This document shows, piece after piece, positions 1 through 64,000 of a stretch of 64,000 nucleotides of DNA; positions within the stretch are counted from its first letter, which is position 1, and each line of letters begins with the position of its first letter. The stretch covers positions 806,001 through 870,000 of the forward strand of contig NZ_CP083692.1 in the NCBI RefSeq assembly GCF_020096995.1, read 5' to 3'. A model generated the notes under the pieces. That model saw only the letters and a program-made list of their open reading frames with translations, did not search any database and was not told the DNA's origin. The translations under genes were made by a program, and so were the position numbers. Source of the stretch: Leucobacter sp. Psy1. Lineage in GTDB: Bacteria; Actinomycetota; Actinomycetes; Actinomycetales; Microbacteriaceae.

Positions 1-454
1 GGTGCTCGGCTTCGGTGACGAGGATCTCGTCACCCGATTCGAGCGCGAAGCGCGAAGACTCCTCGACTCCGAGGGAGGCGTCGCCGGTGCGGACGGCGGC
101 CGTCGCCTCGCCGATGCCGAGCGCGACGAGGTTCAGGGCGTCCGTCGCGTTCTCGGCCCAGACGATCTGCTCACTGGTCGGGGCGCCAGCGAAGTCCGCG
201 ACGAGCGCGCGGGCGCGCTCGAACTGCTCCGTGGCGGATCCGACGGCCTGACTCGTGCCCCGGTGTACCGCGGCGTTGGCGCGCTCGAGGAACGCGCGTT
301 CAGCGTCGAGCACCGACGCTGGGCGCTGGGAGGTCGCGGCGGCGTCCAGATAGGCGACGGCTCCTGACTCGGGGAGACCCGCGAAGTAGGGGAACGCCGC
401 CCGCAGCTGCGACACCTCGGACTGATCGATCGCGTTTTCCGGCATACCGTCCAT
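1..454 (-). CDS. sufS: SufS-type cysteine desulfurase (class V aminotransferase), C-terminal part beyond window
   Basis: The reverse strand is open from the left edge to an ATG at 454, with a GTGAGAGA ribosome site just upstream; a second ATG three codons in (445) is possible. The visible part is the N-terminal third of a pyridoxal-phosphate cysteine desulfurase that takes sulfur from cysteine for Fe-S cluster assembly. Family landmarks are FPYFAGLPESGAVAYLDAAA near residue 20, TSQRPASVLDAE, the NAAVHRGT segment, WAENATDALNLVALG, and GDEILVTEAEH at the window edge. The PLP lysine and catalytic cysteine lie outside. SufS is favoured over IscS because of the LDAAATSQRP and AAVHRG wording. Suf partners, if adjacent, lie left of the window. 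Identity is recognised from motifs, and completeness cannot be judged. Confidence 0.85.
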   Translation of the reverse strand, partial: MDGMPENAIDQSEVSQLRAAFPYFAGLPESGAVAYLDAAATSQRPASVLDAERAFLERANAAVHRGTSQAVGSATEQFERARALVADFAGAPTSEQIVWAENATDALNLVALGIGEATAAVRTGDASLGVEESSRFALESGDEILVTEAEH

Positions 455-574
455 TCTCTCACGAGCGTCGCCGACCGATGCGGTCGTGACCGGCTCACAC
501 CCGCGTCAACGGTGCGGAGGCACCGCGTATTCCTGAGCGGGGGGCACCCGATCTGTCGCGAGCGTGAATCCGCC

Positions 575-1876
575 TCAGGGCACCTGCACCTCGACCGTCG
601 CGGTATGCGGTGAGGGCTCGAACCCCGCGGGGGTGAGGAACCAGTTGACGATCCCGGCCAGTGCCAGGAGCGCGCCCGCCCACGCGGGCAGCCACATCGC
701 GGTGTCGGTTCCGACGTGCTCGGCGATGTACCCCGTCAGCGCCGATGCGCCCGATTGTCCGACGATGACGCCGGATCCGAGCATCGTCATCACGGTCGCG
801 GATCGCCCCTCGGGGCTGCGGTGGGTGCCGAAGCTGTAGAGCGTCACGAGGAGCGGGCCGATCCCGATCCCGGTGATCCCGAGCCCGAGTGCGACCGCGC
901 CGAGCCCGGCCCCGGTCGCCATGACGAACTGCCCCGCGAGGATGAAGAGCACGAAGACGAGCCACCGGTACCTGAGGGTGAAGCGCGGGGAGAACCACAC
1001 GACGCTGATGGCGAGGACCGCCGACCCGAGGCCCATGATCCCGTAGAAGAGGCCGGCGCTCTCGGGGCTCCCGAGGTCCTGGGTCAGTGCGGTGAGCCCG
1101 GTGAGCGTGGTGCCGAAGACGAGACCGACGCAGAAGATCCCGAAGACCGTGACGAGGAGTTCGGGGCGGGCGAGCTCGCGGGCCGGCGCGAGCGTGGCCG
1201 CGCGCTCCGCCCGCGTCTTCGGTGGTGCGCTGGTGCGGTGCAGTGCGAACGCGACGACGAACACGAGCGTCAGCGCGGCGGCGCCCGCGATGGGCGCCCA
1301 TGCGCCGAAGAACGTGGCGAGCAGGCCCACGATGACCGGCCCGAAGACGAAGACGACCTCGTCCGCTGCAGACTCGTAGGCCAGCGTGGCGCTCAGCGTG
1401 CGGGGGCGGCGTTTCGACGGCATCGCCGTCTTGATGATCATCACGAGGCGCGAACGCGACATCGGGGAGATCTGCGGACCGGAGGCGCCGACGAGGAACG
1501 AGACCGCGAAGACCGCCCACACGTCGAGCGGGCTGTATGCGATCCATGCGAGGGCGCCGAGCGCTGCACTGTTCGCGATGGCCGTGATGAGCAACGTCGG
1601 CCGCTGCCCGAACCGGTCGGCCGCGGCTCCGACGAGCGGCCCGATGAGCGCCGACCCGATGCCCACCGAGGCCGAAGCGAGACCGCCGAGCTCGACCGAG
1701 CCGCGAGCGGAGACGACGAGCGTGAGCACACCCACGACCATCATCGCGAACGGGAAGCGGGCGATCAGCGCGAGCGGGAAGTACCCGAGGCCGGTCAGCG
1801 AGATGAGCGACGGGGCGCCGTCGGCGCCGCCTGGGGCGGGTCGCTGCGCGGTCTCGCGATCCGGATCGGCCGTCAC
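575..1876 (-). CDS. MFS transporter
   Basis: A 433-residue protein with about twelve hydrophobic segments separated by short charged loops, the usual size of a major facilitator superfamily drug or metabolite transporter. After an N-terminal cytoplasmic stretch of about 30 residues, segment 1 begins near FPLALIARFPFAMMVVGVL. The loop with AADRFGQRP matches the conserved MFS loop 2-3 signature (GxxxDRxGxR), and a long basic loop in the middle separates the two six-helix halves. Its start overlaps the stop of the upstream DsbA-like gene by four bases (1873-1876), so the two are probably translated together. The substrate cannot be told; efflux is the commonest role for this type. Nothing in the sequence shows regulation. 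Confidence 0.85.
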   Translation of the reverse strand: MTADPDRETAQRPAPGGADGAPSLISLTGLGYFPLALIARFPFAMMVVGVLTLVVSARGSVELGGLASASVGIGSALIGPLVGAAADRFGQRPTLLITAIANSAALGALAWIAYSPLDVWAVFAVSFLVGASGPQISPMSRSRLVMIIKTAMPSKRRPRTLSATLAYESAADEVVFVFGPVIVGLLATFFGAWAPIAGAAALTLVFVVAFALHRTSAPPKTRAERAATLAPARELARPELLVTVFGIFCVGLVFGTTLTGLTALTQDLGSPESAGLFYGIMGLGSAVLAISVVWFSPRFTLRYRWLVFVLFILAGQFVMATGAGLGAVALGLGITGIGIGPLLVTLYSFGTHRSPEGRSATVMTMLGSGVIVGQSGASALTGYIAEHVGTDTAMWLPAWAGALLALAGIVNWFLTPAGFEPSPHTATVEVQVP

Positions 1877-2754
1877 TGCGTCACCTGCAGACCCTGTTCG
1901 GCGAGGAACGCCGCGAATGCCGCACCATCGCTCGCGTCGCCCTCGTACACCGCGCCGCCGGCGACCACGAACGGGGTGTGCGCGACCGTCACGTCGTCAG
2001 CATCAGCCTCGGGAACCGCCGTGCTCGATGCCCACGCGTTCAGCGCCTGCGCGAACGGGGCGAACCGTTCGTCCTCGATGCAGGATCGCGTCGCGCCGTC
2101 GAGTCCGCCCGTTGCGCGCTCGATCACGGCGACGATCTCGTCGTTCTCGAGTCCCGGTGCCTCGTGGCCCGGCTGCACTCGGGAGTCGAGGAGCGCCGTG
2201 TGGGCGTCCCACGCCAGCTCGGGCTGCGCGTCGACCACGCACGCCACGGCACCCGCCGCGCGCGACGAGTACTGGGTGTCGTCGTCAAGGAAGGTCATCG
2301 GTCGCAACTCGAGTGTCGCCTCACCGCTCGTGACGGCGGCCTCGAGCAGGGCGGCGTTCTCTGCCTCGAACGCGGCGCACGCCGGGCAGCGGTAGTCGAC
2401 GTACAGCTGGATGTCGAGCGGTCCGCTCGCTCGGTCCGTCGCGACGGGTTCGGGGACCGCGCCCTCCTCGGGCGCCTCGGAGAGCACCGGCGCGAGGCCG
2501 CCCGTGCCGCTCTCGAACAGGATCCCGCCCGTGCGCATGTTCGCCGGCCACTCGACCCCGCCCGCCTCGGATGATTGATCATCCAGGCGCGACATCACGA
2601 GGAACACGCAGAAGGCGGTGAACGCGAGAGCGAGGATCGCGGCCACCGTCCAGATCGTCACCTTCTTCGAAGAACCACCCTGTCCCGGCTGGGGCACGCT
2701 GCGGTCTACGGGAGTGTAGTGGGCGTGCGGGTCCTGCGGGGTGGGATCGGTCAT
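1873..2754 (-). CDS. Membrane-anchored DsbA-like thioredoxin-fold protein
   Basis: A 293-residue protein with a short proline-rich cytoplasmic N-terminus, one transmembrane segment at about residues 32-54 and an extracytoplasmic thioredoxin-fold domain. The active site is CPAC at Cys123 and Cys126 in VDYRCPACAAFE. A TPFVV segment near residue 260 supplies the cis-proline that packs against the site. The family (DsbA/BdbD-like, thioredoxin_4) catalyses oxidative disulfide formation in exported proteins. The reading frame stays open far upstream, but ATG 2754 is chosen because it gives the normal TM-anchored architecture and leaves room for the divergent rsmI promoter. It is the first gene of a two-gene unit with the MFS transporter. 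Function is inferred from fold and motif. Confidence 0.85.
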   Translation of the reverse strand: MTDPTPQDPHAHYTPVDRSVPQPGQGGSSKKVTIWTVAAILALAFTAFCVFLVMSRLDDQSSEAGGVEWPANMRTGGILFESGTGGLAPVLSEAPEEGAVPEPVATDRASGPLDIQLYVDYRCPACAAFEAENAALLEAAVTSGEATLELRPMTFLDDDTQYSSRAAGAVACVVDAQPELAWDAHTALLDSRVQPGHEAPGLENDEIVAVIERATGGLDGATRSCIEDERFAPFAQALNAWASSTAVPEADADDVTVAHTPFVVAGGAVYEGDASDGAAFAAFLAEQGLQVTQ

Positions 2755-2809
2755 GCTGCCATTCTTCCAGCTACGAGACCGTCGGGTGCACCCGCGTACG
2801 ATGGAGGGC

Positions 2810-3628
2810 ATGATCCTGCTCGCGGCCACGCCGATCGGCAACCTGGGCGACGCGTCCACCAGACTCCGCGAGACGCTCGCGAACGCTGCCGTCATCGCGG
2901 CGGAGGACACGCGCACCACCGCCAAGCTCCTGCGGCTGCTCGGCATCGAGGCGCGCCCCGAACTGCTCGCGCTCCACGACCACAACGAGCACGAGCGCGC
3001 AGCGGAACTCGTCGAGCGGGCGCGCACGGAAGACATCGTCCTCGTGAGCGACGCAGGAACGCCGACCGTTTCCGACCCCGGGTTCCGCGTCGTGCAGCTC
3101 GCGGCCGAGCAGGGCGTCGACGTCACCGCCATCCCCGGCCCGAGCGCCGTGGTCACGGCGCTCGCCGTCTCCGGGCTGCCGACCGATCGATTCGCGTTCG
3201 AGGGGTTCCTCCCGCGCAAGGCGGGGGAGCGGGATCGCTTCCTCGCCTCCCTCGCCGACGAGCGGCGCACTCTCGTCTTCTTCGAGGCGCCCACCCGCCT
3301 CGCGGCAACGCTCACGGCGCTCGCCGCCGCGTTCGGGGCCGATCGGCCCGCCGCCGTCTGCAGAGAACTCACCAAGTTGCACGAAGAGGTGCGGCGCGGC
3401 TCACTCGACGAGCTTGCTGCCTGGGCCGCCGAGGGTGTGCGCGGCGAGATCGTGGTGGTCGTCGGTGGTGCTCCGGAACGGGAGGTGTCGCCGGAGGCCG
3501 CGCTCGCCGAAGTCCAGGCGAGAGTGTCGGGCGGTGAGCGTCTGAAGGATGCGACGCGCGCCGTCGCCGCCGCGTCGGGGCAGTCGAGCCGCGACCTCTA
3601 CGCAGCGGCGCTCGCTTCGCGCGGTTAG
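2810..3628 (+). CDS. rsmI: 16S rRNA 2'-O-ribose C1402 methyltransferase RsmI
   Basis: A 272-residue SAM-dependent tetrapyrrole-methylase-fold enzyme that methylates the ribose of 16S rRNA C1402. It begins LLAATPIGNLGDAS, the RsmI hallmark, followed by AAEDTRTTAKLL, VSDAGTPTVSDPGFRVV, IPGPSAVVTALAVSGLPTDRF and FEGFLPRK, all in the usual order and spacing. The C-terminal part with SGGERLKDATRAVAA matches the small RsmI tail domain. ATG 2810 is chosen because GGAGGGC lies directly upstream and the protein then starts as in homologues; ATG 2801 would add three residues. It is divergent from the DsbA-like gene and ends in a four-base overlap with the convergent tetR gene. Confidence 0.95.
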   Translation: MILLAATPIGNLGDASTRLRETLANAAVIAAEDTRTTAKLLRLLGIEARPELLALHDHNEHERAAELVERARTEDIVLVSDAGTPTVSDPGFRVVQLAAEQGVDVTAIPGPSAVVTALAVSGLPTDRFAFEGFLPRKAGERDRFLASLADERRTLVFFEAPTRLAATLTALAAAFGADRPAAVCRELTKLHEEVRRGSLDELAAWAAEGVRGEIVVVVGGAPEREVSPEAALAEVQARVSGGERLKDATRAVAAASGQSSRDLYAAALASRG

Positions 3629-4335
3629 GCGTCAGCGGCGCGTATCGATCGTTCTGGGAGACGATCGGAGAGTCGACCGAGCCACTCGATGAGCAGCTGG
3701 GTCTCGGCGCGCCCGAGCACGTCAGGGTGCGCTGCAGCGAACTCGACCGCGGCCGCGAGGGGATCCGAGGCTCGGGGGCTGGTGCCGGTGATCGCGGCGA
3801 TGGCGCCTTCTCTGACCGCGGCTGAGAGCTCGGGGTCGGGTGACGCGAGGATGATCTGCCGCAGCGTCACGCCGATGTTCGTCACGAGGATGTGCGCCGC
3901 CGCCTGCTCCGACGGGACGACGAGTCGACCCTGCTGTTCGGCGCGGCGTGTGAGCGCGCGCAGGAGTTCGCTCGGTCGTGACTGCGCGGCGGGGGAGTAC
4001 CCCGGTCGAACCTTCCCGTACATGAGTGTGTAGAAGCCAGGGTTCGAGATGCCGAAGGCCACGTGGGCGTCCCACCCGGCGCGGATGTCCTGCACCGGAT
4101 CGCCCGAGGGCTCCGCCGCGTGCTTCTCTTCGAGATAGAGGTCGAAGCCGCGTTCGATGACCGCGTCGATCAGTCCCTGCTTCGAGCCGAAGAAGTGGTA
4201 GAGCGTGGGCATCTTCACCCCCACCGCGTCGCAGACAGCGCGCAGAGAGAACTCCTCACCCGGAGCGTGTGCGATGAGCTCGGCCGCGGCCGCGATCAAT
4301 TTCTCTCGTGTATCGCTTTCGGTTCGCACTGTCAT
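3625..4335 (-). CDS. TetR/AcrR-family regulator
   Basis: A 236-residue TetR-type repressor. The N-terminal helix-turn-helix covers about residues 8-55, with TREKLIAAAAELIA, EEFSLRAVCDAVGVKMPTLY and HFFGSKQGLIDAVIERG, followed by an all-helical ligand-binding domain that is not conserved with any type I recognise. It is divergent from the SDR gene starting at 4399; the 63-base gap holds two clean inverted repeats (see 4339-4379), so it probably represses both itself and the SDR/SnoaL-like pair. Ligand unknown, but most likely a substrate or product of the neighbouring oxidoreductase. Its 3' end overlaps that of rsmI by four bases. Confidence 0.9.
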   Translation of the reverse strand: MTVRTESDTREKLIAAAAELIAHAPGEEFSLRAVCDAVGVKMPTLYHFFGSKQGLIDAVIERGFDLYLEEKHAAEPSGDPVQDIRAGWDAHVAFGISNPGFYTLMYGKVRPGYSPAAQSRPSELLRALTRRAEQQGRLVVPSEQAAAHILVTNIGVTLRQIILASPDPELSAAVREGAIAAITGTSPRASDPLAAAVEFAAAHPDVLGRAETQLLIEWLGRLSDRLPERSIRAADA

Positions 4336-4338
4336 GCT

Positions 4339-4379
4339 GCTACAGTACCGAATGTAGCGAAGATATGTTGCTACATATC
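4339..4379. promoter_or_regulatory. Paired inverted repeats, candidate TetR operators
   Basis: Two palindromes fill the gap between the divergent tetR and SDR starts. The first has arms GCTACA (4339-4344) and TGTAGC (4353-4358). The second has seven-base arms GATATGT (4362-4368) and ACATATC (4373-4379) around TGCT. The hexamer GCTACA occurs in both. Placement and symmetry fit operators for the adjacent TetR protein; binding is inferred. Confidence 0.6.
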
Positions 4380-4398
4380 AACGATATGGAGGTTTCTG

Positions 4399-5154
4399 AT
4401 GGGAACGACAACACTCGAGGGCAAGCGACTGCTCATCGCCGGGGGAGCGAAGAACCTCGGTGGACTCATCGCGCGTCAGGCGGCAGCCGGCGGCGCCGAC
4501 GTCGCGATTCATTACAATTCCGAGTCATCACGAGCGGATGCCGAGGAGACGCTGGCCGTAGTCGAGGCCGCCGGTCGCCGGGGCGTGATCCTGCAGGGGG
4601 ACCTCACCGTTCCCGCGAACGTGGGGCAGCTCTTCGCCGACGCCGAAGCAGCGATCGGCAAGATCGACATCGCGGTGAACACCGTGGGCAAGGTGCTGCG
4701 CAAGCCGATCGTCGACACCACCGAGCAGGAGTACGACGACATGTTCGACGTCAACGCGAAGGCGGCGTACTTCTTCATTCAGGAGGCCGGACGACGCCTC
4801 GCGGACGGCGGCAAGCTCATCACGATCGTCACGGCACTGCTCGCCGCCTTCACCGACGGCTACTCCACCTACGCCGGAGGCAAGGCACCCGTCGAGCACT
4901 TCACGAGGGCCGCGGCGAAGGAGTTCGCCGACCGCGGCATCTCCGTCACCGCGATCGCACCCGGTCCGATGGACACCCCGTTCTTCTACGGCCAGGAGAC
5001 CCCGGAGCGCGTCGAGTTCCACAAGTCGCAGGCGATGGGCGGCCAACTCACCCAGATCGAGGACATCGCGCCGATCGTGCGGTTCCTGGCCACCGAGGGC
5101 TGGTGGATCACCGGGCAGACCATCTTCGCCAACGGCGGATACACGACCCGCTGA
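4399..5154 (+). CDS. SDR-family oxidoreductase
   Basis: A 251-residue short-chain dehydrogenase. The nucleotide-binding segment reads LLIAGGAKNLGGLIARQAA, an atypical form of the TGxxxGxG motif. It is followed by NTVGKVLRKPI (the NNAG-equivalent region), TIVTALLAAF around the catalytic serine/threonine position, and YAGGK, matching the YxxxK active site. The C-terminus IFANGGYTTR is usual for the family. ATG 4399 is chosen because GGAGG lies 6-10 bases upstream; the longer open frame has no ribosome site. The next gene is a SnoaL-like protein 23 bases downstream, and a TetR gene is divergent. It probably reduces or oxidises a small carbonyl compound with NAD(P)H; the substrate is not apparent. 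Confidence 0.85.
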   Translation: MGTTTLEGKRLLIAGGAKNLGGLIARQAAAGGADVAIHYNSESSRADAEETLAVVEAAGRRGVILQGDLTVPANVGQLFADAEAAIGKIDIAVNTVGKVLRKPIVDTTEQEYDDMFDVNAKAAYFFIQEAGRRLADGGKLITIVTALLAAFTDGYSTYAGGKAPVEHFTRAAAKEFADRGISVTAIAPGPMDTPFFYGQETPERVEFHKSQAMGGQLTQIEDIAPIVRFLATEGWWITGQTIFANGGYTTR

Positions 5155-5177
5155 CCTGCCCGACACGAAGGAGCATC

Positions 5178-5507
5178 ATGAGCACACCGATCATTCCCGA
5201 ACCCATCGCAACATTCATTGAGCGCGTCAACGCGCACGACGATGAATACTTCCTCTCAGCCTTCACCGACGACGGAGTCGTCGACGATTGGGGGAGGGAG
5301 TTCTCCGGTCGCGACGCGATCGCCGCGTGGAGTGCGCGCGAGTTCATCGGGTCAGAGGGGACGCTGACGGTGGAAGAGGTGACGTCTGAGAACGGCATCC
5401 TCACCGTCGTTGGCGACTGGCGTTCGCACCACGCCAACGGTCGTTCCCGCTTCGACTTCGAGCTGGTGGGTGACCGCATCCGCCGGATGACGATCCGGGA
5501 GGGCTGA
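5178..5507 (+). CDS. SnoaL/NTF2-like small protein
   Basis: A 109-residue protein with the pattern of the SnoaL/NTF2 fold: an N-terminal helix IATFIERVNAHDDEYFLSAF, then FTDDGVVDDWGREFSGRDAI, and beta strands ending in FDFELVGDRIRRMTIREG. Such proteins are isomerases, dehydratases or ligand-binding partners for small hydrophobic molecules. It follows the SDR gene after 23 bases with a GAAGGAG ribosome site before ATG 5178, so the two form an operon. The pairing suggests it acts on the SDR substrate or product, which is an inference. Catalytic residues cannot be assigned with confidence. Confidence 0.75.
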   Translation: MSTPIIPEPIATFIERVNAHDDEYFLSAFTDDGVVDDWGREFSGRDAIAAWSAREFIGSEGTLTVEEVTSENGILTVVGDWRSHHANGRSRFDFELVGDRIRRMTIREG

Positions 5508-5511
5508 TCCA

Positions 5512-5553
5512 CGGAGCGGATCCGTGGTGCTGAGACATCTCGGATCCGCTCCG
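5512..5553. terminator. Bidirectional hairpin between convergent genes
   Basis: Perfect 13-base arms at 5512-5524 (CGGAGCGGATCCG) and 5541-5553 separate the SnoaL-like gene from the convergent plsC-like gene. There is no clear T-run, but position and symmetry fit a terminator serving both strands. A shorter competing hairpin (CCACGGA / TCCGTGG) overlaps its left arm. Confidence 0.65.
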
Positions 5554-5580
5554 CGGCTCCACTCGTGCGGCTCGGCCCCG

Positions 5581-6249
5581 CTAGTGCTGCGCGTACCCGT
5601 CAGCGAGCTCCTGGCCGGTGAGGGCGTGGATCGCCCCCATGATGCGCTCCGTCGCGAGGCGGCGCGCGCGTCCGCCCGGGAGCCCCGCGAGGTCGTCGAG
5701 GGGCACGGGCTCCCCGAATCGCACCTCCACGCGCGGCGCCTTTCCGGTGTGCGGATCGCGAAGCCGACGGTTCGTGCCGATGAGCCCCACTGGCACCACT
5801 GTCGCTCCGGTCTCCAGCGCCATCCACGCAGCACCTCCCCGCCCGCGATGCAGGCGTCCGTCACGGGAGCGGCTGCCCTCGGGGAAGACGGCGAAGACCT
5901 GTCCATCGGCGAGCACGGCGCGGCCAGCGTCGAGCGCCGCCTGGGTCGCCGATCCAGCGCCTCGGTGCACCGGAATCGCTCCGATCTGCCGGAAGAACCA
6001 GCCTAAGACCCCGCGCTTGAACAGGGACTCCTTCGCGAGGAACTGCACCTTCCGGGTCGAGAACGACGGGATCAACACGGTGTCGAGCCCGGCGAGGTGA
6101 TTGCTCGCGAGCAGCACCGGTCCGGCGTCGGGAATGTGCTCGGCGCCGACGATCCTCGGCCGGAAACGCACCCTGAGCAGGGGTCTGAGTACCGCCCGCC
6201 CGATCGTGAACACCGGGCCGGGGCGCGCGAGCGAGACCTCAGCCGACAT
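5581..6249 (-). CDS. 1-acyl-sn-glycerol-3-phosphate acyltransferase (PlsC family)
   Basis: A 222-residue acyltransferase that transfers an acyl chain to lysophosphatidic acid or a related lysolipid at the membrane. The catalytic HX4D motif is seen as SNHLAGLDT (His51, Asp56). The second block FPEGSRSRDG contains the glycerol-phosphate-binding Glu and Arg. A hydrophobic N-terminal stretch and VVPVGLIGTNRR complete the PlsC pattern. Actinobacteria carry several paralogues, so the exact substrate and gene name are left open. It is convergent with the SnoaL-like gene and divergent from the FKBP lipoprotein at 6357. Confidence 0.9.
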   Translation of the reverse strand: MSAEVSLARPGPVFTIGRAVLRPLLRVRFRPRIVGAEHIPDAGPVLLASNHLAGLDTVLIPSFSTRKVQFLAKESLFKRGVLGWFFRQIGAIPVHRGAGSATQAALDAGRAVLADGQVFAVFPEGSRSRDGRLHRGRGGAAWMALETGATVVPVGLIGTNRRLRDPHTGKAPRVEVRFGEPVPLDDLAGLPGGRARRLATERIMGAIHALTGQELADGYAQH

Positions 6250-6356
6250 GATCCCGAGCCTACTCCCGCCCCGAGTGCGCGCCGGAATCTCGGGAGGTAC
6301 ACAGTTGTCAGCCAGACGGCTGCGGCAGACTCATATGCGTCAGTCGTCATTCCACC

Positions 6357-7382
6357 GTGAGGAACCCTTCGATCGTGAACCGCTCCCGCATGCTCGTCCC
6401 CGCCGCGATCGCCGCGACGCTTCTCCTCACATCATGTGCGGGGGGTTCCGGAGGGGACGGTAAGACGGATGCATCGGGCGAGGCCTGCGCGCCTTCGGGC
6501 TCGGGCAGTGAATCCGTCACTGTCAAGGGCGACTTCGGTGGCGACCTCGAGATGACGGGCGGCACCCCGGTCGAGTCGCCCGAACTCGAGCGATCAGTGC
6601 TCATCGAGGGCGACGGGAAGCGCACGCCAGACGAGGGCGCCGGCGTCACCGCTGCCCTCTCGTTCTTCAATGGCCGCACCGGTGCTCTCGTCGAGCACTC
6701 GCCGGCCGGGCAGCCCATCATCAACAGCGAGCAGCAGCTGGCGCCCTTCGCCTACGAAGCGGTGCGCTGCGCGGTGCAGGGGCAGCGCGTAGTCGTGTCA
6801 CTGCCGGCGGAGGAAGCGATGGGCGGTGCGGAATCGATGCCCGAGGGCTTCGAAGCGGGCGACGCCGTGGTCCTAGTGTTCGACGTCGAGACGGTCGAGC
6901 CTGGCAAGATCGAGGACAAGAGCGAACTGCTGCCCAAGGCCGAGGGCGAGGCGCAGGATCCGCCTGCCGGGTTCCCCTCCGTCGAGCTCGCTGAGAACGG
7001 CGAGCCGACTATCACGATCCCGAAGGACACCGACCCCCCGAAGGAGCTCGAGACCGCGACCCTCATCGAGGGCGACGGCGAAGAGGTGCAGCCGGGCGAT
7101 CGCGTGTACGTGAACTATCGCGGCGTCATCTGGCGCACCGGCGAGGAGTTCGACTCGAGCTGGAGCCGAGGGGAGCCGACCGACTTCCTCACGACCGGCG
7201 TGATCGGCGGGTTCACCGAGGCGCTCGAGGGCCACACGGTCGGGTCGCAGGTCATCTCGGTCGTTCCAGCCGATAAGGAACAGGGCGGCTACGGTGCCGA
7301 ACAGCTGGAGAGCATGGGCCACAAGCCCGACGACGTCATGGTCTTCGTGCTCGACATCGTCGGCGTCGTCCACGCCGACTGA
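6357..7382 (+). CDS. FKBP-type peptidyl-prolyl isomerase lipoprotein
   Basis: A 341-residue exported lipoprotein. The signal peptide ends in LLTSC, with Cys27 the lipidated residue. The C-terminal 130 residues form an FKBP domain: VQPGDRVYVNYRGVIWRTGE, EFDSSWSRGEP, VIGGFTEALEGHTVGSQVI and DDVMVFVLDIVGV. A more degenerate FKBP-like segment probably occupies residues 70-180 (GAGVTAALSFFNGRTGALVE and VVLVFDVE), as in actinobacterial relatives of this length. It speeds cis-trans proline isomerisation in secreted proteins. GTG 6357 is taken as start because it gives a normal signal peptide; an in-frame GTG at 6375 and an ATG at 6390 are alternatives. Confidence 0.85.
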   Translation: MRNPSIVNRSRMLVPAAIAATLLLTSCAGGSGGDGKTDASGEACAPSGSGSESVTVKGDFGGDLEMTGGTPVESPELERSVLIEGDGKRTPDEGAGVTAALSFFNGRTGALVEHSPAGQPIINSEQQLAPFAYEAVRCAVQGQRVVVSLPAEEAMGGAESMPEGFEAGDAVVLVFDVETVEPGKIEDKSELLPKAEGEAQDPPAGFPSVELAENGEPTITIPKDTDPPKELETATLIEGDGEEVQPGDRVYVNYRGVIWRTGEEFDSSWSRGEPTDFLTTGVIGGFTEALEGHTVGSQVISVVPADKEQGGYGAEQLESMGHKPDDVMVFVLDIVGVVHAD

Positions 7383-7429
7383 GCCGCACCGCTTCTGGCG
7401 CGCGACACCCGCTCGATAGGGTGGATCGT

Positions 7430-8512
7430 ATGAGGCGCATCGTCATACTCGGGTCCACCGGATCGATCGGCGAGCAGGCGCTCGACGTGGTGCGGAAGAA
7501 CCCGTCGAAGTTCCAGGTCGTCGGACTCGCCGCGGGCACCAGCCGCGATCGCGTGCAGGAGCAGGCAGACGAGTTCAACGTCGAGCACCTCGCGTTCGGC
7601 GCCGTAGAAGCCGCGCAGCTGGCGGAGGATGTGCCCGCCGATGTCGTGCTCAACGGCATCACGGGGTCCATCGGACTCGGCCCCACCGTCGCCGCACTGC
7701 GCGCCGGCCGCACCCTCGCCCTCGCGAACAAGGAGTCCTTGATCGTCGGCGGCGACCTCGTGACCGGGCTCGCGAAGCCCGACCAGATCGTTCCCGTCGA
7801 CTCGGAGCACTCCGCGATCGCGCAGGCGCTCCGCGCAGGTTCCTCCAGCGAGGTGCGGCGCCTCGTCGTCACCGCATCCGGCGGACCCTTCAGGGGCCGA
7901 TCCCGCGCCGAGCTCGCCGATGTGACGCCCGAGGAAGCCCTCGCGCACCCCACCTGGAACATGGGCCGCGTCGTCACCACCAACTCGGCCACGCTCGTGA
8001 ACAAGGGGCTCGAGGTCATCGAGGCCCACCTGCTCTTCGGCGTCTCCTACGGAGACATCGACGTCGTGGTGCACCCGCAGTCGATCGTCCACTCCATGGT
8101 CGAGTTCCACGACGGATCGACGATCCTTCAGGCGTCCCCGCCCGATATGCGCCTGCCTATCGCGCTCGGCCTGTCGTGGCCCAACCGCCTCCACGGCGTT
8201 GGCACACCGCTCGACTGGCGGCAGGCCACCGAGTGGACGTTCGAACCGCTCGACGAAGAAGCGTTCCCCGCCGTAGCTCTTGCAAAGGAAGTGGGTCGTG
8301 CTCGACTCACCTACCCCGCCGTCTACAACGCGGCGAACGAGGAGGCCGTTGACGCGTTCCACGACGGCAAGATCGGCTTCCTCGACATCGTCGACACCGT
8401 GCACGAGGTGCTCGACGCGCACCAGGCGCCGGCGGATCTCACCCTCGAGTCACTCGCCGAGGCCGAGCGCTGGGCTCGCGAGCGGGCGCAGGCGCTCATC
8501 GCGGCGCGGTAG
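7430..8512 (+). CDS. dxr: 1-deoxy-D-xylulose 5-phosphate reductoisomerase
   Basis: A 360-residue enzyme of the non-mevalonate (MEP) isoprenoid pathway, converting 1-deoxy-D-xylulose 5-phosphate to 2-C-methyl-D-erythritol 4-phosphate with NADPH. Landmarks in order are IVILGSTGSIGEQALDVV at the N-terminus, LANKESLIVGG, VDSEHSAIAQAL, TASGGPFRGRS, TWNMGRVVTTNSATLVNKGLE (metal and substrate binding), HPQSIVHSMVEF, and YPAVYNAANEEAVDAF. ATG 7430 follows AGGGTGG; a GTG three codons upstream is less likely. It lies just upstream of the site-2 protease gene, an arrangement common in actinobacteria, with ispG two genes further on. Confidence 0.97.
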   Translation: MRRIVILGSTGSIGEQALDVVRKNPSKFQVVGLAAGTSRDRVQEQADEFNVEHLAFGAVEAAQLAEDVPADVVLNGITGSIGLGPTVAALRAGRTLALANKESLIVGGDLVTGLAKPDQIVPVDSEHSAIAQALRAGSSSEVRRLVVTASGGPFRGRSRAELADVTPEEALAHPTWNMGRVVTTNSATLVNKGLEVIEAHLLFGVSYGDIDVVVHPQSIVHSMVEFHDGSTILQASPPDMRLPIALGLSWPNRLHGVGTPLDWRQATEWTFEPLDEEAFPAVALAKEVGRARLTYPAVYNAANEEAVDAFHDGKIGFLDIVDTVHEVLDAHQAPADLTLESLAEAERWARERAQALIAAR

Positions 8513-8574
8513 CGCGGGGCCGCGGGTGAACCCACCCGCAGCCGAAGCACAGGGCACCGCACTACGCTGGCCGC

Positions 8575-10050
8575 GTGCTCGAAGTCTTGCTCTATGTGCT
8601 GGGGATCCTCATCGTCTTCGTCGGGCTGATCGTCTCGATCGGCCTGCACGAAGTGGGTCACCTGGTGCCCGCAAAGCTCTTCGGCGTGAAGGTCACCCAG
8701 TACATGGTGGGCTTCGGCAAGACGCTGTTCTCGTGGCGCAGAGGCGAAACCGAGTACGGCGTGAAGATGATCCCGCTCGGCGGATACATCGCGATGATCG
8801 GTATGTATCCGCCGCACAAGCCGGGTGAGGTGCCGCGGGCGTCAACGACGGGGTTCCTGAACACGGTCGTGCAGGAGGGGACTCCGTCGAGGGCGGTTCC
8901 CGGGGATCCGGGTACGGCGACGCTCACCTCAGGCCCCGTGGATCCGGATGCCGAGCCGGGGGATCCGGATCGCCTCGACGAGCCGGGTGCTCGTTCGGGT
9001 GTCGGTGGGCTCGTCGATGACGCGCGCATCGCCAGCGGTGAGACGATCGCGGCGGGCGAGGAGCATCGCACCTTCTACAACCTTCCGGTCTGGAAGAAGG
9101 TCATCGTCATGCTCGGCGGCCCCTTCATGAACCTGGTGCTCGCGTTCGTGTGCTTCGGCATCGTGCTCATGGGCTTCGGCGTGCCGCAGAACACGACCAC
9201 GCTGGGCGCCGTGAACGAGTGCCTGGTATCGGCATCGAGCGATGCCACCGAGTGCACGGCGGATGCGCCGGCGGCACCCGCGGCGGCTGCGGGCCTCCAG
9301 CCGGGTGACACCGTGCTCGCGATCAACGGGACGCAGATCACGGGGTGGGAGCAGCTTCGAGGCATCGTGAGCGACTCACCGGGGCAGTCGCTGCGCTTCG
9401 AGATCGAGCGCGACGGAACGACCGAGACGGTGTCTGTGGTCCCCGCGGCGAACGAGCGCGCCGTGGTCGACGCTGACGGTGTGGCTGTCGAAGACGACGC
9501 AGGTCGAGTCGTCACCGAATCGGTGGGAATGATCGGCGCGACGCCGGCCTCGGAGCTCGAGCGGCAGCCGATCACCGAGGTGCCGGTCATGGTGGGGGAC
9601 GCGGCCGGACGCATGGTGAACGTCATCATCCAGATGCCCCAGCGCATGGTCGACGTCTGGAACGCCGCCTTCGGCGACGAGGAGCGCGACCCGAACGGGC
9701 CGCTCAGCGTCGTCGGCGTCGGCCGTATCGCGGGCGAGGTCGTCAGCACGGACCAAGTGCCGGTCGCCGATCGAGTGTCGTTCGTGGTCGGCCTGCTCGG
9801 CAACGTGAACATCGCGCTCTTCATCTTCAACCTCGTGCCGCTCATGCCGCTCGATGGTGGGCACGTGGCCGGCGCGCTCTACGAGGGGCTCAAGCGGATG
9901 TGGGCGAAGCTGCGGCGTAAGCCGGATCCCGGACCGGTCGATACCGCGAAGATGGTGCCGGTGACCTTCGCGGTCGTGGTGGTGCTCGGGGCGATGACGC
10001 TGCTGCTCATCTACGCGGACCTCGTGAAGCCGATCTCGCTGTTCGGCTGA
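8575..10050 (+). CDS. RseP-type site-2 zinc metalloprotease
   Basis: A 491-residue intramembrane protease starting at GTG 8575. The zinc-binding HEVGH motif is at residues 25-29 in the first membrane helix, and the third ligand lies in LVPLMPLDGGH near the C-terminus. Between them are GGPFMNLVLAF, a PDZ domain (AAGLQPGDTVLAINGTQITGW) and further membrane helices. A Gly/Pro/Asp-rich insert at about residues 85-150 precedes the second helix and looks disordered, as in other actinobacterial members. The family cleaves anti-sigma factors and other membrane proteins within the membrane. Two ECF sigma genes occur later in the window, one with a membrane-spanning tail, but a link is only speculation. 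Confidence 0.92.
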   Translation: MLEVLLYVLGILIVFVGLIVSIGLHEVGHLVPAKLFGVKVTQYMVGFGKTLFSWRRGETEYGVKMIPLGGYIAMIGMYPPHKPGEVPRASTTGFLNTVVQEGTPSRAVPGDPGTATLTSGPVDPDAEPGDPDRLDEPGARSGVGGLVDDARIASGETIAAGEEHRTFYNLPVWKKVIVMLGGPFMNLVLAFVCFGIVLMGFGVPQNTTTLGAVNECLVSASSDATECTADAPAAPAAAAGLQPGDTVLAINGTQITGWEQLRGIVSDSPGQSLRFEIERDGTTETVSVVPAANERAVVDADGVAVEDDAGRVVTESVGMIGATPASELERQPITEVPVMVGDAAGRMVNVIIQMPQRMVDVWNAAFGDEERDPNGPLSVVGVGRIAGEVVSTDQVPVADRVSFVVGLLGNVNIALFIFNLVPLMPLDGGHVAGALYEGLKRMWAKLRRKPDPGPVDTAKMVPVTFAVVVVLGAMTLLLIYADLVKPISLFG

Positions 10051-10074
10051 CAGTGGCTGACAGCGGCTGACGGC

Positions 10075-10992
10075 TCAGTAGCCGGGGGCCGGATCGAGAC
10101 CGAGGTAGGTCTCGAGGTTCAGCTCACCGGCGTCGTGCATCCCCTGAGCGACCTCGGCGCCGACGTAGCGGAAGTGCCAGGGTTCGTAGATGTAGCCCAC
10201 GATCGGCTCCTCGCCGTCGTGGTAGCGGAGGATGAACCCGTACTCGTGGGCGTGGTCGCGGAGCCACTGCCCGGTGGGCGTCTCGCCGAAGCAGGACATG
10301 AATGCGCAGCCGCCGCCGTCGTCAAGGTCGGCGGCGAGGCCGGTCTGGTGCTCGGAGTGTCCGGGACGTGCCGAGTAGGTCTCTGCCGCCTCAACGCCGT
10401 CGCGGGCGGCGTAGTCGTCGAAGAGCCCGACCTGCATGTCGTAGGGGCGGTAGGCGCTGGTGATCGTGAAGGGGAGGCCGGCAGCGGACGCGCCCGCGTA
10501 CATCTCCTGCAGCGCTGCGGCAGCTTCGGCGCGGAGCGGCTGGCCGTTGGTGTTCGGGATCCCCTCCGGCATCACCAGATCCTCTGGAGCCCAATCGACG
10601 GGAGCGAGGGGTCGCTGCTTATTGACGACCACCGTGATCGAGTCGGGGGCGTCGATCTCCACGTCGGGGGTCGGCTCCTCGGTGGGCTCGGGGGTGGGTG
10701 TCGGAGTTGGGGTGGGCGTCGGGGTCGGCGTGGGCGTCGGCCCCGGTGCCGGGTCGGAGGGCGTCGGGGTGGGATCGGGGGCCGCTTCGGTGCCGCCGCC
10801 GATGAGTCCGGTGGAGAGGGCGACGGCCGATCCTGCACCCGCCCCGACGACGAGCACACCCGCGACCACACCTGCCACGATCAGCCTGCGGCGACGGTGA
10901 GCACGACGAGCCGGGCGGCGCCGGAGGTCGGACCCCGGCAGAGGGTCGGTGTGCCGGTGATGCTCCGGATTCAGGGGCGACTCACCCGACAT
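10075..10992 (-). CDS. VanY-like D-alanyl-D-alanine carboxypeptidase with Pro-Thr stalk
   Basis: A 305-residue membrane-anchored peptidoglycan peptidase of the M15B family. An Arg-rich cytoplasmic N-terminus leads into one transmembrane segment at about 38-62, then a Pro/Thr stalk (residues about 72-108) and the enzyme domain. Zinc ligands are recognisable in [19 protein letters not shown] (SxHxxGxAxD) and in [10 protein letters not shown] (ExxH). SAYRPYDMQ is the usual substrate-side motif. It trims D-Ala from stem peptides in the cell wall; the stalk probably spans the inner wall zone. Convergent with the site-2 protease gene. Whether it has any role in glycopeptide resistance cannot be told. 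Confidence 0.9.
10669..10779. repeat. Coding microsatellite-like Pro-Thr repeat
   Basis: A run of six-base units encoding alternating proline and threonine in the stalk of the VanY-like peptidase (reverse strand). Such simple coding repeats can change length by slippage, which would alter stalk length without breaking the frame. Confidence 0.7.
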
Positions 10993-11072
10993 ACACCAGA
11001 TCCCTTCGCGCGCGTGCTCAGCTCACAGTGTACTCGGTGCCCGTCTCAGGAGCGGCGACTACACTCGATGCC

Positions 11073-12224
11073 GTGGCTGCTATCAATTTGGGAATGCCGA
11101 AGGTTCCAGAGGTCCTCGCGCCGCGACGCAAGTCGCGCGAGATCAACGTCGGAACGGTGAAGGTGGGCGGGAACAACCCCGTCTCGGTCCAGTCCATGAC
11201 GACGACCCCGACGACCGACATCAACGCGACGCTGCAGCAGATCGCCGAACTCACGGCGTCCGGCTGCGACATCGTGCGCGTCGCGTGCCCGAGCCGCGAC
11301 GATGCCGAGGCGCTGCCGATCATCGCGAAGAAGAGTCAGATCCCGGTGATCGCCGACATCCACTTCCAGCCCAACTACGTGTACGCCGCGATCGACGCCG
11401 GCTGCGCTGCGGTGCGCGTGAACCCGGGTAACATCCGCAAGTTCGACGACCAGGTCGGGGAGATCGCGAAGCGCGCGAAAGCGGCAGGCGTGTCGCTGCG
11501 CATCGGCGTGAATGCCGGATCGCTCGACCCGCGTCTGCTCCAGAAGTACGGCAAGGCCACCCCGGAGGCGCTCGTCGAGAGCGCGGTCTGGGAGGCGTCA
11601 CTGTTCGAGGAGCACGACTTCCACGACTTCAAGATCTCTGTGAAGCACAACGACCCCATCGTGATGGTGAAGGCGTACCGCCAGCTCGCCGAGCGCGGCG
11701 ATTGGCCGCTCCACCTCGGCGTCACCGAGGCGGGTCCGGCGTTCCAGGGCACCATCAAGAGCGCGACGGCGTTCGGGATCCTGCTGTCGGAGGGGATCGG
11801 CGACACGATCCGCGTCTCGCTCTCGGCTCCGCCTGTTGAGGAGGTGAAGGTCGGCCTGCAGATCCTGCAGTCGCTGAACCTGCGCGAGCGGAAGCTCGAG
11901 ATCGTCTCCTGCCCCTCGTGCGGTCGCGCCCAGGTCGACGTGTACACGCTCGCGGACGAGGTCACCGCGGGCCTCGAGGGAATGAGTGTTCCGCTGCGTG
12001 TCGCGGTCATGGGCTGCGTCGTGAACGGCCCGGGCGAGGCTCGCGAGGCCGATCTCGGTGTCGCTTCAGGTAACGGCAAGGGCCAGATCTTCGTGAAGGG
12101 AGAGGTCATCAAGACGGTGCCCGAGGCCGAGATCGTGCCGACGCTCATCGCCGAGGCGAACCGCATTGCTGAAGAGATGGGCCACGAGGCAGGCACCGGG
12201 TCGCCGGAGGTCGTGACGGCTTAG
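11073..12224 (+). CDS. ispG: 4-hydroxy-3-methylbut-2-enyl diphosphate synthase (flavodoxin/ferredoxin)
   Basis: A 383-residue 4Fe-4S enzyme of the MEP pathway that converts methylerythritol cyclodiphosphate to HMBPP. Strong landmarks: [74 protein letters not shown], and the cluster cysteines in [13 protein letters not shown] and [19 protein letters not shown] 11073 gives [19 protein letters not shown], the start seen in close relatives; the open frame extends a further 45 bases upstream, and ATG 11094 is a weaker alternative. Its N-terminus is divergent from the VanY-like gene and its end is convergent with lysR. Confidence 0.97.
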
Positions 12225-12235
12225 CGCTTCACGCG

Positions 12236-13159
12236 TTAGGGGATTTCCGTCGTCTCCATCGATCGGACTGTTTCGAGCAGGGTGCTGCGGAACGCCACCT
12301 CGGCTGGCGAGTATACGCGCTCTTCTCGCTGCCCCACCATAATGCGGCGAATTGGTGCATCCTCACCGAGGCTGAGGATGCGTACGCCCGGGTGCTTGAT
12401 CGTCAGAGCGCTCCTCGGAGCCAGAGCGACGCCGATCCCGGCGCTCACCATCGCCTGCGCTTCTTGGTAGTCGTTGGCATACATCGATATGACCGGGTGG
12501 AAACCCGCCGCCGTTGCGGCCCGGTCAAGCACCTCCACAACCGGATGCTCAGCCGCGCGAACCACCCATGATTCGCGACGCAGGTCAGACATCGCCACCT
12601 CTTCGACGTCGGCCAACGGGTGATGCTGCGACACCAGCAGTACGAAGGGTTCGCGGAACAGCTCTTCCACATTGATGCCTTCGGCGTCGAATGGCCGCCA
12701 CGGGTGGTCCCAGAGCAGGCTGATGTGCGTGTTGCCGCGCTCGAGGTCCGCGACGAGCGTGTCGAGGCGGGTACTGCGGATGGACAACTCGACCGCGGGG
12801 TATCGCGAGGCGAAGCGCTCGATGACGAGCGGGAGGAATGACGCGGCGACGGTGGGGAATGCACCGATCACCAGCGTTCCCCGCTTGCCCGCCGTGAGAT
12901 CGTCGAGGTCGGATCGTGCCGCATCCAGCTGCCGCAAGATCTTCCGCGCGTGAGCGGCGAGCACCATGCCAGCTTCGGTAGGTACCACCCCGCGCGGGCG
13001 ACGACGCAGCAGTGGCTGTCCTGCCTCCTGCTCGAGGCGACGGAGCTGTTGCGATACGGCCGAGGCGGTATAGGCCAGCTCCTCAGCGGCCCCGGTGATC
13101 GACCCGCGTTCGATGGTGTGAACGAAAATCTCGAGTCTTCGAGTGTCGAAGTAGGTCAT
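12236..13159 (-). CDS. LysR-family transcriptional regulator
   Basis: A 307-residue LysR-type regulator. The N-terminal winged helix-turn-helix reads FVHTIERGSITGAAEELAYT, ASAVSQQLRRLEQEAG and LLRRRPRGVVPTEAG, followed by a periplasmic-binding-protein-like effector domain (GTLVIGAFPTVAASFLPLVI onwards). ATG 13159 (MTYFDTRR) is preferred because most members start a few residues before the first helix; ATG 13186 is possible. It is divergent from prpF and the tricarboxylate transporter genes, so by the usual LysR arrangement it should activate them when a tricarboxylic or related acid is bound. The effector is not known. Confidence 0.9.
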   Translation of the reverse strand: MTYFDTRRLEIFVHTIERGSITGAAEELAYTASAVSQQLRRLEQEAGQPLLRRRPRGVVPTEAGMVLAAHARKILRQLDAARSDLDDLTAGKRGTLVIGAFPTVAASFLPLVIERFASRYPAVELSIRSTRLDTLVADLERGNTHISLLWDHPWRPFDAEGINVEELFREPFVLLVSQHHPLADVEEVAMSDLRRESWVVRAAEHPVVEVLDRAATAAGFHPVISMYANDYQEAQAMVSAGIGVALAPRSALTIKHPGVRILSLGEDAPIRRIMVGQREERVYSPAEVAFRSTLLETVRSMETTEIP

Positions 13160-13167
13160 GGCTTTCA

Positions 13168-13179
13168 GTGTAGCTACAC
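13168..13179. promoter_or_regulatory. Perfect 12-bp palindrome upstream of lysR
   Basis: GTGTAGCTACAC is perfectly symmetric and lies 9 bases before the preferred lysR start, on the side facing prpF. This is a plausible autoregulatory LysR site. The rest of the 221-base gap to prpF is unusually A+T-rich for the window, with three TAAAG direct repeats at about 13276-13292, and probably contains the prpF promoter. Confidence 0.4.
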
Positions 13180-13380
13180 CTGCCATGAGTCTCAGTGAGT
13201 AACTCTCTGACCCCGCAAAGTCGGGGGAAAAACGGAAGTATCTCGAGATGTAGACGCTGTGGGTTGTACCGCGATTAAAGTAAAGCTAAAGCTTCTGGCA
13301 CTAAATCCACATTGTTATTAAGTATCGAGCTTCGCACAATGAGTTCGACGTCCCAAATACGTGGCAGGAGTTATTGAACA

Positions 13381-14499
13381 ATGATGATCAAGGCGCAATG
13401 GATGCGCGGTGGCACAAGCAAGTGCTGGGTATTTGAGGGAGAGGAGTTGAGGTCCTCGGGATACAGTGCCGACGTGGTGCTGCCGAGGATCTTCGGCAGC
13501 CCTGACCCGAGGCAGCTGGACGGCGTCGGAGGGGCGACGTCGACCACGAGCAAGGCGATGATCGTGGAGCGCAGCGATGATCCCGATATCGACGTGCGGT
13601 TCACCTTTGCTCAAGTGGGCATCGAGGAGGCCAAGGTCGATTGGGGCAGCAACTGCGGCAATTGCTCGGCTGCGGTGGGGCTCTACGCGATCGAGCGTGG
13701 CTGGGTTCGCCCGACCGGCGATGTCACCGAGGTGCGGACGCTGAACACCAATACCGGCCAGGTGATCGTGCAGACGCTTCGCACGCCGGGTTCCAGAATC
13801 GCGGAGAACCCGGAGGACTCGATCCCCGGTGTCGTATTCCCGGGCCACAACGTGAGCCTGGGCTTCCTCTCGCCTGAGGGTCGGACGACCGGGAAGCTGT
13901 TGCCCACGGGAGCAGCGCGGGAGTCGCTGGTACTCCGCGACGGTCGCGATGTCACGGTGACCATGCTGGACGCCGGAGCTCCTGTCGTGCTGGTGGCAGC
14001 GGAGAGCCTGGGGTTCGCCGCCGATTCGTACGACCGGTGGATGGAGCGGGCCGAACAGCAGGCGGAGGTTCTCGATGAGATCCGCCGCGCGGCCGCCGTG
14101 GCGATGGGGCTTGCTCCCGCCCCAGAGCTCGCGGAACGGGCGATCCCGAAAATCGGGATCGCGAGCCGCTCCCTGGATCAGACCGCTGACCTCCAGATAC
14201 TGATGATGTCGATGGGCAAGCCCCATCCGGCCATGCCGATCACCGGCAGCGTCGGCGTCACGATCGCGGCGCAGACTCCCGGAACGGTCGTCGCGGACGC
14301 CCTGACCTCGCCCGTGGTGAACGAGCTCAGGATCCGCATTCCCGTCGGCACCCTCTCCACCTTCACCGAGCAGACGTCTCTCGGCAACACCGTCGGCGTT
14401 CACCGCACCGCGCGCACGCTGGCGGAGGCTTCGCTTCCGCTTCCCGAGCGACAGCTCGCGGAGGCGTCATTGGCACACACACAGGAGGTAGCATCGTGA
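13381..14499 (+). CDS. PrpF-family protein (aconitate/methylitaconate-type isomerase)
   Basis: A 372-residue member of the PrpF family, a diaminopimelate-epimerase fold that shifts double bonds in unsaturated tricarboxylic acids such as cis/trans-aconitate, methyl-aconitate or oxalomesaconate. The signature MRGGTSK is at residues 8-14, with GVGGATSTTSKAMIV, DWGSNCGNCSAAVG (catalytic cysteine region), NTNTGQVI and MSMGKPHPAMPITG. It starts at ATG 13381 and overlaps the start of the solute-binding gene by four bases, so it is coupled to a tripartite tricarboxylate transporter. The context suggests the transporter imports the isomerase substrate. The exact acid cannot be decided. Confidence 0.88.
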   Translation: MMIKAQWMRGGTSKCWVFEGEELRSSGYSADVVLPRIFGSPDPRQLDGVGGATSTTSKAMIVERSDDPDIDVRFTFAQVGIEEAKVDWGSNCGNCSAAVGLYAIERGWVRPTGDVTEVRTLNTNTGQVIVQTLRTPGSRIAENPEDSIPGVVFPGHNVSLGFLSPEGRTTGKLLPTGAARESLVLRDGRDVTVTMLDAGAPVVLVAAESLGFAADSYDRWMERAEQQAEVLDEIRRAAAVAMGLAPAPELAERAIPKIGIASRSLDQTADLQILMMSMGKPHPAMPITGSVGVTIAAQTPGTVVADALTSPVVNELRIRIPVGTLSTFTEQTSLGNTVGVHRTARTLAEASLPLPERQLAEASLAHTQEVAS

Positions 14500-15599
14500 A
14501 TCGGGATATATCCCGCAGAGCCGTTCTCGGAGCGGGGGTGCTCACACTAGTCGCGAGCGTCGTCGGCTGCGCTCCGCCCCAGACGGCGTACAACCCCTCG
14601 GGGGAGGGCATCGTCGACGTCGTCATCCCCTACAGCACGGGTGGCGGAACGGACACCTGGGGGCGTTTCATCACCCCGTACTTCGCCGAGAAGCAGCCCG
14701 ACGTCAACCGGTACCAGATCGAGAACATTCCCGGCGGTGAATCGATCACCGGCACCAATGCGTTCGTCCACACCGGAGTGACGGATGGTCAGCAGTTGCT
14801 GGTGTCGTCGGCGACGACGTACTTCCAGGGCATGCTCGGGCAGAGCACGGTCGACTTCGATTTCTCAGAGATGGAGCCGCTGGTACTCAACGGCACTGGT
14901 GCGGTGCTCTGGACGAGCACGGACAGCGGCATCGATTCGGTCGAGGATCTGATCGGCGCCGACGAACCCTTCCGCTACGGTGGCATGTCGGCGTCGGGCC
15001 TGGACCTGGTTCCCCTGCTGGCGTTGGAAGCGCTCGGAGCCGATGTGCGCGGCGTTTTCGGCATGGAGGGTCGCGGACCCACCCGCCTGGCCGTGCAGCG
15101 CGGCGAGTCCGACCTCGACTTCCAGACGACGGCGACGTACCTGTCGCAGGTGGAACCGCTGGTGGAGAACGGGGAGGCCCTGCCCCTATTTGCGATCGGC
15201 ACGCTGGAGGACGGCGAAGTCGTCCGCGATCCGAACCTGCCCGAGGACATCCCGACGTTCGAGGAACTCTACGAGCAGTACGGCGGAAAGACGGAGCACG
15301 AGCGCCTCGCCTACGAGGCATACCAGGCCTTCGTCGTGCCAGGGTTCTTCTACCAGAAGGGCTTGTGGGCCAACACCGGCACCGATGAAGAGGTCGTACA
15401 GGCCTACACCGAGATGGTGCACGAGCTCAACGCGGACGATGAGTTCCTGGCCGAATCCGACAGCGCCCTGGGGGGCTACGAACTGATCGCGGGCGGGGAT
15501 GCTCGCGACAGCTTCAGAGAGGCTCTTGAGATGGACGAGGAAGTCCTCGAATTCACGAAGCAACTGCTTACCGACAAGTACGACGCCGTACTGGACTAG
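14496..15599 (+). CDS. Tripartite tricarboxylate transporter solute-binding lipoprotein (TctC/Bug)
   Basis: A 367-residue extracytoplasmic binding protein. The N-terminus SRRAVLGAGVLTLVASVVGC has two arginines before the hydrophobic core and a lipobox ending at Cys25, so it is probably a lipoprotein, possibly Tat-exported. The first strand VDVVIPYSTGGGTDTWGRF is the TctC/Bug signature for binding the carboxylates of the ligand. The protein ends in AVLD. It starts at GTG 14496 within the end of prpF and is followed after 15 bases by the fused membrane component, so all three form one operon. It captures a di- or tricarboxylate and delivers it to TctAB. Confidence 0.9.
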   Translation: MNRDISRRAVLGAGVLTLVASVVGCAPPQTAYNPSGEGIVDVVIPYSTGGGTDTWGRFITPYFAEKQPDVNRYQIENIPGGESITGTNAFVHTGVTDGQQLLVSSATTYFQGMLGQSTVDFDFSEMEPLVLNGTGAVLWTSTDSGIDSVEDLIGADEPFRYGGMSASGLDLVPLLALEALGADVRGVFGMEGRGPTRLAVQRGESDLDFQTTATYLSQVEPLVENGEALPLFAIGTLEDGEVVRDPNLPEDIPTFEELYEQYGGKTEHERLAYEAYQAFVVPGFFYQKGLWANTGTDEEVVQAYTEMVHELNADDEFLAESDSALGGYELIAGGDARDSFREALEMDEEVLEFTKQLLTDKYDAVLD

Positions 15600-15614
15600 A
15601 AAGGAGGATCCGCA

Positions 15615-17579
15615 ATGTTAGACGCAGCTCTCGAAGCGCTGGCGGCCTTCACCGAACCGACGATGCTCCTGTTTCTCGGCGTCGGTGTGCTGATCGGCCT
15701 CATCATCGGCGTGATCCCCGGGCTCGGCGGCACCGGTGCCGTCGCCGTCCTCCTCCCGTTCGTATTCGTGCTGGAGCCCAACCAGGCGATCGCCATGATC
15801 ATCGGGGCGGTGGCAGTGGTGCACACCTCCGACGTCATTACCTCCGTGGTGCTCGGGATCCCGGGCTCCGCATCAGCATCAGTGTTCTTGCTCGATGGGC
15901 ACGAGCTCGCGAAGAAGGGTCAGGCCGGCAGAGTTCTGTCCATGAGCTTCATCGCGTCGATGCTCGGCGGTCTCGTCGGCATCATCGCGCTGACCCTCGT
16001 GGTACCGATCGCGCAGCCCATCGTGACCGCGTTCGGATCCCCTGAGATCTTCGCGTTGATCATCATGGGCGTGTTTCTCACTGCGATGCTCTCCAAGGGC
16101 AACGTCGTGAAGGGCCTGCTGATCTCGGCCTTCGGGCTGGCATTGGGTCTCGTCGGCGTCTCCCCGGTCTCGGCCGAGTACCGGTACACCTTCGGATCCG
16201 AGTTTCTCACTGACGGCATCGGACTGGTCGCGGCGGCTCTCGGCATCTTCGGCCTGGCCGAGATCATCGATCTCGTGGCGAAGAAAGGTTCCATCTCGAG
16301 CGGTAGCGTCTCACTCAGCGGCGGTTGGCGCCAGGGTATCCGGGACGTCTTCACGTACAAGGGAGACGTGCTGCGCGGGTCCGCGGTCGGCGTCGGCGTC
16401 GGCGTACTCCCGGGCGTCGGAGCCACGGCGGGATCCTGGCTGGCGTATGGCCAGGCGCAGGCTTTCGCCAGCCGGCGCAAGAACTCGCAGTTCGGCAAGG
16501 GAGACCCCCGCGGCGTGATCGCCCCGTCGGCGGCGAGCAACGGCATTGAGTCCGGTGCGCTGATCCCCACGCTCCTCTTCGGAGTTCCCGGCGCGGCGCC
16601 ATTCGCCCTGCTCCTCGGTGTGCTGCTCATCTTCGGGATCCAGCCCGGCCCGACCCTGATCACGAACGACCTGGATCTGGTCTACCTGATCGTCTGGGCT
16701 TTTGCGATCGCGAGCGTAGTCGGCGCCGCCCTGGCGTTCTTCATGGCTCGGCCTCTCGCCCGCTTGAGCTTTGTCGCATTCCCAGTGCTCGCCGCAGCGC
16801 TCATCCCGATCCTGTTCATGAGCGGTTTCCAGGAGCCGCTTAACCTGAATGTCTTCTATCTGATGCTGCTGCTCGGCATCATCGGCTGGGCGTGCAAGAT
16901 GACGAACATCCCGCGCGCTCCGTTCCTGATCGCGTTCGTGCTCGCGGAGCCGCTGGAGCGGTACTACTTCCTGACGGTGAACGCGTTCCCGCCGCAGGAG
17001 TGGCTGACACGTCCGTTCGTGATCGTGATCCTGGTGATCCTGCTCGCCGCGGTTTTGGTCCCGGTCTTCCGCAGGTTGCGGAGGGGTGGCGGAGTCGTCG
17101 CCGACGGCCAGGTGTCCGAGAAGTCCGACCTCGCGGCTCCTCCCTTCATGGAACTGATCATCTCGGTGCTCGCGGTGCTCTTCTTCGTCACCACGATCGT
17201 CCTCTCGGTGGAGTTCTCCGACAACGGAAGACTCTTCCCCGTGGCTGTCGGTTCCGCCGGTCTGCTGTTGTCGTTGATCAGCCTGGTCAGGGACATCGTG
17301 CGAGCCAGATCCGAAGGTGGTCTCGGGCGTCTCAACGAGGCGTGGATGCAGAGGCTGGCGATCGTCGGCAAGTCGACCCTGTGGGTGCTTGCATACATCT
17401 GGCTGGTCTTCGCTCTCGGCATGATGGTCGGGTCGGGCGTGTTTGCGCTCGTCTTCTTGCTGGTCGTCGCGCGGATGCGCTGGTGGGCGACGCTGATCTA
17501 CACCGCCGCTATCGTCGGCGCGCTGTACCTGCTGGTCGAGTACGCTCAGTTGGTGCCGCCGAGCGGCTACTTGCTCTGA
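15615..17579 (+). CDS. Fused TctA-TctB tripartite tricarboxylate transporter membrane protein
   Basis: A 654-residue membrane protein. Residues 1-500 are TctA-like: GVLIGLIIGVIPGLGGTGAVA near the N-terminus, AIAMIIGAVAVVHTSDVI, VVLGIPGSASA, GVGVGVLPGVGATAGSWLAYG, and IAPSAASNGIESGALIPTLLFGVPG. After a polar linker at about 488-510, the last 145 residues carry four hydrophobic segments (FMELIISVLAVLFFVTTIVL onwards) matching the small TctB subunit, which is normally separate. Together they form the ion-driven channel fed by TctC. AAAGGAGG ends 7-8 bases before ATG 15615. The TctA-then-TctB fusion replaces two of the three usual genes. Confidence 0.88.
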   Translation: MLDAALEALAAFTEPTMLLFLGVGVLIGLIIGVIPGLGGTGAVAVLLPFVFVLEPNQAIAMIIGAVAVVHTSDVITSVVLGIPGSASASVFLLDGHELAKKGQAGRVLSMSFIASMLGGLVGIIALTLVVPIAQPIVTAFGSPEIFALIIMGVFLTAMLSKGNVVKGLLISAFGLALGLVGVSPVSAEYRYTFGSEFLTDGIGLVAAALGIFGLAEIIDLVAKKGSISSGSVSLSGGWRQGIRDVFTYKGDVLRGSAVGVGVGVLPGVGATAGSWLAYGQAQAFASRRKNSQFGKGDPRGVIAPSAASNGIESGALIPTLLFGVPGAAPFALLLGVLLIFGIQPGPTLITNDLDLVYLIVWAFAIASVVGAALAFFMARPLARLSFVAFPVLAAALIPILFMSGFQEPLNLNVFYLMLLLGIIGWACKMTNIPRAPFLIAFVLAEPLERYYFLTVNAFPPQEWLTRPFVIVILVILLAAVLVPVFRRLRRGGGVVADGQVSEKSDLAAPPFMELIISVLAVLFFVTTIVLSVEFSDNGRLFPVAVGSAGLLLSLISLVRDIVRARSEGGLGRLNEAWMQRLAIVGKSTLWVLAYIWLVFALGMMVGSGVFALVFLLVVARMRWWATLIYTAAIVGALYLLVEYAQLVPPSGYLL

Positions 17580-17600
17580 TCGTAGATTCGCTCCCCAGTT

Positions 17601-17639
17601 CAGAGTGCCGCGTCGTGACATCCACGGTGCGGCACTCTG
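17601..17639. terminator. Hairpin after the prpF-tct operon
   Basis: Perfect 11-base arms CAGAGTGCCGC (17601-17611) and its complement at 17629-17639, enclosed by a second stem CTCCCCAG / CTGGGGAG (17591-17598 and 17657-17664). It starts 22 bases after the tctAB stop and sits before the LysE gene. No T-run is seen. Confidence 0.6.
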
Positions 17640-17698
17640 TGCTGCGGAACGCTGCGCTGGGGAGGGAAGTAGCACTGCGGCGGGAGTAAGCTGCTTCG

Positions 17699-18328
17699 GT
17701 GGCTCCCGCGATCTGGCTCTCGCTGTTCGGCGCGTTCGTCGTCATCAGTCTCACCCCGGGTGCCGGCGCCGTGAACACGATGTCGAACTCCATCTCGGTG
17801 GGGTGGCGCCGTTCGATGTGGGGCATCATCGGGCAGCAGGCGGCACTCCTCGTGCACGTCGCCATCGTGGCCGCGGGCGTCGGTGTGCTCGTTGCCGGGT
17901 CGCCCGTCATCTTCAACACCATTCGTGTGCTGGGGGCTGCGTACCTGGCCTATCTTGGGGTGCGGCTGATCCTGACCCGGCCGGTCGGCGGACCGGCCGG
18001 TGTCGATCCGACGGCGCTCAGCACGGAAAGCGCGGGGTCCCTCGTGCGCCGCGGCTTCTGGGTGAACCTGCTGAACCCGAAGGCGATCGTGTTCTTCCTC
18101 GCGTTCATGCCGCAGTTCATTCGTCCGGATCAGCCGCTGCTCCCGCAGTACGCGATTCTGGCTGCGACCGTTGTGGCCGTGGACACCCTCGTGATGTGGT
18201 TCTTCTTCGCGGCGGCGGCGAAACCGTTCCGTCGGGCGGTGTCCTCGGCCCGCGGGCAGCGCATCATGAACACGGTGTTCGGGTCCCTCTTCGTGGGAGT
18301 CGCGGCGCTGCTGCTGTTCGTGCACTGA
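17699..18328 (+). CDS. LysE/RhtB-family amino acid exporter
   Basis: A 209-residue membrane protein with about six hydrophobic segments. The N-terminus FGAFVVISLTPGAGAVNTMS carries the LysE-family motif (TPGPxxxxxx), and the central GAAYLAYLGVRLIL and GFWVNLLNPKAIVFFLAFMPQF are the usual family blocks. Members export amino acids or related metabolites using the proton gradient. GTG 17699 is the chosen start because the protein then begins MAPAIWLSLFGAF as in relatives. It sits alone between the tct operon and the convergent UvrA-like gene, so the substrate is not suggested by context. Confidence 0.9.
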   Translation: MAPAIWLSLFGAFVVISLTPGAGAVNTMSNSISVGWRRSMWGIIGQQAALLVHVAIVAAGVGVLVAGSPVIFNTIRVLGAAYLAYLGVRLILTRPVGGPAGVDPTALSTESAGSLVRRGFWVNLLNPKAIVFFLAFMPQFIRPDQPLLPQYAILAATVVAVDTLVMWFFFAAAAKPFRRAVSSARGQRIMNTVFGSLFVGVAALLLFVH

Positions 18329-18348
18329 GCGGCGCGGAAGCCCGAGCG

Positions 18349-20715
18349 TTACGCGCCCACGTACGCTGCCAGGTATTCGCCGGTCAGGGTGGACTTCGCC
18401 GTGACCAGGTCGGCGGGGGTGCCCTCGAACATGACGCGTCCGCCCTGCTGTCCTGCCCCCGGCCCGAGGTCGATGATCCAGTCCGCGTGGGCCATGACGG
18501 CCTGGTGGTGCTCGATCACGATCACCGACTTGCCGGCGTCGACGAGGCGATCCAGGAGCCCCAGGAGGTTCTCGACATCGGCGAGGTGCAGCCCGGTCGT
18601 GGGCTCGTCGAGCACGTACGTGTCGGCATCCTCGATCATGTGGATCGCCAGCTTCAGGCGCTGGCGCTCCCCGCCTGACAGGGTCGAGAGGGGCTGACCG
18701 AGCTTGATGTACCCGATCCCGACGTCGACCAGACGGTCCAGGATCTTCACCGCCTTCGGTATCTTCGCCTCGGCAGTGGCGAAGAAGTCGCGCGCCTCGC
18801 TCATCGACAGTTCGAGCACATCGGCGATGCTCTTGTCGCCGAGCGTGTACTCGAGGACTGCGTCGTTGAACCGTCGGCCCTCGCAGACCGGGCAGGTCGA
18901 CTCGACCGTCGCCATGACGCCGAGCTCGGTGTAGATGACGCCGGCGCCCTTGCACTCGGGGCAGGCGCCCTCCGAGTTCGCGCTGAACAGTGCCGGCTTC
19001 ACGCCGTTCGCCTTCGCGAAGGCGGTGCGCACGGGGTCGAGGAGCCCGGTGTAGGTTGCCGGGTTGGATCGGCGCGATCCGCGGATCGCGCCCTGATCGA
19101 CGGCCACCACGCCCTCGCGATTCGACACGTTCCCGTGGATGAGTGAGCTCTTGCCCGAACCGGCGACGCCGGTGATGACCGTGAGCACCCCGAGCGGCAC
19201 ATCGACATCGACGTTCTCCAGGTTGTGCTGGTCGGCTCCCCGAACCTCGATCGCGCCGGTCGCCTTGCGCACGGATTCCTTGAGCTTCGCTCGGTCGTCG
19301 AGGTGCGTGCCCGTGAGGGTGCCGCTCGCACGCAGGCCCTCCACCGTGCCCGAGAAGCAGACCTCGCCGCCCGCCGAGCCCGCGAGGGGGCCGAGGTCGA
19401 TGACGTGGTCGGCGATCCCGATCATCTCGGGTTTATGCTCGACCACCAGCACCGTGTTGCCCTTGTCGCGCAGCCGCAGCAGCAGCTCGTTCATGTTCTG
19501 AATGTCGTGCGGGTGCAACCCGATCGACGGCTCGTCGAAGACATACGTCGCGTCGGTGATCGACGATCCCAGGTGCTTGATCATCTTGGTGCGCTGCGAT
19601 TCGCCACCCGAGAGGCTGCCCGAGGGACGCTCCAGGCTGAGATACCCCAGCCCGATCTGCACGAACGAGTCGAGCGTGTGCGACAGGTTCGCGATGAGCG
19701 GGGCGAGGCCTGGATCGTCGATCGACCGCACCCACTCCGCGAGATCCGTGATCTGCAGTGCGCTCGCCTCGGCGATGTTCAGACCGTTGACCTTCGCCGA
19801 ACGTGCGGCCTCGTTGAGGCGGGTACCCCCGCAGTCGGGGCAGGGAGTGAACACGATCGCGCGATCCACGAACGCCCTGATGTGCTTCTGCATCGCCTCC
19901 CTGTCCTTCGACAGCATGGACTTCTGGATGCGCGGGATCAGCCCCTCGTACGTCAAGTTCGAGCCCTCGACCTTGACCTTCGTCGGCTCCTTATAGAGGA
20001 GGTCGTGGAGCTGCTGCTCGGTGAAGTCGCGGATCGGCGTTTCCATCGGCAGCAGCGCCCCGAATATGCGCCCGTACCAGCCGTCCATGCTGAACCCCGG
20101 TACCTTCAATGCGCCCTCCGCGAGGGACTTGTCGGCGTCGTACAGCTCGTCGAGCGCGAAATCGGAGACGCTGCCGCGACCCTCACACTTCGGACACATG
20201 CCGCCGAGGACCGCGAAGTCGCGGCGCTCCTTCACGATCTTGCCGTCCTTCTCGAACTGCACCGCGCCAGCACCCGAGATGGATGCCGTGTTGAACGAGA
20301 ACGCGTTCGGCGGCCCCACGTATGGATCGCCGATGCGCGAGAACACGATGCGCAGCATGGCGTTCACATCGGTGGCTGTGCCGACGGTCGAGCGGGGGTT
20401 CGCGCCCATGCGTTCCTGGTCGACGACGACCGCCGTCGTCAGTCCCTCGAGCACATCCACGTCAGGGCGGCTCTGCGACGGCATGAAGCCCTGCAGGAAG
20501 GCGCTGTACGTCTCGTTGATGAGCCGCTGCGACTCCGCAGCGATCGTGCTGAACACGAGCGAGCTTTTGCCAGACCCCGACACCCCGGTGAAGGCGGTCA
20601 GGCGCCGCTTCGGAATCTCGACGCTCACGTTCTTCAGATTGTGCTCGCGAGCCCCAGACACGACGATCGTCGTGTGGGCGTCGGCGGGATGGACTGCGCT
20701 GTGCTCACCACTCAT
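18349..20715 (-). CDS. Short UvrA-like ABC-type ATPase (class II UvrA / drug-resistance type)
   Basis: A protein of about 788 residues, shorter than canonical UvrA (about 950). Two ATP-binding cores are present: FTGVSGSGKSSLVF and ITGVAGSGKSSLIHG, with signature motifs PSGSLSGGESQR and LSTLSGGERQR and Walker B VFDEPSIGLHP and VLDEPTTGLHLAD. Zinc motifs appear as CPKCEGRG, CPDCGG, CPECKGAG and CPVCEGRR. The reduced UvrB-binding/insertion region fits the UvrA2/DrrC-like branch, found beside antibiotic genes and linked to DNA damage or drug tolerance. ATG 20715 (MSGEH) is preferred; ATG 20745 is possible. It is divergent from a CPBP-like membrane gene. Confidence 0.9.
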   Translation of the reverse strand: MSGEHSAVHPADAHTTIVVSGAREHNLKNVSVEIPKRRLTAFTGVSGSGKSSLVFSTIAAESQRLINETYSAFLQGFMPSQSRPDVDVLEGLTTAVVVDQERMGANPRSTVGTATDVNAMLRIVFSRIGDPYVGPPNAFSFNTASISGAGAVQFEKDGKIVKERRDFAVLGGMCPKCEGRGSVSDFALDELYDADKSLAEGALKVPGFSMDGWYGRIFGALLPMETPIRDFTEQQLHDLLYKEPTKVKVEGSNLTYEGLIPRIQKSMLSKDREAMQKHIRAFVDRAIVFTPCPDCGGTRLNEAARSAKVNGLNIAEASALQITDLAEWVRSIDDPGLAPLIANLSHTLDSFVQIGLGYLSLERPSGSLSGGESQRTKMIKHLGSSITDATYVFDEPSIGLHPHDIQNMNELLLRLRDKGNTVLVVEHKPEMIGIADHVIDLGPLAGSAGGEVCFSGTVEGLRASGTLTGTHLDDRAKLKESVRKATGAIEVRGADQHNLENVDVDVPLGVLTVITGVAGSGKSSLIHGNVSNREGVVAVDQGAIRGSRRSNPATYTGLLDPVRTAFAKANGVKPALFSANSEGACPECKGAGVIYTELGVMATVESTCPVCEGRRFNDAVLEYTLGDKSIADVLELSMSEARDFFATAEAKIPKAVKILDRLVDVGIGYIKLGQPLSTLSGGERQRLKLAIHMIEDADTYVLDEPTTGLHLADVENLLGLLDRLVDAGKSVIVIEHHQAVMAHADWIIDLGPGAGQQGGRVMFEGTPADLVTAKSTLTGEYLAAYVGA

Positions 20716-20795
20716 GCTGATCAGAGTAGTGCGCGATACCGACATCGGGCTTCTTCGATCCTGATCTCATGTCTGCGGGTCGATACGCTGAGGAG

Positions 20796-21665
20796 ATGAG
20801 CAGCCGAACGGACATCCGCCCCCAGGCCGGCCCGCTCGGTGTCGTCGCCGCGTTGGCGGTCTGCCTGATCGCTCCCGCATTCTTCGTGCTCGAGATCGTG
20901 TGGCTCGGGATCGCGCTCGCCGCCGTCGGGCTCCTGCTGGCGTGGGCGGTGGTGCGCCGGGGGAGGGCTGGCATGCAGCCCGCGACCGCACCTCGACCGC
21001 CGTCGCTCCTGCGTGATCTCTCGCTGATCGTGATGGGGCTCGGCATCGTCAGGCTCATTCCGCTGGCCGCCGAACTCGACAACCTGGCGATGTTGCGCTT
21101 CACCCTTGCACTCGGAGGCGCGGTCGCGGTGCCCTACCTGGTCTCGCGATTCATCTACCGTGATCGCGCGACGTCGTTCCCGTGGCGGGGCGACGGTGGT
21201 CGCTGGACCCGGGCTCAGTGGATCTGGCTCGTCGCGGTGATCGTGCTCGCGTGGCTGATCCTTCCCTTCTACTTCATCAGCTCGGGCGTCTACCAGAACT
21301 GGCCAGAGGTGGACACCGTCGACCTCATCGTGCGCCTGTTCATCGGCGTCGGTGCGGTCGGCATCTGGGACGAACTCTTCTTCATCTGCACCGTGTTCGC
21401 GCTGCTGCGACGGCACTTCCCGTTCTGGACGGCGAACGTGCTGCAGTCGATCGTGTTCGTCTCGTTCCTGTGGGAGCTCGGATATCGGGAGTGGGGGCCG
21501 ATCCTCACCATTCCGTTCGCCCTCGTGCAGGGCCTGATCTTCGTGAAGACCCGGTCACTGTCGTACGTGGTGACGGTGCACCTGCTGTTCGACGCCGTCG
21601 TGTTCGCGGTGATCGTGCACGCCCACAACCCGCACCTGTTCGACGTCTTCCCGTTCACCGGGTAA
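20796..21665 (+). CDS. CPBP-like (CAAX protease-related) membrane protein
   Basis: A protein of about 289 residues with seven or eight hydrophobic segments. The segment GIWDELFFICTVFALLRR resembles the EExxxR motif of CPBP intramembrane proteases, but with Asp in place of the first Glu. Later, SFLWELGYREWG and VHLLFDAVVFAVIVHAH occupy the places of the FxxxH and HxxxN/D motifs. It may therefore be an active variant or a non-catalytic relative. ATG 20796 follows GAGGAG closely; ATG 20769 would add nine residues. It is divergent from the UvrA-like gene. Members process membrane peptides or act in self-immunity, and no target is visible here. Confidence 0.65.
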   Translation: MSSRTDIRPQAGPLGVVAALAVCLIAPAFFVLEIVWLGIALAAVGLLLAWAVVRRGRAGMQPATAPRPPSLLRDLSLIVMGLGIVRLIPLAAELDNLAMLRFTLALGGAVAVPYLVSRFIYRDRATSFPWRGDGGRWTRAQWIWLVAVIVLAWLILPFYFISSGVYQNWPEVDTVDLIVRLFIGVGAVGIWDELFFICTVFALLRRHFPFWTANVLQSIVFVSFLWELGYREWGPILTIPFALVQGLIFVKTRSLSYVVTVHLLFDAVVFAVIVHAHNPHLFDVFPFTG

Positions 21666-21680
21666 GCGCGCTGCGAGCGC

Positions 21681-22382
21681 TCAGTTCGGGGTTCCGAGTG
21701 ACGGATCGGCTCGTTCGAGCCTGGACCGGGTGACGGGTTCCGACCGCCCGCGCAAACGCACGAACAGCCACCCCGCGCTGACCAGCGACGACAGGGCCAT
21801 GGTGCCGAGGACCAGGATGTGCGGGCCGGGACGAAGCGGATTGGCGGCACTGGTCGAGGGTGCGAGCCACCAGTTCACTGCGAAGACGACCCCCGTTGCA
21901 ACCACGGGCAGGAGCACCGCGATCGTCTTCTCCCAGCGATACCAGAACCGACTCGAGGTGACGAGGCTCACCCCCACGATCCACCCGAAGAAGGGGAGCA
22001 GCAGCCCACCACCGCCGAGAACCGCGAGTCCGGTGAAGGCGAATCCGGGGGTGTCGACGAGGTAGCGGCGGGAGGGGGTCGACTGTGTCTCGCTCACCGG
22101 GTCCCCGGCCGCTGGCGGTGGAGCTGTCGCTGCCGCAGGCGGGGTGGGGGAAGGATCCTGATCGCTCTCGGCGGCTTCGCGTGCTGCCTCGGCGATCGCC
22201 GCGGGATCGCCGAGTTCGGCGATGCGCTGGCGCGTGGCATCGTGATCCAGTCCATCGAGTTCTTCGCCGATGCCGGCGCGGAGCTCCGTCGCGATGGCGT
22301 AGGGGAGCGAGCCGATCGCCGTATCGAGTTCGTCGAGGTAGGTGCTGCGCAGCTGTTCGGCCGTCTGCGGTCTTTCGGTCAT
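21681..22382 (-). CDS. HAAS/DUF1700-type membrane protein paired with PadR
   Basis: A 233-residue protein with an N-terminal cytoplasmic HAAS-like helical segment (AEQLRSTYLDELDTAIGSLP and ELRAGIGEELDGLDHDATRQ), a Pro/Ala-rich linker around 75-110, and four hydrophobic segments in the C-terminal half. HAAS domains are found next to PadR regulators and are thought to sense or transmit membrane signals. It starts at ATG 22382, overlapping the padR stop by four bases (ATGA), so both are translated together. The large open frame extending upstream of 22382 is only the shadow of padR. Function beyond the PadR link is unknown. Confidence 0.8.
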   Translation of the reverse strand: MTERPQTAEQLRSTYLDELDTAIGSLPYAIATELRAGIGEELDGLDHDATRQRIAELGDPAAIAEAAREAAESDQDPSPTPPAAATAPPPAAGDPVSETQSTPSRRYLVDTPGFAFTGLAVLGGGGLLLPFFGWIVGVSLVTSSRFWYRWEKTIAVLLPVVATGVVFAVNWWLAPSTSAANPLRPGPHILVLGTMALSSLVSAGWLFVRLRGRSEPVTRSRLERADPSLGTPN

Positions 22383-22711
22383 GATGCGCCTCCCGTGATG
22401 ATGGTGTCGACCGTGCGAGTGAACGGGGCCCACTGCGCGCGGAATGCCTGGAGATGTTCGGCACCCAGCGTGGTGAGCCGGTAGTACTTGCGAGTGGGGC
22501 CCGACGTCGAGTGCTCGTGGAACGCTTCGATCCATCCGCGATCCCGCAGTCTTGCCAGTAACGGGTAGAGCGTGCCGATACTCGCGATGAGGTTGTGGGC
22601 CACGAGCGCTTCCGACAGCTCCCACCCGTATTTCGGGGCCTCCGCGACCAGGCCGAGAACGCAGTACTCGACGACTCCGCGTCGCAGCTGCGTGCCCACG
22701 TCCGTAGTCAT
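22379..22711 (-). CDS. PadR-family transcriptional regulator
   Basis: A 110-residue PadR protein consisting of one winged helix-turn-helix and a short C-terminal dimerisation helix. Motifs: QLRRGVVEYCVLGLVAEAPK, YGWELSEALVA, GTLYPLLARLRDRGWIEAF and RKYYRLTTLGAEHLQAFRAQW. It is the first gene of a two-gene unit with the HAAS membrane protein, a standard PadR-s1/HAAS pairing. Its promoter region contains a direct repeat ACAAGATA (22717-22724 and 22734-22741) that may be its own operator. The inducing signal is not known. Confidence 0.92.
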   Translation of the reverse strand: MTTDVGTQLRRGVVEYCVLGLVAEAPKYGWELSEALVAHNLIASIGTLYPLLARLRDRGWIEAFHEHSTSGPTRKYYRLTTLGAEHLQAFRAQWAPFTRTVDTIITGGAS

Positions 22712-22716
22712 GTCTC

Positions 22717-22741
22717 ACAAGATATCATGCGGTACAAGATA
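22717..22741. promoter_or_regulatory. Direct repeat upstream of padR, candidate operator
   Basis: Two identical octamers ACAAGATA start 17 bases apart, directly before the padR start at 22711 (reverse strand). Spacing of about 1.5 helical turns and position suggest an autoregulatory PadR site; no binding evidence is visible beyond this. Confidence 0.35.
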
Positions 22742-22805
22742 GCTGGACTCCGTGCCGATCAGCCCGGTGCGCCTCACGGCGCTGTCGCTCGGTAAGCTCG
22801 AGTTC

Positions 22806-23966
22806 ATGCTTCGCCTGATTGCGTTCGCGGCTGTAGGTGCGCTTCTCGGAGGGGTGATCGTCACGATCGTCGGCCCTCCCGGAGCGGGAACCATCGCCGT
22901 GAGTATCGCCATTCCCGTGGGCATCCTCGCTACGGTGCTTTCAGGAGTCGGCCGTTCGCTCGGCGGCGCGATCGGTGCCTCGCCGCAGGTGGTCGAAGCC
23001 GCGCGAGCGGCCGGCCGCGTCGGCATCGCCCGCATCGATGCGCTTCGCCAGACCGGTACGCAGATCAACGATCAGCCCCTGTGCGAGCTCGACCTGACCG
23101 TGCAACCCCTGCACGGCCCAGCCTTCGCGAGCACCATGCGCACCGTCGTGCCGGTGACGGCGATTCCGCAGTTCCAACCCGGAACCGAGCGTGCCGTCGC
23201 CGTGCTGCTCGAGGGCGGGCCCGAAGTCGCGTTCATCGACTCGGGGGAGGCCCCGTCGCAAGACCCGTGGGGTGTGACGGTGCCCGCACGGGACGCGGTC
23301 CCGTTCATCCCTGTGGAGCGTCACACCCGTATCGTCGACGGGAAGCGGAAGGGGCCATTGCTCGGCGTCGGACGCGCAGGGCGACCGAAGCGCGTCATGC
23401 TCTACGCGGTGGTCGCGATCGCTGCCGCGGCACTGGTCGTGTTGCCGTACCACGAAGCCGTGGTCCAGTCGCTCTCCGCGGTCCAGGACGGCCGCTTGCG
23501 TGCGGACCTCAGGCAGGCGGATGCCCTCGGAGACGCGCACCGTGCCCTGGAATCGGAGATCGGGCACGATCGGGTCACCTCGATTGTCGTCTCCTCCGAC
23601 TTCGTGATCGTTGAGGCGCCGCTGGTCGTCGGAGAGACGAAGACGGACCGCTGGACGTATCGCGGGGGACGGGTGACCCACGACGGTGCGGCACCGATTC
23701 AACCCGACTTCGCCGAGGAGCAGTTCGCCTGGTCCGACGTCGCCCTCGATCAGGTGTGGCCGCTGTTGGAGGAGGGCGCCGCCCAGGTCGGCCTTCCCGT
23801 CGGCGACGCGACCGTGTCGATCACCCGCTCGACCGATGACGACATCGACAGCGAGACCTTCGCCCACCCGACCGGGTCGCCGCACATCGTCTTCAGTATC
23901 GGAGACGAGTACGGGAGCACATTCTTCTCCGCGGCCGCCGACGGAACCGGGCTCGAGTCGAACTAG
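22806..23966 (+). CDS. Hypothetical membrane protein
   Basis: A 386-residue protein I do not recognise. Two hydrophobic segments at about residues 5-52 open the protein. A soluble segment of about 150 residues (TGTQINDQPLCELDLTVQPL, then VPVTAIPQFQPG) recalls domains that modify or bind extracytoplasmic ligands. A third transmembrane segment lies near 196-214 (VMLYAVVAIAAAALVVLPYH), and the C-terminal 170 residues are polar and acidic, presumably extracytoplasmic. ATG 22806 is preferred over a GTG 54 bases upstream because the protein then begins directly with a membrane helix. It is divergent from padR and followed by the 19-bp repeat array. Confidence 0.75.
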   Translation: MLRLIAFAAVGALLGGVIVTIVGPPGAGTIAVSIAIPVGILATVLSGVGRSLGGAIGASPQVVEAARAAGRVGIARIDALRQTGTQINDQPLCELDLTVQPLHGPAFASTMRTVVPVTAIPQFQPGTERAVAVLLEGGPEVAFIDSGEAPSQDPWGVTVPARDAVPFIPVERHTRIVDGKRKGPLLGVGRAGRPKRVMLYAVVAIAAAALVVLPYHEAVVQSLSAVQDGRLRADLRQADALGDAHRALESEIGHDRVTSIVVSSDFVIVEAPLVVGETKTDRWTYRGGRVTHDGAAPIQPDFAEEQFAWSDVALDQVWPLLEEGAAQVGLPVGDATVSITRSTDDDIDSETFAHPTGSPHIVFSIGDEYGSTFFSAAADGTGLESN

Positions 23967-23984
23967 CGGTTCGGGAGACGCGAA

Positions 23985-24159
23985 AGCACACGGTCCCCGC
24001 AGCAGCACACGGTGGTTCCGGAGAATACCGTGTGCTGTGGCGAAGACCGTGTGCTGTGGCGAGGACCGTGTGCTCTGGCGAGGACCGTGTGCAGTGGCGA
24101 GGACCGTGTGCTGTGGCGAGGACCGTGTGCTGTGGCGAAGACCGTGTGCTGCGGGGCCT
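23985..24159. repeat. 19-bp minisatellite with inverted lead-in between convergent genes
   Basis: Seven head-to-tail copies of a 19-base unit (consensus ACCGTGTGCTGTGGCGAGG) begin at 24027, 24046, 24065, 24084, 24103, 24122 and 24141; the last is partial. Copies differ at one or two positions. Just before them the core AGCACACGGT appears twice in the opposite orientation (23985-23994 and 24004-24013), also 19 bases apart. The block fills the gap between two convergent genes (stops at 23966 and 24217). It can fold into several alternative hairpins and may act as a terminator or a protein-binding array. Confidence 0.9.
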
Positions 24160-24216
24160 CGGGATTGTCGAGGTCAGGCTCAGTGCCGCCGGGGACGCCG
24201 CCGACGCGCCCCCGCG

Positions 24217-24588
24217 CTAGGCCGCGAAGGGCACCATTGCGAGGCCGGCCCCGATGAAGAACATGATCGCGATCGCGGCCAGCGCGAAGAGTGCGAGCAT
24301 GACGCCGTTGAGCACGATGCCCCAGATGGTGAGGGTGCGGTCGACGGTCGGCTTCTTGAGGGCGATGAGGCCGAGCACGAGGCCGACGATCGGCACGAAG
24401 AAGGTCCAACCCGCGGCGACCGAGACGATACCGAGGATGAAGCTGGTGACCGAGAAGGCGCGTGCGCGACGTTCGGCGATGGTGCGGTCCCCGGGAGCGA
24501 CGACGGGCTCATCCGACAGCTTCTCGTCGGGAACGTAGACCGATGCCGACTCGGTCATGGGGGTGGTGGTGCCGTCTGCGATGCTCAT
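24217..24588 (-). CDS. DUF4190-like small membrane protein
   Basis: A 123-residue protein. A polar cytoplasmic N-terminus of about 42 residues is followed by two or three hydrophobic stretches: SFILGIVSVAAGWTFFVPIV, GLVLGLIALKK and LNGVMLALFALAAIAIMFF. The pattern (helix, glycine-rich turn, helix) matches the DUF4190 family of small membrane proteins of unknown role. ATG 24588 is chosen because GGAGAA lies just upstream; the frame extends further but without a ribosome site. It is convergent with the hypothetical membrane protein across the 19-bp repeat array and follows the GntR gene on the same strand after about 170 bases. Confidence 0.75.
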   Translation of the reverse strand: MSIADGTTTPMTESASVYVPDEKLSDEPVVAPGDRTIAERRARAFSVTSFILGIVSVAAGWTFFVPIVGLVLGLIALKKPTVDRTLTIWGIVLNGVMLALFALAAIAIMFFIGAGLAMVPFAA

Positions 24589-24681
24589 GATGTTCTCCGT
24601 TCTGAGCGATTTCGTTGGTATGTCTACGAAGTTACGCTCGCTGAAGACCATGGTCGTCAGACCCGGGTATGCACCCGTGGG

Positions 24682-24715
24682 TACTCCAGTACCGACCGGT
24701 GACAGTACCGGAGTA
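24682..24715. terminator. Near-perfect hairpin between gntR and the DUF4190-like gene
   Basis: Arms TACTCCAGTAC (24682-24692) and GTACCGGAGTA (24705-24715) pair with one mismatch. On the reverse strand it lies about 44 bases after the gntR stop, so a weak terminator is possible; it could equally be a regulatory site of the downstream gene. Confidence 0.35.
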
Positions 24716-24758
24716 TGGTCGGCGATGGGTGCCGGGCCCAGCCCGTTGAAAGAGTGAT

Positions 24759-25427
24759 CTAGCCGAGTCGTGCGGCGAGTGTTCGCAGGTGCGCCCGGGT
24801 GAGTGCACCGGCCCGCTCGCCGTCTCGTGCGGCGATGGCGTCGGCGATCTCTGCGTGGCTGTGCTGATCGGCACCGGACTCGGGGTGATCGACCAGACGG
24901 AGCATGTTCGTCATCGCCTGCAGGCTCCGTGAGGCGAAACCGTCGAAGAGTTCCAGCAGGAGGGGGCTGTGTGCCGCTCGTACAATGCAGCGGTGAAATG
25001 CCAAGTCGGCTTCGACGTGGCCGCTGATGGTCGGCTGAGGGTCTTCTCTCGCCCGCAAGGTGCGATTGAGGTCCGCAAGGTCGCCGGAGGTGCGGCGGCC
25101 GGCGGCGAGAACGGCCGCTTCCGTTTCGATGGCGGCGCGCGCGTCGAGGACGGCGAGGATGTCTGCCCGACCAAGCACGGACGGCCACGGCTCCAGTGCC
25201 TCGACCGACAATACGAAGACCCCGGCACCCTGACGAGTGGCAAGTACCCCTTTGCCGGCGAGAATGCGGATGGCCTCACGGGCGGTGGAGCGGCCCACGC
25301 CGAGTTGCGGGGCAAGCGTCGTTTCGCCGGGGAGCTTACTGCCGACGCGCCACTCACCATCCTGGATGCGGTGGAGGAGGAGTTCGGCGGCCTGCTCGGC
25401 AAGCGATTCTCGGCGCACGGTGGTCAT
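24759..25427 (-). CDS. GntR/FadR-family (FCD) transcriptional regulator
   Basis: A 222-residue regulator with an N-terminal winged helix-turn-helix ([58 protein letters not shown]) and a C-terminal all-helical FCD ligand-binding domain. The metal or ligand histidines typical of FCD appear in DLAFHRCIV and in the HSHAEI segment. ATG 25427 is supported by the normal distance to the first helix. It is divergent from the leuA leader; an ATGA-gta-TCAT palindrome (25428-25438) sits right before its start. It may control itself and possibly leuA, but the ligand is unknown. Confidence 0.88.
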
Positions 25428-25438
25428 ATGAGTATCAT
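25428..25438. promoter_or_regulatory. Short palindrome at the gntR start
   Basis: ATGAGTATCAT (arms ATGA and TCAT) lies immediately upstream of the gntR start codon, in the gap shared with the leuA leader. It is a candidate autoregulatory operator for the FCD regulator, supported only by symmetry and position. Confidence 0.3.
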
Positions 25439-25477
25439 CCCATTCCAAAACTACTCTACTTGTCTGAGGAGTTGTGC

Positions 25478-25483
25478 TACGCT
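25478..25483 (+). promoter_or_regulatory. -10-like element for the leuA leader
   Basis: TACGCT ends six bases before the GTG of the leader peptide, which would place transcription start at or next to that GTG and make the leader peptide leaderless, a common actinobacterial arrangement. No good -35 element is visible. Confidence 0.35.
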
Positions 25484-25489
25484 CATTCC

Positions 25490-25540
25490 GTGCTTGTCGG
25501 ATCATTCCTTCTTCTCCTTCTCCGCCACGGTGGGGTCTAG
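25490..25540 (+). CDS. leuL: leuA leader peptide (five consecutive leucine codons)
   Basis: A 16-codon open frame GTG...TAG encodes [16 protein letters not shown] (GTG read as Met). Five leucine codons in a row (25508-25522: CTT CTT CTC CTT CTC), with another at codon 2, are what a leucine-sensing attenuator peptide requires. It is followed after three bases by a strong hairpin and, 74 bases after its stop codon, by leuA. Leader peptides of this kind make ribosomes pause when charged tRNA-Leu is scarce, changing how the downstream RNA folds. The start is uncertain: GAGGAG lies 18 bases upstream, too far for a normal ribosome site, so leaderless initiation is considered. Too short to be judged by codon statistics. 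Confidence 0.75.
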
Positions 25541-25543
25541 CCG

Positions 25544-25602
25544 CGACCGGCGCCCTCCCGTGGGTGTTCGTGGCGCCGGTCGATACTTCACTGTGACCAG
25601 GC
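25544..25602 (+). promoter_or_regulatory. leuA attenuator: alternative RNA hairpins
   Basis: A perfect 11-bp stem pairs CGACCGGCGCC (25544-25554) with 25572-25582. Its 3' arm can instead pair with 25595-25602 (GCCGGTC with GACCaGGC), which abuts the leuA ribosome site AGGA at 25603-25606. It can also pair in part with CGCCACG (25523-25529) just after the Leu codons. No T-run follows the main stem, so control of translation rather than intrinsic termination is suggested. Confidence 0.6.
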
Positions 25603-25613
25603 AGGACACCCTC

Positions 25614-27434
25614 ATGAGCAGCACTTCCTTTCCGACCCTCTCCACTCCAAGCGGCCCGATACCGCAGACCGCTCCGACCTGGAATCGGCAGCGGCACTCG
25701 CAGATGCCGTCTCACCGATACCGAGACGTCCACTCCCGAGTGGATGTGCCTCTGGCAAGCCGGGAGTGGCCGAATCGTATGTTGGAACACGCGCCCCTGT
25801 GGGTGCCGGTGGACCTGCGCGACGGCAATCAGGCGCTGGCCGAACCGATGGACCCAGTACGGAAGCGACGATTCTTCGACCTCATGATCGCCATGGGCTA
25901 TAAGGAGATCGAGGTGGGGTACCCCTCGGCTTCTCGCACAGATTACGACTTCGTTCGTCTCCTGGCCGACACGGATATCGCCCCGGAGGATGTGACCCTC
26001 GTGGTGTTCACGCCGGCCAGGCGCGAGTTGATCGAGCGGACTGTGGAGTCGATCCGCGGGGTACGGAACCCCGTGGTCATCCACATGTACACGGCCACGG
26101 CTCCGGTATGGCGCGACCTCGTCCTCGGGGTCGACCGAACCGGTTTGCGCGAGTTGATTCTGGCCGGTGGTCGTGACGTGCTGGAGTTCGCCGGCGACAT
26201 GCCGAATGTGCGATTCGAGTTCTCACCCGAGGTGTTCAATCTGACGGAACCCGACTTCGCCCTCGAGATGTGTGACGCGATGACATCGCTGTGGGACGCG
26301 AGTGCGGATCGACCCGTGATCCTGAACCTGCCGGCGACCGTCGAGGTCGCCTCACCGAACGTGTACGCCGATCAGATCGAGTACATGCACCGAAACCTAG
26401 CACGGCGCGACGCGGTTATCCTCTCGGTGCATCCGCACAATGATCGGGGCACGGGGGTGGCCTGCGCCGAGCTCGCCGTGCTCGCCGGAGCGGAACGCGT
26501 GGAGGGGTGCCTCTTCGGAAACGGGGAGCGCACCGGCAACGTGGATCTCGTCACCCTCGGGCTGAACCTCCACGCCCAGGGGGTCGATCCGATGATCGAC
26601 TTTTCCGACATCGATGAGATTCGCCGCACGGTCGAGCACTGCAACAGCATCGACGTTCACCCCAGGCACCCGTACGTCGGGGACCTGGTGCATACGGCGT
26701 TCTCGGGGACGCACCAGGACGCGATCAAAAAGGGATTCGCCGAGCACCGATCCCGAGCCGCTGCTGAAAGTCGTGCCGCGAGCGACATCGCGTGGCGCAT
26801 TCCTTACCTGCCCATCGATCCCGCAGACATCGGGCGCAGCTACGACGCGGTGATCCGCGTGAACTCCCAATCCGGCAAGGGCGGTGTCGCTTTCCTGCTC
26901 GAATCCGAGTACGGCATTGTGCTGCCGCGCCGTCTACAGATCGATCTCGCGCGTGAGGTCCAGGTGCGCACCGAGGCGAGCGGTGGCGAGGTGACGCCGG
27001 CGGAAGTGCGAGACATCTTCGAGCGCGCCTACCTCGAGGATCTCCCTGTGCGCTCCATCGAGCTCGTCGACGTCGAGACCACAGCGCACACGACGTCGGT
27101 GAAGCTCCGTGCAGAGGGGCAGCTGCGCACCAGCACCCACTCGGGGATCGGGCCCGTCGAGGCGCTCACCGCTGCGCTCGCGGACTTCGGGCTGCTGATC
27201 GACGTGCGCGTCCTTCACCAGACCAGCGTCGCCTCGGGTACCGACAGCGAGGCGATCACGCTCATCGAGTACCGCAGCGAGAAGTCGACCGGATGGGCGG
27301 GTGGCCGGCATCGTTCGGTGCTCGCCGCATCGCTCGCGGCGGTCATGCGTGCCGCGAATCGGGCGCACGCCGAGCTCGACGCCGATACCCGCGCGGTTCA
27401 GGGAGACCGTCATGAGGCTTCACTCAGCGGATGA
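25614..27434 (+). CDS. leuA: 2-isopropylmalate synthase
   Basis: A 606-residue enzyme catalysing the first committed step of leucine synthesis, condensing acetyl-CoA with 2-oxoisovalerate. The catalytic TIM barrel shows [12 protein letters not shown] (metal Asp and substrate Arg), [40 protein letters not shown] (metal His pair) and [17 protein letters not shown]. The C-terminal 150 residues form the LeuA dimer regulatory domain that binds leucine. The length is typical of the actinobacterial long form. ATG 25614 has AGGA eight bases upstream; the frame is open much further but only as a shadow of gntR and the leader. It is controlled by the leader peptide and alternative hairpins described here. 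Confidence 0.96.
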
Positions 27435-27482
27435 TCTGCGGGAGAATGCAGTGCGATCGATGAACTGCAGCTCCCGGCCTCG

Positions 27483-27750
27483 GTGCAGGCTCGCGAGGCC
27501 GAGATCCACATCCGCAGGGCGACTTCGGACGACCTCGATGCGGTGACGCGGCTGCTCGGTGACGACGCCATCAGCTCCAGCCGGGGCGATGGTGTCAGCG
27601 ATGCGAACGCGGCGATCTACGCTGCAGCTGACCTCGCACGGGGAGCGCACGGACGCGCATCGCTTCTACACCCGGCTCGGATTCGCGGACTCGCACGTCG
27701 GCTTCACATACGAGTCGGACCGCGGGTCCACGGCGGAGCATGCCGGCTGA
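27483..27750 (+). pseudogene. GNAT acetyltransferase remnant
   Basis: Two pieces of a GNAT-family N-acetyltransferase survive in different frames. The N-terminal piece EIHIRRATSDDLDAVTRLLG is in the frame starting at 27483. The C-terminal piece LTSHGERTDAHRFYTRLGF followed by ADSHVGFTYESD is in the frame ending at 27750. The middle of the domain, including the acetyl-CoA-binding loop (Q/RxxGxG/A), is missing, so there has been both an internal deletion and a frame change. The intact protein would be about 150 residues. It lies directly after leuA on the same strand. Confidence 0.75.
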
Positions 27751-27788
27751 CCGGGGACCGGGCGCGCCGGGCGCGTTTGGGTCCCCAG

Positions 27789-28337
27789 TCAGATCTCGAT
27801 CATCGAAATCGCTACCGCGAGTGATTGCTCCTCGATGTCTTCGACGGCAATGACGTGCCCGTCGGCGGCGACGTGCCCGTGTTCGACGAATTCGGCGAGG
27901 CGGTCGACCAGGAGTTGGCTCTCGGCGGTCGGTGGCACTTCGATCGCGTTGACACTGGCATCCAAGCCGAACTCGGTCGTCGCATAGGCGCCGAAGCCGT
28001 TCGTGAGATCGGTGAGGAAGCCTTGAGACCGGTGGCGGATGTGCGCGCGCTGATCGGGCGAGTGCCCAATCAGCAGGAGTTTCGCGGGGTTGGCGAGTCT
28101 CGGGAAGATCCGGTCGATCGATTCCGCGGTCTGCTCCATTTCGGTGAGCCAGTCCTGCCACGAGACCTCGGCGTTCGCCTCGACAAAGATGAGCGCTGTG
28201 GTGAAGGGGTGCTCGGGATGAGTGTTCTCGGCGATGACCGAGACGGGCACCCGTGTGCGTGCGCGGAGGTCCGCCGCCCACTGCGCTGAGCGGGGACCGA
28301 AAACTCCGACGTGTGCTGACACTTTCGACGCTGACAT
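27789..28337 (-). CDS. Hypothetical protein, possibly a degenerate SDR-like fold
   Basis: A 182-residue protein I do not firmly recognise. The start ATG 28337 has an excellent GGAGGA site. The segment FLTDLTNGFGAYATTEFGLD followed by ASVNAIEVPP recalls the helix-strand unit of short-chain dehydrogenases after the active site, but no nucleotide-binding glycines or YxxxK are present. If it is SDR-derived it has lost catalysis. It is the third gene of a tetR-MFS-orphan operon, 29 bases after the exporter stop, so it probably belongs to the same response. Conserved acidic residues cluster at the C-terminus (AVEDIEEQSLAVAISMIEI). Confidence 0.6.
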   Translation of the reverse strand: MSASKVSAHVGVFGPRSAQWAADLRARTRVPVSVIAENTHPEHPFTTALIFVEANAEVSWQDWLTEMEQTAESIDRIFPRLANPAKLLLIGHSPDQRAHIRHRSQGFLTDLTNGFGAYATTEFGLDASVNAIEVPPTAESQLLVDRLAEFVEHGHVAADGHVIAVEDIEEQSLAVAISMIEI

Positions 28338-28366
28338 GGTTCCTCCTGCGAATGGTGCTGAAATGG

Positions 28367-29920
28367 TCAGTGCGCCCCGCCTGCGACCTGCGTGCCCTTC
28401 GGTGTCACGCAGAAGACGACGGTGGCCACGGCGACCATGAGGGCGCCGCCGATGAGCCCGGTGGCCTGCATCGAGTGAGTGAAGGCGACACCCGCCTCGG
28501 TGGCGAGCTCGGGGAGTCCCGCCTCGCCCGAGATGGCGATGGCGGCACCGAGCGACTCCTGCGCTTGCAGGCCGAGCGCCGGATCCAAGCCCGCGAACGA
28601 TGCACCGGTCGCGAACTCCGCGCGATACAGGATCGCCGAGATGCTGCCGAGGATCGCGACGCCGAGCACCGCCCCGAGTTCGTACGAGGTCTCCTCGAGG
28701 GCTCCAGCGTTGCCAGCCTTTTCCTCGGGCGAGTTCGCCATGACCATTGCGGAGGCGATGGCCAGTGATCCTGCTCCCGCCCCGATCAGGACGAGCGCGA
28801 TGAGCACGATGGGCAGCGCAAGCGTGCCGGGGGTGATTCCGATCGTGATCATGCCGATGCCGGCGAGGCCGACACCGCCGGCGACGACCGCGCGGGCGCC
28901 GATGACGCGCGCGAGCGGGGGAGCGCAAACCGAGGCGAGCGCGCTGGCAATCGCCATCGGCGTGAGGCGGAGCCCGGCCTCGAGCGGCGACGCACCGTCG
29001 ACGAGCTGCATCCACTGCGCGAGCAGGAGCAGCGCGGCGACCATCGCGAACGTGGAGCCGAGTGCGGCGATCATGCCGGCCGAGAACGGGCGACTGTTGA
29101 ACAGGCGCAACTCGAGGAGCGGGTGGTCGCTGCGAACGCAGCGGAGCCCGAACCATCCGAGTGTCACCGTGGCACCGGCGAGGGCGATCCACGCCTCAGG
29201 CACGGCGAAGCTCGACTCCTTGCCGAAGGTCTTGATCGACCAGATGAGCAGCGTCATGCCGACGAGCGAGAGGAGGGCGGCGAGCGCGTCCCAGCGGCCG
29301 GGGTTCGCGACCCGCGACTCCGGGAGCAGTAAGAATCCGGCGATCAGCGCGCCGACCATGAGCGGCACGTTGATGAGGAAGGCGGCGTGCCACGAGAAGT
29401 GCTCGAGCAGGAAGCCGCCGGCGAGCGGGCCGATGGCGGCACCGAGCCCGGAGACGGCGGCCCAGATGCTGAGCGCCGTGGCGCGCTCCTTCGGGTCGGT
29501 GAACATGACGCGGATCAGCGACAGCGTCGTCGGCATGATCATGGCGCCGCCCACGCCGAGGAGGGCGCGGATCGCGATGACGGCCTCAGCGCTCTCGGCG
29601 AAGAGGATGAGGAGCGACGCCCCACCGAAAAGTGCGTAGCCGAGCATGAGCATGCGCTTGCGGCCCCATCGGTCGGCGATCGCCGCCCAGGAGACGAGAA
29701 GACCGGCGAGTACGAGCGAGTAGATGTCGACGATCCAGAGCTGCTGCGTGGAGGTCGGAGTGAGCTCGGCCGCCATGTCGGGGATCGCGATGTTCAGGAT
29801 CGTCATGTCCATCATGATCACGAGGAGGCTCGCTGCCAGCACTGTCACTGCGGCCCAGCGGCCGCGGCGGCTGAGCTGGGTCGATGCGTGGGTCACGGGG
29901 CTGGTCTGCGACTGAGTCAT
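28367..29920 (-). CDS. DHA2-type MFS drug exporter (EmrB/QacA family)
   Basis: A 517-residue transporter with about fourteen hydrophobic segments, the DHA2 drug:proton antiporter layout. Landmarks are LLVIMMDMTILNIAIPDMAA in helix 1 (motif D1), DRWGRKRMLMLGY in loop 2-3 (motif A), and ALLGVGGAMIMPTTLSLI followed by GPLAGGFLLEHFSW (motif C). It starts at ATG 29920, overlapping the upstream tetR stop by four bases (ATGA), so repressor and pump are coupled. The long frame extending upstream of 29920 is a shadow of tetR. It should export toxic hydrophobic compounds, with the drug range unknown. Confidence 0.93.
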   Translation of the reverse strand: MTQSQTSPVTHASTQLSRRGRWAAVTVLAASLLVIMMDMTILNIAIPDMAAELTPTSTQQLWIVDIYSLVLAGLLVSWAAIADRWGRKRMLMLGYALFGGASLLILFAESAEAVIAIRALLGVGGAMIMPTTLSLIRVMFTDPKERATALSIWAAVSGLGAAIGPLAGGFLLEHFSWHAAFLINVPLMVGALIAGFLLLPESRVANPGRWDALAALLSLVGMTLLIWSIKTFGKESSFAVPEAWIALAGATVTLGWFGLRCVRSDHPLLELRLFNSRPFSAGMIAALGSTFAMVAALLLLAQWMQLVDGASPLEAGLRLTPMAIASALASVCAPPLARVIGARAVVAGGVGLAGIGMITIGITPGTLALPIVLIALVLIGAGAGSLAIASAMVMANSPEEKAGNAGALEETSYELGAVLGVAILGSISAILYRAEFATGASFAGLDPALGLQAQESLGAAIAISGEAGLPELATEAGVAFTHSMQATGLIGGALMVAVATVVFCVTPKGTQVAGGAH

Positions 29921-30498
29921 GAGGGGTCCTGGTCGGGGGCGTTGAGGATGGTGCGGAAGAACGAGGTGAAGGAGGCGAGGGGGAGCGGGGCGTCGTGCAG
30001 TGCGGCATGGATGAGCGCTCCGTCCGCGAATACCGCGATCGCGGTGGCGCGTTCTCGCCCGACGTGCGGGGCGAGGGCATCGATGAAGCGGTCTGTCCAG
30101 CGGAGTGCCAGTGCGCGGAGTTCGGCGTTCTGCGTTCCCGCGGCGATGAGCGCCACTTCGGCGTGCACCTGGCGGGTGTCGAGCAGGAACTCGTGGAGCT
30201 TCGCGGCAGCCCGTTCGGGTGCGGTGATGAAGTGGGTGATCTCCTGCTCCATGACGGCGAGTTCCTCGTCGATCTCGTCCGAGAGGAGCTGCAGCGCCGA
30301 GGCGCGGAGGTCGTCGATCGAGCTGAAGTACTGGGTGGTCGACCCGAGTGCGACGCGCGCGCGCTTGGCGACGGCGCGGTGCGTGAGGGCGGAGTCGCCC
30401 TCCTCGACGATGATCGCGGTGGCGGCTTCCAGGATCGCGCGACGACGCGCTTCGGGGTCGCGCTTGCGGGGCGCAGGCTCGGTCTCGAGCGCGGTCAT
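29917..30498 (-). CDS. TetR-family repressor of the DHA2 exporter
   Basis: A 193-residue TetR protein. The helix-turn-helix occupies about residues 14-60 (ARRRAILEAATAIIVEEGDS, ALTHRAVAKRARVALGSTTQ, YFSSIDDLRASALQLL) followed by a helical effector domain. It is the first gene of an operon with the DHA2 exporter, overlapping its start by four bases. Twenty bases upstream of the start lie two abutting 14-bp palindromes (30518-30545) that are clear operator candidates. The arrangement, repressor plus pump under one operator, predicts derepression by a pump substrate. Confidence 0.92.
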   Translation of the reverse strand: MTALETEPAPRKRDPEARRRAILEAATAIIVEEGDSALTHRAVAKRARVALGSTTQYFSSIDDLRASALQLLSDEIDEELAVMEQEITHFITAPERAAAKLHEFLLDTRQVHAEVALIAAGTQNAELRALALRWTDRFIDALAPHVGRERATAIAVFADGALIHAALHDAPLPLASFTSFFRTILNAPDQDPS

Positions 30499-30517
30499 GC
30501 AATCACCTCATTCTTGC

Positions 30518-30545
30518 TGTACATATGTACATGTACATTTGTACA
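30518..30545. promoter_or_regulatory. Two abutting 14-bp palindromes, candidate TetR operator
   Basis: TGTACATATGTACA (30518-30531) is perfectly symmetric and is followed without a gap by TGTACATTTGTACA (30532-30545), symmetric except at the centre. The hexamer TGTACA thus occurs four times. Position just upstream of the tetR start supports a double-dimer operator. Confidence 0.7.
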
Positions 30546-30681
30546 GAACTCTCGACAAGAGCGCAACTCCGCACGTTCGGCGACTGAGGAGGGTTGCGCG
30601 TAAAACGTCTGATGAATGTGATGCCGCAGTGCCACTCCGTTCAGTACCTTGGGGAAGCGTCGCCTGAACTCTGGAGGAACT

Positions 30682-31725
30682 GTGCCCCGCAAGCGTGCTC
30701 ACATTGCAGCCCGATCAATCGCCGTACTCGCTCTGAGCGGACTCCTGTTGTCCGCATGCGCCTCGGGAACCGAGGAGACGAGTGCGGGGGCGGAGAGCGA
30801 CGACGGGTTTCCCATCACCATCGATCATGCGCTCGGCGAAACTCGGATTGACCAGAAACCGGAGCGAGTGGTCGCGGTGGGCGGATGGCCGAACGCTGAA
30901 GCAGCGCTGGCACTCGGAGTGGTCCCCGTGGCGATGCCACGAGCGGACTACGGAGACGACGACGGTGATGGCGTGCTTCCCTGGACGCAGGAGCGCCTCG
31001 CGGAACTCGGCGGAGAGACCCCGGTGCTGCTCGACGAGACCGACGGCATCGACTTCGAAGCCGTCGCCGATGCGGCACCCGACGTGGTTCTCGCGGCGAC
31101 CTCCGGCCTGACGGAGGAGGAATATGAGACGCTCAGCAAAATCGCGCCGGTCGTGGCCTACCCGGGGATCGCTTGGGGAACGACCTGGCGCGACAACATA
31201 CTGTTGAGCAGTGAGGCCCTCGGGCTATCGGACGAGGGGAAGAACCTGGTTGCGCAGCTCGAGGAGGAGATCGGCGGGGCAGCAGCAGCGCACCCCGAGC
31301 TCGCAGGCACCAGCGCAGCCTTCGTCAACGTCTCCCCATCGGACACCAGCTCGATCGGTGTGGCGACCACACTCGATGCTCGAGCCTCGTATCTGAACGA
31401 CCTCGGACTCGAGGCTCCCCAGTTGGTCGCGGAGCGCTCCGAATCCGCGGACGCATTCTTCTTCGATCTGAGCGCCGAGCAGGTCGACCAACTCGGGGAC
31501 GCCGACATCCTGCTCGGGTACGGGGGAGAGGGAACGGAGCTGGGGGAGGTGCTGCGGAGCGATCAGCTGCTGAGGCTCCTTCCCGCGGTCGAGAACGGTG
31601 CCGTGGTGAGTATCAGCGATGGCACACCGTTGGCCGCTGCGCTCACCCCCAGCCCGCTCGGGATTCCCTGGTCGATCGATGAGCTCGCCTCCGAGCTCGC
31701 CGCTGCCGCAGCTCGAGCGCAGTAG
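30682..31725 (+). CDS. Iron-siderophore-type ABC transporter substrate-binding lipoprotein
   Basis: A 347-residue exported lipoprotein of the FecB/FhuD-type periplasmic-binding family. The signal peptide ends in LLSAC with Cys26 as the lipidation site. The mature protein starts with FPITIDHALGETRIDQKPER, the usual first strands, then VVAVGGWPNAEAALALGVVP, DFEAVADAAPDVVLA and a C-terminal lobe ending with PWSIDELASEL. GTG 30682 is chosen because GGAGGA lies four bases upstream; a TTG 33 bases earlier is unlikely. No permease or ATPase gene is adjacent, so it is an orphan binding protein that must share a transporter elsewhere. An iron-regulator box is not evident upstream. Confidence 0.88.
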   Translation: MPRKRAHIAARSIAVLALSGLLLSACASGTEETSAGAESDDGFPITIDHALGETRIDQKPERVVAVGGWPNAEAALALGVVPVAMPRADYGDDDGDGVLPWTQERLAELGGETPVLLDETDGIDFEAVADAAPDVVLAATSGLTEEEYETLSKIAPVVAYPGIAWGTTWRDNILLSSEALGLSDEGKNLVAQLEEEIGGAAAAHPELAGTSAAFVNVSPSDTSSIGVATTLDARASYLNDLGLEAPQLVAERSESADAFFFDLSAEQVDQLGDADILLGYGGEGTELGEVLRSDQLLRLLPAVENGAVVSISDGTPLAAALTPSPLGIPWSIDELASELAAAAARAQ

Positions 31726-31747
31726 GGGAGGGAAGTGACCGCGGAGC

Positions 31748-32638
31748 TCAGCTCGCGGGAAGCAGGCGCAGCAGCGTTCCGGTCCCGTGCGTCCGCGCGG
31801 CGCCTGCTCCGAGAACCCGGTTCTTGAGCTCTGCGTCGCTCGTCACGACCGTGACGTTCGCGCCCGACTGCACCAGGGCAGCCGTCTGGGTGACGATGGT
31901 GTCGTCTCCCAGGTCGGGCGCCTCGACGACCGTGACGTTCGGTGAGGCGGCGATGCCGCGCGCCCGGCCCTCGGTGACGAGGATCCACTCGGGGTGTGAC
32001 CGCTCGAGTCCTGGAATGACGGTTTCGGGGAGCCCCACGAATCCGGGCCGTACGCCGGCGTCGGCGAGGGCATCGATGCGATCGCGGAGCCGTTCTGCGG
32101 CTCCGCGCCGGTCCTTCCACCATCCGTCGGGCACTGAGCCGACCACATTGGCGGCGTCGACGACGATGACGCGGCGGGCCCTGAGTAGGGGGCGCAGGAG
32201 TTCCCACGTCGCTGCGAAGGCCGGGTGCAGGTCGAGTGAGGCCACCTCGTCGATGGCCACCCAGGCGAGAGCGTGGCTCTCGGGGTCGGTGATCTGCGGT
32301 TCGAAGGGGGAGGTGACCTCTGCGATGAGTGTGGTGTAGGTCCACCCGGTGCGGTCGAGGAGGTGCGTGAATCGCGACTGCACGGCGTTGTCGGGAACCC
32401 CGGCTTCCTCCTGGGCCTCGCGGAGCGCCGCGGCCTCGGCGGGCTCACCCTCGTGGCGGGCGCCGCCAGGGATGCCCCAGGTGTCGCCGTGGTCGCTCCA
32501 GGTGACACGGTGCTGCATGAGCACGGCGTCACGGTTACGGTCGTAGGCGAGCAGGCCGGCGGCTCCGAACCGGCCCCAGTATCGGTTGCCGTCTGCCGCG
32601 GTGACCCATGCGTCACCCGGATCGCGCAGGTCGCTCAC
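31748..32638 (-). CDS. Nudix hydrolase fused to a NYN/PIN-like domain
   Basis: A 296-residue two-domain protein. Residues about 20-150 are a Nudix hydrolase with the box GGARHEGEPAEAAALREAQEEAG (GX5EX7REUXEEXGU; the box is complete). Residues about 160-296 look like a NYN/PIN-type nuclease-fold domain: RVIVVDAANVVGSVPDGWW supplies the first acidic residue, and TVVTSDAELKNRVLG a later one. The Nudix half hydrolyses a nucleotide diphosphate derivative, and the second half may be an RNase or a metal-binding relic. It is convergent with the iron-type binding protein gene and lies downstream of gntR on the same strand. Confidence 0.82.
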   Translation of the reverse strand: MSDLRDPGDAWVTAADGNRYWGRFGAAGLLAYDRNRDAVLMQHRVTWSDHGDTWGIPGGARHEGEPAEAAALREAQEEAGVPDNAVQSRFTHLLDRTGWTYTTLIAEVTSPFEPQITDPESHALAWVAIDEVASLDLHPAFAATWELLRPLLRARRVIVVDAANVVGSVPDGWWKDRRGAAERLRDRIDALADAGVRPGFVGLPETVIPGLERSHPEWILVTEGRARGIAASPNVTVVEAPDLGDDTIVTQTAALVQSGANVTVVTSDAELKNRVLGAGAARTHGTGTLLRLLPAS

Positions 32639-32692
32639 GGTGCTCCTTCCGGTGCGCTCCGCCTCGCGAGCGGTCGGGCACCGATCCCCACC

Positions 32693-33385
32693 CTATCCGG
32701 AGGCGACCTCGCCCCACACCGTGCGGAGGTGGGAACGGGCGTGGCGCTCGGCCGCGTCGGCGTCGCCGTCGACGATGGCGCGGGCGGTCCTGAGGTGGTC
32801 CTCGAGTGTGCCCTCGACCGGAACGGAGGGCGTGAGGCCGAGACTGGCGCGCCAGCTCAGCACGAGCTCGACGGGGCCGGTAAGGGTGGTGAACTGCGGG
32901 TTCCGCGAACTGGTGAGGAGGAGGCGGTGGTACTCAAGATCGACCCGCAGATACGGATCCGTGTCGCCGAGCCCCTGGCTGCCGAGCTCGTGGAGGCGCG
33001 TGGCGAGTCGCAGCAGTTCCGCGCGCTGCGCGTCGGTCGCACGTAGCGCAGTGAGTCGAGCCGCGAGCGGTTCGACCGCGACGCGCAACTCGAGGAGCGC
33101 TTCGAACTGGTGCTGGCGGAACGGGCCGGCGAGGTTCCAGCGGATGAGGTGTTCGTCGAGCGCGTCCCACTCATCGCGCGGGCGCACAGTGATCCCGATC
33201 CGCCGGCGCGAGGAGACCATGCGGATGCTCTCGAGCACCTTCACCGCCTCGCGGGCCGTCGTGCGCGAGGCTTCGTAGTCGGCCTCGAGGTCCGCGAGCG
33301 TGAACGAGGAGCCAGGGGGAGGATCGCCCGCGGCGATCCTCGTGCCGAGAGAGTCGAGCACGGTCTCGTGCACGTTGTCGACCAC
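32693..33385 (-). CDS. GntR/FadR-family regulator of the gluconate cluster
   Basis: A 230-residue FadR-type regulator: winged helix-turn-helix with VHETVLDSLGTRIAAGDPPP, GSSFTLADLEADYEASRTTA and REAVKVLESIRMVSSRRRIG, then an FCD effector domain with VDLEYHRLLL and HLRTARAIVDGD carrying the conserved histidines. GTG 33385 is chosen because GAGGAGGA lies upstream at good spacing; ATG 33451 has no ribosome site. It is divergent from the gluconate permease and downstream genes, so it most likely represses them until gluconate or a phosphorylated relative binds. Several palindromes occupy the shared gap (33411-33484). Confidence 0.88.
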   Translation of the reverse strand: MVDNVHETVLDSLGTRIAAGDPPPGSSFTLADLEADYEASRTTAREAVKVLESIRMVSSRRRIGITVRPRDEWDALDEHLIRWNLAGPFRQHQFEALLELRVAVEPLAARLTALRATDAQRAELLRLATRLHELGSQGLGDTDPYLRVDLEYHRLLLTSSRNPQFTTLTGPVELVLSWRASLGLTPSVPVEGTLEDHLRTARAIVDGDADAAERHARSHLRTVWGEVASG

Positions 33386-33410
33386 TGCGTCCTCCTCGTC
33401 GTCGCGTCGT

Positions 33411-33484
33411 ATTGTCCGATACCCCGCCGGGGTTGCCGTCCGATTGATCATACTTTAACGTTGAGAATCGTATGACGTAACGTC
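33411..33484. promoter_or_regulatory. Palindromes in the gntR-gntP gap, candidate operators
   Basis: Symmetric elements cluster here: GTAT..ATAC around TGTCCG (33409-33422), ACCCC-gcc-GGGGT (33421-33433), TCATAC and GTATGA arms at 33448-33453 and 33470-33475, and GACGT-a-ACGTC (33474-33484). The 11-mer ATTGTCCGATA at 33411-33421 recurs upstream of the second gluconate-side GntR operon (39178-39188). Confidence 0.5.
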
Positions 33485-33530
33485 CGCGAAACATTCCCGG
33501 ACGTCCCCTCGATTCAACGGAGATCCCCTC

Positions 33531-34925
33531 ATGGAAGACTGGACCCAAACCCTGGGCGCGGGTCCGCTGCTCGGCATTGCTGCCGTCGCGGTCGCCCTCA
33601 TCCTGTTCCTCGTCATCAAGGTGCGGTTGCACGCGTTCCTCGTGCTCGTCGTCGTGTCGCTGCTGACGGCGCTCGCGACCGGCATCCCCGCCGACGCGAT
33701 CGTGCAGACGTTGCTCGACGGATTCGGCGGGACGCTCGGCAACGTCGCTCTGCTCATCGGCCTCGGTGCGATCCTCGGCCGCCTCGTGGAGTCCTCGGGT
33801 GGCGCCAAGGTCGTGGCGGAGAAGATGGTGAGCATCTTCGGCGAGAAGCGTGCCGCGTTCGCACTCGGCGTGACCTCGCTGATCCTCGGCTTCCCGATCT
33901 TCTTCGACGCCGGCCTCATCGTCATGCTGCCGATCATCTTCGCGGTGGCGCGTCGAATCGGCGGCAAGAACCTGCTCCTCTACGGCTTCTCGGGAGCCGC
34001 GGCGTTCTCGGTCATGCACATCTTCGTGCCGCCGCACCCCGGCCCGGTCGCCGCGTCCGAGTTCTTCGGGGCGAGCCTCGGGCTCGTGCTGCTCGTCGGC
34101 ATCGTCATCGCGTTCCCGCTGTGGTACCTCACCGGCTACCTGTGGGCGAAGTTCGTGAACTCGAAGGTCCCGATGATCGTCCCCGACCTGTTCGGTCGCA
34201 CCGACGAGGACCAGCCGAAGAACCCGCCGAAGTTCGCCACCGTCGTGGCGATCCTGCTCCTCCCGCTCGTGCTGATCCTCTTCAACACCGGCCTCAACGC
34301 GCTCACGACCGCCGGCACCGTCGACGGCGACGCGACCTGGGTGCAGTGGCTGTCGCTCATCGGCACGGCGCCCGTCGCACTGCTCATCTCGGCGCTCATC
34401 GCTATCCTCGTGCTCGGCAAGTTCCGCGGTGAGACCGGCAGCGCGCTCGACAAGCTCGTCGACGGCACGTTCGGTCCTGTCGCGTCCGTGATCCTCATCA
34501 CCGGCGCCGGCGGCATGTTCGGCGGCGTGCTCCGCACCTCGGGCATCGGCGACGCGCTCTCCGACTCGCTCTCCGACCTCGGGCTCCCGGTCATCCTCGC
34601 CGCCTACGTCATCGCGGTCGTGCTGCGCGTGGCGCAGGGCTCGGCGACCGTCGCACTCGTGACGGCTGCCGGCCTGATGGCCCCGGCGGTGATGTCGGGT
34701 GGCTTCACCGACCTGCAGATCGCCTGTATCACGCTCGCGGCCGCGGCCGGTTCGGTCTTCGCCAGCCACGTGAACGACTCGGGCTTCTGGCTCGTCGGCA
34801 AGCTCATGAACATGGACGTGAAGACGACGCTGAAGACGTGGACGGTGCAGCAGACGCTGATGTCGCTCGTCGGCTTCGCGCTCGTGTACGCCATCTACGG
34901 CATCGCCTCGGCGGTGGGCGTATGA
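33531..34925 (+). CDS. gntP: GntP-family gluconate:proton symporter
   Basis: A 464-residue permease with about twelve hydrophobic segments of the gluconate permease (GntP) family. Characteristic blocks are LIGLGAILGRLVESSGGAKV, GFPIFFDAGLIVMLPIIFAV, HIFVPPHPGPVAASEFFGA, GAGGMFGGVLRTSGIGDAL, VAQGSATVALVTAAGLMAP and FASHVNDSGFWLVGK. It takes up gluconate or a related sugar acid using the proton gradient. It starts at ATG 33531 with GGAG upstream and ends in an ATGA overlap with the SDR gene, so permease and enzymes are coupled. It is divergent from gntR. Confidence 0.93.
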   Translation: MEDWTQTLGAGPLLGIAAVAVALILFLVIKVRLHAFLVLVVVSLLTALATGIPADAIVQTLLDGFGGTLGNVALLIGLGAILGRLVESSGGAKVVAEKMVSIFGEKRAAFALGVTSLILGFPIFFDAGLIVMLPIIFAVARRIGGKNLLLYGFSGAAAFSVMHIFVPPHPGPVAASEFFGASLGLVLLVGIVIAFPLWYLTGYLWAKFVNSKVPMIVPDLFGRTDEDQPKNPPKFATVVAILLLPLVLILFNTGLNALTTAGTVDGDATWVQWLSLIGTAPVALLISALIAILVLGKFRGETGSALDKLVDGTFGPVASVILITGAGGMFGGVLRTSGIGDALSDSLSDLGLPVILAAYVIAVVLRVAQGSATVALVTAAGLMAPAVMSGGFTDLQIACITLAAAAGSVFASHVNDSGFWLVGKLMNMDVKTTLKTWTVQQTLMSLVGFALVYAIYGIASAVGV

Positions 34926-35689
34926 GCGGCCTCTTCGATCTCGAGGGCCGTCTGGCCCTCGTCACCGGCTCGTCGCGAGGGCTGGGCAGATCTCTCGCGA
35001 CGTCTCTTGGGCAGGCGGGCGCCCGCCTGCTGCTGCACGGCCGCGACGCCGCGGCACTCGCTGAAACCCGCGTCGAGGTGGAAGCCGCGGGCGGCACCGT
35101 CGCCGGCGAGCTCCGCTTCGACGTCACCGACGCCGCAGCGGTTGAGACGGCGATCGGTGAGATGCTCGCCGAGCACGGGGTCCCCGACATCCTGGTGAAC
35201 AACGCCGGCGTGCAGCGACGGGCCCCGTTCACCGAGTTTCCGGTAGACGACTGGGACGCCGTCATCACGAGCAACCTGTCGAGCGTGTTCTACGTGTCGC
35301 GGTTCGTGACCCCGGCGATGGCCGAGCGCGGTTCGGGCAAGGTCATCAACATCGGATCGGTGCAGTCGCAGCTCGCCCGCCAGACCATCGCCCCCTACTC
35401 GGCGAGCAAGGGCGGTGTCGCGATGCTGACGAAGGGCATGGCGGCCGACCTCGCCCGCTTCGGCGTGCAGGTCAACGCGATCTCGCCAGGCTACTTCGCG
35501 ACCGAGATGAACCGGGCGCTCGTCGAGGACGAGGCGTTCGATGCCTGGCTCAGGGCCCGCACGCCAGCCCAGCGGTGGGGTGATTTCACGGAGCTCTGGG
35601 GCACCCTCGTGTACCTGGCCTCGGATGCGTCGAGCTTCGTCTCGGGGCAGAACATTTTTGTCGACGGCGGAATGACGGCGGTGGTGTGA
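34922..35689 (+). CDS. Gluconate 5-dehydrogenase-like SDR
   Basis: A 255-residue short-chain dehydrogenase. The cofactor motif reads LVTGSSRGLGRSLA (residues about 13-26), then NNAGVQRRAPF, the catalytic serine in IGSVQSQLA and YSASK as YxxxK, with INPGYFATEM-like wording seen as ISPGYFATEMNRAL. This pattern matches 5-keto-gluconate reductase/gluconate 5-dehydrogenase (IdnO/Gno), which interconverts 5-ketogluconate and gluconate. Context supports this: gluconate permease before, idonate dehydrogenase after, and kinase at the end. The start overlaps the permease stop (ATGA) and its stop overlaps the next start (TGATG). Confidence 0.85.
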   Translation: MSGLFDLEGRLALVTGSSRGLGRSLATSLGQAGARLLLHGRDAAALAETRVEVEAAGGTVAGELRFDVTDAAAVETAIGEMLAEHGVPDILVNNAGVQRRAPFTEFPVDDWDAVITSNLSSVFYVSRFVTPAMAERGSGKVINIGSVQSQLARQTIAPYSASKGGVAMLTKGMAADLARFGVQVNAISPGYFATEMNRALVEDEAFDAWLRARTPAQRWGDFTELWGTLVYLASDASSFVSGQNIFVDGGMTAVV

Positions 35690-36732
35690 TGCGTGCAGCG
35701 TTCATCGATGGCAAGGACCAGCTCGAGGTGCGCGAGGTCGCGACGCCGGAGCCCGGAGCGGGTGAGGTGCGGATCCGTGTCGACTACGTCGGGATCTGCG
35801 GTTCCGACCTGCACTACTACTTCGAGGGCGCGAATGGCGAGTACGCGGTACGCGAGCCGCTGATTCCCGGCCACGAGCTGTCGGGCATTGTCGACCTCGA
35901 CCCCTCGGGCACCTGGTCGGCGGGGACGCCGGTGACAGTGCACCCGGCTCGGTTCGGCACCTCGGAGCCGGCGATCGCTGAGCAGCCGCACCTCTGGCCG
36001 AACGGCTCCTACCTCGGCAGTGCGGCGACCTGGCCGCACACTCAGGGCGCCATGAGCGAGTACCTGGTCGTGCGCGAGGACATGCTGCGCCGTCTTCCCG
36101 GGTCGCTGCCGGTGCGCCGCGCGGTGCTCGCCGAGCCCCTGGCCGTCGCCCTGCACGCCGTGAGCCGAGTCGCCGACATCGGCGCCGAGATCGCCGGTGC
36201 ACGTGTGCTCGTCTCGGGGGCGGGGCCCATCGGCCTGCTCACGGTCATCGCCGCGAAGGCGCGCGGGGCGGCGCACGTGACGCTCAGCGACGTGCTCGCC
36301 GAGCCGCTCGCCCGCGGCACCGAGCTCGGCGGCGAGTTGAGCGCCGACGCGACGCTGCAGGTCGGCGTCGACGACGTGCCCGTCGCCGCGTTCGACGTGG
36401 TCTTCGAGTGCTCGGGAGCATCGCCGGCAATCACCACCGCTGGCGTCGCCGTGCGCCGGCGCGGCACCGTCGTGCAGGTCGGCATGGTGCCGAATGATCC
36501 GCGCCCCGTGGGCCTCGCACCGATCATCTCGAAGGAGGCGCAACTGCTCGGCACGTTCCGCTTCCGCGACGAGATCGATGACGCCGTGGCGCTGCTCGAC
36601 GCGCAACCCGAGATCGAACGGGTCGTCACGCACGAGCGGTCGCTCGACGAGGCGGTCGCTGCGTTCGATCTCGCGAAGGACTCCCGGGAGTCGAGCAAGG
36701 TCGTCGTCGCGCTCCCCGGAGCGCAGGCGTAA
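35689..36732 (+). CDS. L-idonate 5-dehydrogenase-like zinc alcohol dehydrogenase
   Basis: A 347-residue medium-chain dehydrogenase. The catalytic zinc site is seen in YVGICGSDLHYYFEG and PLIPGHELSG, and the nucleotide-binding fold in VLVSGAGPIGLLTVIAAKARG. It should oxidise L-idonate to 5-ketogluconate, which the preceding SDR reduces to gluconate. The segment that usually carries four cysteines binding a structural zinc (roughly residues 85-115) has none here: it reads HPARFGTSEPAIAEQPHLWP, so that lobe has no zinc. ATG 35689 overlaps the SDR stop; GTG 35686 is also possible. The gluconokinase follows after 30 bases. Confidence 0.85.
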   Translation: MRAAFIDGKDQLEVREVATPEPGAGEVRIRVDYVGICGSDLHYYFEGANGEYAVREPLIPGHELSGIVDLDPSGTWSAGTPVTVHPARFGTSEPAIAEQPHLWPNGSYLGSAATWPHTQGAMSEYLVVREDMLRRLPGSLPVRRAVLAEPLAVALHAVSRVADIGAEIAGARVLVSGAGPIGLLTVIAAKARGAAHVTLSDVLAEPLARGTELGGELSADATLQVGVDDVPVAAFDVVFECSGASPAITTAGVAVRRRGTVVQVGMVPNDPRPVGLAPIISKEAQLLGTFRFRDEIDDAVALLDAQPEIERVVTHERSLDEAVAAFDLAKDSRESSKVVVALPGAQA

Positions 36733-36762
36733 CGTACAGGCACGAGCAGGAGATCGGACATC

Positions 36763-38289
36763 ATGAGCGCAGCGGCTGACGTCGTCATCGGCGTCGACAT
36801 GGGAACGACGGCGACGAAGGCCGTCGCCTACACGCCGGACGGCCAGCAGGTGGCCGCGGCTCAGCACGGGTACCCGCTCGAGGAGCCGGAGCCCGGCTGG
36901 GCGGTGCAGGATCCGGAGCTGATCCTCGCCGCGGTGCTCCACGCGGTCGCCGACGTCGTCACCGAGGTGGGGGCGGACCGGATCGCCGGCCTGTCGTTCT
37001 CCTCGGCCATGCACAGCCTCATGGCGCTCGACGCCGACCTCACGCCGCTCACCGGCGTCGCAACCTGGGCCGACACCCGCGCGACGCTGCAAGCCGAGCG
37101 GCTCCGTGGATCGGCCCCCGGCCTCGCGCTCCACCAGCGCACGGGCACCCCGATCCACCCGATGTCGCCGCTCATGAAGCTGGTCTGGTATCGGGAGCAG
37201 GACCCGGAGACCTGCCGTGCCGCAGCGTTCTGGGTCGGCATCAAGGACTGGGTGCTCCAGCGCATGACCGGCGTGTTCGTGACCGATCACTCTCTCGCTT
37301 CGTGCTCGGGTCTGCTCGATATCTACCGTCTCGAGTGGGATCCCGAGGCCCTGCAGCGCGCCGGTATCACGCCGGAGCAGCTGCCCCGACTCGTGCCGAC
37401 GACGACGGTGCTCGAAGGGCTCGTCGCGTCGACGGCCTCGGCGACGGGCCTCCCGGCATCGACGCGCGTGGTGGTCGGTGCCGGCGACGGTCCGCTCGCG
37501 AACCTCGGCGTGGGCGCCGTGCGCCCAGGCGTCGCCGCGTGCTCCATCGGCACGAGCGGCGCCCTGCGGGTGGCCGTCGAGGCGCCGGCCGTCGATCCTC
37601 AGGGCGGTGTGTTCTGCTACGCGATCACCGAGAACCGGTGGGTCATCGGCGGGGCGATCAACAACGGCGGCGTGGTGCTCAACTGGGTGCGCGACGAGAT
37701 CGCGGCCGGCCGCGAGCTCTCGACTCCCGAGCTGCTCGATGCGGCCGCGTCGGTCCCCGCTGGCTCCGGTGGACTCATCATGCTCCCGTACCTGCTGAGC
37801 GAGCGCGCCCCGCACTGGAGCGGTCTCGCCCGGGGCGCCTACATCGGCCTGACCCGCGCGCACACCCGTGAGCACCTCGTGAGCGCCGCGGTCGAGGGCG
37901 TGGCCATGCAGCTCGCGCTCGTGCTCAAGTCGATGCGGGCCGCGGGCCTCGACATCGATGAGATCCGCGCGACCGGCGGGGTGACCAAGCACTCGCTGTG
38001 GCAGCAGGTGCTCGCCAGCGTGTTCAACACCCGCATCGACATGCTCGAGGAGCAGGAGGGGTCGGGCCTGGGGGCCGCGCTGCTCGGCATGGAAGCGCTC
38101 GGGCTCATCGAATCCATCGACGTGGCCGCCGACATCACCCCGGTGAAGCACTCGGTGTCGCCGCAACCCGAAGACGTCGAGACGTACCAGGCGCTGCTGC
38201 CGATCTTCGACAATCTCTACACGGCGCTCCTACCCACCTACACGCAGTTGCGCAGTCAGGCAGAGCTGCTGCCGATGACGCGGGACTGA
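36763..38289 (+). CDS. gntK: Gluconokinase (FGGY carbohydrate kinase family)
   Basis: A 508-residue sugar kinase of the FGGY family, which phosphorylates gluconate (or a related polyol or ketose) with ATP. The first phosphate motif is VIGVDMGTTATKAVAYTPDG, followed by GLSFSSAMHSLMALD, TWADTRA, and C-terminal motifs AINNGGVVLNW, GLTRAHTREHLVSAAVEGVA and IRATGGVTKHSLWQQVLASV. FGGY members are hard to separate by sequence alone (xylulokinase, gluconokinase), but its place behind a gluconate permease and two dehydrogenases makes gluconokinase most likely. The product 6-phosphogluconate enters the pentose phosphate pathway. The next gene is convergent, its stop touching this one. Confidence 0.85.
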   Translation: MSAAADVVIGVDMGTTATKAVAYTPDGQQVAAAQHGYPLEEPEPGWAVQDPELILAAVLHAVADVVTEVGADRIAGLSFSSAMHSLMALDADLTPLTGVATWADTRATLQAERLRGSAPGLALHQRTGTPIHPMSPLMKLVWYREQDPETCRAAAFWVGIKDWVLQRMTGVFVTDHSLASCSGLLDIYRLEWDPEALQRAGITPEQLPRLVPTTTVLEGLVASTASATGLPASTRVVVGAGDGPLANLGVGAVRPGVAACSIGTSGALRVAVEAPAVDPQGGVFCYAITENRWVIGGAINNGGVVLNWVRDEIAAGRELSTPELLDAAASVPAGSGGLIMLPYLLSERAPHWSGLARGAYIGLTRAHTREHLVSAAVEGVAMQLALVLKSMRAAGLDIDEIRATGGVTKHSLWQQVLASVFNTRIDMLEEQEGSGLGAALLGMEALGLIESIDVAADITPVKHSVSPQPEDVETYQALLPIFDNLYTALLPTYTQLRSQAELLPMTRD

Positions 38290-39078
38290 TTACGCCCGAT
38301 CACTCTTCGTCGCTGCCGCGCCGTCGTGGAACCCGGTGGCCTCGGGAGGCATCGTCTCGGGCGCCTGTACTCGTGCTGCGTTGAGCACCATATCGATGTG
38401 TGCATCGCTGAGGCGACGAGCGGTCGCAGGGTCCGGTTCGAGCATCGCGTTGACGAGGCGGAGATGCTCCATGTACATCTTCTCCGAGTCCTGCAGGTTC
38501 CAGCTGATGAGGTCGATGAGCAGGAGCGAACCCGTGACCAGGCGGTGCTCGGCGAGCTCGAGTTCCCGATTCCCCGCGAGGGCGACCATGGCGACGTGCA
38601 AGTCGACGTGAGCCATCGCCGTCGCGGTGGGCTCGTGCGCCGTCGACTGGCTCGCGTACGCCGCGAATGCAGCCCGCAACCGGCTTCTCGACTCCTCTGA
38701 GGCGCGATCGCAGTGGTCGGCCGCGAAGCCTTCGATGAGCTTGCGCGCTTCCAGAATGTCCGTCACCTCGCCGGGGGAGTACGAGCGTACTCGAGCGCTC
38801 TTGTAGGGTTCCTGGTCCAGGTAGCGCTCGGCCACGAGGAGGTTGAGGGCCTCTCGGATCGTCGTCCGCGACGCTGCGAATCGCTCGGTCATCCACTTCT
38901 CGGTGACGGGTGCGCCCAGTGAGAGCTCGCCGCTCAGAATGAGCTGTTTCACCATTTCCGCGATGAACTGCGGGGCCGGCGGCCCCTCGGCGTGACTCGT
39001 CCGTTTGGACGCGACCCGCTTCGGTACTTCGATGCGCCCCATCGCGCTCTCCCGGATCTCCCGTGATCCCTTGTCCAT
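38290..39078 (-). CDS. GntR/FadR-family (FCD) regulator of the argH-like operon
   Basis: A 262-residue regulator. After a basic N-terminal extension of about 30 residues come the winged helix-turn-helix (FIAEMVKQLILSGELSLGAP, VTEKWMTERFAASRTTIREA, LNLLVAERYLDQEPYKSA) and an FCD domain (VDLHVAMVALAGNRELELAE with ligand histidine, and AMLEPDPATARRLSDAH). ATG 39078 or ATG 39042 (with GGGAGAG upstream) are both plausible starts. It is divergent from the seven-gene operon at 39223-46232, and sites matching the FadR-type TTGTNNNACA pattern lie in the gap, so it is the probable local regulator. Confidence 0.87.
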   Translation of the reverse strand: MDKGSREIRESAMGRIEVPKRVASKRTSHAEGPPAPQFIAEMVKQLILSGELSLGAPVTEKWMTERFAASRTTIREALNLLVAERYLDQEPYKSARVRSYSPGEVTDILEARKLIEGFAADHCDRASEESRSRLRAAFAAYASQSTAHEPTATAMAHVDLHVAMVALAGNRELELAEHRLVTGSLLLIDLISWNLQDSEKMYMEHLRLVNAMLEPDPATARRLSDAHIDMVLNAARVQAPETMPPEATGFHDGAAATKSDRA

Positions 39079-39096
39079 GCTCGCCCCACACATAAA

Positions 39097-39188
39097 TGTC
39101 TAACAAAGTTCCAGATGCTCTTGTCAGCCTACACATTTTCGGGTTAACTAAGGTCTCAAGATTGTTGGACAGTACGAATTGTCCGATA
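39097..39188. promoter_or_regulatory. FadR-type operator-like sites in the gntR-argH-like gap
   Basis: TTGTTGGACA at 39162-39171 and, on the opposite strand, TTGTTAGACA at 39097-39106 both fit the FCD/GntR core TTGTNNNACA and differ at one base. A further inverted pair GGACA (39167-39171) / TGTCC (39180-39184) and the 11-mer ATTGTCCGATA (39178-39188) follow. Binding by the divergent GntR protein is inferred. Confidence 0.55.
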
Positions 39189-39222
39189 ATCCGTTCCAGT
39201 TTTCTCGAGGAGGAGTGCATCT

Positions 39223-40671
39223 GTGAAGAGCCAGGAAACCGTCGGTGGCGTCCACGACGAGGGCAAAGTGTGGGGTGGCCGTTTCACGAACGGACCCGAT
39301 CCCGCGCTCGAACGCATCTCTCGCTCTCCGCGTCGCTACTTCGATCTGGTGCCCCAGGACATCCGCGGTTCCATCGCTCACCTGGGTGAACTCGAACGGT
39401 GCGGTCTCGTGACTCGCCAGGAGCGGATCCGGCTCGTCGACGCCCTCGAAGAGATCGGGGAGCGATTCGACGCAGGTGAGATCAGCCCGGCGCCGACTGA
39501 TGAGGACGTTCACGGGTTCCTCGAGCGGCAGTTGATCGAACGGGTCGGCGCGCTCGGCGGGAAGGTGCGCGCCGGCCGGTCGCGCAACGACCAGACCGCG
39601 AACGACCTCCGGCTCTGGTTGCAAGACCGAACGGCCGAGATCGCGCGCGGTGTGGAGCAGCTCGTCGATGCGCTCATCACGCGATCGGAGGACGCCGGCG
39701 GTGCCATCGTCCCCGGGTTCACGCACCTGCAGCCGGCGCAGCCGGTGCTGTTCGGGCATCAGCTGCTCGCTCACGCGCAGGCTCTGGCGCGCGATCTCAA
39801 GCGGCTCGGAGCCGCGCGGGAGTCCGTGTCCCTCTCGCCGCTCGGCGCGGCAGCGCTGGCGGGCAGCTCATTCCACGGCGACCAGATCGCGATGGCGCAC
39901 GAGCTCGGCTACCGGGACGTCGTCGGCAACTCGATCGACGCGGTCGGGGCCAGGGACCATGTCATCGACTTCCTCTACGCCGGGGCGTCGATCGGCACGA
40001 GCCTCTCCCGGCTGGCAGACGAGCTGATCCTCTGGGGCTCCCCGCAGTTCGGTTGGATCCGGCTGCACGACGCGTTCTCGACCGGCTCCTCGATCATGCC
40101 GCAGAAGAAGAATCCCGATATCCCGGAGTTGACCCGCGGGAAGGCGAGCCGGCTGCAGGCCAACCTGACGGGAATGCTCGGGGTCATGAAGTCGGTGCCC
40201 TTCTCGTACAATCGTGATTTCTCCGAGGATAAGCACTACGCGTTCGACACCGCCGACGTACTCGAAACGGTGCTTCCGGCGATGACCGGGTTCGTGCGAT
40301 CGATGGCCTTCGTCCCTGAGCGGATGTCCGAGCAGGCGGCTGAGGGGTTCACTCTCGCGACCGAGCTCGCCGACTGGATCGCCGAGCAGGGCATCCCCTT
40401 CAGCGATGCGCACGATATTACTGGCCGCGCTGTCGTCGCCTGCGAAGAACGGGGCATCGGGATCGAGGATCTGAGCGCCGCTGACCTCGCCGAGATCGAT
40501 CCGCGGATCACTCCCGACGTGCTGCCTCGCCTGACACTCGAGTCTGCGGTCATGCGGCGGGGAGGCGCCAATGGCACGGCGCCGTCTCGGCAGAACGATC
40601 AGCGCGCCAGGCTTCGGAGCGAGATCGCTGAGTACCTGGCGGTGTTCGTGACGAAGGAGGACCAGGGATGA
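39223..40671 (+). CDS. Argininosuccinate lyase-family protein (catabolic paralogue)
   Basis: A 482-residue member of the fumarase/aspartase superfamily close to ArgH. Motifs: KVWGGRFTNGPDPALERISR, EDVHGFLERQLIERVG, RSRNDQTANDLRLWL, GFTHLQPAQPVLFGHQLLAH (catalytic His), and GSSIMPQKKNPDIPELTRGK (flexible signature loop with the catalytic Ser). These enzymes cleave N-substituted aspartates to fumarate plus an amine. It is not next to other arginine genes but heads an operon with an ABC importer, two deacetylase-fold hydrolases and a PrpD protein, so a different substrate, as in aminopolycarboxylate-type lyases, is likely. GTG 39223 with GAGGAGG upstream is chosen. It overlaps the permease start. 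Confidence 0.85.
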   Translation: MKSQETVGGVHDEGKVWGGRFTNGPDPALERISRSPRRYFDLVPQDIRGSIAHLGELERCGLVTRQERIRLVDALEEIGERFDAGEISPAPTDEDVHGFLERQLIERVGALGGKVRAGRSRNDQTANDLRLWLQDRTAEIARGVEQLVDALITRSEDAGGAIVPGFTHLQPAQPVLFGHQLLAHAQALARDLKRLGAARESVSLSPLGAAALAGSSFHGDQIAMAHELGYRDVVGNSIDAVGARDHVIDFLYAGASIGTSLSRLADELILWGSPQFGWIRLHDAFSTGSSIMPQKKNPDIPELTRGKASRLQANLTGMLGVMKSVPFSYNRDFSEDKHYAFDTADVLETVLPAMTGFVRSMAFVPERMSEQAAEGFTLATELADWIAEQGIPFSDAHDITGRAVVACEERGIGIEDLSAADLAEIDPRITPDVLPRLTLESAVMRRGGANGTAPSRQNDQRARLRSEIAEYLAVFVTKEDQG

Positions 40672-41558
40672 CCAGTACAGCTCTCTCGAACTATCGAGTC
40701 GTCAGGCTCAAGCACATCGGGCGGTATCTCGCCGCGGCCGTGACCGTCGCGATCCTCGCCTCGATCGTCATCGCGTTCGCTCGCGCTCAGATCGATTGGG
40801 CGACAGTCGGCGAGTTCTTCACTGCTCGGACGATCCTGACTGGGTTCGTGATCACGATCGTGCTGACGATCATCTCGATGGTCATCGGCATCGTGCTCGG
40901 CGTGCTCATTGCCGTCATGCGGCTCTCACACAATCCGGTGGTCTCGGGAATCGGATGGATCTACGTCTGGGTGTTCCGCGGAACCCCCGTCTACCTGCAG
41001 CTGCTGCTCTGGTTCAACATCGCGCTCATCTTCCCGATGATCGGGATCCCCGGCCTGGTCGAGGCGCGCACGGTCGATCTCGTGACTCCGATCGTCGCCG
41101 CGATCCTCGGACTCGGGCTCAACCAGGCCGCGTACACGTCGGAGGTCGTCCGAGCGGGCATCCTCTCGGTCGACGAGGGGCAGACCGAAGCATCGAAGGC
41201 ACTCGGTATCAAGGGGACGCAGACGATGAGTACGATCGTCCTCCCGCAGGCCATGCGCGTGATTCTTCCGCCGGTCGGCAACGAGGTCATCGGCATGCTG
41301 AAGACGACGTCGCTGGCCTCGGCGATCGGTGCGAGCGAAATGCTGAATGAGGCGCAACACATCTATCTCGTCAACAACATGATCATGGAGCTGCTGCTCG
41401 TCACCGCCATCTGGTACCTCATCGCCGTGTCGGTGCTGTCGTCGATCCAGTACTACGTCGAGCGGTACTACGCCCGCGGCAGCACCACCGCCGCTCTGCC
41501 GCCGACGCCGTACCAGCGGGTCAAGAGTTTCTTCGGTACCCCAGGGAGGAAGTCGTGA
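40668..41558 (+). CDS. Polar amino acid-type ABC transporter permease
   Basis: A 296-residue inner-membrane permease of the HisM/GlnP family. After a cytoplasmic N-terminus, helix 1 lies at about 20-42, and the transport domain follows with [20 protein letters not shown], then [39 protein letters not shown] and the EAA loop [20 protein letters not shown], which contacts the ATPase. It starts within the end of the argH-like gene (ATGA) and overlaps the ATPase gene in the same way. One permease gene is present, so it should form a homodimer. It imports the substrate caught by the lipoprotein encoded at 42358. Confidence 0.92.
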
Positions 41559-42334
41559 ACACGTCACCCGCGCTCGTCCAATTGCGAGACATCCACAAAT
41601 CGTTCGGCCTCCACGAGGTGCTGAAGGGCATCGACCTCGATGTCCGGAAGGGCGAGGTGGTGTGCATCCTCGGCCCGTCGGGGTCCGGAAAGTCCACGCT
41701 CCTTCGCGCGATCAACTTCATTGAGCGACCCACGTCTGGGTTCGTGCACGTCGGTGAGGAGATCATCGGCTTTCGCCGCGATGCGAAGGATCCCGACCTG
41801 CTCCACGAGTTGCGCGAGGATCAGATCGCGACGCAGCGCGCCGCGATGGGCATGGTCTTCCAGCGCTTCAACCTGTTCCCGCACATGACGGTTATGCAGA
41901 ACATCACCCATGCCCAGAGGCTCGTCAAGGGAGTGAAGCTCTCGGAAGCTCAGAAGGTCGCCCAGAGCCTGCTCGACCAGGTGGGGCTCGGCGATCGAGG
42001 GAACTCCTACCCGCGTCAGCTCTCCGGTGGTCAGCAGCAGCGAGTCGCCATCGCGCGGGCACTCGCGATGACACCCGAACTCATGCTGTTCGACGAGCCG
42101 ACCTCCGCGCTTGACCCCGAGCTCGTCGACGATGTGCTCTCGGTCATGAAAGCGCTCGCGCAAGGCGGGCTGACCATGATCGTGGTGACGCACGAGATCG
42201 GGTTCGCCAAGGAGGTGGGTGACCGCGTGGTCTTCATGGACGACGGCGCGATCATCGAGCAGGGCACGCCAGCCGACGTCCTCGACAACCCCCAGCACGA
42301 GCGCACGCGCGCCTTCCTGTCGCGCGTGCTGTAA
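41555..42334 (+). CDS. Polar amino acid-type ABC transporter ATPase
   Basis: A 259-residue GlnQ/HisP-type ATP-binding protein. Walker A is [14 protein letters not shown], the Q-loop is [17 protein letters not shown], the signature [15 protein letters not shown] and Walker [17 protein letters not shown], followed by the H-loop [12 protein letters not shown]. An unusual 15-residue insert after the first strand ([17 protein letters not shown]) is seen in some amino-acid importers of this type. GTG 41555 overlaps the permease stop. It powers the importer of the operon. Confidence 0.95.
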
Positions 42335-42357
42335 CCCCCGGAAGAAGGAAAGAACAC

Positions 42358-43206
42358 ATGAAGCAGAAGATTCTCGGAGTCATCGCCGTCGGCGCCGTCC
42401 TCGCATTCACGGGCGGGTGCGCCAGTGCTGGGGGAGGGGAGACCGAAGATGGCGAGTTCTCGACGATCGTCGATGGCACTCTGACGGTCGGCCTGTCTCC
42501 GGATTTTCCACCCATGGAGTACATGGACGGAGAGACGCTCATCGGCAGCGACGTCGATCTGATCACCGCTGCGGCGGAGCGGATGGGCCTCGAGGTCGCG
42601 TTCGAGCATCAGAAGTTCGATCAGCTGATCAATTCGGTGCGCACGGATCGCGTCGACATCGTGATCTCCGGTATGTCCGACACCGTCGAGCGTCAGAAGA
42701 CGTTGGACTTCATCGACTACTACTCCTCTACGGGGCGCTTCTACACGCTGCCCGACCAGGCGAGCGAGTTCGGAGCGGAGACGGACGTGTGCGGGGCTGC
42801 TGTGGCGGTCAGCACGAAGACGGACTACTTCCCGGCCCTTCAACGGTTCAGCGCGGATGTCTGCGAGGCGGCCGACCTGCCTCCCGTGAACATCGTCGGT
42901 GCCGACTCGGGCGCCGCCGCACGCCTGCAGCTGGACCAGGGGCGTGCCGAGCTCGCGGTGCAGGGAGCGGAGAACCTGGCCTACTTCGAGCAGCAGGAAC
43001 CGGGGAAGTACGAGATCGTGCTCGACGTGCTGATCGACCAGCCCTTCGCCGCAGCGGTGAGAAAGGGCAATACGGAGCTCGCTGAAGCCGTTCGCGACGC
43101 GTTCCAGGAGCTCTACGACGATGGAACCACGGAAGAGATTCTGACCGAGTACGGGATCGAGCAGGGGCTGCGGGAGCCAGCGATCAACGAGGTCGGGAGT
43201 GAGTGA
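42358..43206 (+). CDS. Polar amino acid-type ABC transporter substrate-binding lipoprotein
   Basis: A 282-residue SBP_bac_3-family binding protein. The signal peptide ends in FTGGC, with Cys21 the lipid site. The ligand-binding core shows LTVGLSPDFPPMEYMDGETL, GSDVDLITAAAERMGLEVAF, then FDQLINSVRTDRVDIVISGM, the block that holds the alpha-amino acid backbone, and a second lobe with VCGAAVAVSTKTDYF. It has a clear ribosome site (GAAGGAAAG) before ATG 42358 and overlaps the following gene by eight bases. The ligand probably contains an amino acid moiety; the side-chain pocket is not readable from sequence alone. Confidence 0.92.
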   Translation: MKQKILGVIAVGAVLAFTGGCASAGGGETEDGEFSTIVDGTLTVGLSPDFPPMEYMDGETLIGSDVDLITAAAERMGLEVAFEHQKFDQLINSVRTDRVDIVISGMSDTVERQKTLDFIDYYSSTGRFYTLPDQASEFGAETDVCGAAVAVSTKTDYFPALQRFSADVCEAADLPPVNIVGADSGAAARLQLDQGRAELAVQGAENLAYFEQQEPGKYEIVLDVLIDQPFAAAVRKGNTELAEAVRDAFQELYDDGTTEEILTEYGIEQGLREPAINEVGSE

Positions 43207-44032
43207 CACCTCTCTGAAGACCCGGGCGGAGGAGTCTTCCGCCCGGGTCGTGCTCGCGTTCGACCTCGACGGGCCGACCGGCGCGGCCATGGTCGACGGC
43301 AGTATCTGGCGGCGCCCGGGCCACTTCACGCTCGGCGCGTACGGGCCGCATCGAGCGGTACCGCGCATCCTCGACGTGCTGCGTGATCGTGGCGTGCAGG
43401 CCACGTTCTTTACTCCAGCCTGGATCGTGCGCACCTGGCCGGAACTCTGCCGCCGAATCGTGGACGAGGGGCATGAACTGGCGGGTCATGGTGACCTGCA
43501 CGAATCGTTCTACGGCCGCAGTCGTGACGCTCAGGCCGGCATTCTGCGTCGGAGCCAGGAGACGTTTCGTCAGACACTCGGGCAGGCGGCCCTCGGGTTC
43601 CGCGCCCCGTCGGGTGATATCACCCGGGACACCCTCGAACTGCTGGTGGAGCACGGATACACCTACTCCAGCTCCCTGCGCAGTGGCGATCACCCCTTCG
43701 TCCACTCGGGTGTCCCGCTCGTCGAAATTCCCGCGAAGTCGCTGTTCGACGACTATTCCGTATTCGCCTACCATCGGGCGCCGCACTTCCCGATCGGCCT
43801 CGATCGGATCGCCCCGTACGCCCCCGTCTTCCGGAGCTGGATGGACGAGGTCGACGCGGCCGCGGAGGAGGGGGTCACGGTGGCGACGATCTGGCATCCG
43901 AAGGTGATCGGGACGCCGGGCCGGACGGTGCTGCTCGATGATTTCATCGGCGGACTCGTCGAGCGGAGCGATATCGAGATCATGCGCGCCGACGAGGTCG
44001 CGGCGAGTGCCGAGGAAGGGAGCGTGCGATGA
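43199..44032 (+). CDS. Polysaccharide deacetylase-fold hydrolase, first copy
   Basis: A 277-residue NodB-fold amidohydrolase. The metal triad is recognisable: Asp24 in AFDLDGPTG and His97/His101 in GHELAGHGDLHE. Further landmarks are LGAYGPHRAVPRILDVLRDR, GVQATFFTPAWIV and FRAPSGDITRDTLELLVEHG, with a long C-terminal arm ending HPKVIGTPGR. There is no signal peptide, so it is cytoplasmic and acts on a small molecule rather than a wall polymer, as do PuuE allantoinase and cyclic-imide hydrolases of this family. GTG 43199 overlaps the binding-protein stop, and its stop overlaps the second copy. Substrate unknown, but probably an amide or cyclic imide of the imported compound. Confidence 0.85.
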   Translation: MSDTSLKTRAEESSARVVLAFDLDGPTGAAMVDGSIWRRPGHFTLGAYGPHRAVPRILDVLRDRGVQATFFTPAWIVRTWPELCRRIVDEGHELAGHGDLHESFYGRSRDAQAGILRRSQETFRQTLGQAALGFRAPSGDITRDTLELLVEHGYTYSSSLRSGDHPFVHSGVPLVEIPAKSLFDDYSVFAYHRAPHFPIGLDRIAPYAPVFRSWMDEVDAAAEEGVTVATIWHPKVIGTPGRTVLLDDFIGGLVERSDIEIMRADEVAASAEEGSVR

Positions 44033-44892
44033 ACTGGCCGAATCACGCCGCATACGCGTTCGTCGTGACTATCGACGTCGACGGGGACCTGCCGCTCCTG
44101 GCGAAGCACCCCGGAAACGTCGAACGCATGAAGTCGCGATCGGCCGGCCTCTACGGGCCCGAGGTTGGCGTTCCTCGACTCCTCAGAGTGATGTCGGACC
44201 TCGGTATCGTCGCGCACTGGTTCACGCCTGGTGAGATCGCGCGACGCTATCCGCGCATGATCCGCGAGGTGCACGAGAGCGGTCAGCGGATCGGCGTGCA
44301 CGGCGACCGGCACCTCGATTTCGGTCGACTCGACTTCTCGGAGCAGGTGGAGGAGATAGTCGCGGGACGCGCGGCGATTCAGGAGATCATCGGCCAGGAG
44401 CCCCAGGGGTTCCGCACGCCGGCTGGGGAGTGGGCTCCAGGCTTTCCCGAAGCGATGGACCGTGCCGGGTTCACCTGGTCCTCATCTCTCGCCTCGGACG
44501 AGCTGCCGTTCCCGCTCACCGGGTCCGGTCTCATCGAGGTGCCGTTCCGCTACGAACTCGAGGACCAGCAGTACCTCGCGTACAACCTGGACCCGCCGTT
44601 CCCGCCTGGGTTGTCGCGAATCACTCCGCTGGAGTCGGTGGCCGACAACTGGTGGTGCGAGGTGCGCGGGGCCGAGCGGTTCGGAACCCTGGTGCATCTC
44701 CGGCTGAATGCTGAGGTCATGGGAACGCCAGGGCGGGCGCGCATGCTGCACCGATTCCTCGCGGAACTCGCGGGGCGCGGAACCGCCTGGTTCACCACGG
44801 GTGACGAAGTCGCCGCGCATTCCCGCAGTGCCGGAGCGGATCCCGACCATCCCTACGCGATGTTCATGAAGCTCGCCGCGGAGAACCGCTGA
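44029..44892 (+). CDS. Polysaccharide deacetylase-fold hydrolase, second copy
   Basis: A 287-residue paralogue of the preceding gene. The metal triad is Asp18 in VTIDVDGDLP and His91/His95 in IGVHGDRHLDF, with GLYGPEVGVPRLLRVMSDLG, GIVAHWFTPGEIARRYPRMI, FRTPAGEWAPGFPEAMDRAG and HLRLNAEVMGTPGRARMLHR. It lacks a signal peptide. The two copies share order of motifs but are clearly diverged in sequence, so they may act on successive or alternative substrates, or form a hetero-complex. ATG 44029 overlaps the stop of copy one (ATGA) and its stop overlaps the PrpD gene (TGATG). Confidence 0.85.
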   Translation: MNWPNHAAYAFVVTIDVDGDLPLLAKHPGNVERMKSRSAGLYGPEVGVPRLLRVMSDLGIVAHWFTPGEIARRYPRMIREVHESGQRIGVHGDRHLDFGRLDFSEQVEEIVAGRAAIQEIIGQEPQGFRTPAGEWAPGFPEAMDRAGFTWSSSLASDELPFPLTGSGLIEVPFRYELEDQQYLAYNLDPPFPPGLSRITPLESVADNWWCEVRGAERFGTLVHLRLNAEVMGTPGRARMLHRFLAELAGRGTAWFTTGDEVAAHSRSAGADPDHPYAMFMKLAAENR

Positions 44893-46232
44893 TGTCTCGC
44901 GCGCGTCGACTGGGTGCGTGGGTGAGCGGTCTTGACCGTGCAGACATTCCTCCGGACCTGATCGAGAAGCTGCGGAACCACTTCCTCGACACCGTCGGTG
45001 CGGCGATCGTCGGGGACGGGCGAGAGCCCGTACGGATCGCCTCCCGCGTGTTCTCGGCACCGGGGGAGACCCCGCTGCTCATCGACGGCGCACCGCGGCA
45101 CTTCGTCGATGCAGCGCGGGTGAACGCCGTCGCCGCGCACGCCGCGGAGATCGACGACACCGAGGGGTGCGACCATACGGGAGCCGTCGTCGTGCCGGTG
45201 CTGCTCGCCCTCTTGGAGGAGGTCAACTGCACGGGAGACGATCTGCTCGCCGCGATGGTTGCGGGCTACGAGGTGGGTCGACGCGTGCAGCAGGCGCTCG
45301 GCGGGTACGACGAGCACAACGGTGCCGGGTGGCACTCCACTGCTACGTGCGGCGTCTTCGCTGCTGCCGTTGCCGCGGCGCGGCTCATGCGTCTCGACGC
45401 TGCGCAGTGCAATGCCGCACTCGCTATCGCCGCGAGTTCGAGTGCTGGAAGCTGGGCATTCGCCGCCGACGGGTCGATGACTAAGCAGTTCCACGTCGCG
45501 GGGGCGGCGGGGAACGGTCTGCAGGCTGCACTGCTCGCTCGTGCCGGAGCGACCGGTCCTGAGGCCATCTTCGACGACATATGGGGTGGATACTTCGCAA
45601 CCCACGGCACGCCGCGGAGCAATCCTGACGCGCTCGCCGCAGGACTCGGCACCGAATGGCACGCAGAGCACTCCGCGATCAAGATGTATGCAGCCTGCCG
45701 TAGCGCTCACCCCGCGATCGACGGCGTGGTCGACCTCCTCAATAGCGGCGGCCCCGGCATCGACGACGTACGGCGGGTCGTTATCGAAGTCTCTCCCTTT
45801 CTCCGGCCGATGATCTGCCCGGAGAACCCCGGCTCCGTCGAGGCGGCCCGGATGAGCCTGCCGATTTCTCTGGCTCTGCTGTTCATGGGATCGCAGCTGG
45901 ACCCGGACGCGTACGCGGCGTTCGCCTCACCGCGGGTGGCGCGGATCACCGGTCGCATCCGCGTCGTCGAGACGGAGCGGCTCGACACCCGGCAGTCCGT
46001 TCGGGTGACGGTGCGCAGCGCCTCGCAGGAGTGGGTGGTCGAGCGCCGCTTCGCACGGGGCAGCGAGGGGGCGCCGTTCACCACGGAAGAGATTCGCGAC
46101 AAGTTCTGGCGCCTCGTAGTGCCGCGCATCGGTGAGCGTCAGGCGCGTCGAGCGATCGCATACGTCGATGCGCTGGGCGCGGATCCGGTGCCCACTTTTC
46201 CGGCCCTCCGGGAAACCGAGCCCGCGCAGTGA
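44892..46232 (+). CDS. MmgE/PrpD-family protein
   Basis: A 446-residue protein of the MmgE/PrpD family, whose known members include 2-methylcitrate dehydratase and itaconate- or aconitate-type dehydratases/decarboxylases. Landmarks are PPDLIEKLRNHFLDTVGAAI, VNAVAAHAAEIDDTEGCDHT, VVVPVLLALLEE, GWHSTATCGVFAAAVAAARL and AEHSAIKMYAACRSAHPAID. As last gene of the operon it may process the carboxylic acid released by the lyase or the hydrolases. It starts at ATG 44892 overlapping the preceding stop. The precise reaction cannot be told from sequence. Confidence 0.87.
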   Translation: MSRARRLGAWVSGLDRADIPPDLIEKLRNHFLDTVGAAIVGDGREPVRIASRVFSAPGETPLLIDGAPRHFVDAARVNAVAAHAAEIDDTEGCDHTGAVVVPVLLALLEEVNCTGDDLLAAMVAGYEVGRRVQQALGGYDEHNGAGWHSTATCGVFAAAVAAARLMRLDAAQCNAALAIAASSSAGSWAFAADGSMTKQFHVAGAAGNGLQAALLARAGATGPEAIFDDIWGGYFATHGTPRSNPDALAAGLGTEWHAEHSAIKMYAACRSAHPAIDGVVDLLNSGGPGIDDVRRVVIEVSPFLRPMICPENPGSVEAARMSLPISLALLFMGSQLDPDAYAAFASPRVARITGRIRVVETERLDTRQSVRVTVRSASQEWVVERRFARGSEGAPFTTEEIRDKFWRLVVPRIGERQARRAIAYVDALGADPVPTFPALRETEPAQ

Positions 46233-46258
46233 CCCGTTGGTTGCGGGTGCGATCCGAC

Positions 46259-47452
46259 TCAGCCCTCCGGATCGTTGAACGTCTCAGTGTCCTCGTTCCA
46301 ACCGGTCCAATCACCGAAATACAGCTTGCCGTCGTCCACCTCGACGCCGTCCCCGCCGATCTGAGGGGGATCGTTGGTTCCAGGAGCCTCGTGGGGTAGT
46401 GCATTGAGTGGGTCGTCCGCCAGCTCCTCGGAGTAGTCATTCTCCGCCTGGCTGACCGGTGCCTCAGCGATTCGGGGTGTCTCCGCGTCGGCCCGACCCT
46501 GCTCCTTCTTGCTTTCAGCATTGGGTGCATCGTTGTCGACAGACTGGGGGACTTCGGCGGGGCCGGCCGGCTCGGCGATCGGGGGAGGATCGAACAGGGG
46601 CTCGAGCGAGACCGTCACCGAGAATGAGGCGACGATGGTTGCCGACGTCGCGAGCGCCGGCACGAACTTCTCTTTCCACCCACGCGTCAGCGCGAGCAGC
46701 CCCGCCAGACTCAAGCCGACGGCCGTCGCTTGCTCGAGGAAGAGGCGGTAGCGCGACGGGCACGACTCGCACGTCTCCAGATGGCGCTCGGTGGCTTTCC
46801 GCGTTCGGGTGCCCCGCTTGCCCCAGCGGACCGTCCCGAAGTGTCGAACTGCCTTCGCGCAGTCGTGCGGAAGCGCTTCGACCGGGCGGTGCAGGCGCTC
46901 GATCCAAGCCTTACGCAGGCCCTCTCGTGCCCGCTTGAGCAGCACCGATGCGGCGTTCGGTGACAAACCCAGTTCCGAAGCGACATCCTGGACGGGGCGC
47001 TGCTCGACATCGACCGCGACAATGATCTCACGCCAGCGATCCGGTAGCTCCTGCAACGCGACCGCGGCCGCCCTCCGATCTTGCGCGTCGGTCAGTGCCT
47101 CGGCATGATCGGGTGCATCGTCGACCGCGAACTCTCCGAGGTCGTCGAGTGGACTGGTGCGGCGTTCCGCGTTCCAGTGCTTCACGAGTGCAGAATCGAT
47201 CGTCTTGAAGAGATACCCTCGAAACGATGCGGTCGGCCCGCCGCCGGAGCGCAGTGCCTGGAAGACCAGGGTGAAGGCCTCGGCCGTCGCGTCTTCGCCG
47301 GCTCGGGGGTCCTTCTTCAGCGCCCACCCCCGTGCACTGGCGTGGTGGCGGTCCCAAAGCACAGCGAGCGGCCAGGTGGCACCATCGCGAACGACGCCGC
47401 AGAGCTCCTCGTCGCTGAGCGTGCGTCCGGGATCCGGCGTTTCCCGCGTCAC
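46259..47452 (-). CDS. ECF sigma factor fused to zinc-finger anti-sigma-like, transmembrane and extracytoplasmic tail
   Basis: A 397-residue fusion. Residues about 15-90 are sigma region 2 (LAVLWDRHHASARGWALKKD, ATAEAFTLVFQALRSG, SFRGYLFKTIDSALVKHWNA) and about 130-185 region 4 (ALQELPDRWREIIVAVDVEQ, VQDVASELGLSPNAASVLLK). Then a zinc-finger-like motif HLETCESC near 225-232 matches the anti-sigma HxxxCxxC pattern, followed by two hydrophobic stretches (about 243-260 and 266-288) and an acidic, proline-rich C-terminus of about 110 residues, probably outside the cell. Sigma factor, its inhibitor and a sensor are thus one polypeptide. Its start overlaps the stop of the upstream surface-protein gene by four bases. 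Confidence 0.87.
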   Translation of the reverse strand: MTRETPDPGRTLSDEELCGVVRDGATWPLAVLWDRHHASARGWALKKDPRAGEDATAEAFTLVFQALRSGGGPTASFRGYLFKTIDSALVKHWNAERRTSPLDDLGEFAVDDAPDHAEALTDAQDRRAAAVALQELPDRWREIIVAVDVEQRPVQDVASELGLSPNAASVLLKRAREGLRKAWIERLHRPVEALPHDCAKAVRHFGTVRWGKRGTRTRKATERHLETCESCPSRYRLFLEQATAVGLSLAGLLALTRGWKEKFVPALATSATIVASFSVTVSLEPLFDPPPIAEPAGPAEVPQSVDNDAPNAESKKEQGRADAETPRIAEAPVSQAENDYSEELADDPLNALPHEAPGTNDPPQIGGDGVEVDDGKLYFGDWTGWNEDTETFNDPEG

Positions 47453-49032
47453 GCGTCAGTCCGCTGTGCGCGGCGCGAGCGGGCTCGGGCAACACCGATA
47501 TAGAGTCCGACGACCAGGAATGCGACGAGTCCCTGCAACGCCAGCACGGACTGGAATTCGCTGAGCGGGGATCCGGTGCGTAGATCGTCGATCCAGGCCG
47601 AGGCTGAGGTTCCCGACGGGGAGTCGATCGCGTTGGGGCCGGGTGCTCGCGCAGCTTCGGGTCGCCAGGTCGGCGCGGCAGCCCCCGCGCTGTCGCTCGC
47701 TGCCGACGGATCCGACGTGCGTGCGGGCCGTGCTCGATCCTGCTCTCTCAGGAGCGGTGATCCGATGGCCGGTGCCGAGTCGTGGCCGACGGTCGGACCT
47801 GTCGCCTTGGGCGCAGCGGGCACCGCTGTATTTTCGGTATGGCGTGCCGGCAGCTCGCGCTCGCGAATCCGTTCCGCTGCAGCGCGCTCCTCCTCCATAT
47901 CGACCGCGGGCGGTCCATCGCGATCCGGCGGGGTCGGGAGGTACTGTTCGCCGCGCGGTCCGAACGGATTCGGAGTGGCGTGCGGGCCGATCAGCATGAG
48001 GGTGCCGCTCCACCCGTTGACGCTCGCGCCGACGGCGCGCGCCGAGACCTGTGCTTCGATCCCGCTTGACGCATCCGCGCCCAGGTCGGGAACGACCCCC
48101 GTGAACTTCACCGTCGTCGCCTGACCCGGATCGATTGTCCGCTCGAGCTGTCGGGCGTCCCAGGCCGTACCGGAGAGGGACACGTGCACATTTTCCCAGG
48201 GATACTCGCTCGTGTTCGCGAAGTAGACAAAGGTCTCCATTGGCTCACCAGGCGAGGCCAGACCGTCTTCGTTCACATCATCGACGCGCGTTTTCACTTC
48301 GGGTTCGACGCTCACGAACGTACTGTCGGGGAGCTCGAACGTCGTCTGGTCGTTCTCGACATTCGGATCCGGTTCGACCCCAGTGACTGTTGCGAACCAG
48401 AGCGGCGGCCAGGCTTCAGTTTCTCCCGCCGGCTCGAAGGAGAACAGATACGTTTGCGTGCCCCCGGCGGGGAGAGTACCGCCCTGGCAGGCGAACCCAC
48501 CGTCGTCCCTCGCCACGCACTCCGGCCCCGCGGTCACGGTTCGGTCGGTGCCTGATTGCGGCGCGAAGACGAGCGTGTGCCCGGAGGAGATTCCGGGGCC
48601 CGCATTCCGGACGACGATCTCGACGGAAACCGGGGTCCCCGCACCGGTCCATCCGAGCATCGGGAGCACTTCCAGATCAGCGGTCGGAGCAGCCACCGGG
48701 CCGGTGTCGGCATCTGAGTCACCCTCAACCGCGGCATCCGAATCGGCACTTGCGTCGCCGCTGACGTTGGCACTTGCGTCGGCGCTGGCGTCAGTGCTGG
48801 CGTCGGCACTCGCTGCGGTCCCGGTTGCTGCGTCCGCGCTACCAGTGTCATCCGACGAATGGTCATCGTCGTCATGATCACCGTCGTGGTCGTGGTCGTG
48901 GTCGTGGTGATGATGTCCGTGCCTATTGGCGTTCTCGTCAAGCGCTTGCGGTGCAGCGAAACCCGGAGAGACCGGGGTGAGAGCGAAGAGCCCGAAGACG
49001 GCGACGCAGGCCCATAGAACCGTTCTTCTCAT
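47449..49032 (-). CDS. Secreted, membrane-anchored protein with His/Asp-rich metal-binding-like N-terminus
   Basis: A 527-residue protein I do not assign to a named family. A signal peptide (residues 1-27, ending GFAA) is followed by an extraordinary His/Asp run at about 38-60 (HGHHHHDHDHDHDGDHDDDD), then a Ser/Ala/Asp repeat at about 65-110. Residues about 113-350 contain two or three Ig-like beta domains of the DUF11 type (VSVEIVVRNAGPGISSGHTL; DGLASPGEPMETFVYFANTS). A Pro/Ala-rich stretch leads to a C-terminal transmembrane helix (LQGLVAFLVVGLYIGVARAR) with a basic stop-transfer tail. It is translationally coupled to the ECF fusion sigma gene. A role in metal binding or surface sensing is inferred. 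Confidence 0.8.
   Translation of the reverse strand: MRRTVLWACVAVFGLFALTPVSPGFAAPQALDENANRHGHHHHDHDHDHDGDHDDDDHSSDDTGSADAATGTAASADASTDASADASANVSGDASADSDAAVEGDSDADTGPVAAPTADLEVLPMLGWTGAGTPVSVEIVVRNAGPGISSGHTLVFAPQSGTDRTVTAGPECVARDDGGFACQGGTLPAGGTQTYLFSFEPAGETEAWPPLWFATVTGVEPDPNVENDQTTFELPDSTFVSVEPEVKTRVDDVNEDGLASPGEPMETFVYFANTSEYPWENVHVSLSGTAWDARQLERTIDPGQATTVKFTGVVPDLGADASSGIEAQVSARAVGASVNGWSGTLMLIGPHATPNPFGPRGEQYLPTPPDRDGPPAVDMEEERAAAERIRERELPARHTENTAVPAAPKATGPTVGHDSAPAIGSPLLREQDRARPARTSDPSAASDSAGAAAPTWRPEAARAPGPNAIDSPSGTSASAWIDDLRTGSPLSEFQSVLALQGLVAFLVVGLYIGVARARSRRAQRTDA
48703..48921. repeat. Coding low-complexity: His/Asp run and Ser/Ala/Asp repeats
   Basis: On the reverse strand, 48853-48921 encodes alternating His and Asp, and 48703-48840 encodes imperfect repeats of Ala-Asp-Ala-Ser type. 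These simple repeats sit just after the signal peptide of the surface protein and may vary in length between strains. Confidence 0.75.
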
Positions 49033-49277
49033 CTATCACCACGTGTTGTCGCTGCTCGAGCTCGGACGACCGACACGCGCGTCCGAACTCCCTCTCCCGG
49101 GAGTCAGCATAAACACATTTCACCTGTGAAAGAAACAGATGCCTATCGTCCGCTGAAAACTCCCTTGACCGGGCCGTTCATCACTATCTAGGAGTCAAAA
49201 CACCCCAGTAGTTGAGCGTGTTCAGGCGAAGATATGACGCGGTTCAGAGGTCTTTATTTTCGTGGCCGTCACTACGA
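49033..49277. other. Gene-free gap upstream of the surface protein/sigma operon
   Basis: The 305-base gap between two same-strand genes (49033-49337) holds no open frame with coding character. It contains CTCCCGGGAG (49094-49103), the palindrome at 49118-49131, a T/A-rich stretch around 49111-49240 likely to hold the operon promoter, and at its far end the terminator of the next gene (49278-49327). Confidence 0.6.
49118..49131. promoter_or_regulatory. Perfect palindrome TTTCACCTGTGAAA
   Basis: Arms TTTCAC and GTGAAA around CT lie about 90 bases upstream of the surface-protein start, beside an A+T-rich stretch. A regulator binding site for the sigma operon is plausible. The regulator is not known. 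Confidence 0.45.
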
Positions 49278-49327
49278 CGCACGGGGGCCCGTGACCCGGC
49301 GCTTGCCGAACCACGGGCCCCCGTGCG
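49278..49327. terminator. Strong hairpin after the wall-anchored protein gene
   Basis: A perfect 16-bp stem, CGCACGGGGGCCCGTG at 49278-49293 and its complement at 49312-49327, begins ten bases after the stop of the wall-anchored protein (reverse strand). It is the best terminator in this region although no long T-run follows. Confidence 0.8.
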
Positions 49328-49337
49328 GTGCGAACGG

Positions 49338-52300
49338 TCAGTTCACCTGAGCGCCCTTCCGGCGCGACTTCCAGATGAATGCCGTGCCGAGTGCGGCGAG
49401 CACCGCAGCGATACCGATCCACAGGAGCGATGCGGCACCGGTGTTGACGAGACCGCCGTCGGACTGGCCGCTCGTGTCGCCAGGCTCGCCGGGAGTACCC
49501 GGTGTGCCCGGCTCGTTCGGGGTGCCCGGCTCATCGGGCTCGATGGTGTTCGTCAGTGAGACCTCGGTATCGTCCGCCTGGCCGATCACGATCACCTCAT
49601 CCGAGAACGCCGCCGAGACCCAGTGTGCGCCGTCGATGTCGACCGGAGTTTCCTCGGTGAGCCGCACTTCGGCCCCCGCGGGCAAGCCCGTCACGCTGGT
49701 GGGAGTGCCGTCGGCAGTCACCGTGATCTGACCCGATCCGGCTTCGAAGCCGACACCGGCGTCGTAGGCGTAGTCGACGACGAAGGTCTCGCCCGGGTCG
49801 ACGAGGTCGGCGCCCGCACCGGCGATCGACTTCTGCACGGTGAACCCGCCCTCGCCGAGCGCGACCACGTTCTCGAGTGAGATGCCCGACACGGAGTCCT
49901 TCTCGATGACCGCGATGTTGCCCTCGGTGAAGGAGGCGGAGACCCAGTGGCCGTTCTTCGGGTCCTCAGGCGCGACCTCCGTGAGCGTCACCACGGCGCT
50001 GGCCGGGATGCCGTCGACCGAGGCCGTCTCGCCGTTCTTGACGGTGAGCGTGCCCTCACCGGCCGGGTACCACTCACCCTCGGGGTAGGAGTACTCGACC
50101 GTGAACTCGGTGTCGGCCGAGACGAGTTCTGCGCCGGAACCGGAGACCGCCTTCGTGACCGAGAAGCCACCGAGATCGCGTTCGATCGCGTTGGTCAGCT
50201 CGACCGCGAAGGTGGTCTGGTCGCCGATGGTGAACGTCGGATTGTCGAACTCGTACCCCGTCCACGTGCCGCCTGGCACCGCGACCGGTGCGGCTTCACT
50301 CAGTGTGACCTCGGTCCCGTAGGGGAGCGGGTCACTCGTGACCGTCTCACCATTGTTGAGCACGGTCAGCGTGCCCGATCCCGTTGCGGGGTCCGCTCCG
50401 AGGGCTTCGGGCAGCGTATAGGTGTAGTCCACCGTGAACGCCGCTTCCGGTGCGACGAGGTCTGCCCCGTCACCGCTGATCTGCTTCAGCACGGAGAAGT
50501 CGCCGTCGTTCCATGAGATCGGGTTGTCGAGGTCGATCGATACGACGGTGTCTTTCACCACTGTGAAGGTGCTCTCGCTGAAGTCGGGATCACCCCAGGT
50601 GCCGCCTTCGGGGTCCGCAATCTCGAGCTCGGTCAAGGTGATGGTCGCGCCCGCGGGGATTCCGTCGACCGTGCCCGTCTCACCGGCGCCGAACGAGATC
50701 TCGCCGTTGCCGGCGGGGAAGCCGTTGATCTCGGGGTATTCGTACGAGACCGTGAAGGTCGCGTCTTCGGGAACCAGACCGGCACCGTCGCCCGAAACGG
50801 ACTTGGTGACGGAGAATCCGCCGGTGTCCTGGGTGATGGTGTTCGTCACCTGGGCCGTGACGGGCTCCTCGCTTTCACCGATCGTGAGTGTCGTCGGGTC
50901 GATGACGGGTTCGCCCCAGGTCGCACCGGGCACGTTCGGCAGGTTCGCCTCGGTGAGCGTCACCTCGGCGCCGACGGGCAGGTCGCCGCTGGAGACCACG
51001 TCGCCCGAGATTGGCAGCTCGAGTGTGCCACTGCCGCCGCTGAAGCCCTTTTCGGCATCGGCAGGATACGTGTAGTCGAGTGCGAAGGTGAGGTCGTCGG
51101 CGAGGGGAACGCCGTCCTCGTTCACCACCGACTTCTGGGCCGAAAACGATCCGGTCTGCAGCGTTGCCTCGTTGACGAGACGGATCTCGGTGAGTGCGCC
51201 GAGCGTGCCGTTGCCGCCCGGGGTGAATGTCACCGTCTCGACTGGCTCACCCGAGGCGTCGAGGAACACCGGGTCGGCCCAGTTGACGTTGGCGGGATCG
51301 GTGGGTTTGACCTCGGTGAGCTCGACGACCGTGCCGCGGAAGAACTCCGGGCTGGTGAATGTCTCTCCGGCCCGGACCGTGAACGAGCGTTCGGCGGGCT
51401 CCTGGCCCGGTTCAGCCACCGTGTAGTTCACGGTGAACTCAGGGTTCAGGGTGGTGTCGCCGGTGAGTTCCTTGGTGACTGCGAACCTGCCGTAGTTCGC
51501 GCTCATCACGTTGCCGCCGGAGGTGTAACGCGTCGCGCTGCCGGTGGTGGGGTTGGAGCTGTTGCCGTCGATGCTCCACTCGGCGGCATTGCGGAAGACT
51601 CGATCGCCATTGGGTTGAATCTCGCCACCCGTGAGTGCTTTCACCTTCCACTGGACGATGTAGAAGCTGCCGTCGACGCCGCGCTGCGCACCCTGCGCCG
51701 GCGGATCGATGTCATTGCGCCAGTCCGATCCGCGGCCCTCGCGCGAATCGAAAGTGGCGGTCAGATCGCCGTTGCTCCAGGCCACACCTGCGTCGCGCAC
51801 CTGCCACCCGCTGACAGATTCCCGTCCCCAGCGGTCGTACTGCAGTGTGCTCGACTCGAGCACGCGGGGGTAGGTTCCATCGACGAGCAGTTCGTAGTCC
51901 TCTTCGTCCAGCAGATCCGTAACGGTGATCTCCTGCCCGGCGGGAATGCCGTTTTCGCCGGCGGGAACCTGGACGGTCCACTCGATCGTGTCGTCGGCCT
52001 TGTTGTACCACCCGTATTTACCGCCCCAGAGATCGGAGAACTCGCAGTTCTCGGTGCACCAGTTGTTGCTGGGGGTGACGGTGACCTCGCGTTCGATCTC
52101 GCCGAACACGAAGGTCTTCTCGACTTCCTCGCGGTTGTCGAGGCGGGTTTCGACGTTGATGAAGAAGCTCCCGGAGACCTCGTAGGGGTTCGCCTCGATG
52201 AACGCGTCGTCGACGGTGCAGGTGATCTCGGTCTCAGTGACGACGCACTCGCCGGCGACCTGATCATCCGGACCCATCATCGGGAAGGTGTCCGAGAGAC

Positions 52301-52580
52301 CGTGCAGCTCTTCGGGCAGGGGGAGGCTGAGGGAGACCGGAGCGACCGCCTCGGCCGGGATGCTCCACTCGACCGTCAGGCGCTGTCGCGTCCAGTCCTC
52401 GATGGTGTCGTTCTCGAATGAGACGTCGTCGATGCGGACCTGGTTGTCCTCAGGCGCCGCGAGCGCGGCAGCGGGTGCCGCGATGATGCCGGTCAGGGCG
52501 AGGAGCCCGGCAAGTGCCGCCCCTGCCGCCCTCAGGCCGCTGCGACCCGTGGTCGCAGCCTGTCGTCTACGGAATATCAA
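49338..52580 (-). CDS. Large cell-wall-anchored surface protein with six related repeats (LVNTG sorting signal)
   Basis: A protein of about 1,080 residues. TTG 52580 is taken as start because AGAGGAGAG lies just upstream and the product then opens with a normal signal peptide (IFRRRQAATTG, hydrophobic core, cleavage after AAALAA); the next upstream ATG would add 24 polar residues without a ribosome site. An N-terminal adhesin-like region of about 330 residues has a Cys pair (NWCTENC). Six related domains of about 105 residues follow, each opening like GGFSVTKSVSGDGAGLVPED and ending in LTE/V-type strands (DUF5979-like). A Pro/Gly/Glu linker and LVNTG, hydrophobic helix and KSRRKG tail form a sortase signal. 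Role: surface adhesion or pilus-like presentation. Confidence 0.87.
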   Translation of the reverse strand: MIFRRRQAATTGRSGLRAAGAALAGLLALTGIIAAPAAALAAPEDNQVRIDDVSFENDTIEDWTRQRLTVEWSIPAEAVAPVSLSLPLPEELHGLSDTFPMMGPDDQVAGECVVTETEITCTVDDAFIEANPYEVSGSFFINVETRLDNREEVEKTFVFGEIEREVTVTPSNNWCTENCEFSDLWGGKYGWYNKADDTIEWTVQVPAGENGIPAGQEITVTDLLDEEDYELLVDGTYPRVLESSTLQYDRWGRESVSGWQVRDAGVAWSNGDLTATFDSREGRGSDWRNDIDPPAQGAQRGVDGSFYIVQWKVKALTGGEIQPNGDRVFRNAAEWSIDGNSSNPTTGSATRYTSGGNVMSANYGRFAVTKELTGDTTLNPEFTVNYTVAEPGQEPAERSFTVRAGETFTSPEFFRGTVVELTEVKPTDPANVNWADPVFLDASGEPVETVTFTPGGNGTLGALTEIRLVNEATLQTGSFSAQKSVVNEDGVPLADDLTFALDYTYPADAEKGFSGGSGTLELPISGDVVSSGDLPVGAEVTLTEANLPNVPGATWGEPVIDPTTLTIGESEEPVTAQVTNTITQDTGGFSVTKSVSGDGAGLVPEDATFTVSYEYPEINGFPAGNGEISFGAGETGTVDGIPAGATITLTELEIADPEGGTWGDPDFSESTFTVVKDTVVSIDLDNPISWNDGDFSVLKQISGDGADLVAPEAAFTVDYTYTLPEALGADPATGSGTLTVLNNGETVTSDPLPYGTEVTLSEAAPVAVPGGTWTGYEFDNPTFTIGDQTTFAVELTNAIERDLGGFSVTKAVSGSGAELVSADTEFTVEYSYPEGEWYPAGEGTLTVKNGETASVDGIPASAVVTLTEVAPEDPKNGHWVSASFTEGNIAVIEKDSVSGISLENVVALGEGGFTVQKSIAGAGADLVDPGETFVVDYAYDAGVGFEAGSGQITVTADGTPTSVTGLPAGAEVRLTEETPVDIDGAHWVSAAFSDEVIVIGQADDTEVSLTNTIEPDEPGTPNEPGTPGTPGEPGDTSGQSDGGLVNTGAASLLWIGIAAVLAALGTAFIWKSRRKGAQVN
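49560..51500. repeat. Six tandem coding repeats of about 320 bp
   Basis: Repeat beginnings on the reverse strand lie near 51495, 51155, 50826, 50500, 50178 and 49855. The last four are closest in sequence (F-S/T-V-x-K-x-I/V-S/A-G-x-G-A-x-L-V). Spacing of about 320-340 bases gives domains of about 105-110 residues. They are diverged at DNA level, so ancient duplication rather than recent expansion is indicated. Confidence 0.75.
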
Positions 52581-52808
52581 GTTGTGCTCTCCTCTGTGTG
52601 AACCGTGCGAGTACGGCGGTGCGAGCTGCGATCGGTGCTGCTGTACCGCCACCAGAGAAGAAGAGGGAGGATGCTGCGAGATGTGACGCGGTTCCTCGCA
52701 GAGATTCTGAGGGTGGGGGCAAATGCAGCCTCTGGGCCCGACCCGGGAGTGAGGCGCTGCCGTAAGCTGTGGAACCTATCGACACGGTGACTCGAGGAAG
52801 AGGGTGCG

Positions 52809-53819
52809 GTGGTGGCGATCCAGCTCGCCGAGGCGGAGGCGTACCGCCCCGAACTCATCGGCTACTGCTACCGCTATTTCGGTTGCTATGCCGAGGCCGA
52901 GGATGCGGTGCAGGAGACGCTGGTGCGCGTCTGGCGAGACGAGGCGTTCGAAGGGCGATCCTCGCTGCGCACGTGGCTCTACCGGGTCGCGACGAACGTT
53001 TGCCTCGACATGCAGCGGGCACCGCAGCGCCGCTCGCTGCCGATGGATCTTTCCTCGCCCGGGCGGGTCCCGGGTGATCCTGATGCGCTCACGACGCTTC
53101 CGGAGTACCGATGGGTGGGGCCGATCGCCGACGCGCATATCGGTGTTGCGGGGGATCCATCGGAGCTCGTGGCGCAGCGGGACTCGGTGCGGTTGGCATT
53201 CGTCGCTGCGCTGCAGCTGCTGCCGCCCCGGCAGCGAGTCGTGTTGATCCTGCGCGACGTGCTGGCCTGGTCGGCGCAGGAATGCGCCGAGATGCTCGAC
53301 GTCAGCGTCGCTTCGGTCAACTCGGCGCTGGCGCGTGCGCGTCGCACGGTGGAGAGTCACGATGCCACGACCGCATTGGCGGTGTCTGCTGAGTACGACG
53401 CGCAGTTGCTGGCAAGCTATGTGGCCGCTTTCGAGGCCTTCGACATCGACCGCCTGGTGAAACTGCTGGCCGAGGACGCGGCGTTCAGCATGCCGCCGTT
53501 CGAACTGTGGCTGCGCGGCAGCGACGAGATCGAGCGCTGGTGGCGCGGCCCCGGACAGATCTGCCGCAACTCCCGCGCGATCATCACCGGCGCGAACGGA
53601 CAACCTGCCGTCGCCGTTTACCACGCCGTCGGCGACCGGAGGTGGGAGCCGTTCGCAATCCACGTGCTCGACACGGAGGGAGGGAAGATCCGGGCGATCA
53701 CCCACTTCATGGGTGCCGACGTCTTCGCGGAGTTCGCGTTGCCCGCTGAGATCCGGGAACCAATCGAAGTATTTCCGGATCGGACCGATCAGTTTCGGCA
53801 TCGACGCTCGTCTGTATAG
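52809..53819 (+). CDS. ECF sigma factor with SnoaL-like C-terminal domain
   Basis: A 336-residue ECF sigma factor. Region 2 is at about 10-75 (RPELIGYCYRYFGCYAEAED, AVQETLVRVWRDEAFEGRSS, LRTWLYRVATNVCLDM), region 4 at about 130-190 (ALQLLPPRQRVVLILRDVLA, WSAQECAEMLDVSVASVNSA, LARARRTVE). The last 130 residues are a SnoaL/NTF2-like domain (YVAAFEAFDIDRLVKLLAED) as in sigma factors of this type (SigG-like), where the tail modulates activity instead of a separate anti-sigma factor. GTG 52809 is the start. The next genes, a DHFR-fold protein and a DUF4287 protein, probably follow in the same unit. Confidence 0.9.
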   Translation: MVAIQLAEAEAYRPELIGYCYRYFGCYAEAEDAVQETLVRVWRDEAFEGRSSLRTWLYRVATNVCLDMQRAPQRRSLPMDLSSPGRVPGDPDALTTLPEYRWVGPIADAHIGVAGDPSELVAQRDSVRLAFVAALQLLPPRQRVVLILRDVLAWSAQECAEMLDVSVASVNSALARARRTVESHDATTALAVSAEYDAQLLASYVAAFEAFDIDRLVKLLAEDAAFSMPPFELWLRGSDEIERWWRGPGQICRNSRAIITGANGQPAVAVYHAVGDRRWEPFAIHVLDTEGGKIRAITHFMGADVFAEFALPAEIREPIEVFPDRTDQFRHRRSSV

Positions 53820-53854
53820 GTGAATACCATTCACCATCACCGAAAGGCCGCATC

Positions 53855-54433
53855 ATGACCCGCAAGATCACTGCGCACCTGTTCCATTCCCTCAACGATG
53901 TCGTCGAGCACCCCGACCGCTGGCAGTTCGACGGGTTCGGAGCCGAAGAAGGAGAGTTGATGGGGGAGATGCTCGCCTCGACGACCGACACGATTATCGG
54001 CCGCAAACTCTGGCAGGAGTGGTCGGAGTACTGGCCGCAGGCCGATGATCCGTTCGCCCAGTGGATCAACCCCGTGCGCAAGCACGTTCTCTCGTCGACG
54101 CTTTCCGCGGACCTGCCGTGGAACAGCGTCCTGGTCTCCGGCGATCCCGTCTCGTACATCCGAGAGCTGCGCGAGCAGGGCAAGGGCGACATCTCGGTCG
54201 CCGGAGGCATCGAGACGGTACGTTCGCTGTTCCTCGCGGGCCTTGTCGACGAGCTCACCCTCACCACCCACCCGGTGGTCGCGGCCGAGGGCCGCCGCCT
54301 CTTCGACGAGCATGCGCCGCTGACGCGGCTTCGCCTGCTGCGCGCCGTGCAGACCGAGGCGGGCAACGCGATCCTGACTTACACGCTGCGGCCGGGTTCA
54401 GAGGCCGACGGCGGCGACACCCCAGCGGAGTAG
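53855..54433 (+). CDS. Dihydrofolate reductase-fold protein (RibD C-terminal-like)
   Basis: A 192-residue protein of the broad DHFR/RibD_C family. Seen are ITAHLFHSLNDVVEHPDRWQ at the N-terminus, TIIGRKLWQEWSEYWP (the usual GRxTYE region), KHVLSSTLSADLPWNSVLVS, and SVAGGIETVRSLFLAGLVDE, the NADPH-binding stretch GGxxxxxxxLxxGLVDEL. Members reduce small heterocycles; it is unlikely to be the housekeeping FolA because the folate-site residues differ. It follows an ECF sigma gene after 35 bases, a pairing common in actinobacteria, and precedes the DUF4287 gene. Confidence 0.85.
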   Translation: MTRKITAHLFHSLNDVVEHPDRWQFDGFGAEEGELMGEMLASTTDTIIGRKLWQEWSEYWPQADDPFAQWINPVRKHVLSSTLSADLPWNSVLVSGDPVSYIRELREQGKGDISVAGGIETVRSLFLAGLVDELTLTTHPVVAAEGRRLFDEHAPLTRLRLLRAVQTEAGNAILTYTLRPGSEADGGDTPAE

Positions 54434-54489
54434 ACGAACACCTCACCACCCCGGCCCGCACCGGGCCGACTGCACCAGAAGGAGACCCC

Positions 54490-54780
54490 ATGTCATTTCA
54501 GGCATACCTCGACGCCGTCGAGACCAAGACCGGACTCACCCCGCGCGAACTCGTAGCGCTTGCCGCCGAACGCGGGTTCGGGCCAGGCACCAAAGCCGGC
54601 CCGATCCTCGAGTGGCTGAAGGATGAGTACGACCTCGGCCGCGGTCACGGCATGGCGATCGTGCACGTGATCACCAAGGGCCCTGGCATCAGCTCGAAGC
54701 ACGTGGGATCGAGCGGATCGCACGCCGACGCCTCCGACACGCTATGGCTCGACGGGGCGGCCACCAATCCGGATCGCTGA
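54490..54780 (+). CDS. DUF4287-domain protein
   Basis: A 96-residue protein with the DUF4287 pattern: SFQAYLDAVETKTGLTPREL, VALAAERGFGPGTKAGPILE, WLKDEYDLGRGHGMAIVHVI. These small helical proteins are of unknown function, often encoded near DHFR-fold or SRPBCC proteins. The ribosome site AAGGAGA precedes ATG 54490. It probably belongs to the sigma/DHFR unit. The nad operon begins after about 150 bases, across the NrtR operator. Confidence 0.85.
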   Translation: MSFQAYLDAVETKTGLTPRELVALAAERGFGPGTKAGPILEWLKDEYDLGRGHGMAIVHVITKGPGISSKHVGSSGSHADASDTLWLDGAATNPDR

Positions 54781-54872
54781 GCGCGAGGTCGGCGGACCCC
54801 GACGGCGTAGACGCGCATTTGCTCGGAAATCGCGACTGATCCGCGATCCTTGACATCCTCGGCCGAAGGCGT

Positions 54873-54909
54873 ATCCTGACTTAGGGTCAAGGTGACTATA
54901 AGTCAGGAT
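54873..54909. promoter_or_regulatory. 37-bp palindrome, candidate NrtR operator
   Basis: The site reads ATCCTGACTTA (54873-54883), then GG, GTCA-agg-TGAC, TA, and TAAGTCAGGAT (54899-54909). Fifteen of seventeen positions in each arm pair. Position directly upstream of nrtR-nadABC fits the NrtR box that controls NAD synthesis genes in response to ADP-ribose. Confidence 0.75.
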
Positions 54910-54934
54910 GCGGAATCCTCGGAGAGGTGTGCGA

Positions 54935-55666
54935 GTGGTCGATTACGCGAGCATGAGCGCGAGTGAGCGGCGATACGCCCCGCCCGCCGTCGCGGTGTCC
55001 GCGGTTGCCTTCGCCCTGGGTGCCCCCGAGGGCGCGGAACTCGGTGATGCCGACGCCGACGCAGGCGAGGCGCTCGAGGGCACCCTCTGGTTACCGCTCG
55101 TCCGCCGCACCCGTGAACCGTTCGCCGGGGTGTGGGCGCTGCCGGGCGGGCCGATCCCGTGGGATGAGACGCTCGCCGAGAGCGCCGAGCGCACCCTCCG
55201 AGCAACGGTCGGCCGCAGCCCCGGCTACCTCGAGCAGCTGTACGCCTTCGGCGATGTCGAGCGATCGGGCAGGGGGCAGCGCCTCGTCACCATCGCCTAT
55301 TGGGCACTCTACGGCGAGAACGACCTCGCGGCGCAGGCCGAGTTTCCGGCAGAGGTTGAGAATATCGCCTGGTTCTCGGCCGACCGACTGCCCGAGCTCG
55401 CCTTCGACCACGCCGACATCGTCGAGTACGCCCTGTGGCGCATGCGCATGAAGACGGAGTACGCCGCCGTCGCGCACCGCTTTCTCGGCGGCACTTTCAC
55501 GCTCGCGCAGCTGCGCCGTGTGCACGAGGCGATCCTCGGCACCGAGGTCGACCCGGCGAACTTCCGCAGGCAGGCGCTGGCGCAGGGCCACCTCGTCGAC
55601 ACCGGCGAGGTCGAGACCGGCACCCGGCACCGGCCCGCGAAGCTGTACCGGTTCCGCGAGAACTGA
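54935..55666 (+). CDS. nrtR: NrtR-type NUDIX transcriptional regulator of NAD synthesis
   Basis: A 243-residue regulator made of an inactive Nudix-like ligand domain and a C-terminal winged helix. Landmarks are YAPPAVAVSAVAFAL, LWLPLVRRTREPFAGVWALP, GGPIPWDETLAESAERTLRA (degenerate Nudix box), LEQLYAFGDVERSGRGQRLV and the winged helix FTLAQLRRVHEAILGTEVDP with NFRRQALAQGHLVDTGE. NrtR represses NAD genes and is released by ADP-ribose. GTG 54935 is preferred, with GGAGAGG seven bases upstream; the ATG at 54908 lies inside the operator. It is followed after 45 bases by nadA-nadB-nadC. Confidence 0.9.
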   Translation: MVDYASMSASERRYAPPAVAVSAVAFALGAPEGAELGDADADAGEALEGTLWLPLVRRTREPFAGVWALPGGPIPWDETLAESAERTLRATVGRSPGYLEQLYAFGDVERSGRGQRLVTIAYWALYGENDLAAQAEFPAEVENIAWFSADRLPELAFDHADIVEYALWRMRMKTEYAAVAHRFLGGTFTLAQLRRVHEAILGTEVDPANFRRQALAQGHLVDTGEVETGTRHRPAKLYRFREN

Positions 55667-55711
55667 CCCGAACCCCACCCGAAGCACCCGACCCCAGAGG
55701 AGCATGCAGCG

Positions 55712-57043
55712 ATGACGAGCGTGCACGAACTCATCACCACGGCCGCCACCCGCGAAGCCGAGCGCGCAGCCCCCGCGCGACCGGCTCGCGGATCTCGCCG
55801 GCCGATCGCCCTGCGCTCGACCGGTGTCAGCAGTTGCGACAGCGGCCTGGTGCGCGACCCGTGGGCCATCGACCAGGATCCCGGGTACGGGCCGGGTGCC
55901 TCCGTCGAGGATCGCGCGCCGCGCACCTCCCCGCGCCAGGGGCCGCTGCCCGACGAATACACCCGCGCCGCCGAGGCGGAACTCGAACAGCGCATCGTGG
56001 CCGCGAAGGCTGAGCTCGGGGATCGGGTGGCGATCCTCGGTCACTTCTACCAGCGCGATGAGGTCGTGCAGCACGCCGACTTCGTAGGTGACTCGTTCAT
56101 GCTCGCGCAGGCGGCGAAGCAGCACCCGGAGGCGGAGGCGTTCGTGTTCTGCGGGGTGCACTTCATGGCGGAGACCGCCGACATCCTCTCGGGCCCCGAC
56201 CAGGCGGTGATTCTGCCGAACCTCGCCGCGGGATGCTCGATGGCCGACATGGCGAACATCGACCAGGTCGAGGACTGCTGGCGGCAGCTCACGGCAACCC
56301 TCGGCTCCGAGCCAGATGCGGACGGCCTGCAGCCGGTGATCCCGGTGACCTACATGAACTCGTCGGCCGCGATCAAGGCGTTCTGCGGCCGGAACGGCGG
56401 CATCGTCTGCACCTCGTCCAACGCGCGAACGGTGCTCGAGTGGGCGTTCGCGCGCGGTCAGCGGGTCGTCTTCTTCCCCGACCAGCACCTGGGTCGCAAC
56501 ACCGCGAAGGCCATGGGTGTCACGGAGGAGCAGATGCCGCTGTGGCGCCCGCACCTGCCGCTCGGCGGCAACTCGGCGGAGCAGCTGCGCGATGCGCGGG
56601 TGATCCTCTGGAACGGGTTCTGCTCCGTGCACAAGCGCTTCACCGTCGCCCAGATCGAACAGGCGCGCGCTGAGTACCCCGGCGTCCGAGTGATCGTGCA
56701 CCCCGAGTGCCCGGCACCCGTCGTCGAGGCGGCGGACGCGAGCGGCTCGACCGAGGTGATCCGCCGCGCGATCGAGGAGGCCTCGCCAGGCGACGTGATC
56801 GCTATCGGCACCGAGATCAACCTCGTGAACCGGCTCGCCGACGAGCACCCCGAACTCACGATTTTCTGCCTTGACCCCGTCGTGTGCCCGTGTTCGACGA
56901 TGTACCGGATCCACCCCGCCTACCTCGCCTGGACCCTCGAGTCGCTGCTCGCCGGTGAGACGCCCAACCGCATCACCGTCGACGCGTCCGTCGCCGACGA
57001 GTCGCGGGTCGCCCTCGAGCGCATGCTCGCCGCACGGCCATGA
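55712..57043 (+). CDS. nadA: Quinolinate synthase A
   Basis: A 443-residue 4Fe-4S enzyme that condenses iminoaspartate with dihydroxyacetone phosphate to quinolinate. Cluster ligands lie in VFCGVHFMAETADIL, IVCTSSNARTVLEWA and LDPVVCPCSTMYRI. ILGHFYQRDEVVQHADFVGD, GCSMADMANIDQVE, PVTYMNSSAAIKAFCGRNGG, FFPDQHLGRNTA and VHPECPAPVVEAAD are all family landmarks. An N-terminal extension of about 85 residues rich in Arg and Pro is present, as in other actinobacterial NadA proteins. It is the first enzyme gene of the NrtR operon, overlapping nadB by four bases (ATGA). Confidence 0.96.
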   Translation: MTSVHELITTAATREAERAAPARPARGSRRPIALRSTGVSSCDSGLVRDPWAIDQDPGYGPGASVEDRAPRTSPRQGPLPDEYTRAAEAELEQRIVAAKAELGDRVAILGHFYQRDEVVQHADFVGDSFMLAQAAKQHPEAEAFVFCGVHFMAETADILSGPDQAVILPNLAAGCSMADMANIDQVEDCWRQLTATLGSEPDADGLQPVIPVTYMNSSAAIKAFCGRNGGIVCTSSNARTVLEWAFARGQRVVFFPDQHLGRNTAKAMGVTEEQMPLWRPHLPLGGNSAEQLRDARVILWNGFCSVHKRFTVAQIEQARAEYPGVRVIVHPECPAPVVEAADASGSTEVIRRAIEEASPGDVIAIGTEINLVNRLADEHPELTIFCLDPVVCPCSTMYRIHPAYLAWTLESLLAGETPNRITVDASVADESRVALERMLAARP

Positions 57044-58551
57044 GTGCTGCGGTCGTCTGCGTGGTCGGATCCGGCGTCGCCGGGTTGTCGGCCGTGCGCG
57101 CCGCTGTGCGGGCCGGGGCGCATGTGGTGCTCGTGACGGGCGATGAGTTCGCGGTGGGCGACGGCGCCGTGGGGTCCGCTGGCAATCCCGTGGGTCGCGC
57201 CGCGAACACGGTTCGTGCACAGGGCGGGATCGCGGCCGCCATCGGCCCCGACGACTCCGACGCCGAGCACCTCGCCGACACCCTCGCCGCCGGACACGGG
57301 CTCGTCGACGCCGAAGCGGCGGAGCAGCTCGTCACTGACGGTGCGGAGGCTGTGCGGTCGCTGCTCGACGAGGGGTTCCCGGCTGATCGAGACGCCTCGG
57401 GTGCTCCCGCCCTTGGCCTTGAAGCTGCGCACGGACGCCCCCGCATCGTGCACGCCGGCGGCGACCGCACCGGAGCCGTGCTCGACGCGCACCTGCGTGC
57501 CATGGTCTCCGCACTCGTGCTTGCAGGGCAGGTCGAGGTGCGCGGCCGCACGCATGTGGCCGAGCTGGTCGTGCACGGTGGCGCGGTGACCGGGGTGCGC
57601 GTCGGTTCCGGCGCGGCCGACACCATCTCCGCCGACGCCGTCATCATCGCCACCGGCGGGTACGCGGCACTGTATCCGCGCACCTCGAATCACCCAGGTG
57701 CGCGCGGATCGGGGATCGCGCTCGCCGCCCGCGCCGGAGCCGTGCTCGCCGACCTCGAGTTCGTGCAGTTCCACCCCACGGCGCTCGTCGCCCCAGACAG
57801 CGCTTCTGCGTTCCTCATCTCGGAAGCAGTGCGGGGCGCGGGGGCGGTGCTGCGCGACGGGGCAGGCTCCCGATTCATGGTCGAGGCCCACCCGCGGGCC
57901 GAACTCGCGCCGCGCGACGTCGTCTCCCGCCACATCGATCGGGTGATGCGCGAGCGTGGGGAGACGTGCGTGTGGCTGGACGCGACCGGCATCGAGCGAG
58001 ACGGGGGAGCGGGCACGCTCGCTCGGAGGTTCCCCGCGATCCACGCCGCCGTCACGGGTGCTGGTTTCGACTGGGTGCGGGAGGTGATCCCGGTCGCTCC
58101 AGCCGCGCACTACACGATGGGCGGCATCGCCACCGACCTCGACGGACGCACGAACCTCTCCGGCCTCTTCGCCGCCGGTGAGGCCGCCTCCACCGGCGTG
58201 CACGGCGCCAACCGGCTCGCGTCGAACTCGCTGCTCGAAGGGCTGGTGTTCGGGGTCCGCGCTGGGGCTGCGGCGGCGGCGACCTCTGACAGCTGGAGGT
58301 TTCGCGGGCGCGGCATGCACGACCTGTTGGCCGGTGCGCGGACGGTGGTCGTGCCCTCTGGGGCGGCGGAACTCCCGACCCTGATCGCTGCCGCCACCGC
58401 CTCCCGCACCGAGTCCCGCGGGGCGCACCAGCGCGAAGATTTCTCGAAGACCGACCCAGCCCAGGCGCGGCGGGCGGCGATCCGGCCAGTGATCGCGCGG
58501 GCGACGCCGATCCGGCGCTCCACCCATCTCGCGACCGAAGGAGCCCGTTGA
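57040..58551 (+). CDS. nadB: L-aspartate oxidase
   Basis: A 503-residue FAD enzyme that oxidises L-aspartate to iminoaspartate, the first step to NAD. The FAD-binding motif is VCVVGSGVAGLSAVRAAVRA at the N-terminus. ARAGAVLADLEFVQFHPTAL, PAAHYTMGGIATDLDGRTNL, SGLFAAGEAASTGVHGANRL and ASNSLLEGLVFGVRAG are the conserved flavoprotein blocks. The C-terminal helical region is short. ATG 57040 overlaps the nadA stop, and its stop overlaps the nadC start (TGATG). Iminoaspartate is unstable, so the tight coupling to nadA makes sense. Confidence 0.95.
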   Translation: MSAAVVCVVGSGVAGLSAVRAAVRAGAHVVLVTGDEFAVGDGAVGSAGNPVGRAANTVRAQGGIAAAIGPDDSDAEHLADTLAAGHGLVDAEAAEQLVTDGAEAVRSLLDEGFPADRDASGAPALGLEAAHGRPRIVHAGGDRTGAVLDAHLRAMVSALVLAGQVEVRGRTHVAELVVHGGAVTGVRVGSGAADTISADAVIIATGGYAALYPRTSNHPGARGSGIALAARAGAVLADLEFVQFHPTALVAPDSASAFLISEAVRGAGAVLRDGAGSRFMVEAHPRAELAPRDVVSRHIDRVMRERGETCVWLDATGIERDGGAGTLARRFPAIHAAVTGAGFDWVREVIPVAPAAHYTMGGIATDLDGRTNLSGLFAAGEAASTGVHGANRLASNSLLEGLVFGVRAGAAAAATSDSWRFRGRGMHDLLAGARTVVVPSGAAELPTLIAAATASRTESRGAHQREDFSKTDPAQARRAAIRPVIARATPIRRSTHLATEGAR

Positions 58552-59399
58552 TGCTCACCCCGCACCTGATCGAGGCCGGGGTGCGCGCCGCGCTCGCCGA
58601 GGACGCCCCGTGGGGCGACCTGACCGCCGAGCTCGCGATCCCCGCACATGCCCAACTCACCGCGCGCTTCGTCGCCCGTGAGCGCGGGGTCTTCGCCGGT
58701 GGGGAGGTGCTGCGCGCCGCCTTCGCGCAGACCGACCCGCGGATTGCGGTGTCGGTGCTCGTCGCCGAGGGGTCCGCGTTCGAGGCGGGTGACGTGCTCG
58801 CCGAGATCGCCGGGCCTGCCCGCGGCGTGCTCACGGGGGAGCGGGTCGCCCTGAACTTCACGCAGCGCCTCAGTGGCATCGCGACGCTGACCGCCGAGTA
58901 CGTCGCCGCGGTCGCCGGGACCCGCGCCCGCATTGCCGACACCCGCAAGACGACGCCGGGGCTCCGCGCATTCGAGAAGCACGCGGTGCGTGCGGGTGGG
59001 GGAACGAACCACCGGTTCGGGCTCTCCGACGCGATCATGGTGAAAGACAACCACCTGGCCGCGCTCGGCGCCGTCGACGCCGCGACCACGACCGCCGCGT
59101 TGCGGGGCCTGCGGGAGCGGGCCGGGCACACGACCGCGATCATCGTCGAGGTGGATCGCCTCGATCAGATCGAGCCGGTGCTCGAAGCGGGAGTGACCGG
59201 GATCCTGCTCGACAACTTCTCCATCGAGGATCTCGCGGAGGGAGTTCGCCGCGTCGAAGGGCGCGCCGTGTGCGAGGCGAGCGGGGGAGTGTCGCTCGAC
59301 ACCGTCGGCGCGATCGCCCGCACCGGGGTCGACGTGATCTCCGTCGGCCGGCTCACGCACGGCGCCCGCGCACTTGACCTCGGACTCGATGCCGTGTGA
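58551..59399 (+). CDS. nadC: Nicotinate-nucleotide pyrophosphorylase (carboxylating)
   Basis: A 282-residue enzyme that converts quinolinate and PRPP to nicotinate mononucleotide, CO2 and pyrophosphate. Landmarks: LAEDAPWGDLTAELAIPAHA, VALNFTQRLSGIATLTAEYV, IADTRKTTPGLRAFEKHAVR, GGGTNHRFGLSDAIMVKDNH, IIVEVDRLDQIEPVLEAGVT, ILLDNFSIEDLAEGVR and EASGGVSLDTVGAIARTGVD. All substrate-binding Arg, Lys and His residues of the family appear to be present. ATG 58551 overlaps the nadB stop; a TTG one codon earlier is unlikely. Its end overlaps the following cysteine desulfurase gene (GTGA). Confidence 0.96.
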   Translation: MLTPHLIEAGVRAALAEDAPWGDLTAELAIPAHAQLTARFVARERGVFAGGEVLRAAFAQTDPRIAVSVLVAEGSAFEAGDVLAEIAGPARGVLTGERVALNFTQRLSGIATLTAEYVAAVAGTRARIADTRKTTPGLRAFEKHAVRAGGGTNHRFGLSDAIMVKDNHLAALGAVDAATTTAALRGLRERAGHTTAIIVEVDRLDQIEPVLEAGVTGILLDNFSIEDLAEGVRRVEGRAVCEASGGVSLDTVGAIARTGVDVISVGRLTHGARALDLGLDAV

Positions 59400-60586
59400 G
59401 TACTGGTCTGTTTCCTGCGTACCTGGATGCGTCGGCGACCGCTCCGCTGCGACCCGAAGCGCGTGAGGCGATGCTCGCCGTCTGGGACGGCGGGCCCGGC
59501 AACGCGTCGAGCGTGCACTCCTTCGGGCACCGTGCACGGACCGTCGTCGATGAATCACGGGCGGCGCTCGCCGCAGCGTTCGGCGTGCGACCCAGTGAGA
59601 TCGTCTTCACCTCCGGCGGCACCGAGGCCAACAACCTCGCGGTGATCGGTGCGGCGCTGGCGCGGCCGCGCGGGCGGCACATCGTGACCACGCCGCTGGA
59701 ACACCCGTCGGTGTTGGAATCTTGCAGGTTTCTTGAGCGGGTGCACGGGTTCGAGGTGTCGCTCGTGCCGGCGGATGGTTCTGGTCTGGTCTCTGTCGCC
59801 GATGCGGTGTCGCTGGTGCGCCCGGACACGACGCTCGTCTCTATCGGCCTCGCCAATGCCGAGATCGGGACGGTGCAGCCGGTGGGGGAGATCCCTGCAG
59901 CGTTGGCGTCTGCGTTCCCCGGCACCGGTGCTGTTCCCGGCGACCGGCCGCTGTTCCACATTGACGCCGTGCAGGCGGCGGCATCGCTCCCGGTGTCGCT
60001 GGCTAAAGGTGCGTGGCCGGGTGCTGGGGTCGACCTGATGACCGTGGCCGCGCACAAGTTCGGCGGCCCCCAGGGGGTCGGGGCGCTGATCGTACGTCGC
60101 GGGATTCCGCTCGAGCCCCTGTTGCACGGTGGTGGGCAGGAGCGCGGGGCGCGATCCGGAACGGAGAACGTGGCCGGCATCGCCGGCTTCGCCGCGGCCG
60201 TGACTGCCCTGCACCGGGATGGCGTGGGCACGCGGGCGGTCGCGCTCGCATCGAGTCGCGATGCGCTGGTAGGGAGAATGCTCGCCCGCGTGCGGGGGGC
60301 GCAGCTCACCGGTCACCCGTCGGAGCGCCTGCCGGGGCACGCGTCGTTCGTCATCGCGGGGGTGAGCGGAGAGTCCGTGCTCGTCGCGCTCGACGCGGCG
60401 GGCTTCGCGGTGTCGTCGGGATCGGCGTGCGCGGCGGGATCCGACGAGCCGTCGCCGGTGCTGATAGCGATTGGCGTCGATCCTGATGTGGCGCGGACGG
60501 CGATCCGGTTCTCGCTGTCGGCGCCCCTGGATCTGTCGGTTCTGGATCGCCTCGTCGATATCGTGGCGCGCGAGGTGGGGGAGTGA
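59396..60586 (+). CDS. Cysteine desulfurase (NifS/IscS-like) in the nad operon
   Basis: A 396-residue PLP enzyme that removes sulfur from cysteine. It shows AYLDASATAPLRPEAREAML, GNASSVHSFGHRARTVVDES, IVFTSGGTEANNLAVIGAAL, TTPLEHPSVLESCRF, HIDAVQAAASLPVS, the PLP lysine in TVAAHKFGGPQGVGALIV, and the catalytic cysteine in VSSGSACAAGSDEPSPVLIA. GTG 59396 overlaps the nadC stop, so it is the last gene of the NrtR operon. The obvious role is supplying sulfur for the oxygen-sensitive 4Fe-4S cluster of NadA. It is the second cysteine desulfurase in the window, the other being SufS at the left edge. Confidence 0.93.
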   Translation: MSTGLFPAYLDASATAPLRPEAREAMLAVWDGGPGNASSVHSFGHRARTVVDESRAALAAAFGVRPSEIVFTSGGTEANNLAVIGAALARPRGRHIVTTPLEHPSVLESCRFLERVHGFEVSLVPADGSGLVSVADAVSLVRPDTTLVSIGLANAEIGTVQPVGEIPAALASAFPGTGAVPGDRPLFHIDAVQAAASLPVSLAKGAWPGAGVDLMTVAAHKFGGPQGVGALIVRRGIPLEPLLHGGGQERGARSGTENVAGIAGFAAAVTALHRDGVGTRAVALASSRDALVGRMLARVRGAQLTGHPSERLPGHASFVIAGVSGESVLVALDAAGFAVSSGSACAAGSDEPSPVLIAIGVDPDVARTAIRFSLSAPLDLSVLDRLVDIVAREVGE

Positions 60587-60657
60587 GCGTGTGGCGTCCG
60601 GCTCACTGAGTGGGAATGCCTCTGTCTTTTCGGTGCGTTGTGGGCGAGGATGAGGTC

Positions 60658-61095
60658 ATGGGAGACGCACACGGACCGATCACGCATCTGGAGACGAGCG
60701 AGAGCTGGGAGCGGCTCCGATCGCAGCACCTCGGCCGAATTGTCACCCGCGTGGGTGACGTGGTCGATATCTTCCCCGTGAACTATGTGGTGGATGGGGA
60801 GTCGATCGTGTTCCGCACGGCCGAGGGGGGAAAGCTCGCGGAGCTCACCGTCAACGAGAACGTGCTGTTCGAGGTCGACGACTACGACGCGCTGCAGGCG
60901 TGGAGCGTCGTCGTGCGGGGGACGGCGCAGCGGCTCGAGCAGGGTGAGGAGATCGCGGACGCGGAGGACCTACCGCTGCGACCTATGGCCCCCACGCTGA
61001 AGACGAACTTCGTGCGCATCACCGCCACCGAGGTCACCGGCCGGCAGTTCGAACGCGGCCCCGAACCCAACCTCTTCGAGGTGCAACCGTACTGA
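60658..61095 (+). CDS. Pyridoxamine 5'-phosphate oxidase-like flavin-binding protein
   Basis: A 145-residue protein of the PNPOx-like split-barrel family. ITHLETSESWERLRSQHLGR, IVTRVGDVVDIFPVNYVVDG, ESIVFRTAEGGKLAELTVNE and VLFEVDDYDALQAWSVVVRG are typical of small FMN or F420-binding members, with FVRITATEVTGRQFERG as the last strand. It lacks the full PdxH active site, so vitamin B6 oxidation is unlikely. ATG 60658 follows GAGG; the frame reaches further upstream but without a ribosome site. It stands alone between the nad operon and tRNA-Pro. Confidence 0.85.
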   Translation: MGDAHGPITHLETSESWERLRSQHLGRIVTRVGDVVDIFPVNYVVDGESIVFRTAEGGKLAELTVNENVLFEVDDYDALQAWSVVVRGTAQRLEQGEEIADAEDLPLRPMAPTLKTNFVRITATEVTGRQFERGPEPNLFEVQPY

Positions 61096-61192
61096 TTCTC
61101 GGGTCCGATTTCGGCGTCGTGGCGCGGATTCGCGCGGGCGTCGGAATGTGACTAATATGGAGGGGTTGCCTCGGGAAGTTTCTGGGGCATCG

Positions 61193-61266
<74 letters not shown>

Positions 61267-61271
61267 CGAAA

Positions 61272-61306
61272 AAGCCCAGGTCAGATACTGTTTCTGACCT
61301 GGGCTT
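61272..61306. terminator. Terminator after tRNA-Pro
   Basis: Perfect 14-bp stem AAGCCCAGGTCAGA (61272-61285) with its complement at 61293-61306 and a seven-base loop. It starts six bases after the tRNA. Confidence 0.88.
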
Positions 61307-61441
61307 CGTCGTGTCCGGGACTGTTCGTCTTCGCCACCGGTGCCGTCCGAACTTTCCGCTTGCATCGCCTCCCGTGGTCGCCTCAAGCCGCCCTGGTTGA
61401 ACACCCGGGACCAAACCGGGACGAGAAGCCCATTTCCGGCC

Positions 61442-61783
61442 TCACAGGTCCCGATCGTCGCGACTACGCTTCGACTTCCCACGCCCCTCGCCAGACAACG
61501 GCTCGGGCCCCTCTGTCTGGGCGTCGAGGAACCGGTTGGCGAGCGCCCCGGCCTGGAAGATGTGATCGAGACCGGGGTGGAGGTAGCCCTTGGTCGTCTC
61601 GATCGACTTGTGGCCGAGGATCTTCTGGAGCACATGCAGCGAGATCCCTGCATCGGCCATCCAGGTCGCTCGCGTGTACCGCAGGCCGTGTCGAGACAAC
61701 TGCAGCAGCCTCATCTCGTTGACGAGCTCGTCCCACTTAGTAGCTCGGCTGACGTTCGCGGTCCTGCGCCGCGCAACCTGTTA
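61442..61783 (-). pseudogene. Truncated tyrosine recombinase (phage-type integrase)
   Basis: Only the C-terminal catalytic part remains. The reading frame shows SRHGLRYTRATWMADAGISL, HVLQKILGHKSIETTKGYLH and the short basic tail ending SKRSRDDRDL. These carry the second box of the family: HxLR, LGHxS and the nucleophile Tyr in GYLHP. The frame is closed by a stop codon at 61781-61783 just before QVARRRTANVSRATKW, so the N-terminal and most of the catalytic domain are lost. An ATG at 61714 could start a 90-residue peptide, but it would lack the first catalytic Arg. It points toward tRNA-Pro, the usual orientation for a tRNA-integrated element. Confidence 0.82.
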
Positions 61784-61984
61784 GTCAGAGCGGATCTGAT
61801 TAGTAGCAGACGATCGCAGAGTTACGAAATGCGTTTGGCATGTACTCTCCGAGCACTGCTACCAGGATGCGAGCCTTTGGTCGTGACGCACATGATTCCC
61901 GCCGGGGCCAAACACGTGGGGGAAAATGAGTCGAGAGGAGTCTCGCACCCTCTGCGGTCGCTGCCTCCCTGAACCTTCGGCACG

Positions 61985-63358
61985 GGCGCACGACATCATC
62001 GACACCTACTTCAACCACCACCGCATCCACAACGGCGACACCGACACCATCACCGACGCTGCCTATGCGGCGTGGCGAGCCGACACCCGGGCAGGGCGGG
62101 CGTCGATTCTGATCGCGGAGACGAACGAGACCGTCACCGCCCTGAACAACCGCGCCCGCGCCGACCTCATCATCGACGGCACCATCACCTCAGTGAAGGA
62201 GATCGAGCTGCACGACGGCAGCACCGCCTCCGCCGGCGACACCGTCGTCACTCGGCGTAACGACCGACGGCTCCGCAACCGGCACACCTGGGTCCGCAAC
62301 GGCGACCGCTGGCAGATCACCCACGTCCGAGACGACGGCTCCGTCACCATCCGACCCGTCGGGTGTCGGTTCGGTGGAGCGATCATCCTGCCTGCCGCCT
62401 ACGCCTCAGAATTCTTAGATCTCGGATACGCCGTCACCGCGCATAGGGCGCAGGGCGTCACCACCGACACCGCTCACACGGTTGTGACGGCGACGACGAC
62501 GCGAGAGAACTTCTACGTCGCCATGACCCGCGGACGCCACGCCAACCACGCCTACGTCGTCACCGACCAGCCCGACCACGATCACCAGCATCCGCACCCC
62601 AGCGACAACACGGACGCCACCGCGCGATCCGTGCTCTACAGGGTGCTTCAGCACGTCGGCGCCGAACCGTCAGCTCATGAGACCATCGCCGCCGAGCAGA
62701 AACGGTGGGGTTCGATCGCGCAGCTCGCGGCCGAATACGAAAAACCATCGCCCAAGCAGCCCAACACGACCGCTGGGCCGGGCTCCTTCGCGCATCTGGC
62801 CTCACCGACGAACAGACCGACGATGTCCTGACCTCAGACGCCTACGGGGCGCTGTCTGCTGAGCTTCGGCGAGCAGAAGCTAACCACCACAACATCGATG
62901 CTCTGCTCCCGCGCCTGATCCAGGCCCGGCCGCTCGGCGATGCCTACGACATCGCATCCGTCATTCACCACCGCGTTGAACGCGCCACCTCGCGTCCCGC
63001 CGGCTCCGGCCGAACCCGCCGTGCACCGCGTCTGATCGCCGGGCTCATCCCAGAGGCCACCGGCACCATGACAGAGGAGATGCGGCGCGCCCTCGATGAA
63101 CGACGCGTGCTCATCGAGCAACGAGCAGCTGTCTGCCTCGACACCGCGCTCGCCAGGGGAGAACCCTGGACCGACGCTTTGAGTACCCCACCCACGAGGC
63201 CTCGCGAGGCGTCGCTGTGGCGCCAGCATGCGATCGTGGTTGCCGCTTACCGAGACCGGTACTACATCAGGAGCAGCGCTCTCGGCGATGTAGTCGAGGA
63301 AGCTCAGAGGACGGACGAGGCTCGGGCTCGAACTGCCCTTAGTGAGCTGTCCACATGA
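61985..63358 (+). pseudogene. MobF/TraA-type conjugative relaxase, C-terminal remnant with frameshift
   Basis: The C-terminal helicase part of a large conjugative relaxase. The first segment, DTYFNHHRIHNGDTDTITDA, then SILIAETNETVTALNNRARA, DLGYAVTAHRAQGVTTDTAH (helicase motif with GDxV and TAHRAQG) and RENFYVAMTRGRHANHAYVV, runs in one frame to about 62740. The homology continues in another frame with TIAQAAQHDRWAGLLRASGL and RLIAGLIPEATGTMTEEMRR to the stop at 63358. The change of frame is at a run of five A bases (62740-62744), consistent with loss of one A. The relaxase catalytic domain and helicase Walker motifs upstream are missing. Intact homologues exceed 1,000 residues. Confidence 0.85.
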
Positions 63359-63487
63359 CAACAGCGTCCAGACGCGCGTCGCCTAGTTGCCGAGATCGGC
63401 TACGGGATCGTATAGAAGCTGACGCTCAGGAAGACTAGATCGGCTCCCTCGTAGCTCCGGATCAGTTCACTTCGTAGACTTGAGACT

Positions 63488-64000
63488 ATGTCAAAGCAGG
63501 TGAAGGACTCGGCGAAGCAAGATCGAAAGGGAATCGCTGCAGTGCAGAAAGTCGTGACGACCGACCTCGATTGGTTGTTCCGCGAGCAGCCGACCGATGA
63601 CTATGGCATTGACGCACAGTTTGAAGTCGTAGAGAGTAATGCTGCTACTGGGCGGTTGCTCGCCGCGCAGATCAAGTCCGGCCCGAGCTATTTTAGGAAT
63701 TCTCGTCCTGAAGGATGGTGGTTTTCGCTCGATCGCGACGACCTCGGCTATTGGCTTGAGCACGCCTTGCCTGTAATCGTCGTCATTTATGACCCAGATT
63801 CAGAGGCCGCTTACTGGCAGGCGGTTAATGATCGTACGGTCGTCACTGGCAGCCGAGGTGGAAAAAAGATCCTCATTCCTCAATCCCAACAGCTTGCTTC
63901 CATGTCGCGCCCAGAGCTGGCGCGAGTTGCGTCTGGAAAACCTGAGGAACTTCGGCTCCGACAGCTCCGCTTGGCTTTACCCTGGATGAATCTGCTGCGG
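63488..64000 (+). CDS. DUF4365-like protein, cut by the window end
   Basis: An open frame of at least 171 codons from ATG 63488 to the right edge. YGIDAQFEVVESNAATGRLL, AAQIKSGPSYF, GWWFSLDRDDLGYWLEHALP and VIVVIYDPDSEAAYWQAVND match the DUF4365 pattern, whose D-x(n)-QxK core is of the PD-(D/E)xK nuclease type (here Asp in GIDAQFEV and Gln-Ile-Lys in AAQIKSG). The segment is less G+C-rich than the core genes and uses more A/T-ending codons, suggesting horizontal acquisition. DUF4365 domains are common in genomic islands and defence loci as N-terminal modules of larger proteins; whatever follows lies outside. Confidence 0.75.
   Translation, partial: MSKQVKDSAKQDRKGIAAVQKVVTTDLDWLFREQPTDDYGIDAQFEVVESNAATGRLLAAQIKSGPSYFRNSRPEGWWFSLDRDDLGYWLEHALPVIVVIYDPDSEAAYWQAVNDRTVVTGSRGGKKILIPQSQQLASMSRPELARVASGKPEELRLRQLRLALPWMNLLR

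Follow-up and report, generated by a model that had tools for sequence, protein, structure and literature searches.

An accessory eight-gene cassette of Leucobacter sp. Psy1 with a second ArgH-type lyase, a PAAT-type importer and paired NodB proteins, tentatively linked to N-succinyl guanidine scavenging

The window analysed here, a stretch of 64,000 nucleotides from Leucobacter sp. Psy1, contains a forward-strand operon of seven genes at 39223-46232. All seven open reading frames stand where the first-pass annotation had placed them, and successive genes are separated by −4, −4, +23, −8, −4 and −1 bases. The first gene (39223..40671) encodes an ArgH-type C-N lyase of 482 residues with Lyase_1 and ASL_C2 domains, the second argH of this genome. 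It is followed by a PAAT-type ABC importer that is complete within the operon, comprising a permease (40668..41558; PF00528, BPD_transp_1, and TIGR01726), an ATPase (41555..42334; PF00005, ABC_tran) and a family-3 solute-binding lipoprotein (42358..43206; PF00497, SBP_bac_3) with a lipobox-like FTGGC sequence. The permease is presumably a homodimer, since the operon has only one permease gene. The remaining genes encode a cytoplasmic NodB-fold hydrolase, NodB1 (43199..44032), its NodB-fold partner NodB2 (44029..44892), both matching PF01522 (Polysacc_deac_1; 77.3 bits for NodB1), and an MmgE/PrpD-family protein (44892..46232; PF03972, 177 bits, in its N-terminal part and PF19305, 77.3 bits, in its C-terminal part).

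A GntR-family regulator gene with an FCD domain (PF00392, 49.1 bits; PF07729, 52.4 bits) lies divergently on the reverse strand at 38290..39093, outside the operon limits but as the first-pass annotation described it, and a relative is divergent at all five related loci. Between it and the lyase gene are three candidate operator copies, at 39095..39107, 39161..39173 and 39178..39190, with 3, 2 and 1 mismatches respectively to the consensus ATTGTCNGACAAT. Operator-like sites number 14 in 1038 intergenic bases from six loci against 15 in the remaining ∼170 kb, the consensus having been drawn by eye from these same divergent regions. A consensus scan of 38200-46600 found no sigma-70-type promoter. 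The operon is probably under GntR control.

The eight genes form a present/absent accessory unit (38285..46276): in the close relative G940, 32 bases replace the 7992 found in the window. The cassette is flanked by a gluconokinase-type gene on one side and a sigma-like gene on the other. Searching other genomes for the same neighbourhood, as the first-pass annotation had proposed, recovers the eight genes in identical order at all five loci from one PrpD scan (Leucobacter and Arthrobacter), with an extra gene inserted at one of them; because the order is the same at all five, the arrangement is not due to chance. Proteobacterial replicons carry seven-gene versions, full or trimmed; soil bacteria of two phyla, Actinomycetota and Pseudomonadota, thus have the gene set in common. 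In all, 24 loci were compared; these were picked by a match to one component, so that gene co-occurrence among them is a biased frequency, and they include two from one species (L049 and L055), two with identical protein accessions (L052 and L072) and two on one plasmid (L057 and L058).

The operon lyase matches the curated ArgH family TIGR00838 over its full length, at 491.6 bits compared with a cut-off of 279.5, and the other argH of the same genome scores higher still (562.7 against 491.5 bits). A second argH is likewise present in all five relatives' genomes. In the lyase tree, whose 13 X rows come from 14 hand-picked among 120 listed (X_P0272, with its N-terminus missing, was excluded), 33 operon-type rows lie on one side of a branch with support 100/98. 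The 12 active-site positions checked are retained in this clade. Asp33 and Gln328, which we take to be the contacts to the arginine head group, are replaced in 33/33 operon-type lyases (by Tyr and Ser in the window enzyme) and kept in all 11 housekeeping-type ArgHs. These features set the enzyme apart as an ArgH paralogue, as first claimed, and lead us to reject a housekeeping role. The first-pass annotation held that grouping with housekeeping ArgH, in a genome with no other argH, would tell against it; since this genome and five relatives have another argH and the operon type forms its own clade, neither the tree nor the genome gives that picture. The enzyme was also rejected as an orthologue of EDDS lyase, as its best ArgH structure entry, 6iem (presumably M. 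tuberculosis ArgH), scores 435 bits compared with 166 bits for 6g3d, which we take to be the EDDS lyase of Chelativorans sp. BNC1.

The binding protein retains the Arg that binds the substrate carboxylate (Arg77-equivalent), and the Asp partner of an alpha-amino group (Asp161-equivalent) is lost in all 26 binding proteins compared, being Gly in the window protein. Restoring this Asp in the opine-binding protein OccJ (N202D) left octopine and arginine binding unchanged, so that its loss alone is weak evidence on the ligand. At what we take to be the position of the guanidinium-binding acid of LAO, aligned by eye, the window protein has no acidic residue, and an arginine-like side chain would therefore fit poorly. 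Import of an N-substituted succinyl or aspartyl compound, as originally suggested, would fit the lyase, the binding protein and the PrpD protein alike.

The nearest solved relative of the operon PrpD is iminodisuccinate epimerase (2hp3, 3.4e-32), from which it forms a separate subfamily. PMC7347537 gives His99 and Tyr145 as the proposed two-base pair of that epimerase, and cites an iminodisuccinate pathway of lyase plus epimerase. In the operon PrpDs the His99 equivalent is retained, the Tyr145 position is Asn in 20/20, and the position of Arg100 in the related bsIRG1 is Cys in 20/20. Given this nearest relative, an isomerase or epimerase role is likelier than the clean-up of branched acids first proposed. 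The first-pass statement that no pathway with this gene set has been described stands insofar as none was found, nor any function for the set, in searches of open-access papers, but the lyase-plus-epimerase logic itself is already on record for iminodisuccinate. In Agrobacterium tumefaciens BY6, the epimerase is reportedly paired with a stereoselective C-N lyase. These parallels, together with the binding-site changes shared with opine-binding proteins, raise the possibility that the substrate is an opine or aminopolycarboxylate in which an aspartate is N-linked to an ordinary amine partner (iminodisuccinate-, EDDS-, succinopine- or aspergillomarasmine-like), in which case NodB would open a lactam or imide, PrpD would epimerise it and the lyase would release fumarate and an amino acid. 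We regard this as possible but rather doubtful: the lyase is far nearer to ArgH than to EDDS lyase, the epimerase Tyr145 is absent, and the ureohydrolase and amidine-type neighbours described below are left without explanation.

The six catalytic residues scored in the NodB proteins, presumably the CE4 set, are complete in 13/13 NodB1 rows (motifs FDLDG, HGDLH, GFRAP and WHP in the window) and in 8/8 single NodBs. NodB2 lacks at least one of the six in all 13 pairs; in the six actinobacteria only the last His is lost (WHP to LNA in the window), and these NodB2 proteins may have residual activity. Of the earlier idea that one or both hydrolases open the substrate, the version with both of them active becomes questionable, because the NodB2 of every pair is short of a catalytic residue. 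The fold of NodB1 is nearest to 3rxz and the PuuE group, and we predict it to be a complete PuuE-like hydrolase. Identity with the allantoinase PuuE itself was rejected, NodB1 and NodB2 scoring 35.6 and 62.5 bits, far below the TIGR03212 cut-off of 424.6. The fold raises the further alternative, contained in the first-pass annotation, that cyclic imides, hydantoins or other cyclic amides are degraded, the dicarboxylic product of ring opening then passing to the lyase and PrpD. The Arthrobacter silviterrae locus adds two amidohydrolases, IadA-like and TRZ/ATZ, and distant NodB relatives adjoin amidase or creatininase genes, as such a role would lead one to expect. We nevertheless consider it very unlikely, in view of the PuuE scores and of three of the 24 loci in which lyase and importer genes have no adjoining NodB (on one of these replicons, from Caballeronia SBC1, another locus does include a NodB).

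Information on the released product comes from neighbouring genes. Three rhizobial relatives among the 24 loci, none actinobacterial, add a ureohydrolase nearest to guanidinopropionase, and we infer from these ureohydrolase and amidohydrolase neighbours, a link new to this analysis, that the product is probably a guanidino compound. A ureohydrolase elsewhere in a genome means little, because 9/14 control genomes have one. The Paracoccus version is adjoined by arginase and ornithine cyclodeaminase, and in Ensifer adhaerens and Rhizobium 11515TR the importer-NodB1-NodB2-PrpD part is accompanied by another lyase (∼40% identity), which keeps Asp33 and Gln328. Both observations, and a lyase score above the curated ArgH cut-off, would suit scavenging of argininosuccinate itself and its cyclic anhydrides, with release of arginine and fumarate. 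That this is the function in the window is improbable, however, given the uniform replacement of Asp33 and Gln328 in the operon-type lyases and the failure of arginase, ureohydrolase and ornithine cyclodeaminase probes to match in the five actinobacterial loci.

On balance we tentatively favour a scavenging operon that imports an N-succinyl guanidine and cleaves it to fumarate and a guanidino compound. Within this reading, the N-succinyl element is fairly secure and the guanidine element is suggested by the neighbours. The carboxylate taken up by the PAAT-type importer would be an N-(1,2-dicarboxyethyl) compound lacking a free alpha-ammonium group. The likeliest such ligands are N-succinyl guanidines: guanidinosuccinate, argininosuccinate, the cyclic anhydrides of the latter, or a molecule that resembles argininosuccinate but has lost the amino-acid head. 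NodB1, with NodB2, would open a cyclised (iminohydantoin-like) or acylated form in the cytoplasm, PrpD would invert the succinyl carbon of molecules that have the wrong configuration there, and the lyase would eliminate fumarate to free the guanidino compound, which a ureohydrolase, in-operon in some rhizobia and elsewhere in this genome, could cut to urea. Several observations count against the N-succinyl guanidine reading: the rarity of the ureohydrolase (3/24 loci) and its absence from the actinobacterial ones, the Ensifer and Rhizobium lyases, the PrpD Tyr145 to Asn change, the non-acidic LAO position, and the weak evidence from the Asp loss. Unlikely, taken as a whole, is its fullest form, a dedicated pathway spread as a cassette between the two phyla. 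In this form a cyclic iminohydantoin would be opened by a two-part NodB hydrolase, made up of an active subunit and a partner that lost catalytic residues in a different way in each lineage; PrpD would be an epimerase; and an ArgH subfamily that no longer recognises arginine would release fumarate together with a guanidino acid, whose hydrolysis would form urea.

In genomes of this clade, annotation pipelines assign a second "argininosuccinate lyase" to arginine biosynthesis. The argH2 gene of S. meliloti, a model symbiont, is among these, as is, if the two members placed in the tree are a guide, a large Pseudomonas set. Because the clade is probably catabolic, and is tied to an importer where neighbours were seen, such assignments are likely to be wrong, as are the metabolic models that rely on them. 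Few candidate substrates remain for the operon, and the NodB1/NodB2 pair is open to experiment as an example of an enzyme whose partner has decayed.

Comparison with known systems shows which parts are shared. Like the ArgHs of TIGR00838, the lyase matches over its full length and keeps the 12 active-site positions, but it is a second copy in a separate clade, without Asp33 and Gln328 and in a probably catabolic operon. It shares with the EDDS lyase of Chelativorans sp. BNC1 the superfamily and the chemistry, in which an N-substituted aspartate gives fumarate and an amine. As in the opine importers OccJ and NocT, a family-3 binding protein has the carboxylate Arg and lacks the ammonium-binding Asp; the window protein differs in having Gly where these have Asn or Ser and, by eye, in its guanidinium-side residues, and the operon has no opine oxidase. 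Metal-dependent CE4 enzymes have an Asp and a His-x3-His motif that PuuE is not known to possess; compared with PuuE (3cl6) and other cytoplasmic NodB-fold hydrolases (3rxz), NodB1 keeps both and is paired with a NodB2 whose motifs are incomplete. A parallel in logic, reported iminodisuccinate degradation in BY6, similarly joins an MmgE/PrpD protein with the His99 equivalent to a C-N lyase acting on an N-substituted aspartate, whereas the window system has Asn for Tyr145 and a lyase of the ArgH clade, and further includes a GntR gene, an importer and the two NodB proteins.

The seven genes that the first-pass annotation had read as one operon were all recovered on the plus strand at 39223–46232, successive genes being separated by −4, −4, +23, −8, −4 and −1 bases, and the divergent regulator gene (38290–39093; GntR with an FCD domain) was added to the set. 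Family matches are Lyase_1 and ASL_C2 for the lyase, BPD_transp_1 for the permease, ABC_tran for the ATPase, SBP_bac_3 for the binding protein, Polysacc_deac_1 for each of the NodB-fold proteins NodB1 and NodB2, and the N and C domains of MmgE_PrpD for PrpD. These eight genes form a cassette. In a close relative from the same genus, a gluconokinase-type gene 94% identical to its neighbouring counterpart in the window lies directly beside a sigma-like gene (window equivalent 46259–47452). When the two stretches are compared by BLAST, window positions 34380–38284 align at 88.6% and the alignment restarts at 46277; between these points the window has 7992 bases, which contain all eight genes, where the relative has 32. 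Near a sigma-like gene, a large protein with six DUF5979 matches is encoded on the minus strand (49338–52652). The NodB1 gene occurs in 3 of 54 genomes of the genus (E 1e-50), and was found in none beyond the window's own genome in overlapping samples of 396 order and 394 class genomes.

A search for the same neighbourhood elsewhere was proposed in the first-pass annotation; one scan of genome contigs with the PrpD protein gave five loci, in Leucobacter sp. wl10, L. chromiisoli, Arthrobacter silviterrae, A. silvisoli and A. celericrescens, all with the order divergent GntR, lyase, permease, ATPase, binding protein, NodB1, NodB2, PrpD, and with lyases 57–81% identical to that of the window. The L. 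chromiisoli locus carries an inserted PIG3-type quinone oxidoreductase gene, a 60% relative of which adjoins the Shinella version, and the A. silviterrae operon is extended by a TRZ/ATZ-type and an IadA-like amidohydrolase (the latter at 254.1 bits, under the 331.25 cut-off). Allowing ≤3 mismatches, a 13-base motif near ATTGTCNGACAAT has 14 occurrences within the 1038 bases of the six GntR–lyase intergenic regions and 15 within the remaining ~170 kb of the source sequences, a contrast that is descriptive because the consensus was drawn from those six regions. GntR has the regulator's place in actinobacteria; a LysR gene adjoins the set in all 10 annotated proteobacterial versions.

Searches of plasmids by tblastn matched 90 records with PrpD (E 1e-30), 184 with NodB1 (1e-20, many distant) and 154 with the lyase (1e-60). 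We compared 24 loci, the window left out, each chosen for matching one component, so that the counts describe variants and not frequencies. The full seven-gene order is present in eight: the five actinobacterial loci, Burkholderia stagnalis, B. pyrrocinia and one Caballeronia locus. Eight others (two from S. meliloti, and S. fredii, Shinella, Agrobacterium, R. etli, Neorhizobium and Chelatococcus) combine lyase, importer and PrpD with a single NodB, which in Chelatococcus lies on the far side of the regulator. The remainder comprise lyase, importer and NodB (one locus), importer, NodB1, NodB2 and PrpD alongside a lyase of another kind (two), a version without lyase in Paracoccus seriniphilus (one), a rearranged set in Paraburkholderia (one), and lyase and importer genes alone (three, of which Shinella L072 is without a binding protein). 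In the B. stagnalis plasmid (L050), a second cluster at 768–7586, immediately upstream of the operon beyond a porin and the LysR gene, encodes an ABC importer and a (2Fe-2S) protein together with two oxidoreductases; this layout resembles that of opine or sarcosine-type oxidases. Distant NodB1 relatives belong to other operons: in Paracoccus versutus (L062) one accompanies an amidase and two short-chain dehydrogenases, and in Agrobacterium CFBP6625 (L063) another accompanies a creatininase, near an isoaspartyl peptidase. On pSymB of S. meliloti 1021 (L055) the PrpD match is split in two (11156–12447), and in strain ml47 (L049) it is unsplit; the gene of the reference strain looks broken. In an S. 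meliloti tolC mutant, SMb21094–97 fell 10- to 21-fold on arrays and argH2 4.5-fold by RT-PCR, which fits nitrogen scavenging.

The lyase is an ArgH paralogue, as first proposed. At 491.5 bits the operon lyase scores below the genome's other argH (562.7), both types are present in all five relatives, and in a 46-row tree a branch supported at 100/98 sets apart the 33 operon-type rows, which neighbour actinobacterial housekeeping ArgH; the E. coli and Anoxybacillus rows have long branches. There are many Pseudomonas 475-residue ArgH relatives (P0278–P0360), and the two in the tree, P0278 and P0279, fall within the operon-type clade with Tyr33 and Ser328. Residue class is unchanged at 12 active-site positions in 33/33 operon-type rows; position 29 is Ser in 26 of them, Cys in four and Ala in three. 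Positions 33 and 328 (duck δ-crystallin numbering) are Asp and Gln in 11/11 housekeeping-type rows and in 0/33 operon-type rows; in argininosuccinate it is presumably the arginine moiety that these two residues contact. Two rows, from Ensifer adhaerens and Rhizobium 11515TR, represent a separate lyase of ~40% identity in a related operon that keeps Asp33 and Gln328, with Lys289 replaced by Arg and Tyr323 by Phe, which speaks against one substrate common to all versions of the operon.

In the binding proteins of these loci, the Arg77 equivalent is retained and the Asp161 equivalent is Gly in 26/26 aligned. One published report describes Ser72 and Asp161 of LAO as binding the amino group of arginine, an Arg common to LAO, OccJ and NocT as binding the carboxyl group, and Asn202 of OccJ and Ser207 of NocT as occupying the Asp161 place (PMC5740067). 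Like these opine-binding proteins the operon proteins are without the Asp161 equivalent, but have Gly there, not Asn or Ser. In the same report OccJ N202D behaves like the wild type (PMC5740067), and the change therefore supports, without proving, a solute that lacks a free α-ammonium group.

The best solved relative of PrpD is iminodisuccinate epimerase (3.4e-32), for which His99 and Tyr145 are proposed as the two bases (PMC7347537). Unlike that enzyme, the operon PrpDs keep the His but have Asn for Tyr145 (20/20, and likewise 28/28 rows in a broader alignment built from selected hits). Since Tyr145 is replaced, the operon PrpD is, judged by its residues, a sister subfamily, for which an epimerase role would be one of analogy.

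In three loci (Agrobacterium H25/79, Rhizobium CC-CFT758 and Neorhizobium galegae) a ureohydrolase gene directly follows NodB; among solved proteins, that of Agrobacterium is closest to 3-guanidinopropionase and guanidinobutyrase. The P. seriniphilus version is adjoined by arginase and ornithine cyclodeaminase, and the extra A. silviterrae genes belong to families whose substrates are amidines and cyclic amides or isoaspartyl bonds, which they hydrolyse. An agmatinase-type ureohydrolase, 39% identical to that of Agrobacterium, is encoded elsewhere in the window's genome; such an enzyme is also present in 5/5 relatives, yet equally in 9/14 control genomes. An ArgH-type enzyme releasing a guanidino compound would tie these neighbouring genes together. 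Argininosuccinate and other N-succinyl guanidines close to form five-membered anhydrides; the ring so formed is similar to the hydantoin that PuuE opens, and its carbons readily lose stereochemistry. We infer a guanidino product; ring closure and loss of stereochemistry of this kind would account for the presence of NodB1 and PrpD.

In keeping with the earlier statement that no pathway with this gene set is described, searches of open papers found no functional description of the set or of the S. meliloti locus tags. EDDS lyase is far more distant from the operon lyase than ArgH is (166 vs 435 bits). We place the operon, as a variant, among the catabolic operons for N-substituted aspartates.
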